Both the position numbers and the translations under genes were made by a program. The notes under the pieces were generated by a model, which worked only from the letters and a program-made list of their open reading frames with translations, had not been told where the DNA came from and did no database searches. From Bacteroidia bacterium (lineage in GTDB: Bacteria; Bacteroidota; Bacteroidia; Cytophagales; Cyclobacteriaceae), in assembly GCA_030425425.1 (NCBI GenBank), contig JAUIAO010000036.1:1-62470 (forward strand): a stretch of DNA of 62,470 bases, read 5' to 3'. Position 1 is the stretch's first letter. Each line of letters opens with the position of its first letter. This document shows, one piece after another, positions 1 through 62,470 of this stretch.

Positions 1-41
1 TTGACAAAGTAGGACTAATTATTTTTTAAATACTACATCAT

Positions 42-953
42 ATGAAATTACTAGAAACACTCAAGCAAAAAGTACTCGTCTCAGACGGTGCTATGGGTAC
101 GCAATTGATGGCAGCCGGATTGCCATCAGGGGCATGTGGTGATCTCTGGAACATCACGGAACCCGAAAAAGTCATCGCGATACAGAAGCGATATGTAGAT
201 GCTGGTTCGGATTGTTTGATTACCAACACTTTCGGAGCAAATGGATTATCGCTTGCCAGACATGGTCATGAAGATAAGATTCTGGATATCAATAAAGCAG
301 CAGTCAAAATTGCACGAGAAGCTTTCGGTGACAAACCAGGATTTGTGCTGGGGGATGTGGGACCGGTAGGGCAGGTGTTGGAACCATTTGGCGATCTGTC
401 TGTGGATCGTTTGCGAGATGCTGTTTCCAGACAAATCGAAGGTTTGATGGAAGGTGAACCAGATGCGATTATTGTGGAAACGCAATCTGACCTGGCTGAA
501 ACGATTGTCGGGATAGAAGCAGCAAAGAGCTTAGGCGCTCCGTGCATCATCGCGTCTATGTCGTACAATTGTGGGCCTGATGGCTGTAGTTTCATGACCA
601 TGATGGGCGTGTCACCAGAAGATGCAGCTGCGCAGTTAGCTGAGGCTGGAGCGGATATCATTGCGATGAATTGTGGCACAGGCGTAGATATGGCGCTGGC
701 TAAAAAGGTGATCGAAGCATATAAAGGCCATGCCGACAAATTTTTCATGGCTCAGCCAAATGCAGGAATCCCAACGATCAAAGACGGTAAAACGATCTAC
801 GAACAAACACCAGAAAAGATGGCTGATTCTGTTTTGGACTTACTCCGGGCTGGGGCCAATATTGTGGGTGGCTGCTGTGGTTCTACTCCGGATCATATTC
901 GAGCTATCCGCGCCAAAGTGGATGAATGGAATTTGAGTTTAGTTAGTGGTTGA
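42..953 (+). CDS. Homocysteine S-methyltransferase family protein
   Basis: This 303-residue protein is a single homocysteine-binding barrel like the N-terminal module of MetH. Visible motifs are DGAMGTQL (15-22), NTFGAN (62-67), GDVGP (104-108), NCGTG (210-214) and GGCCGS (276-281). Cys211, Cys278 and Cys279 are in the places of the three zinc ligands that activate homocysteine thiolate. It has no folate, B12 or activation domain, so it must receive the methyl group from a separate donor. The corrinoid protein at 6967-7632 is the obvious candidate (inference). It converges on the UroD-type methyltransferase 700 bases away. Expected product: methionine in the cytoplasm. The family call is secure; the donor is not. 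S-methylmethionine-dependent activity is the alternative. Confidence 0.88.
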   Translation: MKLLETLKQKVLVSDGAMGTQLMAAGLPSGACGDLWNITEPEKVIAIQKRYVDAGSDCLITNTFGANGLSLARHGHEDKILDINKAAVKIAREAFGDKPGFVLGDVGPVGQVLEPFGDLSVDRLRDAVSRQIEGLMEGEPDAIIVETQSDLAETIVGIEAAKSLGAPCIIASMSYNCGPDGCSFMTMMGVSPEDAAAQLAEAGADIIAMNCGTGVDMALAKKVIEAYKGHADKFFMAQPNAGIPTIKDGKTIYEQTPEKMADSVLDLLRAGANIVGGCCGSTPDHIRAIRAKVDEWNLSLVSG

Positions 954-1635
954 TGGGTGGTTATTTGATGCTGAAGAAATCAATACTTTTAATGAAGTAA
1001 CAGTAATGATAAGCAGAAGCTTTTGATAATTTTTTTTTGCTCTAAATCAAGTTTATTATTAGTCAATAAGTTCTAAACCGTTGTGCATAGTTCCTGTACT
1101 ATCAATAGGAATATTGGTTCTTAATTTTGAAGCATTAAGAATTTCATTAAAGCTTCTGGTAAAAGATAATTTGTTAGTCCCATGAATCTCCATATTGAGA
1201 AACAAAGAGTCATTTTGAAGGTAAAAGTTGAATTTAAAGTCGTCAATCATTCTGCTATTGGTTTTAAAGTATCGGAATTGATAATATAAACTGTCCTTGT
1301 ATGTAATTAAAAAGTCATTCTCTCCATGGTCGGTAGTTATCATTTTTAATTTACGACCGTCAAAAAACATAGACTTGCTATCATCTTCAAACATTATAAG
1401 GTCATTGTGCCTGCTGATTGTAAAAAATCCTTGATAGATTTTTAAATTTTCTATGTCAAGAGGGTCTTTCATGTTGACCTCATATGTGTTTCCGTTTATT
1501 ATCCCAATATTTTTGAGATAGATAAATCCAAATACAAGACTTATAGCAATTAAGATTAATGTTGTTTTATGTGAAGTCATGTATTTTTTTATAGACTGTT
1601 ATATAAAAGACCGAATACTGATCACCAACCACTAA
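943..1635. repeat. 10-bp inverted repeat around a small hypothetical gene
   Basis: TTAGTGGTTG at 943-952 recurs as its exact reverse complement CAACCACTAA at 1626-1635. The left arm overlaps the end of the homocysteine methyltransferase gene and the right arm is just past the end of the UroD-type gene. The arms enclose the 173-residue hypothetical gene. This could mark an inserted gene, or be chance in simple GGTT-rich sequence. Confidence 0.4.
1059..1580 (-). CDS. Hypothetical membrane-anchored protein
   Basis: This 173-residue protein begins with one hydrophobic segment (about residues 6-27), then a polar, beta-rich region without a motif I recognise. It could be tethered to the inner membrane or exported with an uncleaved signal. 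The DNA is clearly more AT-rich than the methyltransferase genes on either side, and the gene lies between two 10-bp inverted repeat arms. Both facts suggest a passenger gene dropped between two functionally related genes. No function is assigned. Confidence 0.6.
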   Translation of the reverse strand: MTSHKTTLILIAISLVFGFIYLKNIGIINGNTYEVNMKDPLDIENLKIYQGFFTISRHNDLIMFEDDSKSMFFDGRKLKMITTDHGENDFLITYKDSLYYQFRYFKTNSRMIDDFKFNFYLQNDSLFLNMEIHGTNKLSFTRSFNEILNASKLRTNIPIDSTGTMHNGLELID

Positions 1636-1642
1636 CCACCGA

Positions 1643-2707
1643 TTACCGAAACTCCTCTACAATCTTCAAAGCATTATCCACATCCTTTTCTGACTGGAAA
1701 TGCATCAGAATGTTTAGGCCTTCAGCCCCCACAGCATCGAGGAGCGGTTTGAGTTCGTTGGTCTCTACCCAGCAAGGCATGATCCCTTTGCCAGCATCGA
1801 GGATTTTTTGATAAAGGTCAAACCAACGAGGATTTCCACCTTGCGGTTCGCCGATACCTGGTGTCCACTGCACGCAGTTGATCTCGTTGATTTCCAGAAT
1901 GGCATCCAAATGGCGCATGGCATCCACACCATCGAGGTGATAGAGTGAATAATCCAGAAACTGAGCCTGCTGACGAATGTATGGCTGTACGAATCGGCGA
2001 TAATCATCTTCAGAGATCATTAGCGAAATATCAGATTGTAACTTGGCCACCTTGCCTGGTCCCCAAATAGAGAAATAGCAAAATGCCATTTCGCCATCTT
2101 CATTGATGATTTCATAGATGTCATCAAACACCTCAAACCAAATGTCATTTACTTTTTGGAGCTGCTTTTCCAGTACTTCCGGCTGCATGATGGTGTCCAT
2201 CAGCACCTCCTGTGTGCCCCGAAGACTGGCCAGTGTATCGAGGCCTTCTATCAAATCAGGGCAACCTACATAATACTGACCTTGCGAAAGTTTTTTACAT
2301 TCTTTCATCAGATCGATGTGGGTTTGGTACCATTTGTTGGATTTGTCCAGGACAATATCACCTGCAAAATTTTCAATATGCTTTGCCCAGATATTTTCTG
2401 CATCTCCGCTTAATTCCGCTCCCAGAATGGCGCACAGTGAGCCAGGGCCCAGATGCGTATTGGCCACAGGAGGGATGTCTGCTCTCAGACAACTACGAGA
2501 TAAATCATAATGGATTTTCTGCGCTCGCCAAACGGGATCAAACCAATATTGGTTAAAATCTGCATGCGGAGGTGGTGGAGTTGCTACGGCATGTGGAGCT
2601 CCTTCTTTGGGGAAGTGTTCCCACATACTGACTACAAGTCCTTTCCCTTGCCACCAGTCCAGATAGTTTTTTTTCGATTCTTCCCAATTTTGCTTCCAGG
2701 TGTTCAT
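1643..2707 (-). CDS. UroD-fold (MtaA/MtbA-like) methyltransferase
   Basis: This 354-residue protein belongs to the uroporphyrinogen decarboxylase superfamily, which includes zinc-dependent methyltransferases that move methyl groups to or from corrinoid proteins. His257 (YHLDG), Cys278 (NCVQW) and Cys312 (MPCWVE) are spaced along the C-terminal half where such enzymes keep their zinc ligands; I propose them as ligands. True UroD would sit with heme genes, which are absent here. Neighbours are a homocysteine methyltransferase, a corrinoid protein and its activase, so a role as substrate:corrinoid methyltransferase is likely. The methyl donor is unknown; methylated sugars or methanol from pectin fit the context. 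No signal peptide, so cytoplasmic. Confidence 0.75.
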   Translation of the reverse strand: MNTWKQNWEESKKNYLDWWQGKGLVVSMWEHFPKEGAPHAVATPPPPHADFNQYWFDPVWRAQKIHYDLSRSCLRADIPPVANTHLGPGSLCAILGAELSGDAENIWAKHIENFAGDIVLDKSNKWYQTHIDLMKECKKLSQGQYYVGCPDLIEGLDTLASLRGTQEVLMDTIMQPEVLEKQLQKVNDIWFEVFDDIYEIINEDGEMAFCYFSIWGPGKVAKLQSDISLMISEDDYRRFVQPYIRQQAQFLDYSLYHLDGVDAMRHLDAILEINEINCVQWTPGIGEPQGGNPRWFDLYQKILDAGKGIMPCWVETNELKPLLDAVGAEGLNILMHFQSEKDVDNALKIVEEFR

Positions 2708-2806
2708 TTGCTAGCATTTTGAATATAGTTCATTCATTGATGTGAGATCAAAGAATGCAACGCAAATTATTGGTTTTCAATAGTTTGAACCAATGATATA
2801 TATCAT

Positions 2807-3823
2807 CTATTCCGTGACACGAATCACGACTTTTCCCGTAGATCTTCTGGATTCTATTAGAGCGTGAGCCTCTGGAATTTGATCGAAAGAAAAGGTATGA
2901 CCAACGATTGGCTTGATTTGGTGTTTCTGGCAAAATGCCAAAAGATCAGACCATTCGTTTATCGTGATGGAAGGATTGCTAGTGAGGTATCCAATATGCG
3001 TAGCGAGGATCCCATAAGAACCAATCGCCATATTTTGCACATTTACCTTAGGTGCATCTCTCCATGCTGGCCAGTAGGTGAGGGGATTCCATTTTTTGAG
3101 CGGAATACTGGCATATCCTGCAACCACCATCCTGCCGAAAGGATTCAACAATGCCAGACTCTTTTTGAAAACCTCACCGCCGATCATTTCCAAAACCACA
3201 TCCATACCTTCAGAATTAGACTTGATGTAATCATAAAAGTCATCCGTTCGGTAATTGATCGGGTGATCAACTCCCAGTCTATTGAGAAGTTCGAGTTTCG
3301 CAGGTTCACTTGCAGTACCAAAGACTTCAGAACCGACTGCTTTGGCTATTTGAACAGCTGCTGTTCCCACTCCTCCGGCAGCTGCTTGTATCAGTACTTT
3401 TTCTTCCTTTTGAATTTTACCAAGTTTGATCAGCGCAACCCAGGCGGTCATGTAATTGACCAGAAATGCGGCATTTTCATCTTCACTGAATTCTGCTGGA
3501 GCGTGAAATACCAAATGCTGAGGTGTGACCATAAATTCTGCATATGCACCGAATTGTGCTCCTGCAATGACAGGATCGCCAGGTTCGAATTCTGAGACAT
3601 CAGCACCCACTTCCATTACCTCTCCATAAGCTTCCATTCCTGGAATGTAGGGACGTTTCGGTGCCCAGCTGTATTGACCTCTTCTGGATAGCACTTCAGC
3701 ATAGTTGATACCAATTCGTTTTACCTTGATTTTAACCTCATTTGCTTTTGGTGTGGGGTCTGGAGTTTCACTAATTTTCAAGACATTTGGTTTGCCTACT
3801 TTCGATAAAATATATGCTTTCAT
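2807..3823 (-). CDS. Zinc-independent medium-chain dehydrogenase (quinone oxidoreductase type)
   Basis: This 338-residue protein has the GroES-like N-terminal domain (to about 120) and a Rossmann NADPH-binding domain with AAAGGVGTAAVQIAK near 147-161. The catalytic-zinc cysteine and histidine of alcohol dehydrogenases are not in place, which fits the quinone oxidoreductase/enoyl reductase branch. It probably reduces an activated double bond or quinone with NADPH in the cytoplasm. It lies 99 bases upstream of the UroD-type gene on the same strand and may be co-transcribed, but nothing in the sequence links it to the methyl-transfer chemistry. Confidence 0.8.
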   Translation of the reverse strand: MKAYILSKVGKPNVLKISETPDPTPKANEVKIKVKRIGINYAEVLSRRGQYSWAPKRPYIPGMEAYGEVMEVGADVSEFEPGDPVIAGAQFGAYAEFMVTPQHLVFHAPAEFSEDENAAFLVNYMTAWVALIKLGKIQKEEKVLIQAAAGGVGTAAVQIAKAVGSEVFGTASEPAKLELLNRLGVDHPINYRTDDFYDYIKSNSEGMDVVLEMIGGEVFKKSLALLNPFGRMVVAGYASIPLKKWNPLTYWPAWRDAPKVNVQNMAIGSYGILATHIGYLTSNPSITINEWSDLLAFCQKHQIKPIVGHTFSFDQIPEAHALIESRRSTGKVVIRVTE

Positions 3824-4100
3824 TGTAGATTCATGATATGAGCTTGAAAAGCTAGTTGGTCTATGGTTAGGTTCATTAAAATAGAGATTCGGATTTTTTT
3901 TAGTTTAATTAAGATGTAAAATTCGAGGTAGATTAATTGATTTCATATTTATGTTGATTGAAAGTGATTACCAAATGTTTATTGCAGATAAACTGGATGA
4001 CATTATCTAATCGGAATATTAATTATATTTTTTAGTGGTAAATAACTTTTTTGACCATATTGCAAATACATTTTTTGACCAATCCACTGTTTTAAAAAAC

Positions 4101-5387
4101 ATGATAAATCTAACCCCACTTAAGCCAGTAATAATCGGAATTTTCTTTTTATTCAATTTTCAAGGTTTTGCACAAATCATATTCGATCCCGGATATCTGA
4201 TTATGACTGATGGCGAGCGTATTGAATGTTTGATTAGGAACGCTGAATGGCGTAATAATCCATCAAAAATTCAATATAAATTACCGGGAACAGAAGAGGT
4301 AAAAATAGCGGAACCTAGAGATATCATTGAGTTTGGTATTACCAACAAATCTCGCTACCGAGTTGGTCAATTCAAAATTGACAGATCTTCTATAGATATC
4401 AATCATCTGAGTTTAACTAAAGAGCCAGAATTCTCACAAGAATACCTGATGCTGAAATATTTAGTATCAGGAAAAACTAGTCTTTTGGTCTATCAGGATG
4501 AAACCTTCCTGAGGTTCTTTTATGAGACTGAAGACTCTAATGTAGAACAGTTGATCTATAAACTATACTATAACCACGAGGGTAATGAAAACGAAAATTA
4601 CTCTTCTTACTGGACCAAAGAGAACAATAGCTTTCGACAGCAATTGAAAGCTTATGTCAATTGCGGATATGGAGATAATCCATTGAACAATATGGTCGGT
4701 GACTTGGATTACAAGGCTTCGGAGCTAAGGACTTATTTTAATAAGTATAATGAATGCTCAAATTCTGAATACATTGATTTTCAAAAGCTTAACAAACGAA
4801 ATCCGCTGAATTTAAGTTTGAGACCTGGAATAGGAATGACAAAATTCACATATTCAGAGCAAGGTAATGATGTGAGAAACATCGATTCATCTCCTAGTTG
4901 GCAAGGAGGTTTAGAGTTTGAGTTTCTGTTGCCTTTTAGTAAGGATAGATGGGCCATTTTGTTTGAGCCAACTTATTTCATTTTCGAAGGCCAAAAATCG
5001 GAGAGCCACCAACTTATTTCAACAACCTACGAAACAAAAATAAAAGCCAGGTATGAAGGAATAGATGCCAGTCTTGGTTTGAGATATTACTATGAATTAA
5101 ATGATCAATCCAAATTATTTGCAAATGGATCATTTATAGTAGGTTTTCCTATGGGCGAATCTTATGCGCTACCATCTGGTGGATACCCATCGAAAACTGG
5201 AACTTACTTTACTTTTGATCGGAGCTATACTATCAAGGCAGGTATTGGTTATAAGCATGCCAATAGATTGAGCGCAGAACTGTCTTATGTTTTTAAGCGA
5301 GATATGTTATTGAAATATTTGATTCTTGAAGGTTATTTGTCAACCGTCTCATTGACATTGGGATATACCTTGATTCAAAGTAATTAA
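4101..5387 (+). CDS. Outer-membrane beta-barrel protein, function unknown
   Basis: I place the start at 4101 because it gives a clean signal peptide ending at GFAQ. The reading frame is open upstream to 4035, but that extension is polar and would bury the signal. The mature protein (428 residues with signal) has an N-terminal half of a type common in Bacteroidota secreted proteins (a segment around 'DGERIECLIRNAEW') and a C-terminal half with alternating aromatic and polar strands ending in a tyrosine-rich strand, like small outer-membrane barrels. It is transcribed convergently with the corrinoid activase gene and is probably unrelated to it. Confidence 0.65.
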   Translation: MINLTPLKPVIIGIFFLFNFQGFAQIIFDPGYLIMTDGERIECLIRNAEWRNNPSKIQYKLPGTEEVKIAEPRDIIEFGITNKSRYRVGQFKIDRSSIDINHLSLTKEPEFSQEYLMLKYLVSGKTSLLVYQDETFLRFFYETEDSNVEQLIYKLYYNHEGNENENYSSYWTKENNSFRQQLKAYVNCGYGDNPLNNMVGDLDYKASELRTYFNKYNECSNSEYIDFQKLNKRNPLNLSLRPGIGMTKFTYSEQGNDVRNIDSSPSWQGGLEFEFLLPFSKDRWAILFEPTYFIFEGQKSESHQLISTTYETKIKARYEGIDASLGLRYYYELNDQSKLFANGSFIVGFPMGESYALPSGGYPSKTGTYFTFDRSYTIKAGIGYKHANRLSAELSYVFKRDMLLKYLILEGYLSTVSLTLGYTLIQSN

Positions 5388-5418
5388 TTGGAGCGTTTGT
5401 GAAATCTGTATGGTATGA

Positions 5419-6939
5419 TTATCCCATTAAGAACCCATCTCCTAAAAACATATTCATGGCAAATTCCAGTGCAAATGACTCTTCATCAGATAGCTCAATG
5501 TTGATCATGCGCTGCTGATAGATCTTCATTCGATCATGGAATTTTTCTGATTTTACCGTAAGGGTTGCACCTGTTCCGGACGCATTTCCAATTGGGATGA
5601 TTTTGCCTTCAAAATCAGGGTGGAGCAATCCAATATCAATTGCACTTTTTGTATTTAGATAGTTCCCAAAGCCACCGGCAAGGAAAACTGCATCTACTTC
5701 TTTTGCAGCAACTCCTGCACGCTTCAGTAAGATGTTAACCCCAGCGGCAATGGCAGATTTTGCCAATTGTAGCTCTCGAATATCCTTTTGGATTAGTTCA
5801 ATAGGTTCTCCAGTACCACTTTGTTCCGAATTGACTATCTCAAAGGAGTTTTCCAACAGACCCTCCGAGTCGATTATTTTTTCATTTACCAGATAAGCTA
5901 CCAGATCGATCAATCCAGAACCACAGATTCCCATTGGGGCTATATTCCCAATGACCGTATATCCTGATTCTGTATAAGAAGAAATTGCTCCATCTACGGC
6001 AAGCATTCCATGCTCGATTCGTGCTCCTTCGAAAGCTGGTCCTGCCGGAGCGGCACAACAATACACATTTTCTGGAGTGATCAAAACCAATTCGCCATTG
6101 GTGCCAATATCCATCAATAGCCATGTTTTGACATTATCAGGCGGAGCTATTGAAGCTAAACCGGCCAATACATCTGCACCGACATAAGCAGACGCTCCCG
6201 GCAGTGTTTCCACTAAGGCCTCAGGGTTACAATGCAGGTTATAAATTGAGGCATTTATCACTTGCCTATCAATAAATCGCGGTTTGAATGGTACCAGGGC
6301 AATAGGCAATGGATCAACGTTCATTAGCAAATGCAACATCGTAGTATTTCCTGCAATAGAAATCTTCACCAAGTCGTTGACATTCAGTTGTTGCGTGGAG
6401 ATGAAATGATCGAGCTGGTGATTTATTGTTTCAATAATGATGTTCTGAAGTGTGAGAAGGTTATCCGGTGATTTAGAAGCGTAATCGATTCTTGTAATTA
6501 CATCCGCACCGAATCGGGCCTGTGGGTTGGGAATCGCTTTCGTCTTCACCACTCCACCATCGATTAAATCAATTAAGTAAAATACAATGCTGGTAGTGCC
6601 GAGATCAACCGCAACTCCAAAAGGGGTTTTAGATAGTGCTATACAAGTGCCAGGTTCCAAGGGAAGTTTGAAACTGTATTGATGTTGTTTGATAAGGATT
6701 TGTGATTCCTTATGTTCGGGCAAAATTACCGTCAGGTTTTCGTCGATCACTTGCCTGCAAGCAGCAACTCTGCCAATATCCTTAATATCTACCTGACATT
6801 TTCCGCAAGTGCCTTTTCCACCGCATGGTGCATAAACATCAAAGTCATTTTCTCGAAGTACATAAAGCAAATTCTGTTGATCCTGAGTTTCGATCTCAGT
6901 TAGTTTTCCATTGATATGTACTTCGAGTTTGAATGACAT
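5419..6939 (-). CDS. Corrinoid reductive activase (RACo/RamA-like, DUF4445)
   Basis: This 506-residue protein has an N-terminal [2Fe-2S] ferredoxin domain with Cys39, Cys44, Cys47 and Cys61 (C-x4-C-x2-C spacing). An ASKHA-type ATPase follows, with a phosphate loop DLGTTS near 111 and DIGTNGE near 275. Such proteins use ATP hydrolysis to drive electron transfer to an accidentally oxidised cob(II)alamin cofactor, restoring the methyl-accepting cob(I) state of a corrinoid methyltransferase system. It is the last gene of a minus-strand operon, 27 bases after the corrinoid protein gene, which is almost certainly its target. This gene is the strongest evidence that the cluster is a working corrinoid methyl-transfer system rather than scattered homologues. 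Confidence 0.88.
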   Translation of the reverse strand: MSFKLEVHINGKLTEIETQDQQNLLYVLRENDFDVYAPCGGKGTCGKCQVDIKDIGRVAACRQVIDENLTVILPEHKESQILIKQHQYSFKLPLEPGTCIALSKTPFGVAVDLGTTSIVFYLIDLIDGGVVKTKAIPNPQARFGADVITRIDYASKSPDNLLTLQNIIIETINHQLDHFISTQQLNVNDLVKISIAGNTTMLHLLMNVDPLPIALVPFKPRFIDRQVINASIYNLHCNPEALVETLPGASAYVGADVLAGLASIAPPDNVKTWLLMDIGTNGELVLITPENVYCCAAPAGPAFEGARIEHGMLAVDGAISSYTESGYTVIGNIAPMGICGSGLIDLVAYLVNEKIIDSEGLLENSFEIVNSEQSGTGEPIELIQKDIRELQLAKSAIAAGVNILLKRAGVAAKEVDAVFLAGGFGNYLNTKSAIDIGLLHPDFEGKIIPIGNASGTGATLTVKSEKFHDRMKIYQQRMINIELSDEESFALEFAMNMFLGDGFLMG

Positions 6940-6966
6940 TGAACCTGGAACATTGAATTTGAAACC

Positions 6967-7632
6967 CTAAAAAACACTATTCAGATAATTCACCGCTGCC
7001 TTAGGGTTTGGAGAGTAATTGTCTGCTCCGATTTCCTGACAAAACGCTTCATTAACCGGTGCACCACCTACCAATATTTTAATCTCAGGATTGATTTGCC
7101 GAATGGCTTCAATGATTGGTTTCATGTTGACCATGGTGGTAGTGAGCAAAGCGGATAAACCGACAGCCTGAATATCGTTTTGCTCGATTGTTTCCACGAA
7201 TCTTTCCGTTTTCACATCCACGCCCAGGTCTATCACTTCCCACCCGGCACCTTCTATCATCATTTTCACCAGATTTTTTCCAATATCATGAAGGTCGCCA
7301 AATACTGTTCCGATCAGGAAAGTCCCTTTTTTCTTCATCGCACCAGATTTGAAAAATGGCTTGATGTGTTCCATGCCAGCACTCATAGATTTGGCAGACA
7401 TGAGCATCTGCGGTACAAAGAGTTTTTGTTCTGCGAATTTCTGCCCGACAAAATCCATGGCAGGGATCATTGCCTGATTGACGATTGTTTCCGGTTCTAT
7501 TCCTTCATCCAGCGCTTGTTTTGTCAGTTCATCCGCTCCGATCTGGTTCTTCATGTTGGGAGGGTAGGGTGAGGCTTGATTGATCTTTCCAGATTCTATG
7601 CTTTGCTGGAGTTTTTTTAAAGTGTCGCTCAT
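6967..7632 (-). CDS. Corrinoid (B12-binding) methyl-carrier protein
   Basis: This 221-residue protein has the usual two-part build of MtaC/MtbC-type carriers. A helical cap domain covers about 1-95, and a Rossmann-like B12-binding domain covers 104-221. The signature D113-L-H115-D-I-G118 gives His115 as the lower cobalt ligand. SALLTT (160-165) and VGGAP (188-192) complete the nucleotide-loop contacts. It shuttles methyl groups between a substrate-specific methyltransferase and an acceptor methyltransferase. It is flanked in the same operon by a MetH-activation-like protein (4-base gap) and the ATP-dependent activase. The UroD-type and homocysteine methyltransferases nearby are likely partners (inference). 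Confidence 0.92.
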   Translation of the reverse strand: MSDTLKKLQQSIESGKINQASPYPPNMKNQIGADELTKQALDEGIEPETIVNQAMIPAMDFVGQKFAEQKLFVPQMLMSAKSMSAGMEHIKPFFKSGAMKKKGTFLIGTVFGDLHDIGKNLVKMMIEGAGWEVIDLGVDVKTERFVETIEQNDIQAVGLSALLTTTMVNMKPIIEAIRQINPEIKILVGGAPVNEAFCQEIGADNYSPNPKAAVNYLNSVF

Positions 7633-7636
7633 GATG

Positions 7637-8401
7637 TTAAGGGTTTGATGTTGCTAAGTTTTGATAATCAGCAATCTGAGTTTTTCTAAAAAATTTATAA
7701 TTACATGTCGGTTGATAATCACAGTATTTACAATCGTCTTTTTCGTATTTCACCGTTGCTCCAAGACCAATGATTGCACTCAGTGATTTTGTTGGTTGCA
7801 TCATCAGAGATTCCGTGAGGTGAATATCACAAAAATTATCGGGAAGTAAAGAAAAGAGTTTTTGCTGGTCATCCAGAGGCCATTCGCAGTGGCCCGGACT
7901 GTAGCGATTGGTAAAATTTAATCCAGAATTTGGAAGGATTTGATGATGAAGCTTGTTAGCCAATTTTTCAACAGCAAGTGTTCCAATTGTTTCTGCAATG
8001 TGGGATTCAATGTAGTTCTCAGTCTTCATCAATTGCTCTGGGAGGCTAGAAAGTTCTGAACCAGCAGTACATATAAAAATCGCGATTACTTGGGCTCCAG
8101 ATAGCTTCTGTTTGATCGTTTTCCCTACCGCTAATGAAACCGAATCAACAGTTATCCAATCATTCGTTCCTAAATCATCAACAGGGAAAATAATCATTCC
8201 ACACTCAAGACCATCAGCGCTTTTTAGGTCACTTAGTATGGCTTCAATCATAGGCTTAAATCCATCAATTTCTTTTCTGGACAAATTCATTGCTCTACCC
8301 ACTTCTTGTGAAGTGATTTGCAAGTCTTTGAACTGAAATTGATGGTGTACTTTCACCGTAAATTGATTTACATTAGTTGTTACCTGCTCACCGGCAGCCA
8401 A
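7637..8401 (-). CDS. Stand-alone MetH activation-domain-like protein
   Basis: This 254-residue protein resembles the C-terminal activation domain of cobalamin-dependent methionine synthase, which binds AdoMet and remethylates oxidised B12. The stretch RYSPGHCEWP near 166-175 matches the family's R-x-x-PGY-x-x-x-P signature. The C-terminus has a cysteine cluster C-x2-C-x6-C (CKYCDYQPTC) not found in MetH, which could hold a metal or iron-sulfur cluster. The start overlaps the end of the GH127 gene by 22 bases, indicating translational coupling; the next methionine (residue 38) would remove the overlap but shorten the fold. Probably a second repair or support factor for the corrinoid protein encoded next to it. 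Confidence 0.75.
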   Translation of the reverse strand: MAAGEQVTTNVNQFTVKVHHQFQFKDLQITSQEVGRAMNLSRKEIDGFKPMIEAILSDLKSADGLECGMIIFPVDDLGTNDWITVDSVSLAVGKTIKQKLSGAQVIAIFICTAGSELSSLPEQLMKTENYIESHIAETIGTLAVEKLANKLHHQILPNSGLNFTNRYSPGHCEWPLDDQQKLFSLLPDNFCDIHLTESLMMQPTKSLSAIIGLGATVKYEKDDCKYCDYQPTCNYKFFRKTQIADYQNLATSNP

Positions 8402-10443
8402 ATCGCCATGTCAGCTTCTTCACGATTGGCCCATGCAAAGTGTGGTATCAAGGTTAGGTTGATGTCTCTCATTCCTTTGCTGGCTTCTCTGTAAAGTTGG
8501 TTGGATTTACTACGCTGGATTATTTTGGCTTTTCCCTGAAGAGCTGTGACTTCAAAGCCCGCGATTTCCATAGTCTCAGTTCTCAACTCTGTATCGATAG
8601 GAAGCAATACATCTGAAACTTGCTGGCCTTCCTCCAAATCCACACCTTCTACACAATAAACCAATGGTCCTCGCTTTACTGCCACCATGTTTTGAGTGGA
8701 TTCTACCAGCGGATTTGCTTCGATGAGTTTGGCTGGCATGTCTAGTTTGAGGATTATTTCTTCTCCAATTTTAAAGTTTCTAATGAGCGTTTGATACCCA
8801 TTTATTTGTGGCATTACTAAAGGTTTTCCATTCAAAATAATTCTTGCTTTATCGCACCACTCAGGAATTCTAAAATTCAGACTTATTTTAGAATCTGGAG
8901 CTTTATCGATCTTAATTTTGATTGTGCCGTCCCATGGATAATTCGTGGTTTGAGTCAAAGCAATTTCTTCCTCACCGATCTCAGTATTGATGGAGCTACT
9001 TGCGTACATGTTGAACCAAAGACCATTTTCCGTTTTGCTATAAAGATAATTAGGCACTTCCATAATGGTACGAATGGTGTTAGGTGGGCAGCAATTGGAA
9101 TAACTAATGTATGGATCACGAACATTTGGCCAGCGCATATTGAATGGTAAGTCCATCTGGTGGCTCAAAGGGTTGGTGTAGAAGTACCCCGGGTCATTCA
9201 GGTTGGCACCTGAGAGCACACTATTGTAAAGCGTATTTTCTACCATTCCAGCGTATTTTGTCTCGGCAGTAGTTTGAAACATTCTATAATTCCAAAGTAC
9301 ATTCCCAATATTGGCGCAAGTCTCATTATGTGCTCCAGCATTTGGTAGCTGAAACTCCCGACCGTAGGCCTGGTGTACTTGCTGAATTTCTGCTGGATTG
9401 TACGAAGTTCCATTCGGTGAGACTCCATCGTATAATGCTCCACAACCGCCTGTTATGTACAGTTTAGTGGTCACCAAGTCATCCCAGATTTTGTCCAAAG
9501 CAGCCTTCAGTGTTTCATCACCCGTTTCCGAATATACATCCGTCACACCTGCATAGAGATAATTGGCGCGAACGGCATGGCCAACGGCTTTTTCTTGCTC
9601 ACGGAATGGAATTCTGTCCTGATTATGATCGGTTCCATTTTCCACCAATCCTCGGATATCGATAAACTTTTTCGCCAGATCCAGATATCGTTGATCGCCT
9701 GTAGTTCGGTACATTTCTACCACTCCCATGTAATGAGAAGGACAAATCGCATTCAAGGCCATTTTTTCTGGAAAACGCTCGGTATATGTGTATAGATAAT
9801 CGGCCGCTTTTTTCGCCAGTTCCATCAGGTCAGTTTTGCCAGTCGCTTTGTAATGAACCGTGGCAGCTGTCATCAGGTGACCCATATTGTAACTTTCAAA
9901 ATCCATGCGATCCCTAAACTCAACAGCCGTTTCCGGATTGTTTCTGGTTTGGATCATCACAGGCGTATGAATATATCCATCAGCCCTCTGTGAAGCCTTG
10001 ATCAATGGAATCACCTCATCAATCATCTGATTGAATTTCTCATCGCCAGAGATGGCATAAGCCATACTGGAGGCCTCCATCAATTTGTAAAAATCTCCAT
10101 CATGGAAAGGTGCTCCGGCATGTTTTCCGGGCTTTTTACCCGCTGCGATTTTGAAGTTTTCCAAAGCATGACTCACTGCAGAATCTCCATAAATAGACCA
10201 CATCTCAGGTAGCATTTTGCTGAGTGCTACGTCCACACGCTCTTTCCAGAAACCATCATTGAGCTGTACATCAGTAAAGGGAACAGGTTGTAGTTTGGCA
10301 AAAGGGCTGGAAGTGGTATTTACCAGACTTTTGTTAGTCGTCAAATTAGTAACATCCAAAGGCTCTGATTCCTGAATTTCAGGAGTTGGTGTCTGACAAC
10401 TAATTACGGCGGTAAGGATGAAGATAGGAATAAGGTATTTCAT
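8380..10443 (-). CDS. GH127 lipoprotein (beta-L-arabinofuranosidase-type)
   Basis: This 687-residue lipoprotein has an SPII signal with lipid-attachment Cys16. It has the DUF1680/GH127 layout, and all four residues of the catalytic zinc-thiolate site can be placed: Glu374 and Cys376 in HNETCANIG, and Cys451-Cys452 in SNCCPP. Characterised GH127 enzymes cleave beta-L-arabinofuranosides; one rhamnogalacturonan II member releases aceric acid. It probably faces the periplasm or cell surface. It is the first gene of a four-gene operon with the MetH-activation-like protein, the corrinoid protein and the activase, which ties glycan breakdown to methyl transfer. Exact sugar specificity cannot be read from sequence. 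Confidence 0.88.
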   Translation of the reverse strand: MKYLIPIFILTAVISCQTPTPEIQESEPLDVTNLTTNKSLVNTTSSPFAKLQPVPFTDVQLNDGFWKERVDVALSKMLPEMWSIYGDSAVSHALENFKIAAGKKPGKHAGAPFHDGDFYKLMEASSMAYAISGDEKFNQMIDEVIPLIKASQRADGYIHTPVMIQTRNNPETAVEFRDRMDFESYNMGHLMTAATVHYKATGKTDLMELAKKAADYLYTYTERFPEKMALNAICPSHYMGVVEMYRTTGDQRYLDLAKKFIDIRGLVENGTDHNQDRIPFREQEKAVGHAVRANYLYAGVTDVYSETGDETLKAALDKIWDDLVTTKLYITGGCGALYDGVSPNGTSYNPAEIQQVHQAYGREFQLPNAGAHNETCANIGNVLWNYRMFQTTAETKYAGMVENTLYNSVLSGANLNDPGYFYTNPLSHQMDLPFNMRWPNVRDPYISYSNCCPPNTIRTIMEVPNYLYSKTENGLWFNMYASSSINTEIGEEEIALTQTTNYPWDGTIKIKIDKAPDSKISLNFRIPEWCDKARIILNGKPLVMPQINGYQTLIRNFKIGEEIILKLDMPAKLIEANPLVESTQNMVAVKRGPLVYCVEGVDLEEGQQVSDVLLPIDTELRTETMEIAGFEVTALQGKAKIIQRSKSNQLYREASKGMRDINLTLIPHFAWANREEADMAIWLPVSR

Positions 10444-10564
10444 AACAATTTGGGGATTTCCACTTGGCCAAGTTCATTAATTCCTGGGTACTTTGATGCA
10501 GGAAATGGCAGGATACTCTGTGTGTACCGTACTTCATTTCAGCGTTCATCGGATAATTACACGT

Positions 10565-10596
10565 GTTGCTCAAGCATGTTTTGATACGTATATTTG
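10565..10596 (+). promoter_or_regulatory. Bacteroidota-type promoter of the PIN module
   Basis: GTTG at 10565-10568, 20 bases, then TATATTTG at 10589-10596 match the -33 TTTG and -7 TAnnTTTG consensus with one mismatch. The ATG lies only four bases after the box, so transcription would start at or next to the start codon and the mRNA would be leaderless. Confidence 0.65.
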
Positions 10597-10600
10597 TTTT

Positions 10601-10855
10601 ATGAACACAAAGCTCACATTGACTATCGAAAAAGAGATCATAGAGATCACTAAAGTTTATGCTAAGGAAAAAGGGCAGAGCTTGTCAGAAATGGTTGAGA
10701 ATTATTTCAAATTGCTAACAATGGATAGGCGTCCAATCCAGCAAAAGGAGCTTTCACCACGTGTCAATAAACTCAGAGGTATCATTAAAACCAATGAGTT
10801 CATTGATCCAAAACAAGTGTTGGAGGAAGAATTAGCAAGAAAACATGGTGCCTAA
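10601..10855 (+). CDS. Antitoxin (DUF6364-like) of PIN module
   Basis: I start this 84-residue protein at the ATG at 10601 because it directly follows a good promoter and begins with the usual short DNA-binding strand (KLTLTIEKEIIE), like ribbon-helix-helix antitoxins. An open frame extends upstream to 10493 but crosses the promoter. The C-terminal part (about 50-84) probably wraps the toxin. It overlaps the toxin gene by 11 bases. It should repress its own promoter and neutralise the PIN nuclease. Confidence 0.8.
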   Translation: MNTKLTLTIEKEIIEITKVYAKEKGQSLSEMVENYFKLLTMDRRPIQQKELSPRVNKLRGIIKTNEFIDPKQVLEEELARKHGA

Positions 10856-11267
10856 ATTGTTTATTGACTCTGATGTGGTCATTGATTTTTTCACGGATAG
10901 AGAACCTCATGTAAATCCTGCCAGCGAATTGTTCGAACTCAATGAGCGAGGAGATATAAAACTTTATTTGTCTGCTGTTAGCATCAACAACATATACTAC
11001 ATTGTTCGCAGGTATTTGGGTCATGTTCAGACACTTGAGGTGGTGGAGCAATTGGCAGAAATTACAGAGATTGTCGGAACTACAAAATCAGAAATTATGC
11101 AGGCACTTAGGAATGACTTTTCAGATTTTGAAGACTCTATTCAGTATTCTTCAGCAATTACTATCGAAGGAATTGAAGCAATAATTACACGTAATATTAA
11201 AGACTACAGGAATTCTCAAATAGCCGTACTTACTCCTTTAAATTATTTGAAGTTGTTTCGTAGCTAG
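10845..11267 (+). CDS. PIN-domain toxin (VapC-like ribonuclease)
   Basis: This 140-residue protein starts with the PIN signature strand LFIDSDVVIDFF, carrying Asp8 and Asp10, and has further acidic residues in FSDFEDSIQ and the late TRNIKDY motif. Together these form the Mg2+ site of VapC-type RNases. The start codon lies inside the antitoxin gene (11-base overlap). Family members cut specific tRNAs or rRNA when the antitoxin decays. The module lies between the GH127/corrinoid operon and the RuBisCO-like operon. Confidence 0.85.
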   Translation: MVPKLFIDSDVVIDFFTDREPHVNPASELFELNERGDIKLYLSAVSINNIYYIVRRYLGHVQTLEVVEQLAEITEIVGTTKSEIMQALRNDFSDFEDSIQYSSAITIEGIEAIITRNIKDYRNSQIAVLTPLNYLKLFRS

Positions 11268-11357
11268 AAGAAGGCTGTCATTTTTCACGGTCTTCAATTC
11301 AGGAAATGGCAGGATACTCAATATGAATGTTCAAGGGATTTCCTATCTTTCACTTGT

Positions 11358-12173
11358 ATGAGATATATTATAACCGTTGCTTTTTTACTAGGGGCAGTCC
11401 AGAATAGTTTTTGTCAGATTGATTCAACAGACAGTGAGAATTTATTTTACAAGATTATTAATCAATATCCTTATTTTGATCTCAGTATTGAGGATTTGTA
11501 CAGATTTGAATTCATTTACCCGCCTGGAAAAGATATTCCTGTAGTATCAAATTCCTTACGATTCGATTTTGATTTGATTAAAGAATGCTTTGAAAAATTT
11601 GATGAACCGCCATTTAAGGAGCTGGATTCCGTGATTTTTAGAGCCATCTATTTTACAGATCAAAATGCCAAGAGTTATGTTTTTTCAGTAAAGAAAGTAG
11701 CAGATGAATATCAGGCTATTTTCAAGTATGATTCTGACAATTCTCTTAAACCAGAGCATCACAATTTGAATTTACTTACACCAAAGGAACAGGCTCGTTT
11801 GTATAAATATTTAATTCAGGGTTATAGAGTAAAATATGACATAGACAGTTATTATCCCTATAAGGAAGTTTTAATTTCAGATTCACTTGATTTTGATTAT
11901 TCTGTTCGCAGGTTTAGCATAAGTCAAGCAGAATGGACAAGGAAAATGATTTTGTTTGATTACCTTAAAATTGCTGAAAAAGAAATGTTTCCAAATGAAT
12001 CTGGAATGTCAAAATCTTGTACCAATTCATATCATTACTGGATATTGGAGTGGAAAGAAGCAGGAAAAAATAGGATGGTTTTAAAAACTAGGAAAGACGA
12101 GCAACTAGAAAGTTTTATGCAGGGACTATTGAATATTTTGAGTTTCAGAGGTTTGAGTGCCACGGGCTACTAA
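11358..12173 (+). CDS. Hypothetical exported protein
   Basis: This 271-residue protein has an N-terminal signal peptide ending near FCQ (residue 20). The rest is polar and AT-rich in codon use, with no motif I can name. TATCTTTC at 11344-11351, six bases before the ATG, is one base off the -7 consensus, and the second copy of the 20-bp direct repeat ends 38 bases before the start. Nothing connects it to pectin or methyl metabolism. Confidence 0.6.
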   Translation: MRYIITVAFLLGAVQNSFCQIDSTDSENLFYKIINQYPYFDLSIEDLYRFEFIYPPGKDIPVVSNSLRFDFDLIKECFEKFDEPPFKELDSVIFRAIYFTDQNAKSYVFSVKKVADEYQAIFKYDSDNSLKPEHHNLNLLTPKEQARLYKYLIQGYRVKYDIDSYYPYKEVLISDSLDFDYSVRRFSISQAEWTRKMILFDYLKIAEKEMFPNESGMSKSCTNSYHYWILEWKEAGKNRMVLKTRKDEQLESFMQGLLNILSFRGLSATGY

Positions 12174-12232
12174 ACTAGAATAATATTGCGGGAGTAGCTT
12201 TAATGAAATTTATTGGAGCGTTTTGCAGATGA

Positions 12233-12373
12233 ATGTTTTCTAGGTTTGGAAAGAAGTTTCGGGACATTTATGAAGATCAAACGGGCCCAATTTGGTCCTG
12301 GAATTCAATCATTGGTTTTGTGGTATTCGGGATAGTTTTGATTTTGGTGGTTTATTGGGATGACGTTTTTTAA
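12233..12373 (+). CDS. Possible small single-span membrane protein (46 aa)
   Basis: ATG at 12233 opens 46 codons. The product has a basic N-terminus (MFSRFGKKFRDIY), a polar stretch, one strongly hydrophobic helix (about residues 26-41) and a short acidic tail ending WDDVF. This charge pattern suits a real small inner-membrane protein. No convincing ribosome-binding or promoter signal precedes it, so it may be fortuitous. Confidence 0.4.
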   Translation: MFSRFGKKFRDIYEDQTGPIWSWNSIIGFVVFGIVLILVVYWDDVF

Positions 12374-12468
12374 CCCAATAATTAATTCTATTATTCAAAG
12401 TAATTCTACTTTCTAATCACCCAGCATACAAAGGATTAGTTTTGAAAGCCGGTTCAGACTATGGGTTT

Positions 12469-12731
12469 TTAAGGGAAAATCTTATAAATGTCTTTTCGAT
12501 GCGCAATGCGAGCAAACTCAACTATAGAATCATCCACGAAAATTCCAATTCTATAATTTCCAGATCGAATTCGGAAAGCATTCTCAAAACCTTTGAGTTT
12601 TTTCAAATTTGGTAGTTCCTCAATGGTCTCAGCTACTTTTACCGTTTCTATGATGCTGGCTATGGATTTAAGATCTTTTGATTGATATTGTCCAGATCTA
12701 TACTGAATTTTTTGAGGAAAACTACCTCCAT
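12469..12731 (-). pseudogene. Frameshifted RelE/ParE-type toxin
   Basis: The ATG at 12731 overlaps the antitoxin stop (TGATG) and encodes a typical toxin N-terminus, MEVVFLKKFSIDLDNINQ, then stops after 23 codons. The -1 frame continues in perfect family style: SKDLKSIASIIETVKV, later KKLKGFENAFRIRSGNYRIG and ARIAHRKDIYKIFP, ending at TAA 12471-12469. The two halves join near 12690 at TCAATCAAAAGATCT, consistent with loss of one base. The reassembled protein would be about 86 residues with the conserved RIRSGNYRIG and AHRKDIY active-site region. Inactive gene, sequencing error or translational frameshift are all possible. Confidence 0.75.
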
Positions 12732-12928
12732 CAATATTTCAATTTTGCCATGATTTCATCCTCTGGCACAATCTCCGAACGATCAGCTTCTTTCAACAAT
12801 ATTGTCAATCCGAGATCTTCCAGTTCTTCGTCTGATAACACTTTGGAGCTAACACCAAGTTTGTTCAATAATTCAGAAATGAACAGAAGCTCTTTTTCGC
12901 TTTTTGGATTTATTACAATAGAACTCAT
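12731..12928 (-). CDS. Antitoxin of the RelE-type module
   Basis: This 65-residue acidic protein begins with a beta strand (SSIVINPKSEKELLFISELLNKLG) and has a helical, acidic C-terminus ending in EDEIMAKLKY, as in small antitoxins paired with RelE/ParE toxins in Bacteroidota. Its stop codon overlaps the start of the toxin frame. The antitoxin reading frame is intact although its toxin partner is frameshifted, as expected if the toxin was inactivated after acquisition. Confidence 0.75.
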   Translation of the reverse strand: MSSIVINPKSEKELLFISELLNKLGVSSKVLSDEELEDLGLTILLKEADRSEIVPEDEIMAKLKY

Positions 12929-12932
12929 AGAT

Positions 12933-12940
12933 CAAATATA
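12933..12940 (-). promoter_or_regulatory. -7 box four bases before the antitoxin ATG
   Basis: Read on the minus strand, TATATTTG is followed by ATCT and then the antitoxin ATG at 12928. Box and spacing are identical to those of the PIN antitoxin at 10589-10601. A -33 TTG is not obvious at the expected distance. A leaderless transcript is implied. Confidence 0.5.
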
Positions 12941-12989
12941 GTTGAAATTAGATTTGAATATTGTAAATACTCATCTGAGTATAGTCACA

Positions 12990-13004
12990 CAGCATATCAC
13001 AGGA
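12990..13004 (+). promoter_or_regulatory. CAGCA-N5-CAGGA site upstream of the RuBisCO-like operon
   Basis: Half-sites CAGCA (12990-12994) and CAGGA (13000-13004) are exactly 10 bp apart, 52 bases before the ATG of the RuBisCO-like gene. Related pairs are found upstream of other units (10499-10513, 11300-11314, 32889-32903, 53623-53637). This may be a binding site for a shared regulator not encoded in the window. Confidence 0.35.
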
Positions 13005-13055
13005 CACCTTTTTTTAAATAGAATCTAATCTTTACCATAATCGGAAAAACCATTT

Positions 13056-14300
13056 ATGGATAGGATCAGAGCAACTTACCTGGTGGAGACACCTCATGAT
13101 TTGGAAAAAGCGGCGGCAGTGTTGGCAGGAGAGCAGTCGAGCGGCACGTTCGTCTCTGTGCCAGGCGAAACTGACGCACTAAAGAAACGCTTTGCAGCAC
13201 GGGTGGATGGAGTAGAACATCTGGAAACGGTAAGTCAGCCAAGCATGCCGGGAGATCATTTAAAAGCTGGGGAATACCATCGTGGAAAAGTAACTGTTTC
13301 CTGGTCGGTTGAGAATTTTGAGGTGAATGTGCCTGTATTGATTTCCACACTTCAGGGGAATTTGTATGAACTGAGGCAGTTCACCGGGCTGAAACTGGAT
13401 GATTTCACCTTGCCGAATATTTACAAAGATCATTTTGCTGGACCAACATTTGGCGCCTCTGGAACCAAAAAATTGGTGGACGTCCCCAAAGAGCGGCCTA
13501 TGATCGGTACGATCATCAAGCCGAGTGTTGGGCTATCTCCAAAAGATACGGCAGCCATTGTAAAGGAACTGGTGGAAGCCGGAATTGACTTTATCAAAGA
13601 TGATGAGTTGATGGGCTCTACGGCCAATTCACCGTTTCAGAAGCGTGTAGATGCGATTATGAAAGTGATCAATGATCATGCGGATAAGACAGGCAAGAAA
13701 GTGATGTATGCTTTCAATATCACCGAGGACCTGCCTACTATGAAAGCCAATTATAAGAAAGTAGTGAAAGCCGGTGGATCATGCGCAATGATCAGTATCA
13801 ACAGTGTAGGTTGGGCTGCAGTGCGTGAGATGTGTAAGTTTGGTGATTTGTCCATTCATGCTCATCGCAATGGCTGGGGAATGATGAATAGGCACCCTTT
13901 ACTAGGAATTAATTTTCCTGCTTACGCTAAACTTTGGAGAATGGCAGGAGTAGATCAACTGCATGTCAATGGGATCAGGAATAAGTTTTGGGAATCTGAT
14001 GAATCAGTTGTTCGCTCAATTAAATCTTGTCAGAAACCGTTTTTGAATGATCGAGGTATTTTACCGGTAGTATCCTCCGGGCAGTGGGGCGGTCAGGCTT
14101 TTGATACTTACAAATTGACACAAACGACAGACCTGCTTTACATGGCGGGCGGTGGCATTATGGCTCATCCATCAGGGCCTGCAGGCGGAGTGAGGGCTTT
14201 GCAACAGGCATGGGAAGGAGCTGTAGAGGGAATTTCTTTGGAAGATGCCGCGAAGAGATACAAAGAATTTGGCGAGTCGGTTGAGAAGTTTGGCGAGTGA
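13056..14300 (+). CDS. RuBisCO-like protein, candidate 3-oxo-isoapionate-4-phosphate enzyme
   Basis: This 414-residue protein has the full RuBisCO large-subunit fold. The Mg2+/carbamate triad is kept as Lys181-x-Asp183-Glu184 (FIKDDE). Lys155 in TIIKPSVGL, His270-Arg271, His303, Lys310 of the mobile loop, Ser341 and the glycine phosphate loop GGGI (365-368) are also kept. The lysine two residues after the first active-site lysine is Ser157, so it is not a CO2-fixing RuBisCO. It overlaps a DUF1537 kinase gene by four bases. In known D-apiose pathways, a DUF1537 kinase makes 3-oxo-isoapionate 4-phosphate, and a RuBisCO-like protein then decarboxylates it or splits it by transcarboxylation and hydrolysis. 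Which of the two reactions applies here cannot be told. Confidence 0.88.
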   Translation: MDRIRATYLVETPHDLEKAAAVLAGEQSSGTFVSVPGETDALKKRFAARVDGVEHLETVSQPSMPGDHLKAGEYHRGKVTVSWSVENFEVNVPVLISTLQGNLYELRQFTGLKLDDFTLPNIYKDHFAGPTFGASGTKKLVDVPKERPMIGTIIKPSVGLSPKDTAAIVKELVEAGIDFIKDDELMGSTANSPFQKRVDAIMKVINDHADKTGKKVMYAFNITEDLPTMKANYKKVVKAGGSCAMISINSVGWAAVREMCKFGDLSIHAHRNGWGMMNRHPLLGINFPAYAKLWRMAGVDQLHVNGIRNKFWESDESVVRSIKSCQKPFLNDRGILPVVSSGQWGGQAFDTYKLTQTTDLLYMAGGGIMAHPSGPAGGVRALQQAWEGAVEGISLEDAAKRYKEFGESVEKFGE

Positions 14301-15676
14301 GTCAAAATCATAACATATTGCTCGCTTACTACGGTGATGACTTTACGGGTTCCACTGACGCTTTGGAGTTTCTGTCTAGAGCAGGAGCGAAGACCGTCTT
14401 GTTTCTGGATAATCCTACAAAAGAGCAATTGCGGCAATTTGAAAATCTTGATGCAATAGGTGTGGCCGGTATGACCAGAGCAATGAATTCTATGGATATG
14501 GATGGAACGCTTTACGAATCTTTTCAAATATTGAAGAATCTCAATCCAAAACATGTTCATTACAAGGTATGCTCCACCTTTGATTCCTCTCCGGAAATTG
14601 GAAATATCGGGAATGCGATTCGGACTGGTCAGGAGGTTTTTAAGAATGAATACACACCTGTTTTAGTAGCGGCACCTCATCTTGGTAGATATGTGGCCTT
14701 TGGAAATCTCTTTGCCAGAATGGGTATAGGCAGTCAAGGAAAAATCTATCGATTGGATCAGCACCCGTCTATGAGTTGCCACCCGACTACTCCGGCAAAG
14801 GACGGTGATTTGAGAGATCATCTGGCCAGGCAAACCGATCAGCAAATGGGTTTGATCGATTTAACGGACTTGGGAAAAGGACCGGAATTCATTCAGTCAA
14901 AGCTTAATGACTTGAGAGAAAAAGGAGCCGAAATCATCTTCTTCGATGGTATGTATGACGAGCAAATGAGCTTGATTGGTGAAGTATTTGAGAATATGTC
15001 CGACCGGACTTTGTACTCGGTCGGATCATCAGGCGTGGAAAAAGCGCTGGGAGATTATTGGGGAAAGCAAGGAAAATTGAAGCCCAAAACTGATTGGGAG
15101 GAAATTAAAGAGGAAGAAGCGATTTTGGTTTTGTCTGGAAGTGCTTCGCCTATTACAGCAGCGCAGATTGAAAAATGCGTGGATTTGGGTTGGGTAGAGA
15201 TAGGTGTTGAAATAGAGGCGTTAAATGACTCAGAAAATTTTATTCAATCTTATTCCCAGCAAATAGCGGACGCACTGAATAACAAACTAAGTGTCATTCT
15301 TCATACCTGTAAAGGACCTAATGATAGCCGTTTAAGCGGATCCAAAACATATTATGAATCCAAAGGGGTTATTGGAAGATCCATGAATCAGCAGACGGCC
15401 AAGGACTTTGGAAGTTTATTGGGCAATTCGGCGATGGAAGCTCTGAAAAAGCATCCCATCAAAAGACTCGTGATTGCCGGAGGCGATACTTCCAGCTATG
15501 CAGCCAGAGCATTGGAGATCGAAGCTGTGGAGATGATTGCTCCTATAGTGCCTGGAGCACCATTGTGTAAAGCCCATTCACAGAATCAACTAATCAACGG
15601 AATGGAAATTAACCTGAAAGGTGGTCAGGTTGGTGATGAATTATATTTTGAGAATTTAAGAAAAGGTGGGATTTGA
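14297..15676 (+). CDS. DUF1537 four-carbon/branched sugar-acid kinase (OiaK-like)
   Basis: This 459-residue protein has the family N-terminal signature YYGDDFTGSTD near residues 11-21 and the C-terminal nucleotide-binding segment AGGDTSSYA near 393-401. The start is a GTG inside the preceding gene's end (GTGA, four-base overlap), so translation is coupled to the RuBisCO-like protein. DUF1537 kinases phosphorylate sugar-acid substrates such as 3-oxo-tetronates and, in D-apiose breakdown, 3-oxo-isoapionate. The tight pairing with a RuBisCO-like protein favours the second. Cytoplasmic. Confidence 0.85.
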   Translation: MSQNHNILLAYYGDDFTGSTDALEFLSRAGAKTVLFLDNPTKEQLRQFENLDAIGVAGMTRAMNSMDMDGTLYESFQILKNLNPKHVHYKVCSTFDSSPEIGNIGNAIRTGQEVFKNEYTPVLVAAPHLGRYVAFGNLFARMGIGSQGKIYRLDQHPSMSCHPTTPAKDGDLRDHLARQTDQQMGLIDLTDLGKGPEFIQSKLNDLREKGAEIIFFDGMYDEQMSLIGEVFENMSDRTLYSVGSSGVEKALGDYWGKQGKLKPKTDWEEIKEEEAILVLSGSASPITAAQIEKCVDLGWVEIGVEIEALNDSENFIQSYSQQIADALNNKLSVILHTCKGPNDSRLSGSKTYYESKGVIGRSMNQQTAKDFGSLLGNSAMEALKKHPIKRLVIAGGDTSSYAARALEIEAVEMIAPIVPGAPLCKAHSQNQLINGMEINLKGGQVGDELYFENLRKGGI

Positions 15677-15714
15677 GGTCTGACCAATTCTATAGAACTA
15701 AATAAACCTAAACA

Positions 15715-16377
15715 ATGACAAAAAAACTAGGACTTATACACACATCGGCCACATTGGTGCCGGTGTTCAAAGATTTGATTGACCAATACCTTTCTGATAA
15801 GGATTTGAAAGTGTTTAACATCGTAGATGACAGCTTGATTGGCAACACTATAGAGCGAAATGAATTGACCTATGACACACAGCGAAGAGTGGTAGATTAC
15901 GTTGGTTCTGCTCAGGCCGCAGGTGCTGATTTTATCATGGTGACTTGTTCATCTATCGGGCCGGCAGTAGAGGCAGCAGCTTCTTTGACAGGCGTTCCCG
16001 TTTTGAGAGTAGATCAACCGATGGCAGATCAGGCGGTGCAGATGGGAACTAAAATCGGTGTGGTGGCCACTCTGCCGACGACTCTCGCGCCAACACAAGA
16101 TTTGGTAAGACGCAGAGCGATTGCAGCCCAAAAAGAAGTGGAAATAACCGCAAAATTATGTGAAGGAGCATTCGAGGCATTGATGGGAGGTGCTCCTGAA
16201 AAGCATGATGAAATGGTCGCTACAGCTCTTAAGGAATTATCTACGCAGGTTGATGTAATTGTATTGGCGCAAGCGTCTATGGCTCGGGTAGTTGGGCAAT
16301 TATCTGATGCTGATAAGAAAGTACCAATTCTTGCAAGTCCTCCAATAGCGATGGAGTATTTGGCAAAAGTGCTCTGA
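15715..16377 (+). CDS. Asp/Glu racemase-fold protein with one catalytic cysteine
   Basis: This 220-residue protein belongs to the aspartate/glutamate/hydantoin racemase superfamily. The first catalytic cysteine is present (Cys78 in VTCSSIG). The usual second cysteine, expected near the LACTH-type motif, is replaced in LAQASMA (184-190). Superfamily members that lost one of the two cysteines, such as arylmalonate decarboxylase, no longer racemise but decarboxylate or isomerise. It follows the kinase by 38 bases and precedes a symporter by one base, so it is part of the same pathway. It might act on a sugar-acid intermediate before or after the RuBisCO-like protein; this is inference. Confidence 0.75.
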   Translation: MTKKLGLIHTSATLVPVFKDLIDQYLSDKDLKVFNIVDDSLIGNTIERNELTYDTQRRVVDYVGSAQAAGADFIMVTCSSIGPAVEAAASLTGVPVLRVDQPMADQAVQMGTKIGVVATLPTTLAPTQDLVRRRAIAAQKEVEITAKLCEGAFEALMGGAPEKHDEMVATALKELSTQVDVIVLAQASMARVVGQLSDADKKVPILASPPIAMEYLAKVL

Positions 16378-16378
16378 C

Positions 16379-17626
16379 ATGAAGGTCATCCAAAAAAACG
16401 CGATATGGATATCTGGCATCTGTGGAATCGCTCTTCTGGGAGCTTTGATCTTAAGCTTTTATGATTTGGCAGGATACCTGGCTGTGGCTGGAATGATCTG
16501 CTTTGCTGTAGGTCTTCGTGGAATTACCAGCATGAAGAGTTACCAGTACACTGCCTGGATCATTACGGCCATCGTTTGTGGAATGATTTACCCTGAGGCA
16601 TTTCTTAAAGTTGGTGATTTTGACCTGCGTAATAAATGGCTCATCCTGATTGTAGTGCAGCTGGTGATGTTTGGCATGGGAACTCAGATGAGTCTGAAAG
16701 ACTTTGCAGGAATTAAGTCGATGGGGAAAGGTGTCACAGTTGGTCTTTTGTCCCAATTCACTATAATGCCATTGCTGGGTTTTGGACTGACGAAATTATT
16801 CAATTTTCCGCCTGAAATCGCTGCAGGAGTGATTCTGATAGGTTCATGTAGCAGTGGATTAGCTTCTAATGTGATGGTTTATATCGCCGGAGCGAACCTA
16901 ACACTTTCTGTGACTTTGACCGCTGTAGCCACCTTATTGGCACCGTTGATGACACCTTTGCTCATGCAGCTCCTTGCGGGGACATATATAGAAATCAAAT
17001 TTCTGGACATGTGTATGCAAATCATCAAAATCGTAATAGTTCCGATTGGTGCGGCAATGATTTATGATGGTATGAAGACACTGGGCACAGCTTTCAGAAG
17101 TAAAGCCTATGTAATAGGAGGAATCATGTTAATAGTATTGTTGGTAATATTCCTGGTGGATTTTCCTGATTCGAAATCCATGAGTATGTTTTTCGAAATG
17201 ACAGGGTTTGTTGCCGGAGCAATCATTTTTGGGATAATTTTCTACCATCTCACGCTGCTTATCCAGCAACTGCCCAGATGGATGCCTTTATTCTCCATGT
17301 TTGGAATAGTGTATTTCACTTTGGTGACTACAGCTGCAAGTCAGCAAAATATACTTCATATTGGTCTTTGGCTGATTTTGACAGCAATTATTCACAATTC
17401 ACTAGGGTATTTGCTAGGGTATAATTTCAGTCGTCTTCTGGGCATGGATAAAAATTCAGCCCGCACAATTGCGTTGGAAGTGGGGCTACAAAATGGCGGA
17501 ATGGCGTCAGGTTTGGCTGGAGTGATGGGCAAACTAGCCACCTTGGGTTTGGCATCTGCCGTCTTCAGTCCATGGATGAATATTTCCGGTTCCGTTCTGG
17601 CTAATTATTGGAAAAGGAGAAAATAG
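16379..17626 (+). CDS. BASS-family (bile acid:Na+ symporter-like) transporter
   Basis: This 415-residue polytopic protein has about ten to twelve hydrophobic helices. It contains family-typical segments, e.g. GMGTQMSLKDF near 100, GSCSSGLASNVMVY near 160 and EVGLQNGGMASGLAG near 365. BASS transporters import organic anions with sodium. Placed one base after the racemase-fold gene in the sugar-acid operon, it probably imports the carboxylate substrate (for example apionate or a related acid) across the inner membrane. The substrate assignment rests on context only. Confidence 0.85.
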   Translation: MKVIQKNAIWISGICGIALLGALILSFYDLAGYLAVAGMICFAVGLRGITSMKSYQYTAWIITAIVCGMIYPEAFLKVGDFDLRNKWLILIVVQLVMFGMGTQMSLKDFAGIKSMGKGVTVGLLSQFTIMPLLGFGLTKLFNFPPEIAAGVILIGSCSSGLASNVMVYIAGANLTLSVTLTAVATLLAPLMTPLLMQLLAGTYIEIKFLDMCMQIIKIVIVPIGAAMIYDGMKTLGTAFRSKAYVIGGIMLIVLLVIFLVDFPDSKSMSMFFEMTGFVAGAIIFGIIFYHLTLLIQQLPRWMPLFSMFGIVYFTLVTTAASQQNILHIGLWLILTAIIHNSLGYLLGYNFSRLLGMDKNSARTIALEVGLQNGGMASGLAGVMGKLATLGLASAVFSPWMNISGSVLANYWKRRK

Positions 17627-17632
17627 AGAAAT

Positions 17633-20122
17633 ATGAAGTTTCTTATCCCTTTGCTCATTTTGATGATAATGGTTTCTTGTCAGCAACAGGAGCCTACTAA
17701 ACCGAATTATCTGAAACTTTGGTATGATAAACCTGCTTCTGTTTGGGATGAAGCTTTGCCAATAGGAAATGGTAGAATGGGTGCAATGATTTTTGGAAAT
17801 CCGTCAAAGGAACACGTGCAACTCAATGAAGAGACGATTTGGGCAGGTGAACCAGGAAACAATCTTCCTGAAGGTTTTAAAGACATTTTGCCAGAGGCAA
17901 GACGGTTGATTTTGGAAGGAGAATACAAGGAAGCCGAGAAGCTAATTTTCACCAAATTTCCCCGCCATGCTCATGAGAACAACAACTATGGTATGCCATA
18001 CCAGACAATGGGTGACCTGTGGCTGGAGATTCCCGGTCATGATCTCGCTACTAACTATTACCGAGAGCTGGATATCAGCAATGCCACGAGTGCTGTAACC
18101 TATGAAGTGGATGGCGTGAAATTTCGTAGAGAGTATTTTGCCAGCACACCAGATCAGATTCTAACATTGAAACTTTCCTCTGATCAAAAAGGGCAGATCA
18201 ATTTCTCTATGGGCGTGAGTACACCACATTCAGTTTCGAATCTGCAAGTTGAAAATGGAATGATAATCCTATCCGGAAAAGGGGAGACCGTGGAAAATAA
18301 GGAAGGGGAAATTGAGTTCGATTCAAGGTTTAAACCAATTGTATCAGGAGGAACAATCACGGAAACAGATTCAAGTTTAATGATTTCGGGTGCTGATGAA
18401 GTGACGATTTTTATATCTATTGGAACCAATTTCAACAATTACAAAGACATTACTGGAAATGCTTCTAAAAGATCTCAGAAGGCTCTGGATGAAGCACAGA
18501 ATAAACTTTACGATCAAATAAAGCACGATCATATTGCTCATTATCAGAAGTACTTCAATCGTGTCAATCTGGATCTGGGAATTACTGATTCTGTCAAGAA
18601 TCCCGCTAATCAGCGTGTAATTGATTTTGCTAAAGCCAATGATCCTCAGCTGGTTTCGCTTTATTTTCAATTTGGGAGATATCTGTTGATTTCCTCATCT
18701 CAGCCAGGCACACAGCCAGCCAATCTTCAGGGCATTTGGAATTATCAGCTCAAACCTTCCTGGGACAGCAAATACACGGTCAATATCAACACTGAAATGA
18801 ACTATTGGCCAGCGGAAGTGACCAATCTTTCAGAAATGCATGAGCCACTTTTTGCGATGCTCAAGGATTTGTCAGAAACGGGGAAGGAAGCTGCGCAGGA
18901 AATGTATGGTGCACGAGGATGGGTGATGCATCACAACACAGATGTGTGGAGAATGACCGGTCCGGTGGATGGAGCGTTCTACGGCATGTGGCCAATGGGC
19001 GGAGCGTGGTTGACACAACATATTTGGCAGCATTATTTGTTTACCGGAGATCAGGAGTTTTTACAGGAATATTATCCAATCATGAAAGGTGTGGCTACCT
19101 ACTATGTGGATGTTTTACAGCAAGAACCCAAAAACGGCTGGTTAGTAGTGGTGCCCTCTATGTCGCCAGAAAACCGACATCCTTACGGAACATCTTTAGC
19201 ACCCGGAAATACCATGGACAATCAGTTGGTTTTTGACGTTTTCAATAATTTGATTCAGGCTTCAGAAATTCTGGGTTTAGACCAAGAATTTGCTGATACT
19301 GTACAGATGAAATTGGAAAATCTTCCTTCAATGCAAATTGGGAAAATCAGTCAGCTGCAGGAGTGGATGGAGGATTGGGATAGCAAAGGAAATAAGCATC
19401 GCCATGTTTCTCATCTGTATGGTTTGTACCCTTCAAACCAGATGTCACCATTCACTCAGCCTAAGTTGTTGGAAGCTGCGAAAAACTCTTTGGAATATCG
19501 CGGAGATCAATCTACGGGCTGGTCTATGGGATGGAAAGTAAATCTTTGGGCACGACTGCTGGATGGAAACCGGGCCTATAAATTGATTGAAGAACAGCTT
19601 TCACCAGCACCTTTGGATAGAAAAGGAGAAAAAGGTGGTACATATCCTAATCTTTTTGATGCGCATCCGCCATTTCAGATTGATGGTAATTTTGGGTGTA
19701 CTGCGGGAATTGCAGAAATGTTGGTTCAGAGTCATGATGGAGCGATTCATTTGTTACCAGCTTTACCAGATCTCTGGAGCTCTGGATCTGTTTCAGGATT
19801 GAAAGCAAGAGGTGGATTTACCATTGATATGACATGGGAGAACAAAAAAATCTCTGAATTAAAAATTCATTCATCTATTGGCGGAAATTGCCGATTACGA
19901 ATACCGAATGAGTTGAAAGGAGATGAGGAGTTGACCTTAGTTGAGTCAGGTGTTCCAAACCAGAACCCTTTTTATCAAAAAGCTCAGATCAAAAAGCCTT
20001 TAGTGAACGATGAATCAGTGTTTGAAGGGTTAGATTTTGATTCGGGTATTTTAGTAGAATTTCGAGCAGAGGAAAGTAAGGAGTATAAGTTTTTTAGTCC
20101 GCATTATTCATCAGAAATGTAG
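17633..20122 (+). CDS. GH95 alpha-L-fucosidase/alpha-L-galactosidase lipoprotein
   Basis: This 829-residue lipoprotein has lipid-attachment Cys16 and opens with the GH95 N-terminal beta domain ([11 protein letters not shown]). The (alpha/alpha)6 catalytic barrel follows. The base-activating asparagine pair is in [12 protein letters not shown] (about 383-385), the acid region is around LQEWMEDWD, and the conserved Asp is in QIDGNFG (about 684). GH95 enzymes invert alpha-1,2-L-fucosides or alpha-L-galactosides; in rhamnogalacturonan II breakdown a GH95 removes L-galactose. It starts six bases after the symporter gene, so a periplasmic or surface glycosidase is co-expressed with the sugar-acid pathway. 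Confidence 0.9.
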
Positions 20123-20311
20123 ATTGTTTGGTACAAGTGATTGAATTTCACAGATAAACTAGAAGTTTTTAACAAAAAACAACTGCTCAAATTTGGGTAA
20201 AATCAATTTTGACACCTCTAATTCAATCACGCTGTGAATCATGGAGTTACTGTTTCTCAATAAATTAATTCCGAATTTTTCGGGTTGGTGGATTATAATC
20301 AAAATGATATG

Positions 20312-21415
20312 CTAATCTATATGAGTTTTAATATTCAAATAATACCGCGTACTTTTTAATTGTCCGGTTTTGATAAAAGCTCCTATCTCCACCATTTTAG
20401 TAAGATCTCGCGTGGTTGTAGCGCTAGTAGCTCCAGAAATTGTACTGTAGTTTTTAGCACTTAGCCCACCACTAAATCCTGACACACCTTCTCTGAAGAT
20501 TCGATTCACTACTTTCAGCTGCCGATCATTCAACATGCTTTTGTAGCGATCATAGAACTTACCTTTCTCAATGATAAATTGAATAATAAGAATTGTATGG
20601 TCCTGTGCATTCAAAATGATATTGCAGAAAAATTCAATCCATCCGTCTATTTCAAGTCCTTTATTATTAGCTTCCAATGCTAGATAATACGCACTCTTAT
20701 TTTTTTCAATCGTATGAGATAATGCGAGTAAGATTGGTTGACCAACATATTGGGAAAGAGCTTTTTCTGAAATAGCTCTACCTATTCTGCCATTTCCATC
20801 TTCGAAAGGGTGTATCGATTCAAAATACAGATGAGCGATAGAAGTTCTAATCAATGCTGGCAAGTTTTTCTCTGAATGATTAAACCATGATATGAATCTT
20901 TGCATTTCATTAGGGACTCTTTGTGATGGAGGAGCTTCAAAATGTACCTTAGAGCGACCCAGTGGTCCAGAAACTATTTGCATTGCGTCCTCATGGGTAC
21001 GATATTTTCCAATGTCCATTAAATCTCTTCGTCCATAAGTTACTGATTCATGCCAAAAAAATAGGGTTTCGTCATTAAGTGGTTCATGATATGAATGAAA
21101 CATATTCATCATCATCTCAGTAATGCCTTTCTCTGCGGGTGGTATTTTTCTATTGTCAGTTTGTAGCCCAAAATGTTTTCTAATTGAAGATTGAATAGAA
21201 TCCCGGTTCAAATACTCTCCCTCAATTTCAGAAGTTTTGAAAGCTTCTTCACTCATTAATTCTATTTTCAACGCTTCTTCTTCTTGTGCATCAACATGCA
21301 ATAAGCTGCCATTAATCATTCCAGCTTTTTCTATGAATTTCTTTTCCAATTCTTCAAAATTTGAAGCATTAAAAGAGAACTCAGGCCAACCTTCTTTTTG
21401 CCAATTCCAGATCAT
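20312..21415 (-). CDS. Fic family AMPylase with DUF4172 N-terminus and winged helix
   Basis: I start at 21415 because the resulting MIWNWQKEGWPEF matches the family N-terminus; an ATG six codons upstream (21433) lies inside an operator repeat. The protein has an N-terminal helix carrying the inhibitory motif TSEIEG ([S/T]xxxE[G/N]), the catalytic Fic motif HPFEDGNGRIGR, and a C-terminal region (about 290-367) like a winged helix. The complete motif predicts transfer of AMP to a target hydroxyl, held in check by the inhibitory helix. The DNA-binding tail plus the repeats at 21433-21488 suggest autoregulation. Confidence 0.88.
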   Translation of the reverse strand: MIWNWQKEGWPEFSFNASNFEELEKKFIEKAGMINGSLLHVDAQEEEALKIELMSEEAFKTSEIEGEYLNRDSIQSSIRKHFGLQTDNRKIPPAEKGITEMMMNMFHSYHEPLNDETLFFWHESVTYGRRDLMDIGKYRTHEDAMQIVSGPLGRSKVHFEAPPSQRVPNEMQRFISWFNHSEKNLPALIRTSIAHLYFESIHPFEDGNGRIGRAISEKALSQYVGQPILLALSHTIEKNKSAYYLALEANNKGLEIDGWIEFFCNIILNAQDHTILIIQFIIEKGKFYDRYKSMLNDRQLKVVNRIFREGVSGFSGGLSAKNYSTISGATSATTTRDLTKMVEIGAFIKTGQLKSTRYYLNIKTHID

Positions 21416-21432
21416 GATCGATAAATTTAACA

Positions 21433-21488
21433 TTTATAGATCATAAAAAGGTCAAAAAGTGATCTATAAAATTATACTTTATAGATCA
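21433..21488. promoter_or_regulatory. Three-copy 11-bp operator upstream of fic
   Basis: TTTATAGATCA occurs at 21433-21443 and 21478-21488, and its exact reverse complement TGATCTATAAA at 21460-21470. The last two form a perfect inverted repeat with a 7-bp spacer. All copies lie directly upstream of the Fic start, so binding by the Fic C-terminal winged helix is a natural reading. Confidence 0.75.
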
Positions 21489-21609
21489 TCACTTTTAACC
21501 ATTCAAGAATATTATACCAAATAAGCCCAAATAAACCCCTATACCTCAGGACACTTTCAGTTCATGACATACCTAATTTGCGTGAGTGAAATCAAAACTT
21601 CATTGACTA

Positions 21610-23028
21610 ATGAAAAATCAAAAGATCAGTTTAGGGGTCATTATCGGAAACAGAGATTTTTTTCCTGACAAATTAGTTTCAGAAGCACGTGCTGAGATTG
21701 TCAAAACCCTGGGAGAACAAGGAATTAATCCCATTCTTTTAGGTGAAGAGGATACGAAGCTAGGTGGTGTGGAGACGTATGATGATGCCCGAAAGTGTGC
21801 TGATCTTTTCAAGAAACATAAAGACGAAATTTTTGGTGTTTTGGTGGTATTACCAAACTTTGGTGATGAGAGGGGTGTCGCAGATACCCTGCATTTGGCA
21901 GATTTAAAAGTACCAGTTTTGATACAGGGATACCCTGATGAACTCAACAAACTAAATGTAGCCAATAGACGTGATGCCTGGTGCGGTAAAATTTCAGTTT
22001 GTAATAACCTATACCAGTACGGTATTAAATACACCATTACTACAAAACACGTAGTTCATCCTTCTGACCCATCATTTATTGCCGATTTGCAGCAGTTCAT
22101 GTCTGTATGTAGAGTAGTGAAAGGTTTGAAAAACGTAAGAATCGGAGCGATTGGCGCTCGACCTACGGCGTTCAACACTGTTCGTTATAGCGAGAAAATA
22201 CTCCAGGCCAATGGAATCTCAGTAGTCACTTGTGACCTGTCAGAAATCCTTGGCGATGCGGATAAACTGGCCAATGATGATCAGCGTGTAAAAGACCATC
22301 TAGAGAAAATTCACAATTATGCCTCAACTGGCAAAACCCCTAGCGAAGCACTGTATCAGATAGCCAAATTGGACGTGATTTTGAATGATTTCATGGCTGC
22401 CAATCATCTGGATGCAAGTGCTATTCAATGCTGGACATCATTGCAGCAAAACTATGGCTGCAATGTGTGTACGAGCATGAGTATGTTCAGCGAAAATATG
22501 TTGCCAAGTGCGTGTGAAGTGGATGTTACCGGAACGCTTTCCATGTACGCTTTACAATTGGCTTCTGGCTCACCAAGTGCATTAGTGGATTGGAACAACA
22601 ACTATGCAGATGATGATGAAAAATGCGTGTTGTTCCACTGTGGTAACTGGGCTAAATCTTTCCTTCCGGATATCGAAATTAGCAATGCTCCGATATTAGG
22701 AACTACGGTAGGCGTGGAGAATACTTACGGAGCATTGGATGGCAGAACTCCGGCTAATCCTCTGACTTTTGGTAGAATTAGCACAGATGACACTCGTGGC
22801 GTGATCAAGGCGTATGTGGGTGATGGCCAATTGACGGATGATGAACTAAAAACTTTTGGTAATAGAGCCGTAGCACAAATTGGTGATCTTCAAGGATTGA
22901 TGCAGTATATCTGCAAAAACGGGTTTGAGCATCACGTAGTGATGAATGCATCTCACACATCAGCGGCTTTGAAGGAGGCATTCGAAAACTACCTTGGTTG
23001 GGAAGTTTATCACCACCAGGGTAAATAA
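21610..23028 (+). CDS. L-fucose/L-arabinose isomerase-fold protein, candidate D-apiose isomerase
   Basis: This 472-residue protein is related to the L-fucose/L-arabinose isomerase superfamily: Rossmann-like N-terminal half with VVLPNFGDERG near 75-85, IGARPTAFNTVRY near 180-192, and the metal-site half with Cys- and His-rich segments (CNVCTSMSMFSE, HCGNWAKSF). It is the first gene of an operon with a two-part transketolase and an FGGY kinase. That enzyme set matches the D-apiose to D-apulose to apulose-4-phosphate to transketolase route, so it is proposed to isomerise a pentose aldose to a ketose. Fucose breakdown would need an aldolase, which is absent. Confidence 0.7.
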   Translation: MKNQKISLGVIIGNRDFFPDKLVSEARAEIVKTLGEQGINPILLGEEDTKLGGVETYDDARKCADLFKKHKDEIFGVLVVLPNFGDERGVADTLHLADLKVPVLIQGYPDELNKLNVANRRDAWCGKISVCNNLYQYGIKYTITTKHVVHPSDPSFIADLQQFMSVCRVVKGLKNVRIGAIGARPTAFNTVRYSEKILQANGISVVTCDLSEILGDADKLANDDQRVKDHLEKIHNYASTGKTPSEALYQIAKLDVILNDFMAANHLDASAIQCWTSLQQNYGCNVCTSMSMFSENMLPSACEVDVTGTLSMYALQLASGSPSALVDWNNNYADDDEKCVLFHCGNWAKSFLPDIEISNAPILGTTVGVENTYGALDGRTPANPLTFGRISTDDTRGVIKAYVGDGQLTDDELKTFGNRAVAQIGDLQGLMQYICKNGFEHHVVMNASHTSAALKEAFENYLGWEVYHHQGK

Positions 23029-23055
23029 CAATTCACAAATTCCAAAACACAAAAG

Positions 23056-23883
23056 ATGACTGATCATCAGTTAAAACTCAAGTCAATAGAACTAAGGAAA
23101 AAAGTCCTCAAATACATTTACAATGCCAAGGCAGGGCATACTGGAGGAAGTTTGTCAAGTACAGACATTCTGAATGTGCTTTTCAATCGGGTGCTAAATG
23201 TGGATCCTGAAAATCCAAAAGATCCAAATCGTGATAGATATATTCAGAGTAAAGGACATTGTGTAGAAGCTTTGTTTGCCACAATGGCTGATCGGGGATT
23301 TTTCCCGGAATCTGATTTGGACACTCTTTGCAAATACCAGTCTCATTATATCGGCCACCCAACGAAGAAAATCAATGGAGTGGAGCAAAACACAGGTGGG
23401 TTAGGTCATGGTTTACCAATTTGTGTTGGTGAAGCTTTAGCTGCAAAAATGGATGAAAAAAGCCATCGGGTTTATACCATGCTGGGAGATGGAGAGTTGG
23501 CCGAAGGATCAAACTGGGAAGCAGCATTGGCTGGCGCTCATTATAAGCTGGACAATCTGTATGCAATTCTAGATTACAACAAGCAGCAAATCACTGGCGA
23601 TAACAAAGATGTGATGAATACCGCTCCGGTTCGCGACAAGTTTGAAGCATTTGGCTGGGCAGTGAAAGAAGTAGATGGCCATGACGTGGCAGCTTTGACT
23701 GAGGCATTGAATACCGGGCCTTTGGAAGCAGGAAAGCCTAGTTTGATCATAGCGCATACCATCAAAGGAAAAGGGGTGAGTTTCATGGAGCGCAACATCA
23801 AATGGCATCATGGAGTACCTAGCCCGGAACAATTTGAACAAGCACAAATGGAATTGACTAAATCCATGGATTTAGTCAATTAA
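23056..23883 (+). CDS. Transketolase N-terminal (TPP-binding) subunit
   Basis: This 275-residue protein covers only the pyrophosphate-binding half of transketolase. The thiamine motif begins at GDGELAEGSNWE and runs to DYN about 30 residues later, and GHTGGSLS (about 24-31) and GLGHGLP are also present. Free-standing half-transketolases pair with a separate C-terminal subunit, here 95 bases downstream. In D-apiose catabolism the two-subunit apulose-4-phosphate transketolase moves a glycolaldehyde unit to glyceraldehyde 3-phosphate, giving xylulose 5-phosphate and dihydroxyacetone phosphate. Assignment to that reaction is by context. Confidence 0.9.
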   Translation: MTDHQLKLKSIELRKKVLKYIYNAKAGHTGGSLSSTDILNVLFNRVLNVDPENPKDPNRDRYIQSKGHCVEALFATMADRGFFPESDLDTLCKYQSHYIGHPTKKINGVEQNTGGLGHGLPICVGEALAAKMDEKSHRVYTMLGDGELAEGSNWEAALAGAHYKLDNLYAILDYNKQQITGDNKDVMNTAPVRDKFEAFGWAVKEVDGHDVAALTEALNTGPLEAGKPSLIIAHTIKGKGVSFMERNIKWHHGVPSPEQFEQAQMELTKSMDLVN

Positions 23884-23901
23884 ATCACAAATCTCGATAT
23901 A

Positions 23902-23950
23902 CAAATCACAATCTCTGGTTTAGCTTGACACAAATAAAAATTGTGATTTG
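23902..23950 (+). other. 11-bp inverted repeat between transketolase subunits
   Basis: CAAATCACAAT at 23902-23912 pairs perfectly with ATTGTGATTTG at 23940-23950 across 27 bases. It fills much of the unusually long 95-base gap inside an otherwise compact operon. No U-run follows, so it is not a typical terminator; RNA processing, stability or an insertion scar are possible. Confidence 0.55.
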
Positions 23951-23978
23951 GAATTTGAATATTGGAATTTAACCAACT

Positions 23979-24950
23979 ATGGAATTAGATAAAATAGAAG
24001 AGAAAGACCTTCAAATGGGCAATGCCAACCTCATTGTGTTTTCAGAAACATTGCAGGAGTTGGCCGATACCGATAGAGATATTGTTGCTGTAACCAGTGA
24101 CTCTCGTGGTTCAGGTAAGCTGGTGCCTTTTGGACAAAAATTTCCAAAACAAATTGTCGAGATCGGCATTGCAGAGCAAAATTTGGTTGGAGTTGCAGCA
24201 GGTTTGGCATCTGCCGGGAAGAAGGCTTTTGCAGTTTCTCCAGGTTGTTTTCTTTCAGCCCGGGCTTTAGAGCAAATCAAAAATGATGTGGCATATTCTG
24301 ATAATCCAGTCACTTTGGTAGGGATCAGCTCTGGAGTGAGCTATGGAGCTTTGGGAAGTACGCATCACAGCATACACGATTTTGCAGTTTTACGAGCTAT
24401 CAACAACCTGATCGTTTGTGCTCCTGCAGATAATTTTGAGACCGAGCATGCCGTGAGAAAAGCCGCTGAATTGGATAAGCCGGTTTACTTACGCTTTGGA
24501 AAGAAAAATATGCCATTTCTCAATCCAGAAGACACTTCGTTTGAATTTGGGAAGGGAAGAGTGGTCCGTCAAGGAAGTGATCTGACCATCATTGGTACTG
24601 GCGAAACGGTTTACCCTGCTTGGCAAGCAGCTAAACTTTTAGAAGACCGGCATGGTATCAAAGCCACTGTAGTGAGTATGCATACTATTAAGCCTTTAGA
24701 TACAGAATTGATCGGTCAGCTGGCAGCAAATGGCAATCCAATCATTACTGTAGAAGAGCACATGGTCAATGGAGGCTTAGGTGAGGCATGTGCTTCATTC
24801 TTATTGCAGAATGGTTTTCATAATCCATTCAAGATCATAGGCATTCCTGACGAATACACGGTCACAGGTTCACAGGTAGAGATTTTTAACCATTACGGAA
24901 TTAGTCAGCAAGGCATTGCCGATCAAGCTTTGAAAATGCTCAATATATAA
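23979..24950 (+). CDS. Transketolase C-terminal subunit
   Basis: This 323-residue protein holds the pyrimidine-binding and C-terminal domains of transketolase. The glutamate that activates thiamine is in IAEQNLVG (about 63-70), and histidines are in STHHSIHDFAVLRA. The C-terminal domain starts around 190. It is the partner of the preceding TPP-binding half; together they make one active enzyme. The gene lies between that subunit and the FGGY kinase (25-base gap). Confidence 0.9.
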   Translation: MELDKIEEKDLQMGNANLIVFSETLQELADTDRDIVAVTSDSRGSGKLVPFGQKFPKQIVEIGIAEQNLVGVAAGLASAGKKAFAVSPGCFLSARALEQIKNDVAYSDNPVTLVGISSGVSYGALGSTHHSIHDFAVLRAINNLIVCAPADNFETEHAVRKAAELDKPVYLRFGKKNMPFLNPEDTSFEFGKGRVVRQGSDLTIIGTGETVYPAWQAAKLLEDRHGIKATVVSMHTIKPLDTELIGQLAANGNPIITVEEHMVNGGLGEACASFLLQNGFHNPFKIIGIPDEYTVTGSQVEIFNHYGISQQGIADQALKMLNI

Positions 24951-24975
24951 TTGGTATTGTTATTAGAAATTTAAG

Positions 24976-26451
24976 ATGAGTTACATTTTATCCATCGATC
25001 AAGGAACCAGCAGTACCAAAACCATCATATTTGACGAGAAGGGTCAGGCGGTTTTTAAAGCATCAGAACCACTAAAAACTCATTATCTTGATGGTAATCG
25101 CGTGGAACAAGATCCAGAAGTGATTTATAAAAATGTCTTGATTTCTGTTCGGAACTGCATCGAGGGATTTATCAAAGCTGGAGGTGATGTTACTCAGATC
25201 AAAGCTTGTGGGATTTCCAATCAACGAGAAACTTTTGTGCTCTGGGACAAGGAAGGAAAACCACTTCATAATGCTGTCGTTTGGCAAGACAAACGATCTA
25301 TTGGCGTTTGCGACGATTTAGAAAAAGAGGGACTAGGTCCAAAAATCAATGAAAAAACGGGATTGATCATCGATCCTTATTTTTCAGGAACAAAGATCAT
25401 CTGGCTCAATCAAAATAATCAGTTGATCAAGGGGGCCATCTCCAAAGGAGAAGCCTATTTCGGGAATATCGATACTTGGCTATTATACAAAATGACTGGA
25501 GGGAAGTCTTACATGACAGATTATACCAATGCTTCCAGGACATTATTTTTCAATTTAAAAAAGCTTAATTGGGATCAGGACTTATTAACTGATTTTGGTT
25601 TGTCTAATTTGAATTTGCCAGAGGTGAAGCCTTCATCATTTCATTTTGGATCAACTAACCTTGAAGGGATTCTCGATCACGAAATAAGTATTTCTGCTCT
25701 TATAGGAGATTCTCATGCCGCTGCTTTTGGGGAAACCTGCTTTGATCCTGGAAATGCAAAAGCAACATTAGGTACCGGCAGCTCTATTCTGATGAACATT
25801 GGCAGTGAGCCTAAAACCTCTCAAAATGGTATGGTCACCACTATTTGCTGGAGTACTGAGGATCGTGTGGATTACGCGCTGGAAGGGATCATTGTATCTG
25901 CAGGAGCGACAATTGAATGGGTAAGAAATCAACTCGGATTATTCTCAGATACTTCGGAAATAGAGACCATTTGTGAATCAGTTCCAGATAATGGAGGAGT
26001 TTATATCGTGCCAGCATTTAGCGGGTTAGGAGCTCCGCACTGGAACATGAATCGTAAAGCGAGCATCGAAGGACTTTCTTTCGATTCCACAAAAGCACAT
26101 ATTGTGAAAGCTGCGGTTGAGTCTGTGCCTTATCAGATCAAAGATGTGATAGTGGCCATGGAGCAGGATTCTGGTACTCCACTTTCTGAATTGAAAATTG
26201 ATGGAGGAATTACAAACAACAAATCTCTCGTTCAGTTTCTGGCAGATCTTCTTGAACGTAAAGTGACGACTATCAGAATGGCAGATGTATCGGCTCTTGG
26301 GGCTGGCTATCTGGCTGGACTAAATGCTGGAGTCTATCGTGACCTTGATCAGCTCAAGTCTTTTAATGCGGATACGGTGACCACTACAGCTGGAGCAGAT
26401 GTGAGTCAGGTTAAAGAATATTATGAGGGATGGAAGAAAGTAATTGGTTGA
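24976..26451 (+). CDS. FGGY kinase, candidate D-apulose kinase
   Basis: This 491-residue protein has the two-domain FGGY fold: ATP motif SIDQGTSSTKT (5-15), NQRETFVLWD near 84, and the C-terminal ATP-site region LKIDGGITNNKS near 412. It looks like glycerol kinase overall, but the family's GDQQ substrate/loop motif is GDSHAAAFG here, and the WQxxRT motif is WQDKRS. These changes suggest another polyol or ketose. With the isomerase and split transketolase upstream, apulose 4-phosphorylation is the best fit. Last gene of its operon; it stops directly before the convergent RES toxin gene. Confidence 0.8.
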   Translation: MSYILSIDQGTSSTKTIIFDEKGQAVFKASEPLKTHYLDGNRVEQDPEVIYKNVLISVRNCIEGFIKAGGDVTQIKACGISNQRETFVLWDKEGKPLHNAVVWQDKRSIGVCDDLEKEGLGPKINEKTGLIIDPYFSGTKIIWLNQNNQLIKGAISKGEAYFGNIDTWLLYKMTGGKSYMTDYTNASRTLFFNLKKLNWDQDLLTDFGLSNLNLPEVKPSSFHFGSTNLEGILDHEISISALIGDSHAAAFGETCFDPGNAKATLGTGSSILMNIGSEPKTSQNGMVTTICWSTEDRVDYALEGIIVSAGATIEWVRNQLGLFSDTSEIETICESVPDNGGVYIVPAFSGLGAPHWNMNRKASIEGLSFDSTKAHIVKAAVESVPYQIKDVIVAMEQDSGTPLSELKIDGGITNNKSLVQFLADLLERKVTTIRMADVSALGAGYLAGLNAGVYRDLDQLKSFNADTVTTTAGADVSQVKEYYEGWKKVIG

Positions 26452-26901
26452 TTACTTAAACAGCCGCTTATCCAAAATCAAAGGACTAATATCCTTAATT
26501 CTGATATCTAAAAAATCTGGGTGGCTCGGATTGAGAATATAATTAAATTCTGTGTTGACAATTGCACTAGGAACTTTTAAGCAAAGTTGATTTGACTTCA
26601 GAAATTCAGTACCAATTTTGATGGTTTGATAAGTGTATGGATAGGCATTCCATTGCTCTGGTAGTGCGTCTATTGTCTGAATAGGGTGCTTATCAGGATA
26701 ATCTATCTCCGCCACGTAAAAACCAAGGTCTATCTTGTCTGCACTGAGATTAGCAATGATTTCCAGCACTGCCAAAGAAACTGATCCTGAAGTATAAATT
26801 GCCTTTACACCTTTCATATTCCATCGCCCACCGAACAGCATAGCCCCAATCCCCGATAGGTCATTGACATATTCTCGTCTGGCAATTCGATATAAAGTCA
26901 T
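26452..26901 (-). CDS. RES-domain toxin
   Basis: This 149-residue protein has the RES signature: an early arginine in YRIARREY, GGRWN near 25-29, YTSGSVSLAVLEIIAN near 36-51 with conserved Ser and Glu, and a compact alpha/beta fold. RES toxins deplete NAD+ by phosphorolysis or hydrolysis. It starts on the last base of the antitoxin stop (TGATG), so the pair is translationally coupled. It is convergent with the FGGY kinase gene with no gap. Confidence 0.87.
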   Translation of the reverse strand: MTLYRIARREYVNDLSGIGAMLFGGRWNMKGVKAIYTSGSVSLAVLEIIANLSADKIDLGFYVAEIDYPDKHPIQTIDALPEQWNAYPYTYQTIKIGTEFLKSNQLCLKVPSAIVNTEFNYILNPSHPDFLDIRIKDISPLILDKRLFK

Positions 26902-27330
26902 CAGGCGAACACTCCGTATGCTATTCGACCAAGTGTATCATTGATCATGCTGATACCGGTTTCCCGATCTAAGAACGATACTGGTTTTTCTCCACCAAGA
27001 GCAATTATAGGTGTGTGAAGCCAATCTTGAAAAGCTTCAATACTTCCTAGGACCTCTTGCCCATATTGATACAAAGCTGCGATTTGCAGCACCCGATCAC
27101 TGACCTGTGGACTTAACAAGTCATCATCTTTTACTTTTTCGATAGTACGCTTACTTACGGGCAATAGACTGGAAAACTCCGTAAGATTCATTCCTGAAGA
27201 GGCGACAATAGCTAAAAACTCAGATTTGGTAATACCTTCTTGAGATTTTCCGTATCTGACTGCTGGTTCGCTGAGCATGTTTTCTTCTTTGTTATCGGAA
27301 CTAGTATATGTGTACCTTGATTTTTCCATA
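26901..27330 (-). CDS. Xre/DUF2384 antitoxin of the RES module
   Basis: The ATG at 27330 (142 codons) is preferred over a TTG slightly upstream because it directly follows the -7 box. The protein has an N-terminal Xre-like helix-turn-helix (EFLAIVASSGMNLTEFSSLLPVSKRTIEKVK) and a C-terminal toxin-binding domain of the DUF2384 type, with FQDWLHTPIIALGGEKPVSFLD. It should bind its own promoter and neutralise the RES toxin. Confidence 0.85.
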
Positions 27331-27333
27331 CTC

Positions 27334-27375
27334 AAATATACGAAATATTTCTTAAAACAGGGCGAATATATTCGC
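27334..27375 (-). promoter_or_regulatory. Promoter and palindromic operators of the RES/Xre module
   Basis: On the minus strand the -7 box TATATTTG (27341-27334) ends three bases before the antitoxin ATG. Just upstream are two palindromes, GAAATATTTC (27343-27352) and the perfect 14-mer GCGAATATATTCGC (27362-27375). The second overlaps the last base of the GH28 stop codon. They are the likely binding sites for the Xre protein. Confidence 0.65.
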
Positions 27376-28913
27376 TATTTAAATATTACTTCCTCCGAAT
27401 CTTCAGCTTTAAAACTCAAATCTTTGCCATTCAATTCAAAAATCACGTGATCAAATATTACTTGCTTTGAGCCTAATAGAGCTATTGTACTGTCAGCAGA
27501 TTCAATTCTAGAATTTTTGATAGAGACATTTTCTGCATCATTGATGATCATGAGTTTTTCACTTTTCACATTAAGATTATCCATCACCAGATTGGTCATG
27601 GGAGATTCTGGGATGCCAAGAATTTTTAAAAAATGTGTAGAACGCTCTATGATAAGATTACTCATTTTGATATTTCGATAAAAAGGGGTGAGGTCATTGA
27701 CTTCTCGTTTTGGCATTCTTTCCGCCAGCTCACCAACATAAGCCGGAGTGCCGAGCATGTCCCATTTGATGGCGGTGTATTCTAGGTTCATTCGGATACG
27801 ATCATAATAGAGGTTTTCTCCACCACCACCACGTGGCCTCCGTGTCTTGAATCGGATACCTACTCCCGTTCCTTTAAAAACACAGTCATGAACATATAGA
27901 TTTCGGATCACACCGGCTGTTTCGCTACCGCAGGTTATTCCTCCATGCCCTTGTTTTGCCAGACAATACCTTACAACCACATTTTCTGTAGGCCGATTTA
28001 CTTTTAATCCATCTTCTCCTCGGCCAGCCTTCATGGTAAAGCAATCATCTCCGGTACTCAGCGTGCAATACTCGATCAATACGTTTCTGGAAGACTCCAC
28101 ATCAATGCCGTCACCTCGTGGAATTCCTTCAGAGTTTACCAATACCCCACGAATGATTACATTTTCGCAATATGTAGGTACAATGTTCCAAAATGCTGTG
28201 TTTTCCAATGAAACACCTTCGATCAGCACATTTTTGCAGTTAATTGGAGAGATAAACTTCGGAGGAAAAACCCAATCTTCTTCCGATCCATCGTGAATTC
28301 TTTCTTTTGCAGGCAAGCTCAAATCAACCAATGATTCGATGGGTTTCATATAGCTTCGTTCTTTGATTTCTCCACCGTATGGGCCGATTAGTTTTCCATT
28401 TCCGGTAATGGCGATATTCTCGGCATTGTTGGCATAAATACACGCACCAAGAGACATCACCTCTAGACTTTCGACTCTGTTGAAAACGGCTGGCTGATAG
28501 TCTTTTACCTCATTGCTGAAGCGGATCTCCGCACCGCTTTCAAAATGAAGGTTTACGTTGCTTTTCAATTCTATTCGTCCTGATTTCCATTGACCCTTCG
28601 GGATCAATACCGTGCCACCACCTTCGCTGCTAAGTTGATCAATGGCTGAATTGATAATTGCCGTGATCAGAACAGATGTGTCAGCAACCAGGTTGGCAAT
28701 GTTGATTTTATTTTCTGGGAATGTTGGTTTTTGAAAAGCCGGAAAATCAAATGGTGCGATGACAGCAGCTATTGAATCCGGCATTACTTTCGCACCCACT
28801 TGGCTTGCAGTAGGAATGGAGCTCAGTTTCTCCATGTCTGGTCCCACTGATTGATAATTACCACATGCAAAAAGGTAACTCATCAATACCCACATCAAAA
28901 TTTGGATTCTCAT
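27375..28913 (-). CDS. GH28 polygalacturonase-family lipoprotein
   Basis: The start at 28913 is chosen because it gives an SPII signal with Cys17 (FACGN); the frame is open upstream but without signal character. It is a right-handed beta-helix protein with GH28 motifs GDDCFTMKAG, QGHGG and GIRFKTRR. The first motif is RGDGID in place of the usual NTDG, so one catalytic-site neighbour differs; the aspartates remain. Such variants often act on rhamnogalacturonan or on terminal galacturonic acid rather than plain homogalacturonan. It lies downstream of the DUF5703 protein and acetylesterase genes on the same strand, probably one operon. Confidence 0.88.
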   Translation of the reverse strand: MRIQILMWVLMSYLFACGNYQSVGPDMEKLSSIPTASQVGAKVMPDSIAAVIAPFDFPAFQKPTFPENKINIANLVADTSVLITAIINSAIDQLSSEGGGTVLIPKGQWKSGRIELKSNVNLHFESGAEIRFSNEVKDYQPAVFNRVESLEVMSLGACIYANNAENIAITGNGKLIGPYGGEIKERSYMKPIESLVDLSLPAKERIHDGSEEDWVFPPKFISPINCKNVLIEGVSLENTAFWNIVPTYCENVIIRGVLVNSEGIPRGDGIDVESSRNVLIEYCTLSTGDDCFTMKAGRGEDGLKVNRPTENVVVRYCLAKQGHGGITCGSETAGVIRNLYVHDCVFKGTGVGIRFKTRRPRGGGGENLYYDRIRMNLEYTAIKWDMLGTPAYVGELAERMPKREVNDLTPFYRNIKMSNLIIERSTHFLKILGIPESPMTNLVMDNLNVKSEKLMIINDAENVSIKNSRIESADSTIALLGSKQVIFDHVIFELNGKDLSFKAEDSEEVIFK

Positions 28914-29000
28914 TTGATATAATTTATTCAATTTAAAATTCGGTTTAGCCGTATTATTCCATAGCCTCTGTATTTCCAATAATCACATAGGCAACAATTG

Positions 29001-31340
29001 TTAACATCCATCAATCATAAATACAATATCCTTCTTTCGCTCTGCAGGAGTGACTTCCAATTCTATTAATTCACCATTTCGGTATTCCACTTCGATGATT
29101 GTATTTTTCAGTGCGTGCAGTTTGAAATGTACATCCCAATCCTGAGGCCAGGCAGGGAAAAGCAAAATTGTATCTCCATTTGTTTGCAGCAGCATTTCCT
29201 GCAGCCCAATAGCTCCGGAACCACCCCAGTTATGATCAGGAACCCAATCAAATCCAGGGCCCCAAAATGCAGGAAATCTACGTCCGGAATCTTGCAATTT
29301 CTCGGTAGTAATTCTCGCAGCTTCTTCTGTCAAACCGAGTCTGGCAGCCCAAATATTGTATTGTTTCCAGCCGATATGACTTTTAAACTCCTGCACATCA
29401 GGATCCAATTGATAGGTATTGATGGCCATATCCAAATCCGGCTTTCCAAGTCCGTAAATTCCCCACGGGAAAACAGGATAAAGCTGTGGCGCTTCTGTGT
29501 TGTTGATCCGTTCCCAGATCTTTGCGGGAGCGATGGTTTTCTTCCCATCAAATTCCAGAAAACTCAAAGGAGGAATTCTATCCTGCAACTCTGAAAAGTA
29601 TGCTTTTTCACTTTCAGGTAAATATTTGGATACTATTAGTTTCTCTATCACCACCTGCAATGCTGCAACAGTGGAAGTGGCATTATAGGCCATCTTGTAT
29701 GTTTCGCAAGACGAACCCGGATAAAGCACCAGATCACCATTTGCGTCAAGTTCTTTCCGGCCTCTCTGAGCTGACAGGTATTGATAATGCTCATCAAAAA
29801 ACTTTAATGAGCTAGTGATCAGTGGAATGTACTTGGAGATGTCCCTCTTTGCATATCGTTCCGTTTCCAGAATCATGAGGCAAAATTCCAACACCGTGTC
29901 CCATTGATATTCTAGCCATGCATTGTATTGCAAACCCGGATCGTAACCTTCGGGGCGTTTCGAATTATACTCCGCGAAATTGGGCAAACCAAAATTTTCA
30001 ATTTGTTCTGTGAAGCAGGCTCCATCATGTCCCCAATAGACTTTGCTTCTGAGCTCCGCATTCTTTAGCGTTTTTAGGTAAAATTCGAACTGTGGAATCA
30101 TCAATTCAAAGTCTCCGGATTTCAACATGGGGAAATACACCAATCGTTGATTCTGTGCGGTATGCGTACCGCCACCCCAGTTGCGATGGTCAGGGGAGAA
30201 AGTGTATGCACTGTCAATTGGAGAAGGGTCATAAGTGAATAGTCCTCCATTAAATTTTGTTGGGCTGCTTCCATACGCATTGCAGCCAAGCATGTATCGA
30301 AAAAGCTGATAGTTTCTACCAGTTTGCCAAATAGAATCCTGCTCTGGGCGATCGATGAAAACGTAACTCCTATTCCAGTACTGGTGCCACCAATGGCGGG
30401 TGATTTTCTGAGAGCCTCTAAGATCTTTTTTGGATAGGCTCAGCAGTTCATCTTTCCATTCTTCTGTGTTTTCTGTTTGTTTGGTGTGAAGTGTGATTTT
30501 TAGCTGATGTGATTTAGCGGCTTTTTTACTAGATAGCTTCCATCCTTTAAAATCTGTATCTATATATCTGCCTTCTGTCAGCTCGTCGGGCTGTAGGTTC
30601 CTACCTGTGATTATACCTCCAAATGTCAAGTTTTTCAGCGGATCATACATCTGATCTTTCACAGATTCCATTTGCTGCTGTGCCACAGTAAGATCGAACA
30701 TCGTGCTGTCAGCATTCTGATGATAAAAAAGTACTCCGTTCCCTTCAAAGTCAATTTCATCCTGCTTACTGACCACTTCTTTTCCTCGCCATTTCCATGA
30801 AGTGGCAAATTTGGCTCTTCCTCTCAATGTGCGATCTTCATGCCGCCAGTTCTCGTAAGTAGCAGAAATTTTCGATGGCTGAGAGGTTTTAAGATCTACA
30901 TGAATTACCGGTCGATGAACTTCCACCCAAAGATCAATTTCTGCGTTGTTTTGACCATTTTTTCCCGAAATCAGAATATTTCCGTCGCGAAGATTAAGTG
31001 TTTGATTGAAGTCACCATTTCTGAATGGGTTTGGGGAAATATTTAGTCGAATTCTCCCGAGTTTCAGCAACATATTGTTTTCATCGAAAGTGCCACTCCG
31101 TGAGAAATAGAATAACAATTCGTCATTTTCCACCCAGACGTTCATCCCGATATCCCCGCCTCCAAGAGGCATAGATTCGGAGGCGTTTACGCTTTGTGAG
31201 TTCCAGCCGATGTTATAATCGGCAAGTTGGTTTGGTTGTGCCTGGATAAATCCTAAAACACAAAATATAAAACACCAACAGAATCCATTTTTAATAAGGA
31301 TTTTAAAACTTTGATGAGTTTCTGGTTTTGAGCCTTGCAT
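29001..31340 (-). CDS. DUF5703-type (alpha/alpha)6-barrel glycosidase-like protein
   Basis: I start at 31340; a further ATG at 31364 lies inside a hairpin. The signal peptide ends near FIQAQ. The mature N-terminus (YNIGWNSQSVNASESMPLGG) has the beta-sandwich character of the DUF5703/GH95-like group. The C-terminal two-thirds is helical, with conserved aromatic and acidic segments such as FNGGLFTYD, YWGHDGACFTE and GSSCETYKMAYN. The family is common in pectin loci but I know of no firm activity. Conserved acids in WGHDGACFTE and GGSGAIGLQEML are candidate catalytic sites. Probably periplasmic or surface-exposed. Confidence 0.72.
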   Translation of the reverse strand: MQGSKPETHQSFKILIKNGFCWCFIFCVLGFIQAQPNQLADYNIGWNSQSVNASESMPLGGGDIGMNVWVENDELLFYFSRSGTFDENNMLLKLGRIRLNISPNPFRNGDFNQTLNLRDGNILISGKNGQNNAEIDLWVEVHRPVIHVDLKTSQPSKISATYENWRHEDRTLRGRAKFATSWKWRGKEVVSKQDEIDFEGNGVLFYHQNADSTMFDLTVAQQQMESVKDQMYDPLKNLTFGGIITGRNLQPDELTEGRYIDTDFKGWKLSSKKAAKSHQLKITLHTKQTENTEEWKDELLSLSKKDLRGSQKITRHWWHQYWNRSYVFIDRPEQDSIWQTGRNYQLFRYMLGCNAYGSSPTKFNGGLFTYDPSPIDSAYTFSPDHRNWGGGTHTAQNQRLVYFPMLKSGDFELMIPQFEFYLKTLKNAELRSKVYWGHDGACFTEQIENFGLPNFAEYNSKRPEGYDPGLQYNAWLEYQWDTVLEFCLMILETERYAKRDISKYIPLITSSLKFFDEHYQYLSAQRGRKELDANGDLVLYPGSSCETYKMAYNATSTVAALQVVIEKLIVSKYLPESEKAYFSELQDRIPPLSFLEFDGKKTIAPAKIWERINNTEAPQLYPVFPWGIYGLGKPDLDMAINTYQLDPDVQEFKSHIGWKQYNIWAARLGLTEEAARITTEKLQDSGRRFPAFWGPGFDWVPDHNWGGSGAIGLQEMLLQTNGDTILLFPAWPQDWDVHFKLHALKNTIIEVEYRNGELIELEVTPAERKKDIVFMIDGC

Positions 31341-31362
31341 TTTAATTGACAGTTGGAGCTGC

Positions 31363-31377
31363 ATCCCTTTTCGGGAT
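31363..31377 (-). other. Short hairpin between acetylesterase and DUF5703 genes
   Basis: ATCCC (31363-31367) and GGGAT (31373-31377) form a 5-bp stem in the 39-base gap after the acetylesterase stop codon. It covers an alternative start of the DUF5703 gene. Too weak for a terminator; it may tune translation. Confidence 0.35.
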
Positions 31378-31379
31378 GA

Positions 31380-32837
31380 TTATTTCGAAACCTTAACTTC
31401 TTCTGGATTCCAGTCATCAGTCCTAAAAGAGCTGACAGGAATACCTTCTGTGCTAAAAAGCTGTGCCGGTCCCTCATTGCTAAACGCATATCGAACAGCA
31501 ACAGGATTCGGTACATTTGCAGACCACACCTGAACGGATTTTCTCCTCACTTTGCATTCCGCAGGATAAAAAATCTTATCTTCTCCAGCTACCTGAAAAG
31601 CTGTAACTGCTCTGCCATATGACGTGATTCCATTAGGGAGTTTTTTGAAAGTGATCGTGATTAGAGAGTCTTCGATGTTCAATTCATTATAATCTGGAGT
31701 TTCGAATCCGAACCCTTCTTTGCCATACGTTTTGGCAAGTGCCAACCACGCTAAGCGTTCCCCGGGAGTTTGTTTGTCCATTGGATGGATGGTTTTCATA
31801 TCGCCAGCATCCAGTAGGCAGGCCATCCTAGAGTTTGGAATGATATATTCAGATTTGCGCTGAGCATCTCTCAAATAGGCCGAATTAGCAAACCATGGCT
31901 TTTCGTTTGGGTAAAAAAGATCATAGTTAAAAGGCGAAATCTGAGCATAGTAAAAGGGAAATTCTCCCTGATCCCATAGGTTTCTCCAAAGCTTCACCAT
32001 TTCAGGAAACAGCCTTTCGTAAGCTAATGGTCGCTCAGCATTTGACTCACCCTGATACCAAATCACGCCTTTGATGGTATAGCCAATCACAGGGCTAAGC
32101 ATGCCATTGAAAAGAACTGTAGGCGTACGGTTTCGTTCACCGATTTCTGCATCTGTTTTCGGGATTTCAATGTCTGGATAAGCTTTCAGGACATCTTCAT
32201 TCATCCAGGCTTCCACATTGGAGCCTCCAAAGTTCACATCCAATAACCCGATCGGAACTCCAGTGATTTCATTGACGGTCTTGGCAAAATAATAAGCCGT
32301 AGCACTAAACGAACCTGTGGTATTAATATCAGCTTCTTTCCAGCTTCCTTCGAATTCAGAAACAGGTGAAGTGGTCGATTTGCGAGGTACTGAAATCAAT
32401 CTGATTTCAGGATTTTTGGAACCAATGATTTCTCGATTGGAGTTGGCCACAGGCTCTCCTCTGAAACCACGTAAGGGCATTTCCATATTCGACTGACCAG
32501 CACAAACCCACACATCACCGATCATTACGTTTTTGATCGTTCTTAATTGTACTCCAGAAGAAATTTTCAATTCGTAAGGGCCACCAGCATCTGGAGTTTC
32601 GAAGGCTATGGACCATTCTCCTTTTTTATTTGTTTTGGTGGTCAGAATCATGTTATCGAACCATGAAGCCCTGATTTCTACATTTTTTTCGCTTGAAGTT
32701 CCCCAGATTTTGGCTTTCGTATTTCGCTGGAGTACAAGATTATCTGAAAACAAATCCGGGAGAACAAGCTGTCCGAAGGCTTCAGTAATGGTACCAAGAA
32801 CTAAAACGGATAAAAAAGTAATAAGTAATTTCTTCAT
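31380..32837 (-). CDS. SGNH carbohydrate acetylesterase (sialate O-acetylesterase family)
   Basis: This 485-residue protein has a signal peptide ending at EAFGQ. The catalytic serine is in CAGQSNMEMPL and the Asp-His pair in GDMKTIHP; the substrate-domain sequence YQGESNAERP is also typical. Members hydrolyse acetyl esters on sugars. Next to polygalacturonase and pectate lyase genes it probably strips O-acetyl groups from pectin or from rhamnogalacturonan II sugars such as acetylated methylfucose or aceric acid. It is the first gene of the minus-strand unit 32837-27375, divergent from the GH2 gene. Confidence 0.85.
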   Translation of the reverse strand: MKKLLITFLSVLVLGTITEAFGQLVLPDLFSDNLVLQRNTKAKIWGTSSEKNVEIRASWFDNMILTTKTNKKGEWSIAFETPDAGGPYELKISSGVQLRTIKNVMIGDVWVCAGQSNMEMPLRGFRGEPVANSNREIIGSKNPEIRLISVPRKSTTSPVSEFEGSWKEADINTTGSFSATAYYFAKTVNEITGVPIGLLDVNFGGSNVEAWMNEDVLKAYPDIEIPKTDAEIGERNRTPTVLFNGMLSPVIGYTIKGVIWYQGESNAERPLAYERLFPEMVKLWRNLWDQGEFPFYYAQISPFNYDLFYPNEKPWFANSAYLRDAQRKSEYIIPNSRMACLLDAGDMKTIHPMDKQTPGERLAWLALAKTYGKEGFGFETPDYNELNIEDSLITITFKKLPNGITSYGRAVTAFQVAGEDKIFYPAECKVRRKSVQVWSANVPNPVAVRYAFSNEGPAQLFSTEGIPVSSFRTDDWNPEEVKVSK

Positions 32838-32888
32838 TTTGTCAATGTATTGATCGTTAAAAATAATGGCTATTCATTACAACTTCAG

Positions 32889-33060
32889 CGGGATAATGCA
32901 GGATGCTGAGACTTTTGAGTTTCTATAATTTGCTATTAAAATAAATAATCTCGAGGCAGAGCCATCGAGGCATTTGATGGAGTTTGCTTTGCAAACAAAA
33001 GTATCTCGCTCCAGAGGGGCGGGGAATTGAACCCACTGGTGGGATTAAACCGAACTTTCA
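32889..33060. promoter_or_regulatory. Divergent intergenic region between acetylesterase and GH2
   Basis: CGGGA (32889-32893) and CAGGA (32899-32903) form a 10-bp-spaced pair like those at other operons. GTTTGC/GCAAAC (32982-32987 and 32991-32996) form a tight hairpin. A GC-richer stretch follows at 33010-33050 with a CCCAC/GTGGG hairpin. I could not place convincing -33/-7 boxes for either gene. Confidence 0.4.
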
Positions 33061-33072
33061 ACCTCTATCACT

Positions 33073-36000
33073 GTGCTGCAGAAGTTTCCCTTTCCATTAC
33101 TGATAATCCAGCTTTGCATCCTTGGTTTTTCATCCGATTTATCTGTTGACCGGATCGTTATCCCGTTGAATGAAGGTTGGGTTTCCACGGCTGAGGATAG
33201 TGCGCAATTCCATGAAGGTTTCGAGAATTGGAATTATGCTATTGACAATTGGCAACCGGTCACAGTGCCTCATAATTGGGATCAATATGAAGGTTATCGC
33301 AGATTGAAGCATGGGAATAGACATGGTTGCTCGTGGTATCGAACCCAATTCAACATTGAAAGCCTCGAGTTTCTGGAATCAGATGACAGCAGACGATATT
33401 TCATAGTTTTCGAAGGTGTGGGCAGTTACGCTACTGTCTTTGTTAATGGTCAAAAAGTAGGGGAGCATGCTGGAGGCCGTACCTCTTTCACATTAGATAT
33501 TACTGATGCAATAAGCTTGGATGGAGATAATCTCTTGGCTGTCAAGGCGGATCACCCGGCAAACATTAAGGACTTGCCGTGGGTTTGTGGTGGTTGCTCG
33601 GATGAATACGGTTTTTCTGAGGGATCTCAGCCGATGGGTATTTTTAGACCAGTTCATCTGGAAATCACCAATGAGATTCGTGTGGAACCTTTCGGAATCC
33701 ATATCTGGAATGATACCACAGTTTCAGAAGCAGCAGCCACACTCCACATCAATACAGAAATCGGAAACTATGGACCGAAATCACCGAGCATGCATTTAGT
33801 ACACATGTTGTTGGATGAAGACAGAAAGGAAGTTGTTCGCGTGGAGAGTGATGTTTTTCTAAGCGAAAGCAAGGAAAAAAGCAATGTAGGTCTTGAAACT
33901 CCAGAGTTTGGCCCCGTGAATCTATGGTCAATTGATGATCCATATCTATATACCCTTGTTACTTTGGTTTATGATGGTAGTCAATTAATAGATGAAATAG
34001 AAACTCCGTATGGAATTCGTACAATCAAATGGGATATTGCTGAAGATGGCACCAATCAATTTTACCTAAACGGTAAACCCACATTTATCAACGGTACTGC
34101 TGAGTATGAACATAATATGGGCATGAGCCATGCTTTTTCTGATGAAATGGTGCAGGCTAGAGTTAGCCAGATTAGATCTGCCGGGTTCAATGCGTTTCGT
34201 GATGCACACCAGCCGCACAACTTTCGATATCACCATGCCTGGGATTCACTGGGCGTGCTCTGGTGGACCCAAATGGCGGCTCACATTTGGTATGATACAC
34301 CAGAGTTTAGGGAAAATTTCAAATCCCTACTCAGAGAGTGGGTAAAGGAACGTCGGAATAGCCCGTCAATTATCCTGTGGGGATTAGAAAACGAAAGCAC
34401 CTTGCCAACAGATTTTGCAAGAGAATGCACTGAAATCATTCGTGAAATGGATCCCACTTCTCCTACTCAGCGATTAGTGACTACCTGCAATGGTGGCTCA
34501 GGAACGGACTGGGATGTTCCTCAAAACTGGACTGGTACCTATGGTGGTAATCCTGATCTATATGATGAAGATGTGGAAAGACAGCAATTGATCGGTGAAT
34601 ATGGCGCCTGGAGAACGCTCGATAAACATACCGAGGGTGAGTTTGATCAGAAAGGGGAATTGAGCGAAGACCGAATGACACTGCTCATGGAAAAGAAAGT
34701 GCGACTTGCGGAAGAGGCGAAAAACCAAACCTGCGGACATTTTCAATGGATTTTCACGTCACACGAAAATCCTGGCAGAAATCAAAGCGGCGAGGGATTT
34801 CGAGAATTAGATCGCGTGGGGCCTGTAAATTACAAAGGGCTCTTTTCGCCCTGGGGAGAACCAGCAGATGTGTACTACATGTACAGAGCTCATTACGCAC
34901 CGAAGGATTCGGAACCGATGGTTTATCTGGTTTCTCATACCTGGCCAAACCGATGGATCGAGCCCGGACTCAAAGATGGAATCATAGTTTACAGTAATTG
35001 TGATGAAGTGGAATTATTTAATGGAGATCGTTCGCTTGGCAGAAAAAAACATCCGGGTTTTGGAGAGCATTTTCAATGGGATGATGTGGATATACAAACC
35101 AACTTACTACGAGCTGTCGGTTATGTGAATGGGGCAGAAAAAGCAGAGGACATGATTGTGATGAATCATTTACCTGAAGCTGAAAATCTAAAAGAACTGA
35201 TATCTGGCGAAGTGAGCTTATCAAATGATTCATTGAAGAATTACCTGTATCGCATGAACTGTGGCGGGCCGGATTATAGAGATAGCAATGGCAATCTGTG
35301 GAGTGCAGACTTACACCTCACAGATGATCAAACCTGGGGCTCACTTTCCTGGACAGATGATTTTGAAAACATGCCTGCCTTTTACGCGAGTCAGCGAAGA
35401 ACGTTCGATCCCATTCTCAATACTAAAGACGGTGATTTATTTCGGTCATTCCGATATGGAATGGACAAGTTGAAATTCTATTTTCCGGTGAAGCCTGGAG
35501 CATACGAAATAGAACTGCATTTCGTGGAGCCATGGTACGGAACAGGCGGAGGGCTGGATTGTACAAATTGGCGGAATTTTGATGTGGCTGTCAATGGTGA
35601 AACTGTAATAGATGACCTGGATATCTGGTCTGAGTCTGGGCATGATCGAGTTTTGATCAAACGATTATCAGTTGATGTTCATGGAGATTCATTGGTGATC
35701 AATTTTCCAGAGGTGAAGTCAGGTCAGGCAGTGATATCAGCGATAGCCATTTCGTCTGAAGATTCTTCTGAAAAAGGATTTGAAGCTTCACCTACAGTCA
35801 TGCTCATGGATAAAGAAAAACCACAAACCTGGGTGGATTGGGTATCTCAAGTCTTCTACCAATCTAACGAGACTTTTCACTGCATACCTCCAGAACTCTT
35901 TGGTGCAGAATGGATTCAGCGATCCAAGGAAACGAGAAAAGTTGAATTCAAGCTGAGTAGGGAAGCAGATGTTTTTGTTGGTGTTTTGGAAGGTGAAAGA

Positions 36001-36585
36001 GTACCAGGCAGAGTGAAAGATTTTGATGATACAAACTCATTTATCGAGATTGTTGGTGATCAGAAAATGACTTACAGAATATATAAAAAGCGTTTTCCGA
36101 AAGGAGAAGAGTTATCTTTTTCAAGTCTTTGGTTTAGGGACAAATACATCATCATGGCACAGGCTGCTTCGGGCCTGGAGCCGCCATACGACTTGAAACC
36201 AAAAGTGCCGTATGATGAAGATGTGGTCGTTTTGGAAACAGATGACCTCATGATTGAGAAAAAATTTAGTTTAGGTTGTGTTACATTTTTAGAGAATAAT
36301 CAGACTGTACACTGGCCTATCAATACCGGAGTAGCGGATTATCATGCCATTCATTTCAAGTTTTCGAATGAGACAGGTCAGGCCATTACGGCTACTTTCA
36401 ATCTTATTGCGGCAGATGGCACTTTGATGCAAAGTACAGATTTGGAATTTCACGAAACACCAGAAGGAAAGTATCGTGAAATCACCACGTTTACGGAATC
36501 AATGATCAATGCAGGAACTTATAAGGTTCAGATAACCGGAGAGCACTTGAAAGGCTTGAGTATTCGAGGTATTCGAGTGCAGTAA
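33073..36585 (+). CDS. GH2-family glycoside hydrolase with malectin-like domain
   Basis: This 1170-residue protein starts at a GTG and has a signal peptide (LLIIQLCILGFSS). The layout is sugar-binding jelly roll (about 30-210), immunoglobulin-like domain (to about 320), then a TIM barrel with the acid/base in WGLENES (Glu about 441) and the nucleophile in IGEYGAW (Glu about 509). A malectin-like domain follows around 725-895 (HFVEPWYG, WRNFDVAVNG). The C-terminal 250 residues form an extra beta-rich region I cannot name. GH2 substrates include beta-galactosides, beta-glucuronides and arabinosides; the pectin context suggests an RG side chain. It is longer than plain GH2 enzymes because of the extra domains. 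Confidence 0.87.
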   Translation: MLQKFPFPLLIIQLCILGFSSDLSVDRIVIPLNEGWVSTAEDSAQFHEGFENWNYAIDNWQPVTVPHNWDQYEGYRRLKHGNRHGCSWYRTQFNIESLEFLESDDSRRYFIVFEGVGSYATVFVNGQKVGEHAGGRTSFTLDITDAISLDGDNLLAVKADHPANIKDLPWVCGGCSDEYGFSEGSQPMGIFRPVHLEITNEIRVEPFGIHIWNDTTVSEAAATLHINTEIGNYGPKSPSMHLVHMLLDEDRKEVVRVESDVFLSESKEKSNVGLETPEFGPVNLWSIDDPYLYTLVTLVYDGSQLIDEIETPYGIRTIKWDIAEDGTNQFYLNGKPTFINGTAEYEHNMGMSHAFSDEMVQARVSQIRSAGFNAFRDAHQPHNFRYHHAWDSLGVLWWTQMAAHIWYDTPEFRENFKSLLREWVKERRNSPSIILWGLENESTLPTDFARECTEIIREMDPTSPTQRLVTTCNGGSGTDWDVPQNWTGTYGGNPDLYDEDVERQQLIGEYGAWRTLDKHTEGEFDQKGELSEDRMTLLMEKKVRLAEEAKNQTCGHFQWIFTSHENPGRNQSGEGFRELDRVGPVNYKGLFSPWGEPADVYYMYRAHYAPKDSEPMVYLVSHTWPNRWIEPGLKDGIIVYSNCDEVELFNGDRSLGRKKHPGFGEHFQWDDVDIQTNLLRAVGYVNGAEKAEDMIVMNHLPEAENLKELISGEVSLSNDSLKNYLYRMNCGGPDYRDSNGNLWSADLHLTDDQTWGSLSWTDDFENMPAFYASQRRTFDPILNTKDGDLFRSFRYGMDKLKFYFPVKPGAYEIELHFVEPWYGTGGGLDCTNWRNFDVAVNGETVIDDLDIWSESGHDRVLIKRLSVDVHGDSLVINFPEVKSGQAVISAIAISSEDSSEKGFEASPTVMLMDKEKPQTWVDWVSQVFYQSNETFHCIPPELFGAEWIQRSKETRKVEFKLSREADVFVGVLEGERVPGRVKDFDDTNSFIEIVGDQKMTYRIYKKRFPKGEELSFSSLWFRDKYIIMAQAASGLEPPYDLKPKVPYDEDVVVLETDDLMIEKKFSLGCVTFLENNQTVHWPINTGVADYHAIHFKFSNETGQAITATFNLIAADGTLMQSTDLEFHETPEGKYREITTFTESMINAGTYKVQITGEHLKGLSIRGIRVQ

Positions 36586-36597
36586 ATCATGTAAAAA

Positions 36598-36621
36598 TGT
36601 ACATTTGTACAAATAAGTACA
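36598..36621 (+). promoter_or_regulatory. TGTACA operator and -7 box of the ParD/ParE-type module
   Basis: TGTACA at 36598-36603 and 36606-36611 and AGTACA at 36616-36621 are regularly arrayed just before the antitoxin ATG. The -7-like box TACATTTG (36600-36607) is embedded in them, so a protein bound here would block transcription. Confidence 0.6.
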
Positions 36622-36867
36622 ATGAGTATGAGTCGAATTGTTATCGATGTTTCGGGCGAACAACATCAAAGAATTAAGGCATTAGCGAGTTTACAGGGAA
36701 AATCAATTAAGGATTATGTTCTCGAAAGAGTGCTACCGGATGAAGAAGCAGCCATGAATGAATTGACCGACATATTAGGTCAACGGATAATTTCCGCGGA
36801 GCAAAATCCTCCTGCCAAGAGATCATTTGAAGACGTAACACAACAAATTCTCTCTAAAAATGGCTAA
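36622..36867 (+). CDS. Ribbon-helix-helix (ParD-like) antitoxin
   Basis: This 81-residue protein begins with the RHH strand SRIVIDVSGEQHQRIKALASLQGKSIKDYVLERVL (two helices), followed by a flexible tail with AKRSFEDVTQQILSKNG that should bind the toxin. A second ATG two codons in is an equal candidate start. The end overlaps the toxin gene by eight bases. Likely autorepressor at the TGTACA array upstream. Confidence 0.82.
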   Translation: MSMSRIVIDVSGEQHQRIKALASLQGKSIKDYVLERVLPDEEAAMNELTDILGQRIISAEQNPPAKRSFEDVTQQILSKNG

Positions 36868-37168
36868 TTATGAAAAGAGTGAAGAGGCTCTTTTGGATTG
36901 GCGAGAAATCATTGAATACACTATTAACCGTTTCGGGGAACAACAGGCTTTGAAATATTCAGCGTCATTGATAACATGCATAGAGTCAATGACCAGTGGT
37001 AATCAATATTTCAAAGTAATAGATGTTAATGGTCGAAAAGTTGGAGTGAAACACTGTCATAAACATTACATTTTTGCTTTGATTCGTGAAAATAGGCCAC
37101 TCCTTGTCTTCGCTATATTCCATGAGAGAATGGATTTGATGGTTCGGTTAAAGAATAGGTTGAATTAA
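36860..37168 (+). CDS. ParE/RelE-superfamily toxin
   Basis: This 102-residue protein has the compact RelE/ParE layout: two N-terminal helices (EEALLDWREIIEYTINRFGEQQALKY), then strands with GRKVGVKHCHKHYIFAL and LLVFAIFHERMDLMVRLKNRL. The late HERMDL/RLKNRL pattern is typical of ParE toxins, which poison gyrase. Reading frame is intact. It separates the GH2 gene from the next lipoprotein glycosidase gene. Confidence 0.85.
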   Translation: MANYEKSEEALLDWREIIEYTINRFGEQQALKYSASLITCIESMTSGNQYFKVIDVNGRKVGVKHCHKHYIFALIRENRPLLVFAIFHERMDLMVRLKNRLN

Positions 37169-37252
37169 GAATTAAATGATTTGTTCCGACACTACAGTAT
37201 AATCAGAAATTCAATTTGGGTTTTATTTGAACCTAATTCTTAATCACTTCGA

Positions 37253-39910
37253 ATGAGTATGTTTCGAGCTTTCTTCCTCATCTTTTTCATATTACTGTTT
37301 AGTTGTCAATCCAGTCTCAAATACCGTATTGAGTTTGAAGGCAACTCTGATCCCAGGGTTGAATTTGGGATTCAAAAACTGAGCGAGAGCTTAGAGAAGC
37401 AGGGGTATGAACCTTCTCTCACCGAAGGTTTTCCCATAAAAATCAAATCGAAAGCGAGGGGTGAAGCGGAAGCATTTAGCATCAATAGTTCCAAAGACCA
37501 GTTGGTAATTAGTGGCTCTGATGAGTCCGGGATTTTGTACGGTTGTCTGGAACTGGCACAAGTGGTAAAGAACAATGGAAAAATTCCAGAATTCTTGAAG
37601 GTCAAACAATCGCCTGAAATGGTACTTCGTGGTACTTGCATTGGACTTCAAAAAACCGAGTACTTACCTGGCAGACATGTCTATGAATACCCTTATACAC
37701 CAGAGAATTTTCCTTGGTTTTATGACAAGAAACTCTGGATGAAATACCTGGACATGCTGGTGGAAAACCGATATAATACACTCTATCTGTGGAATGGACA
37801 TCCTTTTGCGTCGCTCGTGAAATTGGATGATTATCCTTATGCACTGGAGGTAGATGAAGAGACATTTCAAAAAAATGAAGAGATCTTCACATTCCTGACG
37901 AAAGAAGCCGAGAAGCGCGGAATTTGGGTGATTCAAATGTTTTACAATATCATTTTGCCAAAACCTCTCGCCGAAAAGCACGGCATCAAAACGCAGGATA
38001 GAAGCAGACCTATTCTGCCAATTGCTGAAGATTATACCAGAAAAGCCATCGCGGCTTTCGTAGAGAAGTATCCGAATGTTGGGTTGCTGGTGGCATTGGG
38101 TGAAGCCATGCAGGGGATCGAAAATGATGTGGACTGGTTTACCAATACGGTAATACCCGGTGTGCAGGATGGGCTGGAGGCTCTGGGGCAGACAAAAGAA
38201 CCACCGATTGTACTTCGTGGACATGACACGGATGCCGCTGTGGTGATGCAAAACGCTTTACCCCTTTACAAAAATCTTTACACGCTAAATAAATACAATG
38301 GAGAATCGCTGACCACCTATGAGCCGAAAGGGAAGTGGGCGGCATACCATAAAAGCCTGGGTGAGCTAGGTTCTACTCACATTGACAATGTGCATATTCT
38401 GGCCAATCTGGAGCCATTTCGCTATGTGTCTCCTGACTTCATTCAGAAGAGTGTAGTGGCGATGAAAACAGCACATGGCGCCAATGGACTGCATTTGTTT
38501 CCTCAAACGTCTTATTGGGAATGGCCTTATGCCCCTGATAAGACAGATCCGCTGATGCTGGAAATGGATCGTGACTGGGCGTGGTACAAAGCCTGGGGTA
38601 GATACGCCTGGGATTCAGAAAGAAATAGAGACTCGGAAGTTGAATATTGGGCAAAGCAGTTTAATCAATATTTTGGTTGTGAGGATTGTGGAAAACCTAT
38701 TTTAGAAGCCTATGAGGCGGCTGGGGAAATCTCTCCGATGATTCTTCGCAGATATGGCATCACAGAGGGCAACCGTCAGACAATGACTTTGGGAATGTTT
38801 ATGAGTCAGCTGGTGAGCCCGGAAAAATTTAGCCTCAATAAAATGCTCAACGAATCACACGGGCCGCAAGGAGAATGGCTTTCGGAATATGCACTCAAGA
38901 AATCTAGAGGAGAAAAGCACGAAGGAGAAACACCCATTTGGGCGGCAGAAAAGATTCTGGAATATGCAGAAAATGCTGTAAAGGCTATTGAAAGCGTAAA
39001 GGGTGCGATAGAAAAACAAGATGAGTTTGACAGATGGAAAAATGACATCTATTGCTACGACGCGATGGCTCGTTTTTACAGCGCCAAAGCCAAAGCTGCG
39101 CTCAAAGTTTTGAGCTATGGATACACACGAAGTATCGGTGATTTGGACGGTGCTGAGGTTCTATTGGCCGAGAGTGTTGAGCATTTTGAGCGATTGACAG
39201 AACTAACAAAAGACACCTATCGCTATGCCAATAGCATGCAGACCAAACAGCGACGTATCCCGATAGGAGGCAACGAAGGGAAAAATAAGCATTGGGAGGA
39301 AATGCTGCCATATTACGAAACCGAGCTGGAAAATTTTGTCAGGAATGTAGACCTGTTGAAAACGACAGAGGGACAATCGCTGGATGCTCAGGTCAAACCT
39401 TTGTCTGCTGCGCAAGTTGAATTTACGGGAGAGTACCAAGGAAACTATGCGCTAAAACCAGGACAAAAGCCATTCACAGAATCCGAATATGTGATTGAAA
39501 ATGTAGCGCCAGAGCTAGCTGGTTTGTCAGGTGTGAGATATTCCTTCGAGGCACTGGATGACTTTGATACTGAGGTGAAATTCAAAACCGATAAGTCGGT
39601 AAAAATGGTTGTTGGGTTTTTCCAATCGGATAAGACCGAATTCCTTTCACCTCCAACTTTGGAGTTTGATGCATCTGCCAATTTTTATGGACAGGCCGAT
39701 ATTAAGATTTTGAATGCACTGGAAATCACAGGACTTCCTCCTGTGAATGTGCACACCTATTATTTCGAGCCGGGAGAACATAGTTTGCTGTTTGACAATG
39801 ACGTGTTCCTCATCTTAGGATTCATCGATGGCGATGCAAATATTCAACCCCGTGATGCCGGTTTGGGTAAAACCGAAGTGGCTACTGGTTTGGATTGGTT
39901 GTTTTATTGA
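37253..39910 (+). CDS. Large lipoprotein with GH67N-like domain and TIM barrel, family unclear
   Basis: This 885-residue protein has an SPII signal with Cys19 (LLFSCQSS). Residues about 25-125 form the alpha/beta domain seen at the N-terminus of alpha-glucuronidases (GH67) and hexosaminidases (SGILYGCLELAQVV). A TIM-barrel-like region follows with LVENRYNTLYLWNGHPF, VALGEAMQGIEND and LHLFPQTSYWEWPY, then a long helical region and a C-terminal beta domain. It resembles GH67/GH115-type enzymes that act on uronic acids, without clear assignment to either. The acid residues in GEAMQG and SYWEWP are candidate catalytic sites. Probably a uronic-acid-specific exo-glycosidase in pectin breakdown (inference). 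Confidence 0.65.
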   Translation: MSMFRAFFLIFFILLFSCQSSLKYRIEFEGNSDPRVEFGIQKLSESLEKQGYEPSLTEGFPIKIKSKARGEAEAFSINSSKDQLVISGSDESGILYGCLELAQVVKNNGKIPEFLKVKQSPEMVLRGTCIGLQKTEYLPGRHVYEYPYTPENFPWFYDKKLWMKYLDMLVENRYNTLYLWNGHPFASLVKLDDYPYALEVDEETFQKNEEIFTFLTKEAEKRGIWVIQMFYNIILPKPLAEKHGIKTQDRSRPILPIAEDYTRKAIAAFVEKYPNVGLLVALGEAMQGIENDVDWFTNTVIPGVQDGLEALGQTKEPPIVLRGHDTDAAVVMQNALPLYKNLYTLNKYNGESLTTYEPKGKWAAYHKSLGELGSTHIDNVHILANLEPFRYVSPDFIQKSVVAMKTAHGANGLHLFPQTSYWEWPYAPDKTDPLMLEMDRDWAWYKAWGRYAWDSERNRDSEVEYWAKQFNQYFGCEDCGKPILEAYEAAGEISPMILRRYGITEGNRQTMTLGMFMSQLVSPEKFSLNKMLNESHGPQGEWLSEYALKKSRGEKHEGETPIWAAEKILEYAENAVKAIESVKGAIEKQDEFDRWKNDIYCYDAMARFYSAKAKAALKVLSYGYTRSIGDLDGAEVLLAESVEHFERLTELTKDTYRYANSMQTKQRRIPIGGNEGKNKHWEEMLPYYETELENFVRNVDLLKTTEGQSLDAQVKPLSAAQVEFTGEYQGNYALKPGQKPFTESEYVIENVAPELAGLSGVRYSFEALDDFDTEVKFKTDKSVKMVVGFFQSDKTEFLSPPTLEFDASANFYGQADIKILNALEITGLPPVNVHTYYFEPGEHSLLFDNDVFLILGFIDGDANIQPRDAGLGKTEVATGLDWLFY

Positions 39911-39983
39911 AACTAGTTGCTTTAATGAAAAATATAAAGTTCTTGAGATTTCATCGACTTACGTTTGACAATAATCATTAACC

Positions 39984-40544
39984 ATGCCTTTTTATAACTT
40001 TTCAGAACAGTCTAAGAAAGCAAATTTGAGATTACAATTTTTTGATAAATCCCTGAAGAAAGATAAATTATTGAGAGGTGAATATGAGAAGGTAAAACTT
40101 TCATATTTACAAGGGACGATAAAAAATGACCTAATAGCCACCGGTTTTTCTTCGGTTTTCCTTGTCTCTGATAGAGTCGTCAATATTTTTGAATCTAATC
40201 AAATTTCGGGATGGAAATTATTTGATGTTTTTTCGGATGACTTGGATTTATCAAATTATTATGGGTTTGGAGTTGTTGGAAATTCGGGGCCCATTATTAA
40301 TGAACTAAGCATTCAAACAGTTTTGAATAATAACAATGCTATTAAAAAACCTTTTCTTGCCTATCAAGGACTGTTTATAGATACTAACACCTGGGATGGA
40401 TCCAATATTTTTTGCCCTCGGGGAACATCTTACATTTTTATTACAAGTACAGTTAAAAACTTACTTGAAAAACATAGAATCACTAATGTTGATTTTTTAG
40501 ATACTTCAAAAGTAATTAATTATAATTTACCCATAACTCTATAG
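39984..40544 (+). CDS. Hypothetical protein, resembling contact-toxin immunity proteins
   Basis: This 186-residue, AT-rich gene encodes a soluble protein without signal. The C-terminal part WDGSNIFCPRGTSYIFITSTVKN then LLEKHRITNVDFLDTS recalls the end of Imm11/DUF1629-type immunity proteins, where a sugar-like W-x-G-S-D-I-F motif precedes a conserved strand-helix. No toxin gene is adjacent. The assignment is weak; it may simply be an orphan hypothetical gene. Composition differs from the GC-richer enzyme genes on both sides. Confidence 0.5.
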   Translation: MPFYNFSEQSKKANLRLQFFDKSLKKDKLLRGEYEKVKLSYLQGTIKNDLIATGFSSVFLVSDRVVNIFESNQISGWKLFDVFSDDLDLSNYYGFGVVGNSGPIINELSIQTVLNNNNAIKKPFLAYQGLFIDTNTWDGSNIFCPRGTSYIFITSTVKNLLEKHRITNVDFLDTSKVINYNLPITL

Positions 40545-40620
40545 TGATTGTCTCCAATTTACAGAAATTTAGAATTCGTCAAAGGAATTAATAAACTCTT
40601 ATGTTCTGGTGGCTGAATTC

Positions 40621-43600
40621 TCACTCCTTAATCAAAACCTCTCGGTATTCCTTTTCACTTGTCTGAACCTTGATCAGGTAATATCCTCTATGCAAATCAG
40701 AGAGATCAACCTTATCCTGATCTCCCGGTACTGTTTTAATCAATCTACCGGCCAGGTTATAGATGTAAACATTTTCAATTGATTCATTGAGATCTAGAGC
40801 TAGAACATCCACAACCGGGTTTGGATACATTTTGAAATAGGTATTACCTGGATCTGAGCGTAGGACTGTTTCTTCATTTTGCTCAATATACGTTTCCAGG
40901 TCAAATGAAACTTCTAGGTAAAAGAGATTGGCGGATTCTTTAGAAGTGATGATGTGATCCCCGGAACCTAACAAAACTTGTAGTTTCCCATCTTTAGCTT
41001 CAAAATCAACACTATCCACTGCTACCTGACCATTGTAATAGTCATTCAAAAACAAGGTCAAGACCACAGAATCTGAAGTGCTAAATGTCACGAATGACTC
41101 GAGATCCAATGGCAGGCATTCAGTCATGGTCGAATTCTCAACCTGTATTGTTCCTTTTGTGCCCGATATTTCACCAACGATATTGAAATAGTCATTGATC
41201 AGATTTGCTGAACTAAGAATCTGTTGCACATCAGAAGTGATCTGCTGAATGGTATGTGCCTCTTCCTCTATGGTCAAATCAAACGAAACTACAACAAGGT
41301 ATAGCTGGGGAGAATCAGTAGATGAAACGACATGATCTCCTTCTGGTAGCAGTAACACAATTTCGCCATCACTTGCAGATTTAGATTGTCCGTCTATCTG
41401 GATAGCTCCATTGAAATCTTCAGCAAAGACCAAAGTAAGCTTTACCGAATCTGAAGTGGAAAATTTGATAGTGTCAAGTTCCAAAGATTTGGTCAGTTCC
41501 TGCTCATCATAGGTGATTGTTTCTGAAGCATTAGATATTGTTCCTGCGAAGTAGAAGTAATCACTAGAATCTCCCGATGTTGTAAAATTATGACTCAGAT
41601 CTGAGGAAATTTCTTGATAGGTGGGTTCACCTGTTTCCCCGCTTTCATCTTCAAAATCCAGCATGATAAAGTAAAGATTGGCTACATCAGCCTTAGTAAT
41701 GTCATGATTTCCTGCGGTCAGTTCTAATTCTAATATTCCATTCGAAACAGTTTTTTCGGTCCCGTCTATTTTGATGCCACCATTGTAGCCTTCATTAAAT
41801 ACCAGTGTCATGGTGGCTATTTCTGTAGTAGAAAATGAGATAAGCGTAGAAGACTCAATTTTCAAACATTGGGTCAGCGTCAAACCTCCGAAACTTACCG
41901 TTCCCTTAGAATCCGAAAGATTTCCCGTGATGGAGAAAACGCTGCTTGTTTTGCCATCTGTTGTGAAATTATGTACTACATCACCGTCTATTTCACCACC
42001 GGTTTCTCCTCCGCCAGTTTCACCACCTCCGGTCTCTCCACCTCCAGAGCTATTCCCTTCTCCATCTCCCTGAATTTTCACAAGGTCTGTTTGATAACTT
42101 AGTAACGCACTTTTCAAGGCAGAATTGACCGAATAATCCGTATCGTCTACAGAGTTATTAAACGACCACTGAAAGTCTCCACCTTCAATCCTACCGGCGT
42201 ACTGCATGGTTTTGTTTTTACCATCCTCAGGGCTATCCGCTGTATAATTATACATGATAGAGCTGTTAGTGTCAAAATTATTGTAGGTGTTGCTACCATA
42301 AGACGATTTCACAGTTGAGGGTACTTCTTCATTTCTGCTACTCACCACATAAGCATCAAAATCTATAGTCGAATTTGGATATCCGGTTTCTCCATAAGGT
42401 ACAAATCTTCTCTGCCCGGTCATATAATTGTTGTATGACTTTATCGTTCCACCATCTTCCTTGGAGAAGGTCGGCATGTCTGAGTAGTCATTGGACTGGG
42501 AGTTTTCATCATACACATCCGATCCCTGCATGGAAGTCAGCATCGGATATTTACAATTCCTAAAATAATTGGATTCAGAAAATACAGATGAACCCATTGT
42601 AGACCCAATGCCGTATTTAGCGATTCCATCATAATAATTATTATAAACGTGTGCCGAATAATAGCGCACCCTGGGATGTCGAGAATCGGAGTGATCGTAC
42701 CAGTTGTGATGATAAGTAATGTACCAACCATCTGTAGAGCCTTCGCTTAAGCCCAGCAAATTACTCTTCCCAGTATCCCAGAAATGATTGTATGAGAACG
42801 TCACATAAGTGGATTTTTTACAGTCCAGTGCACCATCACCCTTGGCCTGATCTGAATCGCTACCCGCATCGCCATAAAAGAAGTCACAGTGGTGAACCCA
42901 AATGTGATCGTTATTTTGTTGTAAACCCAAATCATCTCCTTCATCACTATTGGTATTCATGAAGCCTATATTTCGAATTTCGATATTAGAAGCATTTTTC
43001 ACACGAATCCCCCAGCCATCAGCTGTAGCATCATCACCTATTCCTTCCAAGGTGATGTAACTCGCAGTATTGTTTTTATTTTCAATGACTATGTCCCCTT
43101 TGTCCAGATATGTAGGATCAGTAACCTGCCCAACCATTCGTACTATCAAAGGCCGATTATCATACCCTTTTTTGAAGCCCTCCATGATAGTCTGAATTCC
43201 CACGCATGGATTTTCATTAGCGCCTGTTACTTCTAAGGACATAGTGTTCTTAGTGTTTTCGGTCAGATACAGAATTACAGCACCAGATTTAGGAGTGCCA
43301 TCGGCATTGTATGCTCCGGGGGTTCGATTTCCATCGAATGCAAAGCCCGTTCGGTCATAGGCCTGTACAGATATTGGATCAGAATATGTAGCCGCCTGCT
43401 CCACACTATCAATGATCGGTGCGACTTTGACTTGATAATTCCCTGCTTTCAATCCGGGAATATCTGCACGGAAATAGTCTCCATAATCTCGGATCAGTTG
43501 ATCATCGATTTTACGCTCAGTAATGCCTTCTCCTGAATAATAAACGGCATATGCGTCTGCATCATTTACAGGGTTCCATAAGACATAAGCTGATTCTATC

Positions 43601-43689
43601 CAACCTTGAGATTTTGTGATGGTAACAGATTGGCTCCAGAGAGCCGTGGTTAGTAAAACCGAACAGATTAAAAGTGCTGATTTTTTCAT
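40621..43689 (-). CDS. T9SS-secreted pectate lyase PL1 with three repeated domains
   Basis: This 1022-residue protein has a signal peptide ending TALWSQ, an FnIII-like domain (about 22-110), and a PL1 beta-helix (about 120-480) with calcium-site region DGALDCKK and catalytic arginine region SRHPRVRY. A Gly-Glu-Thr linker (about 546-563) repeats GGGET. Three homologous beta-sandwich domains start near 568, 696 and 820 (HNFTT..., KLTLVF..., DGxxxxLxLxxGxHxI). A T9SS sorting domain begins at FKMYPNPVVD (about 950) and ends VLIKE. It cleaves demethylated homogalacturonan outside the cell; the repeats probably bind pectin. Confidence 0.9.
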   Translation of the reverse strand: MKKSALLICSVLLTTALWSQSVTITKSQGWIESAYVLWNPVNDADAYAVYYSGEGITERKIDDQLIRDYGDYFRADIPGLKAGNYQVKVAPIIDSVEQAATYSDPISVQAYDRTGFAFDGNRTPGAYNADGTPKSGAVILYLTENTKNTMSLEVTGANENPCVGIQTIMEGFKKGYDNRPLIVRMVGQVTDPTYLDKGDIVIENKNNTASYITLEGIGDDATADGWGIRVKNASNIEIRNIGFMNTNSDEGDDLGLQQNNDHIWVHHCDFFYGDAGSDSDQAKGDGALDCKKSTYVTFSYNHFWDTGKSNLLGLSEGSTDGWYITYHHNWYDHSDSRHPRVRYYSAHVYNNYYDGIAKYGIGSTMGSSVFSESNYFRNCKYPMLTSMQGSDVYDENSQSNDYSDMPTFSKEDGGTIKSYNNYMTGQRRFVPYGETGYPNSTIDFDAYVVSSRNEEVPSTVKSSYGSNTYNNFDTNSSIMYNYTADSPEDGKNKTMQYAGRIEGGDFQWSFNNSVDDTDYSVNSALKSALLSYQTDLVKIQGDGEGNSSGGGETGGGETGGGETGGEIDGDVVHNFTTDGKTSSVFSITGNLSDSKGTVSFGGLTLTQCLKIESSTLISFSTTEIATMTLVFNEGYNGGIKIDGTEKTVSNGILELELTAGNHDITKADVANLYFIMLDFEDESGETGEPTYQEISSDLSHNFTTSGDSSDYFYFAGTISNASETITYDEQELTKSLELDTIKFSTSDSVKLTLVFAEDFNGAIQIDGQSKSASDGEIVLLLPEGDHVVSSTDSPQLYLVVVSFDLTIEEEAHTIQQITSDVQQILSSANLINDYFNIVGEISGTKGTIQVENSTMTECLPLDLESFVTFSTSDSVVLTLFLNDYYNGQVAVDSVDFEAKDGKLQVLLGSGDHIITSKESANLFYLEVSFDLETYIEQNEETVLRSDPGNTYFKMYPNPVVDVLALDLNESIENVYIYNLAGRLIKTVPGDQDKVDLSDLHRGYYLIKVQTSEKEYREVLIKE

Positions 43690-44031
43690 AGTTGTTTAGG
43701 GAATGCAATCGATTACACAAGTTTAATTCATTTATATTTCAATCCAGTATTTTTTTTAGCTGAATCGTACATTTACTGCATTCAATGGAGTCATTTTGTA
43801 TAAGTGTTTTGAGACGCCCCGCCACAATGCCTTGCGGCTGCACCGGCGCTAAGCGGGTGTGCCGCTACCCACCGCGCTGTTCCTGCCCTCCAGATAGGCT
43901 ATTGATTCTTATTCTTTGATCTTTTTTAACCAATTTCCCAATAACCTAATCCCCAACAACCAAATACAGATACCACAGGAAGGTTAATTATTCATATTCT
44001 GATAACATTGAAATTGAATAATTGATTCTAA
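43690..44031. other. Divergent intergenic region with a GC-rich element
   Basis: This 342-base gap separates the divergent pectate lyase and NCS1 permease genes. At 43816-43895 there is a strikingly GC-rich block, unlike its AT-rich surroundings, that looks like a dispersed repeat or structured RNA relic. CAGGA at 43976-43980 lies 52 bases before the permease ATG, with CAGAT nine bases earlier. No clear -33/-7 pair was found for either gene. Confidence 0.5.
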
Positions 44032-45510
44032 ATGAGCGCAACAGATCAGGCGGCAGGATCAACCCTAGTGGAGCGGTTGGATGCCTTGTACGAATATGAC
44101 CGGGAGCCGGTAGCTAAAGAGAAACTCAGAGGTTGGGGAACATTTATAGCGATGTTTTCTGGTGAACATGTAGCAGGAACCGAATTTGTGCTGGGACCCC
44201 TCATGGTGATGCATGGTGTTTCGGCTTTTGATTTTTTCATTGGATTATTGATTGGTAATGTTTTAGCTGTTTTGAGTTGGGCATTGCTTTGCGCTCCTGT
44301 GGCGGTTAAGGTTCGGCTCACTATTTACTGGCAGCTTAGAAAGATAGTTGGTCCATATCTGACGGTGGCATATAGTGCGTTTTATGCCGTGGTTTTATGT
44401 TTGTTGGCCGGAGCAATGGTCAATGTAGCCGTTACGGCTATTTCTATTCCATTCGGAATTCCGAATCCTGACTATTTGGCTGGCGATTTAATCCCGACTG
44501 CACCATGGATGTTTTTGGCGTTGATAGTAGGAGTGGTGATAGCTGCGCTGGCAGTACTTGGATTTGATAAGATCGCTTATTTTTCCAAAATCAGTGCTCC
44601 ATGGATGGCGTTGGTATTTTTCGCTGCAGGTTTGGCCGTGATGGCTGATTTAGGAACATCCGGTTTTGGAGACTTCTGGAGAGTCGCTAATGAGAAGATT
44701 TTTACAGGACAACCCATCGGAGGTAGCTCCAAATATACGATCTGGCATGTGATCGGATTTGCATGGCTGTGCAATGCGACTCAGCACATCGGCATGTCAG
44801 ACGTGACCATTTTCAGATATGCGAAAAGCTGGAAACAAGGGTTTGCGTCTGCTTTTGGGATGTTCATAGGTCACTACATGGCGTGGATCGCTTCTGGTAT
44901 TTTGTGTGCAGCATTCCTTGCCGAAGGATTTACAAATCCTCAGCCTGGTAATATCGCCATGTTTGGAGCTGGTATCGCAGGACTCATCAGCGTAGTAATA
45001 GCTGGATGGACTACTGCCAACCCTACGCTTTACAGAGCTGGCTTAGCGATTCAGGTAGCCACTCCAAACTGGAAAAGGTGGAAAGTGACTTTCCTCGCCG
45101 GAGCGGTAATGATCGTCACAGCCTGTATTCCAGCAGTCAATGTTTACCTCGATAGAATTGTGAGTTTCTATGGCTTGTTTTTCATGCCGCTTGGTGCTTT
45201 CATTTTTGTAGATGTCTGGTTATTCCCAAAACTCGGTCTGACATCCAACTATGCAGAGCATAAAGGCCTACTGTGGAGCTGGCCGGCGGCCGTGGCGTGG
45301 TTCGGTTCTTTCTTTGTGATGCTTTTCTTTTACGGCAAAGACCAATTCGTTTGGCTCAACCAGTTGCTTGGAGAACAGCCTTCTTGGCTGGCAAATATTG
45401 AAGCTGATCTGATGTTTATGATTGCGCCGGAATGGATTTTATCTGTTCTTCTATATATAGGATTAAGTAAAATACAACAACGAAATAGCTCATTCACCCC
45501 AGCAACCTAG
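44032..45510 (+). CDS. NCS1/purine-cytosine permease-family transporter
   Basis: This 492-residue polytopic protein has about twelve hydrophobic helices. Its N-terminal region RLDALYEYDREPVAKEKLRGW and LRKIVGPY (about 98-105) resemble CodB-like permeases that import nucleobases, allantoin or thiamine precursors with H+ or Na+. In this locus it may import a pectin-derived small molecule, but the family gives no sugar precedent. A 58-residue membrane protein gene follows at 45638. Confidence 0.78.
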   Translation: MSATDQAAGSTLVERLDALYEYDREPVAKEKLRGWGTFIAMFSGEHVAGTEFVLGPLMVMHGVSAFDFFIGLLIGNVLAVLSWALLCAPVAVKVRLTIYWQLRKIVGPYLTVAYSAFYAVVLCLLAGAMVNVAVTAISIPFGIPNPDYLAGDLIPTAPWMFLALIVGVVIAALAVLGFDKIAYFSKISAPWMALVFFAAGLAVMADLGTSGFGDFWRVANEKIFTGQPIGGSSKYTIWHVIGFAWLCNATQHIGMSDVTIFRYAKSWKQGFASAFGMFIGHYMAWIASGILCAAFLAEGFTNPQPGNIAMFGAGIAGLISVVIAGWTTANPTLYRAGLAIQVATPNWKRWKVTFLAGAVMIVTACIPAVNVYLDRIVSFYGLFFMPLGAFIFVDVWLFPKLGLTSNYAEHKGLLWSWPAAVAWFGSFFVMLFFYGKDQFVWLNQLLGEQPSWLANIEADLMFMIAPEWILSVLLYIGLSKIQQRNSSFTPAT

Positions 45511-45637
45511 TTTAAACCTTCAACCCTCAACCTTAAAAACGATGAAACAGACTTTGTCTGACTTATTATTGAGACACCTCTTAGCGGTTAAGCCCGCAGA
45601 ATCTCTTCTATAAGGCATTGTTGTAAACTTAAAAACG

Positions 45638-45814
45638 ATGAAAACAGTATTAAAAATTATCTCTTTGATTGGGCTTATACTCACTTTGGTGCCTTCATTC
45701 TTAGTGTTTTATGGAGTTATAGATAAGACAATGCATTTCCAACTCATGGTAGTTGGCGTAATTGCATGGTTTGCATCAGCTCCTTTTTGGATGAAAAACC
45801 CATCACTCGAATAA
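45638..45814 (+). CDS. Small two-helix membrane protein (58 aa)
   Basis: ATG at 45638 opens 58 codons. The product has two hydrophobic helices (about residues 5-26 and 36-50) joined by GVIDKTMHFQ, with a short polar C-terminus (NPSLE). This layout matches small inner-membrane proteins often found beside transporter genes in Bacteroidota, and the permease is 127 bases upstream on the same strand. The leader ACTTAAAAACG before the start is nearly repeated before another ATG at 45541, which has only 23 codons and is not annotated. Confidence 0.65.
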   Translation: MKTVLKIISLIGLILTLVPSFLVFYGVIDKTMHFQLMVVGVIAWFASAPFWMKNPSLE

Positions 45815-45821
45815 GTTTTGA

Positions 45822-46299
45822 TGGAATAATGATATAATGGAATGTTGCTATCTTTTTTTAGATGGAAAGGAAAAATATTAATCGAGGTTTTAAGCGATTA
45901 AGAGTTTGGAATGACGCAGTTGAACTCTATGCACTATTATGCGAAATGTTAATTGGCCTGCCATTTGAATTGAAAAAGACAACAGGTAATTGTATTGATA
46001 GTGCCCATAGCGTGAGCAGAAATATAGCAGAAGGTTATTGTAGAAGAAGTATTAAGGAATATCTTGTTTTTTTGAATTACGCACTTGGATCTTCGGGAGA
46101 ATTCCACTCGTCTATCTACAGTTTTAAAATTGCCAATCAATTGACTGCTGATCAATATGATCGGTTAGATACCTTACATTATAAAGTTGAAAATCGATTA
46201 ATTCAGCTCATCAAGTCATTACAAAAGAAAATGAAAGAAGGAAATTGGGAGGATTCATTTTAACTCACACCACCAATTTTCCATTATTCCAACATTCCA
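45822..46299. repeat. Inverted repeats flanking the four-helix-bundle gene
   Basis: Left side: TGGAATAATG (45822-45831) and TGGAATGTTG (45838-45847). Right side: CATTATTCCA (46282-46291) and CAACATTCCA (46290-46299), the exact reverse complements of both. The pairs enclose the four-helix-bundle gene with little to spare. The family was first seen in intervening sequences of 23S rRNA, where paired ends also occur. Confidence 0.7.
45862..46263 (+). CDS. Four-helix-bundle protein (23S rRNA intervening-sequence family)
   Basis: This 133-residue protein has the family pattern: FKRLRVWNDAVELY at the start, LPFELKKTTGNCIDSAHSVSRNIAEGYCRRS in the middle, YLVFLNYALGSSGEFHSSIY, and a final long helix. 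The family occurs inside 23S rRNA intervening sequences and as free-standing genes; relatives act as accessory (Avd) proteins of diversity-generating retroelements. No reverse transcriptase or rRNA is present here, so it is free-standing. It is closely framed by inverted repeats and sits between the permease unit and the GH78 gene. Confidence 0.9.
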   Translation: MERKNINRGFKRLRVWNDAVELYALLCEMLIGLPFELKKTTGNCIDSAHSVSRNIAEGYCRRSIKEYLVFLNYALGSSGEFHSSIYSFKIANQLTADQYDRLDTLHYKVENRLIQLIKSLQKKMKEGNWEDSF

Positions 46300-46305
46300 T
46301 TTCAG

Positions 46306-48978
46306 ATGAAAATTACCAATCTAAAAACTGAGTATAAACAAAACCCAATCGGTCTGGGTACCCAGAAACCACGACTAAGCTGGCAAATAACATCAGGTCA
46401 ACAAGGGACAGAACAAGAAGTTTATCAAGTATTGGTGGCAGGTTCTGAAAGTGATTTGCTTAGCGGTCAGAACTTGCTTTGGGATACTGGAAAAGTTAAC
46501 TCCGATCAGTCAATTCATATAGAATATGCTGGAGCTGAACTTTCATCTGGAGAGCAAGTATATTGGAAAGTTACGGTTTGGGACAATCACGGAAATCAGG
46601 CTGAATCTAAAGTCGCTACCTGGGAAATGGGGCTATTGAATACAGATGATTGGAAAGCCGATTGGATTACCATGCCGTGGAAGGAAGATGAGTCTAAATC
46701 CTCACCATGTCCCTATTTCAGAGACGAATTTGAACTCTCCGAACAGGTAAAATCAGCAAGAATTTATGCGACTGCATTAGGACTTTACGAGTTAGAACTC
46801 AATGGTGAGAAAATTGGTAATGAAGTATTTGCGCCAGGTTGGACCAATTACAACAAGCGCTTGCAATACCAGGTTTATGATATTTCTGATCAATTAAAAA
46901 AAGGCAAAAATGCCATTGGAGTAATCCTGGGAGATGGCTGGTACAGAGGACATTTTGGCTGGTGGTGGCCAGATAATCGCAATGCCTATGGCAATCAGTT
47001 AGGACTTCTTCTGCAGGTCAAAATAGAATTCGAAAACGGTGAAATTATTGAGTTTGGTACAAACGAAAAATGGAAAACATCTACCGGACCAATACTTAAA
47101 TCAGACATATACAATGGCGAGACATACGATGCTCGCAAAGAATTAACTGGTTGGTCACAGGCTGATTTTGATGATTCGAATTGGCAAATTGTAAAACTTC
47201 TTGATCACACCAAAGAAACGCTTGTAGCTTCAGAAGGGGAGAAGGTCAGCAAGGTTAAAGAATTGAAACCAATTGAGCTTTTTACAACTCCAAAAGGTGA
47301 GCAGGTCTTTGATCTTGGTCAGAATATGGTTGGCTGGGTTAGGCTCAAAGTGAAAGGTAAATCTGGAGATCTGGTTTCTATTCGATTTGCAGAGGTTTTA
47401 GATCAGGAAGGGAATTTTTACACAGATAATCTCAGAGCCATCGAATGCACGGACTCATATATACTAAAAGGTGAAGGAGAAGAGGTTTACGAACCTCGGT
47501 TCACGTTTCATGGCTTTCGATATGTGCAGGTGATTAATTATCCCAGTGAATTGTCAATAGACTCCATCACGGGGATTGTTGTTCATTCGGATATGGAGCA
47601 GATCGGATATTTCGAATGTTCGGATCCGATGATCAATCAGCTCCAAAGTAATATAGAATGGGGGCAGCGCGGTAACTTTCTTGATGTACCCACAGACTGT
47701 CCACAGCGAGATGAGCGGTTGGGTTGGACGGGAGATGCACAGGTTTTTGCGCCTACGGCTAGTTTCAATTTCAATACTGCGCCATTCTTCACCAAATGGC
47801 TAAAGGATCTAGAAACGGAACAAAAACCAGATGGTAGTGTGCCATGGGTAGTTCCTAATATCATAAAAGATGGCGGAGGAACTGGTTGGTCTGATGGTTT
47901 TGGTGCTACTGGCTGGGCAGATGCAGCAGTAGTTATTCCATGGACTGTTTATCGATACTACGGTGATAAACGCATTCTGGAGGAGCAGTTTAACTCCATG
48001 AAGGCTTGGGTAGATTACATGATTCATCATTCCGGAGATCGATACATTTTCGACTTTGGATTCCACTTTGGAGACTGGCTGTCTTTCGCAGAATACTACA
48101 CTTACAACTACAATGCGCCGGATTATGGATATGCCGGAGCGCATACTGATAAGGAACTCATTGCCACAGCATATTTCTACTACTCGGCTGACTTACTCAA
48201 AAAGTCTGCGGAGATCATTGGTAAAAAAGAAGTTGTAGATCAATTGGGAGAATTACTTCCCAAGATCAAGAAAGCCTGGAATGAAGAGTTCATGACCCGA
48301 TCCGGGAGATTGGTTTCCAGTACGCAGGCTGCATATGCCATAGGGTTGGTATTCGGAATAGTGGAAACTGATAAAGTACCAATCATCTCCAAACGACTGG
48401 CGGATGACGTATCTTATTTTGGTCATCTGACAACAGGATTTCTGGGAACACCGGTACTCAATTTCGCACTTTCAGATTTTGGAAATACAGAGCTGGCTTA
48501 TCAATTGTTACACAATGAGCGCTATCCATCTTGGTTATATGCAGTGACTCAAGGCGCGACTACAATTTGGGAACGCTGGGATGGGATTAAACCGGACGGC
48601 ACTTTCCAAACTACCGGTATGAATAGCTTCAATCATTACGCCTATGGCGCAATTGGTGACTGGCTTTATTCCAGAGTGGCAGGTATTGATATCGATCCAG
48701 AAAATCCTGGTTTCAAGAACATAATCTTCAGGCCTGAAATCGGTGGAAAGTTAACGCATGCCAATGCTGCTATTGAGTGCATGTATGGTAAGGTCTCAGC
48801 AGGATGGAAATTGGAAGGAGATCTAGTTACTTACACCATTGAAATTCCAGCGAATTGTATCGGAGAGTTTGAGATTGGGAATAAGCAACAGATTCAAGTG
48901 AATGGTAAGAAAACTGAGCATTTGGCCGAGACCATAAAATTGACCTCTGGAAAGCATGTAATCAGCTGGATAAAATAG
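46306..48978 (+). CDS. GH78 alpha-L-rhamnosidase, apparently cytoplasmic
   Basis: This 890-residue protein has the GH78 order: N-terminal beta domains with LGLYELELNGEKIG and VFAPGWTNYNKRLQYQVYD, then the (alpha/alpha)6 barrel with the general acid in DCPQRDERLGWTGD (Glu about 469) and the base in TIWERWDG (Glu about 754), and a C-terminal beta domain. No signal peptide or lipobox is visible at MKITNLKTEYKQN, unlike the neighbouring enzymes. It likely hydrolyses imported rhamnosides, such as short rhamnogalacturonan pieces, inside the cell. The GH28 gene starts eight bases downstream. Confidence 0.9.
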   Translation: MKITNLKTEYKQNPIGLGTQKPRLSWQITSGQQGTEQEVYQVLVAGSESDLLSGQNLLWDTGKVNSDQSIHIEYAGAELSSGEQVYWKVTVWDNHGNQAESKVATWEMGLLNTDDWKADWITMPWKEDESKSSPCPYFRDEFELSEQVKSARIYATALGLYELELNGEKIGNEVFAPGWTNYNKRLQYQVYDISDQLKKGKNAIGVILGDGWYRGHFGWWWPDNRNAYGNQLGLLLQVKIEFENGEIIEFGTNEKWKTSTGPILKSDIYNGETYDARKELTGWSQADFDDSNWQIVKLLDHTKETLVASEGEKVSKVKELKPIELFTTPKGEQVFDLGQNMVGWVRLKVKGKSGDLVSIRFAEVLDQEGNFYTDNLRAIECTDSYILKGEGEEVYEPRFTFHGFRYVQVINYPSELSIDSITGIVVHSDMEQIGYFECSDPMINQLQSNIEWGQRGNFLDVPTDCPQRDERLGWTGDAQVFAPTASFNFNTAPFFTKWLKDLETEQKPDGSVPWVVPNIIKDGGGTGWSDGFGATGWADAAVVIPWTVYRYYGDKRILEEQFNSMKAWVDYMIHHSGDRYIFDFGFHFGDWLSFAEYYTYNYNAPDYGYAGAHTDKELIATAYFYYSADLLKKSAEIIGKKEVVDQLGELLPKIKKAWNEEFMTRSGRLVSSTQAAYAIGLVFGIVETDKVPIISKRLADDVSYFGHLTTGFLGTPVLNFALSDFGNTELAYQLLHNERYPSWLYAVTQGATTIWERWDGIKPDGTFQTTGMNSFNHYAYGAIGDWLYSRVAGIDIDPENPGFKNIIFRPEIGGKLTHANAAIECMYGKVSAGWKLEGDLVTYTIEIPANCIGEFEIGNKQQIQVNGKKTEHLAETIKLTSGKHVISWIK

Positions 48979-48985
48979 ATAAAAG

Positions 48986-50554
48986 ATGAATTGGAGTTTG
49001 CAAATGAGGGTTTTCATATCTCTGTGGTTAGTTTTTGAAGCGTTTCAAATAAATGCGCAGAATTTTTACAATGTCACTGATTTTGGAGCCAAAAATGACG
49101 GCTCTGAGAAAGCTACTGTTGCCATCAAAAATGCTATTGAAGCAGCTTCGGAAAAGGGCGGTGGAACTATTTTCTTTCCTGCCGGGGAATACCTCACAGG
49201 TCCGATCTATTTGAAAAGCAACATCACTTTGCACCTGGATGCTGGTGCTTATGTCCGGTTCAGTGACACATTTGAAGACTACCTGCCATTTGTTCAGTCT
49301 AGATATGAGGGTCTGATGACCAGGAGTTTTCAGCCATTGATTTACGCCTATGAAGAAGAAAACATAGCCATAGTAGGCCGAGGAACTCTGGATGGCCAGG
49401 GTAAAGAATGGTGGTACCAAGCCGAGCGACTCGGAGGTGACAAGAAAGAAAATTACATCTACTTCGATCAGTATGAAGAAGAAAACGCTGATACCATTAA
49501 TCAATACAGTCCCCATGTGACCAAGCGCGGTTTTTTGCGGCCACCTTTTATTCAACCAATGTATTGTAAGAATATTCGAATTGAAGGAATCACTATCAAG
49601 AATTCTCCATTTTGGACGGTTACCCCAGAATTTTGTGAGAATGTGACTATCACAGGAGTGACCATCAATAATCCACCTTCGCCAAATACCGACGGTATCA
49701 ATCCTTCTTCTTGTCGCTATGTGCGCATTTCAGATTGTCATATCAGTGTGGGAGATGATTGTATCACAATCAAATCTGGCAAGAATGAAAGTGGACGAAT
49801 GATGGCTACACCCGCGGAGAATTATACGATTACGAATTGTACGATGCTCTCCGGGCATGGAGGTGTGGTGATTGGTAGCGAAATGTCTGGGGATGTGAAG
49901 AAAATCACCATTTCCAATTGTGTGTTTGATGGAACTGATCGGGGAATCAGGATCAAATCTACCCGAGGAAGAGGTGGTGTAGTGGAAGATATCCGTGTGG
50001 ACAATGTCATCATGAAAAACATTCGAAAAGAAGCTATTCGACTCAATATGTTCTATTCTAAAGTTCCTGAGGAACCGGTTTCGGAGCGAACCCCTCGTTT
50101 CCGAAATATTCATTTCAGTGATTTAACAATTGATACCAAAGTAGCCGCCGAACTAATTGGCCTGCCAGAAATGCCGATTGAAAACATCACATTTAGCAAT
50201 ATCAACATTACCGCCAAAGAAGGCATCAGAATTACGGATGCTAAACAAATAGAATTGGATCATGTGGAAATCAATACAGAAATAGGTCCGGCCCTCGAGG
50301 TGTCTAATACACAGGATATTGAAATATTTGGTTTGAAGACTTACACTCACCATGAGGGTCGTCCGACAATTGATTTTGAAAATGTTAAAGAAGCCTATTT
50401 GCAAGGGAATCGTGCAACAGCTGGAACGAATATCTATTTGGAAGTGAAAGGTGCAGCATCTGAAAACATTCTTTTGAAAAACAACTTCCTTGACCAAGCA
50501 GCCACTCCCGTTAAGAAATCGAAGGACGTAAAATATAAAGTGAAAATCGATTAA
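48986..50554 (+). CDS. GH28 polygalacturonase-family enzyme
   Basis: This 522-residue protein has a signal peptide ending QINAQ (an ATG six codons in is an alternative start). It is a beta-helix protein with all canonical GH28 motifs: NTDGINP, GDDCITIKSG, SGHGG and RGIRIKSTRGRGG. Aspartates of the first two motifs are the catalytic acid and base region. It cleaves galacturonosyl linkages in pectin in the periplasm or at the surface. It follows GH78 by eight bases and precedes GH95 by ten, indicating one transcript. Confidence 0.92.
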   Translation: MNWSLQMRVFISLWLVFEAFQINAQNFYNVTDFGAKNDGSEKATVAIKNAIEAASEKGGGTIFFPAGEYLTGPIYLKSNITLHLDAGAYVRFSDTFEDYLPFVQSRYEGLMTRSFQPLIYAYEEENIAIVGRGTLDGQGKEWWYQAERLGGDKKENYIYFDQYEEENADTINQYSPHVTKRGFLRPPFIQPMYCKNIRIEGITIKNSPFWTVTPEFCENVTITGVTINNPPSPNTDGINPSSCRYVRISDCHISVGDDCITIKSGKNESGRMMATPAENYTITNCTMLSGHGGVVIGSEMSGDVKKITISNCVFDGTDRGIRIKSTRGRGGVVEDIRVDNVIMKNIRKEAIRLNMFYSKVPEEPVSERTPRFRNIHFSDLTIDTKVAAELIGLPEMPIENITFSNINITAKEGIRITDAKQIELDHVEINTEIGPALEVSNTQDIEIFGLKTYTHHEGRPTIDFENVKEAYLQGNRATAGTNIYLEVKGAASENILLKNNFLDQAATPVKKSKDVKYKVKID

Positions 50555-50564
50555 TTCTGATTCA

Positions 50565-53387
50565 ATGTTATTGAGAAGCACGGCTTTACTTTTCATTTTT
50601 ATTACTCTATTGGCTTGCAATCAGCAAAATGAATCAAGCCTCAAACTATGGTACGACGAGCCCGCAGAAGAATGGACAGAAGCTTTGCCTATTGGCAATG
50701 GGCGCATAGGAGCGATGGTCTATGGAGGAGTGAAGCAGGAACATATCCAGTTTAATGAAGAAACACTATGGACCGGCAAGCCGAGAAATTACAATCGAGA
50801 AGGAGCTGCCGCATATCTTCCTAAAATCAGGCAATTGCTCTTCGAAGGAAAGCAAAAGGAGGCTGAAAATTTGGCGGGACAGGTATTCATGGGCACACAG
50901 AGCAATGAGGAAAATTACGATAGAGAACTTCAGCTTTGGAAAGACAAAGTCAATTCTGAGGCGGCAAAGCTATCAGCCGTAGCATTTGATGATTCAAAGT
51001 GGTTAGATATGCCAGTTTGGATTGTAGATGGTTGGGAATCAATCGGATACCCTGGATTAGATGGTTCTATTTGGATGCGCTTTTCGTTTGATTTACCTGA
51101 GGATTGGGTAGGAAAGGATCTGACCTTGAATTTAGGCCGGATCATGAATGAAGACATTACTTACGTAAATGGTAAAGAAGTTGGCACAGAAAGGAATCCG
51201 TATGCGCACCGCAGATATAAAGTTCCAGCTACCGTATTTCAACCAGGAAAGAATGTCATTGCCGTTCATGTTTTTGATTATTACGACAAAGGAGGGATGG
51301 TTGGCTTCAAGACAGGTGAACCAATGGTCGTTTACCCGACTGGCGGGTCCTTTGATGAAGGAATAGACTTAAATGTGGCCTGGAAATGCTTTTTTCAAGA
51401 CACTAATCCACCTGAGTATCCGAGGTACCTCGCTGCTTACCAGCCATTTGGAGATTTGAAGATTGAGTTTTTAGATCTTGATTCAGAACCCAAAAATTAT
51501 AAGAGATCATTGGATCTTGGCAAGGCCATCACCACTGTCAATTTTGATTTGAATGGCACGAGTTACTCTCGGGAGTATTTTGTTTCAGCTCCTGATCAGG
51601 CATTAATTGGAAAGTTTGAAGCAAGTGAAAAAGGTCAACTCCATTTCACTTTGAGCTTTGATGCGATTCATGAACAATGGTATCAAGAGATTCTCAATGA
51701 TCAATCTATTCAGTTAACTGTAAAAGTGAAAAATGGAGCACTTCGGGGTGTTGCTGATTGCAAGATTCATACTGTTGGAGGAACGGTCGAAGTGACCAAA
51801 ACAGGTATTGTGGTACGAAATGCTGATGAAGCCATTTTCGGCCTAACAGCTTCCACCAATTATCGAGGCTATGAGGATGTTTCCGGCAATCCGGAATCTA
51901 GTTCGTTTGAAGATCTGACCAGCTTAGACCTTTCAGAATATGATGAGATCAAAAAAAGGCATTTCGCTGATTATCAGCAATATTTCGATCGGTTCAGTAT
52001 TGATCTTGATGGAGATCAGTCAGATTCATTAACTACTGATCAAAGAATAAGCAAATTTCAACAGTCACAAGATCCTGCACTACTCGCACTTTATGTACAA
52101 TACAGTCGATATCTGTTGATTTCCAGCTCTCGGCCAGGCACCAATCCAGCCAATTTACAAGGTATCTGGAATGATGATCTCACACCACCGTGGGATAGTA
52201 AGTATACGACCAATATCAATGCAGAAATGAATTACTGGCCGGCAGAACCGTTGAATCTTTCTGAGCTTCATGCGCCGCTGTTTAAAATGATCGAAGAAGT
52301 GGCCGCAAAAGGTCAGGAAACTTCCGAAAAACATTATGGCCTGGAAGGTTGGGTACTTCATCACAATACAGACCAATGGCGGGGTACTGCTCCCGTGAAT
52401 CATGCGAATCACGGTATTTGGCCGACTGGTGGCGCGTGGCTTTGCCAGCATCTTTGGCAGCATTTTGAATATTCCAGTGACACTACCTTTTTAAAGGAAC
52501 GTGCCTATCCACTGATGAAAGGCGCAGCATTATTCTTCAGAGATTACTTAATCGAAGATCCTCAATCCGGTTACCTAATTAGTGGACCTTCCAACTCACC
52601 AGAAAATGGAGGGTTGGTCATGGGGCCTACAATGGACCATCAGATTATTAGAGAACTGTTTGAAAATTGTATTGAAGCTGCTCAAATTTTAAATGTGGAT
52701 CAAGCCTTTGCTCAGCAGCTTGACGATAAGCTCATGAAACTTGCTCCGCATCAGATCGGACGATATGGTCAGCTGCAGGAGTGGCTGGAAGACAAGGACG
52801 ATCCTGACAATGAACACCGTCATGTTTCTCACCTCTGGGGAGTTTATCCCGGTGATCAAATCAATATAAATACCCCAGAATTACTGAATGCCGCAAAACA
52901 ATCACTTGAATTTAGAGGAGATGATGGTACCGGTTGGAGTCTGGCCTGGAAAATCAACCTTTGGGCACGTTTCAGAGATGGAGATCGTGCGTGGAAGATG
53001 ATCAATAATTTATTCCGACCAGCTTGGGTGGAAGGTAAGCGAGGTGGGGGTTCTTATAAAAACCTCTTTGATGCACATCCTCCATTTCAGATTGATGGAA
53101 ATTTTGGTGCAGCCGCAGGTATAGCCGATATGCTCATACAAATGGAAGGGGATACTTTAGTAATACTTCCTGCATTACCAACCGCTTTACCAGATGGTCA
53201 GGTACAAGGGTTGCGTATTCCTGGAAATATCGAAGTTGACATAAGATGGTCAGAGGGATCATTGGTATCACTGGAATTGCTCTCTGGATTCGATCGTACA
53301 TTGTTTGTAAAGTATCAGAATGAAATAACAGCTTTAACACTCTCAAAAAATGAACAGCAGTCTATCCCTTCTGGCGTGTTCAAATAG
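50565..53387 (+). CDS. GH95 lipoprotein with inserted jelly-roll domain
   Basis: This 940-residue lipoprotein has lipid-attachment Cys18 (LLACNQQ). GH95 hallmarks are present: LPIGNGRIGAM near 41-51, [12 protein letters not shown] (Asn about 549 and 551), and QIDGNFG (Asp about 843). Compared with the 829-residue GH95 at 17633, about 175 residues (roughly 111-287) are inserted in the N-terminal beta domain. The insert, including SIWMRFSFDLP, LGRIMNEDITYVNGKEVG and NVIAVHVFDYYDKGG, looks like the galactose-binding jelly roll of sialate O-acetylesterases. The domain may bind or position a side chain. Expected activity: alpha-L-fucosidase or alpha-L-galactosidase. Confidence 0.9.
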   Translation: MLLRSTALLFIFITLLACNQQNESSLKLWYDEPAEEWTEALPIGNGRIGAMVYGGVKQEHIQFNEETLWTGKPRNYNREGAAAYLPKIRQLLFEGKQKEAENLAGQVFMGTQSNEENYDRELQLWKDKVNSEAAKLSAVAFDDSKWLDMPVWIVDGWESIGYPGLDGSIWMRFSFDLPEDWVGKDLTLNLGRIMNEDITYVNGKEVGTERNPYAHRRYKVPATVFQPGKNVIAVHVFDYYDKGGMVGFKTGEPMVVYPTGGSFDEGIDLNVAWKCFFQDTNPPEYPRYLAAYQPFGDLKIEFLDLDSEPKNYKRSLDLGKAITTVNFDLNGTSYSREYFVSAPDQALIGKFEASEKGQLHFTLSFDAIHEQWYQEILNDQSIQLTVKVKNGALRGVADCKIHTVGGTVEVTKTGIVVRNADEAIFGLTASTNYRGYEDVSGNPESSSFEDLTSLDLSEYDEIKKRHFADYQQYFDRFSIDLDGDQSDSLTTDQRISKFQQSQDPALLALYVQYSRYLLISSSRPGTNPANLQGIWNDDLTPPWDSKYTTNINAEMNYWPAEPLNLSELHAPLFKMIEEVAAKGQETSEKHYGLEGWVLHHNTDQWRGTAPVNHANHGIWPTGGAWLCQHLWQHFEYSSDTTFLKERAYPLMKGAALFFRDYLIEDPQSGYLISGPSNSPENGGLVMGPTMDHQIIRELFENCIEAAQILNVDQAFAQQLDDKLMKLAPHQIGRYGQLQEWLEDKDDPDNEHRHVSHLWGVYPGDQININTPELLNAAKQSLEFRGDDGTGWSLAWKINLWARFRDGDRAWKMINNLFRPAWVEGKRGGGSYKNLFDAHPPFQIDGNFGAAAGIADMLIQMEGDTLVILPALPTALPDGQVQGLRIPGNIEVDIRWSEGSLVSLELLSGFDRTLFVKYQNEITALTLSKNEQQSIPSGVFK

Positions 53388-53781
53388 GAAGATCGAATTT
53401 TATTTATGTGATACCAATAAGTCTCAGTAGTTTCATTATAGGAAAATACGCAAAGATTAAATGTTTGTCATTTTTTATGTCCAATCTTGACAAAATCTCA
53501 AATAATCAATAAGGCGTTATTAGATTGACAATTGCAATCCTTTATTGTTGTCAATCTCTAAAAATGGTTTCCTGAAATCTACAAAGAAATTATCATTTCA
53601 ATAAGTGTTAATAACTCTTCAACATGATAGGACAGGATGGTTCTCTATGCATTATTGGGGAATATTGATACTGACTTTAAGAGAGTTTGGTTCTATCTGT
53701 TTTCATCTCGCAAATCATCGCGACAAAAGGCAAATAGTCCAAACTTCCAGATACTTAACGGGCAACAGCCCTGTGGTTCAT
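53388..53781. promoter_or_regulatory. susC upstream region with two long palindromes
   Basis: This 394-base region holds TTTGTCA (53464-53470) facing TGACAAA (53488-53494), then AGATTGACAA (53522-53531) facing its exact reverse complement TTGTCAATCT (53548-53557). CATGA-N5-CAGGA follows at 53623-53637. The reading frame of susC stays open back to 53605, but the signal peptide fixes the start at 53782, leaving this as a long leader or control region. Confidence 0.6.
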
Positions 53782-56700
53782 ATGAAAGGAATGAATTTAA
53801 AAGCAGCATTGAGTTTTCTAGCCATATTTTGGCTTCATTTTTTGGTCTTTGCTCAGCAGGATCAAATCACAGTAACAGGTAGGGTGATTGGAGAAGATTC
53901 TCCTGACGGGTTGCCCGGAGTTACCGTACAGATAAAAGGTACCAGTAAAGGAGTAATCTCCGATATTGATGGTAATTATCAGATATCTACTGCACCGGAT
54001 GATGTGTTGATTTACTCATTTATGGGTTATCATTCGATTGAGCAATCTGTCAACAATAGAAACGTCATAAACGTAACGCTTCCTCTTGATGTAAAGGGGC
54101 TGGAAGAAGTAGTTATTGTTGGATATGGTGAGCAGAAAAAGGCGAATTTGACAGGTGCTGTAACTTCTATTGATACAAAAGATTTAGACGAAATTCCTAC
54201 CGGAAACTTAGCAATGGGTCTGGTCGGTAAAATGGCGGGTGTACAAGTTAATAGAAATGGAACAGGGATTCCAGGTACCAATACTCCACTTATCATTCGT
54301 AATGAGTCAGCATCCAGTCTCCAAAGACAAGTTTTATATGTCATAGACGGGGTAATCTATTCTGATAACGACTTTCATGCTGTACCAGGACCATCTGGAT
54401 CCGAAGTGTTTAACAGACTTGATCCGTCTGAAATCGAGAGTATATCGATCTTAAAAGATGGAGCCGCTGCAGTGTATGGTGCCAGAGCCGCAGGAGGTGT
54501 TGTAATTGTGAAAACAAAAAGAGGTCAAATTGGAAAACCAAAATTTTCTTACAATGGATCAGCTGGAATTGGCCAACCAACTAACATTCCAGACATGCTA
54601 ACTGGAGAACAACACGCAGAATTATGGAATGCATTATTGGATGTTCAAAAGAACGACTTAAACCAAAGAGTAAATCCAGACCTCTATTTTGATGATGAAG
54701 AATTAGCGGAAATCAGAACTCGAAATTATGACTGGCTGGATGGACTTTACAAAGCAGCGTATAATCAGCGACATGCATTGTCAATATCTGGAGGAACAGA
54801 TCAGGCAAGGTATTTCCTGTCAGGTACTTTCTACAACGAAACAGGAAACTACGACAAACTTTGGTACAAAAGGTATTCACTACGTTCTAACATGGAATAT
54901 GACATCAAGGAAGACTTCACATTCGGACTTGGTATCAACTATAGTGTGGGCAATAGAAAGAATCCAAACTATGATCCAGAAGGAACTAGTGTAAATGAAG
55001 GTGTATTAAGAGATTGGTACAAACGACCATTGACAGCTGCTAAATGGATTCCCCCAACAGTTGATGGCCTCCCGGTTAATAATGGAGCGTGGAACCCGTA
55101 TGGGCTACAACAATCTGAAAACTATAGAACAAGCTCAAGTGATAACATAAACCTTTCTGCAAGATTGGATTATAAAGCACCTTTTTTAGAGGGACTATCA
55201 TTCAAAGGATTGTTGTCTTACAACATTAATTCCAGTTACGATACTCGTTTTGGCCAAGATTATGAAGTATATAACTTCTACAATCCTCAAGATGGTGTAT
55301 ATGAAGGGAATTTGTCATCAGTTTTAATACCAAATAGTGAAGGTCTTAGAGAAAGTTATAGTAGAGGTAACATGTATCAAATAAATGTTTCCTCCATGTA
55401 CAATACACAGATTGGGAAACATAATCTCTCTGCTATGCTGGTATATGAACAGCAGGAAGGTAATACAAGAGGATTCTGGGCTAGTAAAGAAAACGCCAAT
55501 ATTGATGGTTTTGACTATTTCTGGGCATTCACTGATGCAACCAATAACGTTGATGGTATATACAATATCAGTGGAAGATGGAGTGTAATAGGCAGATTAA
55601 ACTATGATTATGACGGTAAATATCTATTTGAGTCAAGTTTTAGATCTGAAGCCTCTAATAAATTTGCTCCTGAATACCGATTCGGAATATTTCCAGCATT
55701 TTCACTTGGCTGGGTGGTTTCTGAGGAGTCCTTCTTTAAAGATAATATCGATTTTATTGACTTCTTTAAAGTACGGTCTTCTATTGGTATAACAGGAAAT
55801 GATGGAAACTCTGCTCCGTCAGAATGGAAACCAACATTTATTTCTGGTAGCTCAGGACCAATTTTTGGCACTGGAAATGGCGTTTTATCTAATACTCTTG
55901 AAGCAAGAAACAATGGTTTTTATGTCCCTTCCAGAACATGGGCAAAAACCAGAAACTTTAACGTTGGCGGTGATTTATCGGCATTCGGAAATAAACTAGA
56001 AATCACTGGAGAGTATTATTATGTTCTGATTTATGATGCTTTTGATAGAATGCAAAACATCCCGTTTTTGGTTGGAAATCCTAAACCTCCATTCGAAAAC
56101 TACAAGGAATCATTCTCTAGAGGATTCGAATTGCAGACAGAATATTCAGACGCAATCAATCAGGATATTAAATTTTCGGTCTATGCCAACTTTACCAAAC
56201 GAAAAAGCAGACCTCTTAAATTGTATCAAAACCCATCTGTCTTAGGAACCTGGGAAGATCAACTTTTAAATGATGATAGCAATCAGCCAGGTTATTTTGC
56301 TATGGGTATTATTAAAGATGACGCGCATCTCCAGGAAGTGTTAGAAATGTATCCTAACCAACCAAAGATTTTCTTCAACGGAGATTCTGTACCTGCCTTG
56401 GGAAATATTCCTATTGCTCCTGGTATGATCTATTACAAAGACGTAGGAGGTCCTAATAGAAGTAGAGTTCCTGATGGTAAAATTGACGGTAATGACAGAG
56501 GGATAATTGCAGAATATACCACAGCTCCTTACAATTATGGTTTTGGATTTAGCTTCAACTATAAAAGATGGAGATTAAACGCCGCTTTTGGTGGAGCATT
56601 TGGACATAAGGTTTTCATCGAAAAGGATGAGCAGGTAGTTAATACCGTTTCTGATCTGGTAATCACCCAATCTCAAAACACTTTTTCCTGGTGGAATGAC

Positions 56701-57006
56701 TACTGGTCCCCTGAAAATACAGATGCTGCATTGCCAAGACCCTATGAATACGGTTTTGCAGGTGAAACCTCTACATTCTGGATGAGAGATGGTCATACCC
56801 TCAGACTAAATAATGTGAGTTTGTCATATAATATGCCAGACAATATCGCGAGCAGGTTGAGGATGTCTAATTTCAAGGTTTATGCATCTGCAACTAACCT
56901 TTGGACCATCATTAGTCCATTTGACTTTAAGGATCCTGCCGTTTCCAGGGCATTTGATTACCCTCTGGTAAGAATGATTAACATGGGTTTGAGCTTTTCA
57001 ATATAA
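53782..57006 (+). CDS. susC: SusC-like TonB-dependent outer-membrane transporter
   Basis: The start at 53782 is chosen because it gives a signal peptide ending at LVFAQ; a second ATG three codons later is equivalent. The 1074-residue protein has an N-terminal carboxypeptidase-like domain (TVTGRVIGEDSPDGLPGVTV), a TonB-box/plug region with EEVVIVGYGEQKKANLTGAV, and a C-terminal 22-stranded barrel ending LGLSFSI-like. With the SusD protein encoded five bases downstream it forms the lidded importer for large oligosaccharides, here most likely pectic fragments. It is the only SusC in the window. Confidence 0.93.
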   Translation: MKGMNLKAALSFLAIFWLHFLVFAQQDQITVTGRVIGEDSPDGLPGVTVQIKGTSKGVISDIDGNYQISTAPDDVLIYSFMGYHSIEQSVNNRNVINVTLPLDVKGLEEVVIVGYGEQKKANLTGAVTSIDTKDLDEIPTGNLAMGLVGKMAGVQVNRNGTGIPGTNTPLIIRNESASSLQRQVLYVIDGVIYSDNDFHAVPGPSGSEVFNRLDPSEIESISILKDGAAAVYGARAAGGVVIVKTKRGQIGKPKFSYNGSAGIGQPTNIPDMLTGEQHAELWNALLDVQKNDLNQRVNPDLYFDDEELAEIRTRNYDWLDGLYKAAYNQRHALSISGGTDQARYFLSGTFYNETGNYDKLWYKRYSLRSNMEYDIKEDFTFGLGINYSVGNRKNPNYDPEGTSVNEGVLRDWYKRPLTAAKWIPPTVDGLPVNNGAWNPYGLQQSENYRTSSSDNINLSARLDYKAPFLEGLSFKGLLSYNINSSYDTRFGQDYEVYNFYNPQDGVYEGNLSSVLIPNSEGLRESYSRGNMYQINVSSMYNTQIGKHNLSAMLVYEQQEGNTRGFWASKENANIDGFDYFWAFTDATNNVDGIYNISGRWSVIGRLNYDYDGKYLFESSFRSEASNKFAPEYRFGIFPAFSLGWVVSEESFFKDNIDFIDFFKVRSSIGITGNDGNSAPSEWKPTFISGSSGPIFGTGNGVLSNTLEARNNGFYVPSRTWAKTRNFNVGGDLSAFGNKLEITGEYYYVLIYDAFDRMQNIPFLVGNPKPPFENYKESFSRGFELQTEYSDAINQDIKFSVYANFTKRKSRPLKLYQNPSVLGTWEDQLLNDDSNQPGYFAMGIIKDDAHLQEVLEMYPNQPKIFFNGDSVPALGNIPIAPGMIYYKDVGGPNRSRVPDGKIDGNDRGIIAEYTTAPYNYGFGFSFNYKRWRLNAAFGGAFGHKVFIEKDEQVVNTVSDLVITQSQNTFSWWNDYWSPENTDAALPRPYEYGFAGETSTFWMRDGHTLRLNNVSLSYNMPDNIASRLRMSNFKVYASATNLWTIISPFDFKDPAVSRAFDYPLVRMINMGLSFSI

Positions 57007-57011
57007 AAGAC

Positions 57012-58856
57012 GTGAAAAATATATCTAAAATAACGCTATTTATTTTTTTACAAGCTGCCCTGATTTCTTGTAATGACGTTTTACAAGTGGAAGATCAGAA
57101 AGCTGTAGATGCAGACAAGGTTTTTAATGATCCCGCCTATGCGGAATTATTTTTGAATAATCTTTACGGTTTTACACTTCCGGGTTGGAGAGCCACTTCC
57201 GGAGTTACTATGACTGATGAGTCACTGGGTAGAAATGACTATCTAGACGGGTCACTAATAGATCCTACATCTGGAAATCCTGACGCAACACTCGGGGATT
57301 ACTCATCTGATACATACAGAAAGATTAGAAACATCAATGTTTTCATTGATGAGCTGGAAAAAGGCGACATAGACGAAACAACGAAAAATACTTATCTGGG
57401 CCAGGCATTGTTCCTGAGAGCATGGATGTATTGGCAATTAGTTTTTGACTATGGTGGTGTGCCAATGGTAATGGAAGCAATAGATATTAATGATGATATT
57501 TCAGAAGAACTACCTAGATCAACAGCCTCAGAATGTGTATCTCTAATCGTAGAGGATCTGGATAATGCATTGGAACTGATAGGTACCTATGGCGCAGATA
57601 ACTATGGTAGAATTACGAAATCTGTAGTAGCTTCTTTCAAAGGTAGAGTCCTTTTGTTTTATGCAAGTCCGATGTTTGATCCGGATGGAATGACTAACCC
57701 TGATGGAATAGCATCCAGATGGGAAGCGGCCTATCAGGCAAATCTCGAAGCAAAGCAAATTGCCGAATCTGAAGGACATGAGTTGTTTGCTGACTTCAGT
57801 AAAATTTTCCTCCAAGAGGATAACCCTGAAAACATATTTATTCGAAAATATACGACTGGATATTCTACTCATGGGTTTGAAAATCAGGTAAGACCTGGAT
57901 CTGCAAAAAGTACCGGAAGTGCTACTTCTACTCCTTCGTGGGACCTGGCGACATCATTCCCGATGAAATCAGGTCTGGCTATAGACGATCCGGCATCTGG
58001 ATACGACGAAAACGTATTTTGGAAAGACAGAGACCCAAGGTTCTACGCTACTATAGCATACAATAGCTGTGCCTGGAAATTTAAGGGCAGAGATGACGAA
58101 AGACAGTGGGCCTACAACAATAACGACCAGGAAAATTTAGTACCTCTAAGCGGTATGTATCTCAGAAAGCATATTAATACTGAATTAGCCATTACAGAAG
58201 TAACTGCTACTCCGACAGATTGGGTAGAAATACGATTTGCAGAAGTATTATTAAACCTGGCAGAAAGTGCCAATGAAGTAGGTAAACAAACTGAAGCTTT
58301 GGAACTGCTTTATGCAATTCGAGACAGAGCAGGAATAGAAGAAGGAACAGGTAATTATGGCATACCATCCGGGCTATCAAAAGGCGGACTCAGAGAAGTC
58401 ATAATGAATGAGCGCAAAATAGAGATGGCTTATGAAAGCAAACGATATTGGGATTTGAAAAGAAGAAATCTATATGTAAATGGTGCTGATGGTTCACTAG
58501 GAACAGGCCTAAATAGTACTATTAGAAAACAAATTCGTACATCGGTTAATACGGCATACATAATAGGAATTAATCCCGGACTCTCAGGAGCAGCTCAGCC
58601 CGAAGATTCTGCATTCTTTTTGTTTGAAAATGCGATGAGAGACACCATAAACTGGGATAATCCGGAAAACTATGAAAATTATTTCACCACTGAAATAGAG
58701 GATTTCGACCTAACACCAATTCAATATCAGCAACCAAAATATAATTTTTCTTACATGCCATTCAATGCATTAGTAAAAAATTCCAACTTGGAACAAACTA
58801 TTGGTTGGCTAGATGAAAATGGTGAGTTAGGGACTTTCGATCCCTTACAAGATTAG
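57012..58856 (+). CDS. susD: SusD-like glycan-binding lipoprotein (RagB/SusD)
   Basis: This 614-residue protein starts at GTG and has an SPII signal with Cys20 (ISCNDVL). TPR-like helices typical of SusD are visible: LGQALFLRAWMYWQLVFDYGGVPMV, RITKSVVASFKGRVLLFYASPMFD, and the C-terminal EVIMNERKIEMAYESKRYWDLKRR. It caps the SusC barrel and selects the oligosaccharide. Longer than average because of C-terminal loops, in keeping with a complex ligand. Confidence 0.93.
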   Translation: MKNISKITLFIFLQAALISCNDVLQVEDQKAVDADKVFNDPAYAELFLNNLYGFTLPGWRATSGVTMTDESLGRNDYLDGSLIDPTSGNPDATLGDYSSDTYRKIRNINVFIDELEKGDIDETTKNTYLGQALFLRAWMYWQLVFDYGGVPMVMEAIDINDDISEELPRSTASECVSLIVEDLDNALELIGTYGADNYGRITKSVVASFKGRVLLFYASPMFDPDGMTNPDGIASRWEAAYQANLEAKQIAESEGHELFADFSKIFLQEDNPENIFIRKYTTGYSTHGFENQVRPGSAKSTGSATSTPSWDLATSFPMKSGLAIDDPASGYDENVFWKDRDPRFYATIAYNSCAWKFKGRDDERQWAYNNNDQENLVPLSGMYLRKHINTELAITEVTATPTDWVEIRFAEVLLNLAESANEVGKQTEALELLYAIRDRAGIEEGTGNYGIPSGLSKGGLREVIMNERKIEMAYESKRYWDLKRRNLYVNGADGSLGTGLNSTIRKQIRTSVNTAYIIGINPGLSGAAQPEDSAFFLFENAMRDTINWDNPENYENYFTTEIEDFDLTPIQYQQPKYNFSYMPFNALVKNSNLEQTIGWLDENGELGTFDPLQD

Positions 58857-58893
58857 TGCATAAATGAAGTATGAAGTTTAAATAAATACGCGT

Positions 58894-59910
58894 ATGATGA
58901 AGAATCGACAAACGATTAAAATGATGATGTCTGCTTTATTCTTTTTAGTGGCCATACTAGGCTACTCTCAGGAAGCAGTAGATACTACAATAGTTTTGAA
59001 TCCAGGAGAGTGGATTCCAGCAGATACTGGATACTACCTGATGGGAGTAGACAAAGATCTGATTGGTGACGATGGAGTTACTGAACACTACGATGGTTGC
59101 TATGACGCTTACGGTGACGATGACCATAGAGAAGGCGGCGAGCAATTTGGCTGGGAATATGGTAATGTAATTATATTTAGAGGCTGCGATACTGATCCAG
59201 GAGTAGTGGATGATGTGATTAAAGGAACACAGCCAGAAGAAAACTGGCCATCCGTAGGAAATATTATTCAGTTGGGTAAAATGAAATACGGTAATTCTGA
59301 TTCTATGCAGATTGGAGGATATCTGATCAGTCCTGAATTTACCAGTCTTAGTAAACTGGAAGTGAAAGTAGGTACGGATGTATCTATCAACAATAGCCGT
59401 TCGATCTGGATAATGATTGAAGCATCTGCAGATGGAGGTCAGACCTGGGAATATTTCGATAATAATTCCGGAACAGCATACATTCATCAGCAATTGACCA
59501 ATCAAGGTGGAGACATACATACCTATACAGCTGGTTCCAATGATGGCTTTGATGCTATCGCAGCATTGTCTGAATCAGGAGCGATTAAACTGAGAATTCA
59601 AACTGTATTTCCACAATTCGGTGGTGGTACTGGTGAACGTCTAAAAATCTGGGAAGTAACCATCGAAGGAAAAACCGTTCCAACATCTGGTGGTGGCGGA
59701 AATGAGGATGTGCTATCAGCAAAACTTCCAATATCAAAATCATTTACCATATCAGATGATGAGATTGTAGCGGCTAGAGGACTTGAATTATCCGTTTACA
59801 CCTTATCCGGTGTTATGGTTGGCTCAGGTCAGAGCGTACATGTCTGTAATTCTGGTCTTTATGTAGTGAAAACTACGGACGGACAAACCAAGAAAATTTA
59901 CCTTAAATAA
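58894..59910 (+). CDS. Secreted T9SS-sorted protein, function unknown
   Basis: This 338-residue protein has a signal peptide (LFFLVAILGYSQ), an Asp/Gly-rich beta-sandwich region (about 40-260) that could be a carbohydrate-binding module, a short GGGG linker, and a C-terminal sorting-like domain ending QTKKIYLK. It follows SusD by 37 bases and ends at a strong terminator. By position it may be a surface glycan-binding protein (SusE/F role), though no sequence motif shows this. Confidence 0.65.
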   Translation: MMKNRQTIKMMMSALFFLVAILGYSQEAVDTTIVLNPGEWIPADTGYYLMGVDKDLIGDDGVTEHYDGCYDAYGDDDHREGGEQFGWEYGNVIIFRGCDTDPGVVDDVIKGTQPEENWPSVGNIIQLGKMKYGNSDSMQIGGYLISPEFTSLSKLEVKVGTDVSINNSRSIWIMIEASADGGQTWEYFDNNSGTAYIHQQLTNQGGDIHTYTAGSNDGFDAIAALSESGAIKLRIQTVFPQFGGGTGERLKIWEVTIEGKTVPTSGGGGNEDVLSAKLPISKSFTISDDEIVAARGLELSVYTLSGVMVGSGQSVHVCNSGLYVVKTTDGQTKKIYLK

Positions 59911-59928
59911 TTTTTCACTAAATCAAGC

Positions 59929-59964
59929 AGGCCCAACGGGAAAAATCCCAAGAGGGCCTTTTAA
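59929..59964 (+). terminator. Rho-independent terminator after the SusCD unit
   Basis: AGGCCC (59929-59934) pairs with GGGCCT (59954-59959), with an inner GGGA/TCCC stem (59938-59941 and 59946-59949), followed by TTTT. It ends the susC-susD-58894 transcript just before the next gene. Confidence 0.75.
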
Positions 59965-59984
59965 ACCCTAAACTTTATGACAAT

Positions 59985-62470
59985 ATGAGAAAGTTGAACC
60001 TTTTTTATCCCCGTGCCGGGTTATGGAAGCTGATGCTTTGGACCTTCGTCCTAAGTCTTTTTGCTTTTCAGCCGACATACGGGCAAAGTTTGCTTTATGC
60101 AACAGATTTTGAGAATGGATTGGACAGTTCCACCATTCAGGGTAACGGAGCATTAATTGATGCCGGAGACTCTCATGGGACTGTCTTCCACAATGCTGCC
60201 GGTGGACAGGCAATCAGAACTAATTATCTGATACTTCCTGATAATATCTTTGCGGATTTGGAAACTGCAGCAACTAATGAATTGACAGTTTCATTTTGGG
60301 TAAATAAAGGAACTGCGGTTGATTATTACTGGACTCCTTTGTTTACCGCATATGGAGCTGCTCCTAATCCTGATAACACATCACCTATGTTCACCCTACA
60401 GAGTAGAGGATGGACTCAGGTAAATGATGGTGCAGGAAATTGGTGCGACTATTCTGCTGAGCAAAAGAACTTCGGCACTGAGAGCACCGGATGGATCGAT
60501 GACGGCAACTGGCATCATTATGCTGCATCTATCACTTCTACGGGTACTATTATTTATATAGATGGAGTTCCTACTCATTCTTGGACAATCGACGGAACAA
60601 CCGCCGCTGGTGGAGTAAACGGATTGCTAAGTACTGGTTCTCTATACACTTATATCACCTTAGGAGGTAATCAATCATGGAACTGGGGTGATCCAGATCC
60701 GGCATTCTATTTCGATAACCTGAAAATATACGACGGAGCATTAAGCGCTGGTCAGGTAACAGCATTAAGAGATTTTGATGACATCAATGCTTCTGTTCTT
60801 GCGGTTAGTGCCACTGAAATGTTCTTGGATGATGTTTATTCTTCAGCCACATTTACGGTAGATGGATTAAATCTTGACAATGACGTTACAATCACTGCTC
60901 CAACGGGCCTAACAGTATCTCCTGCAACGATAGCTAAAGATGCTGCTTCTAATGTAACAGTTACTGTTACTTTTGATGGCTCTACCATATTGAGCGATGT
61001 TATTACTGTTGCCAGTGGAACAATGTCTGAGAGTATCTCAGTACAAACAGCATCTAATGCTGACTGTTACACAGCAATATATTCAGGAACAAACCTGATT
61101 GCTGACCCTACTTTTAGTCATCCATCATTGGATGCTGGTGGTTTTGGTGGCTGGGGCCCTAGAGCTATTACCAGAGATGAGGTTAACTGCGGAATTGGTA
61201 GTGGTTTAGTAAAAGGATCTTGCTGGCCTGATGGTGGTTCTATGGACCGAAGTTTGAATGCTGCCAATGGAAATGCTCTTGTTGCCAATACCTCTTATCG
61301 TCTAAGAGCGATGATTAAGAATGAAAATCAATCAAGCGGTTTCCAGTTCCAGGTAGAAGGTTTTGACGGTACTGCAAGCAAATTCTTTCCAATTCCAGAA
61401 ACTTCTGGTTGGGAGCAATTTGATGCTTCATTCAAAACAGGTGCTACAGTAACTGAAAAAGGAATTTATTTCAACTCTTGTACAGATGGAAATGGTATTC
61501 CAATCACATCAACATCAGATGAGATTTGCTACATAGACAACTATGAATTGATTGCGATTCCTGATACTGAAGCAGGAGCTTATGCCGTTACCATAGAAGA
61601 TGGTTCTGTAAAAGTAGATTTTAATGAAGTAGATGATACTTACACTGTTAAATTCTCTCCAGGAATGACCAGTGTCACTCCATCATTGATCACTATTGAT
61701 CCAGATGCTACTGTCACTGGAAACGATCCAGTAGATGTATCAGGCGGAAGTGGAACTTCTACTTTGGTTGTTACAGCTCGTGACAACTCAACAACTAAAA
61801 CTTATACAATCAACTATGAGCGTGATTTCCGTTATGAAACTAATGGTAATAGTCATACAATTTTGGCTGGTGTAGAACAATTCATCGAGGATATTTCTTT
61901 GTGGAGTCCTGGTGATGAAATCATCATCACTCAAAGTGAAACAATACTTGGTACAGTAGATATCTTCCAGGAGGTGACCATCATGGGTGATCCTTCAATG
62001 GATATGATGCCTGAGCTAAGATTCTATGACAATGGATTCAGAGCCAAAGAAGACTCTATCAATATTACCATCAAAGGCTTGAAGCTGAATGGTCTGAAAG
62101 AAGATGGAACTAGCAAAGCTCCTTATGCTTTGAGATTCGATCAGGGCGGATGGTATAACTACAAAACGATCACCGTTGAAGATTGTGAAATCTATAACTT
62201 CAATGGTGGTGTACAACTTTGGAAAAACCAGAGAAAATGGTACGACAAAGTAGTCATCAACAATGTATATGCTCATGACTTAATGGGTGACTATGTGATT
62301 GACCCAAGGTTGAACGTAGTAAAAGAGCTTGAAATCACAAACTCTACTTTCTACAAGATCAAAGGTTTGATCAAGAATGTATACAATGACAATGATGGTC
62401 AGAACGAGTGGGGCGTACAGGGACAGAATGTCTTGATCGCTAACAATACTTTGGACAGTGCTATTACAGA
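59985..62470 (+). CDS. Large secreted multidomain beta-helix protein, 3' end beyond window
   Basis: From ATG 59985 the frame stays open to the window end (828 full codons). The order is signal peptide (AFQPTYGQ), LamG-like domain (about 35-265) with WHHYAASI and YFDNLKIYDG, an Ig-like domain (about 270-360), a carbohydrate-binding-like jelly roll (about 365-525), a cadherin-like beta domain (about 530-610), then the start of a right-handed beta-helix of the DUF4957/DUF5123 type (NGNSHTILAGVEQFIEDI, TVEDCEIYNFNGG, EITNSTFYKIKG). Such proteins are surface polysaccharide lyases or binders in pectin loci. Catalytic residues, if any, lie mostly outside the window. A T9SS domain is expected at the missing end. 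Confidence 0.8.
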   Translation, partial: MRKLNLFYPRAGLWKLMLWTFVLSLFAFQPTYGQSLLYATDFENGLDSSTIQGNGALIDAGDSHGTVFHNAAGGQAIRTNYLILPDNIFADLETAATNELTVSFWVNKGTAVDYYWTPLFTAYGAAPNPDNTSPMFTLQSRGWTQVNDGAGNWCDYSAEQKNFGTESTGWIDDGNWHHYAASITSTGTIIYIDGVPTHSWTIDGTTAAGGVNGLLSTGSLYTYITLGGNQSWNWGDPDPAFYFDNLKIYDGALSAGQVTALRDFDDINASVLAVSATEMFLDDVYSSATFTVDGLNLDNDVTITAPTGLTVSPATIAKDAASNVTVTVTFDGSTILSDVITVASGTMSESISVQTASNADCYTAIYSGTNLIADPTFSHPSLDAGGFGGWGPRAITRDEVNCGIGSGLVKGSCWPDGGSMDRSLNAANGNALVANTSYRLRAMIKNENQSSGFQFQVEGFDGTASKFFPIPETSGWEQFDASFKTGATVTEKGIYFNSCTDGNGIPITSTSDEICYIDNYELIAIPDTEAGAYAVTIEDGSVKVDFNEVDDTYTVKFSPGMTSVTPSLITIDPDATVTGNDPVDVSGGSGTSTLVVTARDNSTTKTYTINYERDFRYETNGNSHTILAGVEQFIEDISLWSPGDEIIITQSETILGTVDIFQEVTIMGDPSMDMMPELRFYDNGFRAKEDSINITIKGLKLNGLKEDGTSKAPYALRFDQGGWYNYKTITVEDCEIYNFNGGVQLWKNQRKWYDKVVINNVYAHDLMGDYVIDPRLNVVKELEITNSTFYKIKGLIKNVYNDNDGQNEWGVQGQNVLIANNTLDSAIT

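Follow-up and report, generated by a model that had tools for sequence, protein, structure and literature searches.

Why would genes for B12-dependent methyl transfer lie among genes for the breakdown of pectin? The question is raised by contig JAUIAO010000036.1 of a Bacteroidia bacterium (Cyclobacteriaceae; assembly GCA_030425425.1), the whole of which (62,470 nt) was analysed and is called the window here. It touches on the bacterial handling of plant-glycan methyl ethers, a subject with few answers so far; a P450 route serves 6-O-methylgalactose in marine bacteria. We know of no corrinoid module in a rhamnogalacturonan-II (RG-II) locus, and no earlier report of B12-dependent sugar O-demethylation was found in the open-licence literature. 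We give a slightly better than even chance to the reading that the window encodes a B12-dependent sugar O-demethylation module, which would feed methionine synthesis and be built into an RG-II degradation locus. The relevant features are:

42..953, plus strand: homocysteine S-methyltransferase (HcyMT; PF02574, 217.5 bits)
1643..2707, minus strand: probable UroD-type methyltransferase, predicted sugar O-demethylase (MT1; UroD profile, 49.1 bits)
2807..3823, minus strand: zinc-type dehydrogenase/quinone oxidoreductase, 99 bp upstream of the UroD-like gene (PF00107, PF08240)
5419..6939, minus strand: ATP-dependent corrinoid reductive activase, RamA/RACE type (PF14574, PF17651, PF00111, Fer2)
6967..7632, minus strand: corrinoid (B12) methyl-carrier protein (PF02310, PF02607)
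7637..8401, minus strand: stand-alone MetH-activation-like protein (PF02965, 34.7 bits)
8380..10443, minus strand: GH127 aceric acid hydrolase (NF049879, 1004.6 bits, cut-off 950)
17633..20122, plus strand: GH95 glycosidase (PF22124, 608.1 bits)
27375..28979, minus strand: GH28, galacturonidase-like (PF00295, 81.2 bits; top NCBIfam match under cut-off)
29001..31364, minus strand: GH139 2-O-methyl-alpha-L-fucosidase (907.7 bits to 9HYQ)
37253..39910, plus strand: alpha-D-galacturonidase (NF049878, 1339.3 bits, cut-off 1300)

The genes, their domains and motifs, the likely operon and the RG-II setting can be read from the DNA directly. The five methyl-transfer proteins and GH127 are all encoded by intact open frames in the range 42-10443, which bears out the original prediction of a five-gene corrinoid methyl-transfer set within 10 kb. 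An overlapping operon with GH127 had also been proposed; the shared operon is supported, but true overlap is confined to the GH127 and activation genes (22 bp), the next gaps being 4 and 27 bp. GH127 is the first gene, the activation gene starts inside it on the same strand, and together with the genes for the corrinoid protein and the activase they likely form one tight operon. A search for a simple promoter pattern upstream of four genes of the window found none. The UroD-like gene lies outside the operon, set apart by a 1.6-kb gap (with an opposite-strand gene within) and the dehydrogenase gene, HcyMT is on the other strand from the operon at the contig edge, and GH139 is about 19 kb away.

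The corrinoid genes could be acquired passengers in the RG-II locus, with no functional link to it, which we regard as quite unlikely. In favour of this, the corrinoid gene occurs in 1/291 genomes of the order (the source genome only), and the gene arrangement of the window was not seen outside the source genome in the samples searched. GH139 is present in 10/148 order genomes, the nine others apparently being without the corrinoid gene, and RG-II use therefore seems not to require the corrinoid gene. These counts weigh against our preferred reading, as do the place of the UroD-like gene outside the operon and the distance to GH139. The start of the activation gene within GH127 on the same strand argues against passengers, and so does the GC content of the first 10 kb (0.36-0.42), which falls among the values found elsewhere in the window (0.35-0.45).

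The window looks like an RG-II locus because GH127, GH139 and the galacturonidase point that way. Aceric acid is a sugar of RG-II chain B, and GH127 scores above the NF049879 "aceric acid hydrolase" equivalog cut-off (1004.6 against 950); such a hydrolase is presumably part of the RG-II degradome of Bacteroides thetaiotaomicron, and we take the alpha-D-galacturonidase at 37253..39910 to have a role in RG-II as well. Aligned to 9HYQ (with a manually counted offset of one), the GH139 protein keeps all nine active-site residues that were checked, i.e. Q411, N412, E561, W683, D723, N729 and the Trp triad W162/W403/W490; 9HYQ and 9HMB are GH139 structures, and the residue roles are those described in PMC12282258. 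The locus itself should thus release 2-O-methylfucose. The GH139 family of 2-O-methylfucosidases is shared with the B. thetaiotaomicron RG-II degradome (BT0984; PMC12282258), and words beginning with "demethyl" are absent from that paper.

The UroD-like protein has no Pfam or NCBIfam match. It scored 49.1 bits against a profile of 38 UroD-type proteins, which included homolog L057, itself found by the window protein, compared with 7.2 for the best of 2000 shuffles and 4.4 for the best of 353 other ORFs. Without L057 the score was 42.9 bits and also without the nearest UroD group (c15) 35.3 bits, with controls of at most 6.4 (shuffles) and 5.1 (other ORFs); across the profiles (35.3-49.1 bits) the match covers part of the protein, approximately residues 153-272. 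A single-sequence AlphaFold model had a pLDDT of 41 and gave no usable fold, and the five weak matches from a PDB phmmer search (cofilin, best E 0.084; PEX6) were judged to be chance. Queries with the window protein indicate a single copy in its own genome and a divergent sequence, with one match at 25% among 394 other genomes of the phylum; a scan of genome contigs with this single protein matched one stretch and gave 0 loci, a plasmid search gave no match, and the motif pattern had 0 matches in viral contigs.

In the profile alignments H257-L-D259-G aligns with HxCG, Asp259 taking the position of the first Cys. O-type UroD methyltransferases are marked by carboxylate substitution in the metal site (Kountz and Balskus, PMC10418091), the rule being a carboxylate or non-ligand for one or both Cys of His-Cys-Cys, and such a change is found at one alignable position, Asp259. 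By this published rule, His-x-Asp for the S-type His-x-Cys suggests that oxygen-bound methyl groups are the substrate (PMC10418091). The divergence of the window protein counts against our preferred reading, and so does the HxCG kept in c15 and in X2, c6 and c2b, three further UroD groups with sugar genes nearby; the same rule would make all of these S-type.

The type 1 mlp clusters described in PMC10418091 are similar in having UroD-type methyltransferases, a corrinoid protein and a RACE activase, with no folate methylase in the described clusters. They have at least two UroDs (at least Mlp2 and Mlp3), nearly always with His-Cys-Cys, and are assigned to methyl-sulfur/selenium compounds, whereas the source genome has one UroD-like protein, with His-x-Asp, and a type 1 mlp cluster was set aside on these grounds. 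The main text of that paper uses none of the terms "sugar", "glyco" and "polysaccharide". The UroD-superfamily O-demethylases of acetogens (OdmB/VdmB type) and CdmB, a zinc-independent protein of the UroD fold, likewise combine a UroD-type MT1 with a corrinoid protein and an ATP-dependent activase (PMC13222342). In those systems methyl groups are known to pass from aromatic ethers or chloromethane to tetrahydrofolate, in contrast to the glycan setting and PF02574 acceptor enzyme of the window. Since phenolic methyl ethers are the substrates of the corrinoid O-demethylases known from the UroD superfamily (PMC10418091, PMC13222342), the window enzyme might demethylate aromatic methyl ethers (ferulate, monolignols) that accompany plant cell walls, as in acetogens. 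We consider this very unlikely: the scan of window proteins turned up no aromatic-ring gene, RG-II is indicated by GH127, GH139 and the galacturonidase, and the X1 relatives (see below) lie with UxuA and alpha-glucuronidases.

Pectin degraders release methanol, and methanol from pectin methyl esters had been included among the predicted donors. This part of the prediction is disfavoured: the source genome (99.36% complete) has no MtaB (PF12176) match, and we know of no UroD-type methanol enzymes. Methanol was set aside as a highly improbable donor, and betaine or a quaternary amine was set aside since the same genome has no match to the MttB type (PF06253). MtgBCDE of marine bacteria resembles the window in the path proposed there, from a donor methyl group via a small corrinoid protein to a PF02574 homocysteine enzyme, and in RamA-type reactivation; its donor enzyme is of the MttB type and its donor glycine betaine (PMC12478193).

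The corrinoid protein has both B12-binding domains and D-x-H-x-x-G at residue 113; the activase has the RACo middle and C-terminal domains and Fer2 (2Fe-2S), and is the only PF14574 match of the genome. The MetH-activation-like protein (start codon TTG; PDB match 1j6r, E 4.3e-7) is predicted to be a SAM-dependent reactivation partner, the SAM role being presumably carried over from MetH; its plasmid matches (8 records) were all below 60% identity, none covering 80%. HcyMT, the predicted acceptor enzyme making methionine, has Cys211, Cys278 and Cys279, which we take to have a zinc role, and its best in-sample homolog (about 55% identical) is at the G406 locus. The core methionine synthases MesA-D likewise need no folate to convert homocysteine to methionine, and the methyl group used by MesA-C probably comes from corrinoid proteins; MesA-D are MetE-like, whereas the window acceptor belongs to PF02574 (PMC7857596).

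In other Bacteroidota, 16/24 loci found by the activation gene have a UroD-labelled gene. One UroD clade, X1, is present in 10/395 genomes, and UxuA, GH115 or GH67 lies near it in 8/10 loci, compared with 0/19 cassette loci without X1 (counted by tblastn, the G421 cassette included). In the five X1 loci first seen these genes occurred in 3/5, or 4/5 counting GH10, where GH10 labels in distant loci were assigned with the shared secretion domain cut off and coverage limits applied. Such neighbours predict B12-dependent 4-O-methylglucuronate demethylation in X1 loci. The X1 clade, source of the strongest sugar link, differs from that of the window protein, and there is no X1 match in the window genome, which again counts against our preferred reading. 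The neighbourhood check that had been suggested found no cassette with GH127/GH139 elsewhere in the samples searched, while co-occurrence with glycan genes was seen in some relatives, chiefly in X1 loci outside the order. Some relatives seem to have the cassette in loci for glycans or sugars, the clearest being those for glucuronoxylan/glucuronate, and the linkage in the X1 loci also argues against passengers.

The same counts bear on a further explanation, namely a general folate-independent or accessory methionine synthase with a non-sugar donor (betaine, methylthio/methylseleno compounds or methyl-folate), placed in the RG-II locus by accident. HcyMT, the corrinoid protein and the activation protein resemble a split methionine synthase; the absence of UxuA/GH115/GH67 from all 19 non-X1 loci, only 3/19 of which have FucU, indicates that many cassettes have no sugar link by the markers used, and in G406 and G509 the cassette has a pterin-binding gene beside it. 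Pfam scans of 20 window proteins, however, gave no pterin-binding match, the genome has no match to MttB, and the coupling to GH127 and a metal motif other than His-x-Cys do not fit. A split MetH, separate from the window set, is on contig C59 of the same genome and could cover housekeeping methionine synthesis by itself, and a housekeeping role was set aside. We consider an accessory synthase rather unlikely.

Returning to sugar O-demethylation, substrate, reactions and sugar specificity are proposed as follows. GH139 would free the 2-O-methyl-L-fucose of chain B; a second candidate substrate is the 2-O-methyl-D-xylose found in chain A. In the cytoplasm the UroD-type protein would bind the methyl sugar and set its O-methyl group before the corrinoid protein's Co(I); the products would be the free sugar and methyl-Co(III), and the PF02574 enzyme would pass the methyl group to homocysteine to form methionine. 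Co(II) from accidental oxidation would be rescued by the ATP-dependent activase and/or the MetH-activation-like protein, the latter by reductive methylation with SAM. The predicted transfer of plant-glycan methyl groups via B12 to homocysteine gains independent, if partial, support from the 2-O-methylfucosidase in the window, the O-type change at one position and the glycan loci of relatives.

More tentatively, and at somewhat less than an even chance, Bacteroidota may in general remove O-methyl groups of plant-wall sugars by B12, with separate UroD-type enzymes for each sugar (RG-II 2-O-methylfucose/xylose in the window, xylan 4-O-methylglucuronate in X1 loci) and homocysteine as the acceptor, which would make glycan methyl ethers a source of methionine; other UroD clades, found with FucU and GH31, are perhaps part of this. 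4-O-methylglucuronate is an abundant methyl sugar of hardwood xylan. If true, testable enzymes for it would be at hand, and a few purified proteins would be enough to test the X1 prediction. The fate of plant-glycan methyl ethers would then be explained by a B12-dependent route that is reductive and oxygen-free, and the breakdown of fibre would be tied to the supply of B12 and methionine.

All the genes of the original prediction, in which a corrinoid methyl-transfer set within a glycan operon was to pass pectin methyl groups via B12 to methionine, were found intact in the window and are listed here with a dehydrogenase gene that lies among them:

42-953, plus strand, homocysteine methyltransferase, at the contig edge
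1643-2707, minus strand, UroD-like gene, 99 bp past the dehydrogenase gene
2807-3823, minus strand, dehydrogenase, downstream of the activase gene
5419-6939, minus strand, RamA/RACE-type activase
6967-7632, minus strand, corrinoid protein
7637-8401, minus strand, MetH-activation-like protein
8380-10443, minus strand, GH127

The GH127, activation, corrinoid and activase genes likely form one operon, since they lie on the same strand and follow each other with a 22-bp overlap and then gaps of 4 and 27 bp. The window is the entire contig C90, and the homocysteine methyltransferase gene thus lies at an assembly edge.

The locus looks made for rhamnogalacturonan II (RG-II). GH127, at 1004.6, exceeds the curated aceric acid hydrolase threshold of 950, and the protein at 37253-39910, at 1339.3, that of 1300 for alpha-D-galacturonidase; both activities belong to RG-II breakdown. 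GH95, GH28 and GH2 genes are also present. The gene at 29001-31364 is labelled DUF5703 in Pfam, which hides its function; it matches 9HYQ with 907.7 bits and is by this match a GH139. PMC12282258, the paper behind 9HYQ and 9HMB, deals with glycoside hydrolase family 139, namely BT0984 and a homolog; by its account GH139 targets the 2-O-methyl-L-fucose of RG-II chain B, and a Trp triad, present in slightly more than 40% of GH139 sequences, points to MeFuc targeting. A one-residue offset (counted by hand in the alignment) brings the numbering of 9HYQ into line with BT0984, and as the window GH139 keeps nine of nine checked residues, among them the triad W162, W403 and W490, the locus probably releases 2-O-methyl-L-fucose.

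At 13056-16377 lie a homolog of the RuBisCO-like OiaX (503.5 bits) and an OiaK-like kinase (397.4), both missing the cut-off of 700, together with an Asp/Glu racemase-like gene. Judged by sequence these are relatives of the 3-oxo-isoapionate enzymes, below equivalog cut-offs, and since aceric acid has a carboxyl on C3 they may serve its breakdown via a decarboxylating RuBisCO-like step. The genes at 21610-26451 encode an isomerase whose C-terminal domain is that of fucose isomerase, two transketolase-like halves (the second by eye) and a glycerol-kinase-like FGGY kinase; together they resemble the transketolase route for apiose (apulose), though another isomerase is used.

The genome carrying the window gave no match to MtaB or MttB, and the window activase is its sole PF14574 match. 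A split methionine synthase is encoded separately on contig C59, as a 335-aa PF02574 frame and an 887-aa B12-binding frame.

The UroD-like protein had no matches in Pfam or NCBIfam and no convincing match among PDB sequences, and structure prediction gave no usable fold. Against a profile of 38 UroD-type proteins from the loci retrieved in other Bacteroidota, of which seven or their representatives were confirmed as URO-D by Pfam and the rest labelled by similarity, it scores 49.1 bits, while the best shuffle reaches 7.2 (n=2000) and the best other ORF 4.4 (n=353). The profile includes the protein of locus L057, found using the window protein itself; leaving that protein out gives 42.9, 6.4 and 3.9 bits, and dropping the nearest group, c15, as well gives 35.3, 6.2 and 5.1. 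The profile alignments place His257-Leu-Asp259-Gly on the HxCG metal motif. According to Kountz and Balskus (PMC10418091), S-methyltransferases of the UroD superfamily have a His-Cys-Cys site, and in O-methyltransferases a carboxylate or non-ligand replaces one or both Cys. With Asp259 on the Cys position of HxCG, the UroD-like protein would by that rule be an O-type enzyme, the first Cys position being the one aligned, as the match ends near residue 272. Zinc is not required by every UroD-type enzyme, CdmB, of UroD fold, being active without it (PMC13222342).

The window UroD-like protein falls outside the UroD clade X1, and its best relatives in the sample are L057 and the c15 group (L046/L037). 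L057 is a distant homolog (25%) adjoined, by eye, by transketolase-like and dehydrogenase-like genes; no corrinoid gene was recognised in its neighbourhood. UroD clade c4 (L044, L045, L047, L048, L037) has HxDG like the window protein and lies beside the cassette of corrinoid and activation genes.

The window corrinoid gene (E <= 1e-35) and UroD-like gene (E <= 1e-10) were each found in one of 291 order genomes, the one carrying the window, and the UroD-like gene had one further match (25%) among 395 phylum genomes. Of 148 order genomes searched for GH139 (PF18961), 10 have it, this one included. Since the nine others, taken to be among the 291, appear to lack the corrinoid gene, we infer that RG-II use does not need the corrinoid module, assuming that both order searches cover one sample. 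The activation gene is present in 25 of the 395 phylum genomes, again with this one included, and the stretches retrieved around the other 24 hold a corrinoid gene (21/24), a homocysteine methyltransferase (16/24) and a UroD-labelled gene (16/24).

In L046 and L037 UroDs c6, c2b and c15 with FucU/RbsD and GH31 lie beside the corrinoid cassette, as do c6, c2b and FucU/RbsD in L051; these loci are perhaps another methyl-sugar type. HxCG is retained in c15, c6, c2b and X2, so that the O-type rule gives no support for a sugar demethylase role there. L056 and L075 hold a divergent X1-like UroD (32%), a RACE activase and a pterin-binding protein, which suggests that some species pass methyl to folate, besides or instead of homocysteine.

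In locus L043 (genome G611), GH115-like and GH43-like genes precede the cassette and UxuA lies behind it; its UroD, X1, was found in 10 of 395 genomes. Glucuronate catabolism uses UxuA, its mannonate dehydratase, and the alpha-glucuronidases GH115 and GH67 attack (4-O-methyl)glucuronoxylan. Pfam confirmed GH115, GH43, GH10, GH67, GH88, URO-D and UxuA on representatives, from which neighbours were counted by tblastn. UxuA, GH115 or GH67 lay on the retrieved stretch in 8/10 X1 loci versus 0/19 cassette loci without X1 (UxuA 6/10 versus 0/19, GH115/GH67 5/10 versus 0/19). The Fisher value of 1e-5 for this contrast overstates the case, because the ten X1 genomes include three of one genus, stretch length varies between 3.4 and 40 kb, the genomes of three of the 19 control loci have X1 at another site, and X1 was picked when five of its ten loci were already known. 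Among the five fresh loci, three have UxuA, GH115 or GH67, and four when GH10 is counted; that of G481 has none of these genes. Corrinoid and homocysteine genes share the stretch with X1 in 7/10 loci. Because X1 mostly lies near UxuA, GH115 or GH67, we read these loci as predicted to carry out B12-dependent demethylation of 4-O-methylglucuronate. X1 proteins have neither HxCG nor HxDG; a second UroD, the HxCG-bearing X2 (50% or more identical), accompanies X1 in 4/10 loci (G611, G340, G471, G654).

Among 14 genomes searched for an activase (that of the window, the ten with X1, G402, G547 and G380), a RACE type was found in five: that of the window, G304, G406, G509 and G481. The nine without a RACE match all carry the activation gene, whose MetH-activation-like product is there the obvious candidate; it would rescue Co(II) by SAM-dependent reductive methylation. 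The window carries both.

For glycine betaine, PMC12478193 proposes that marine bacteria pass the donor methyl through a corrinoid protein to a PF02574 enzyme, and PMC7857596 describes folate-independent methionine synthases. No title on B12-dependent sugar demethylation stood among those listed by searches of open-licence PMC papers, a scope that makes this weak evidence. Overall, the module is a well-supported prediction of corrinoid methyl transfer, a known kind of system, here directed at the methyl groups of plant sugars.
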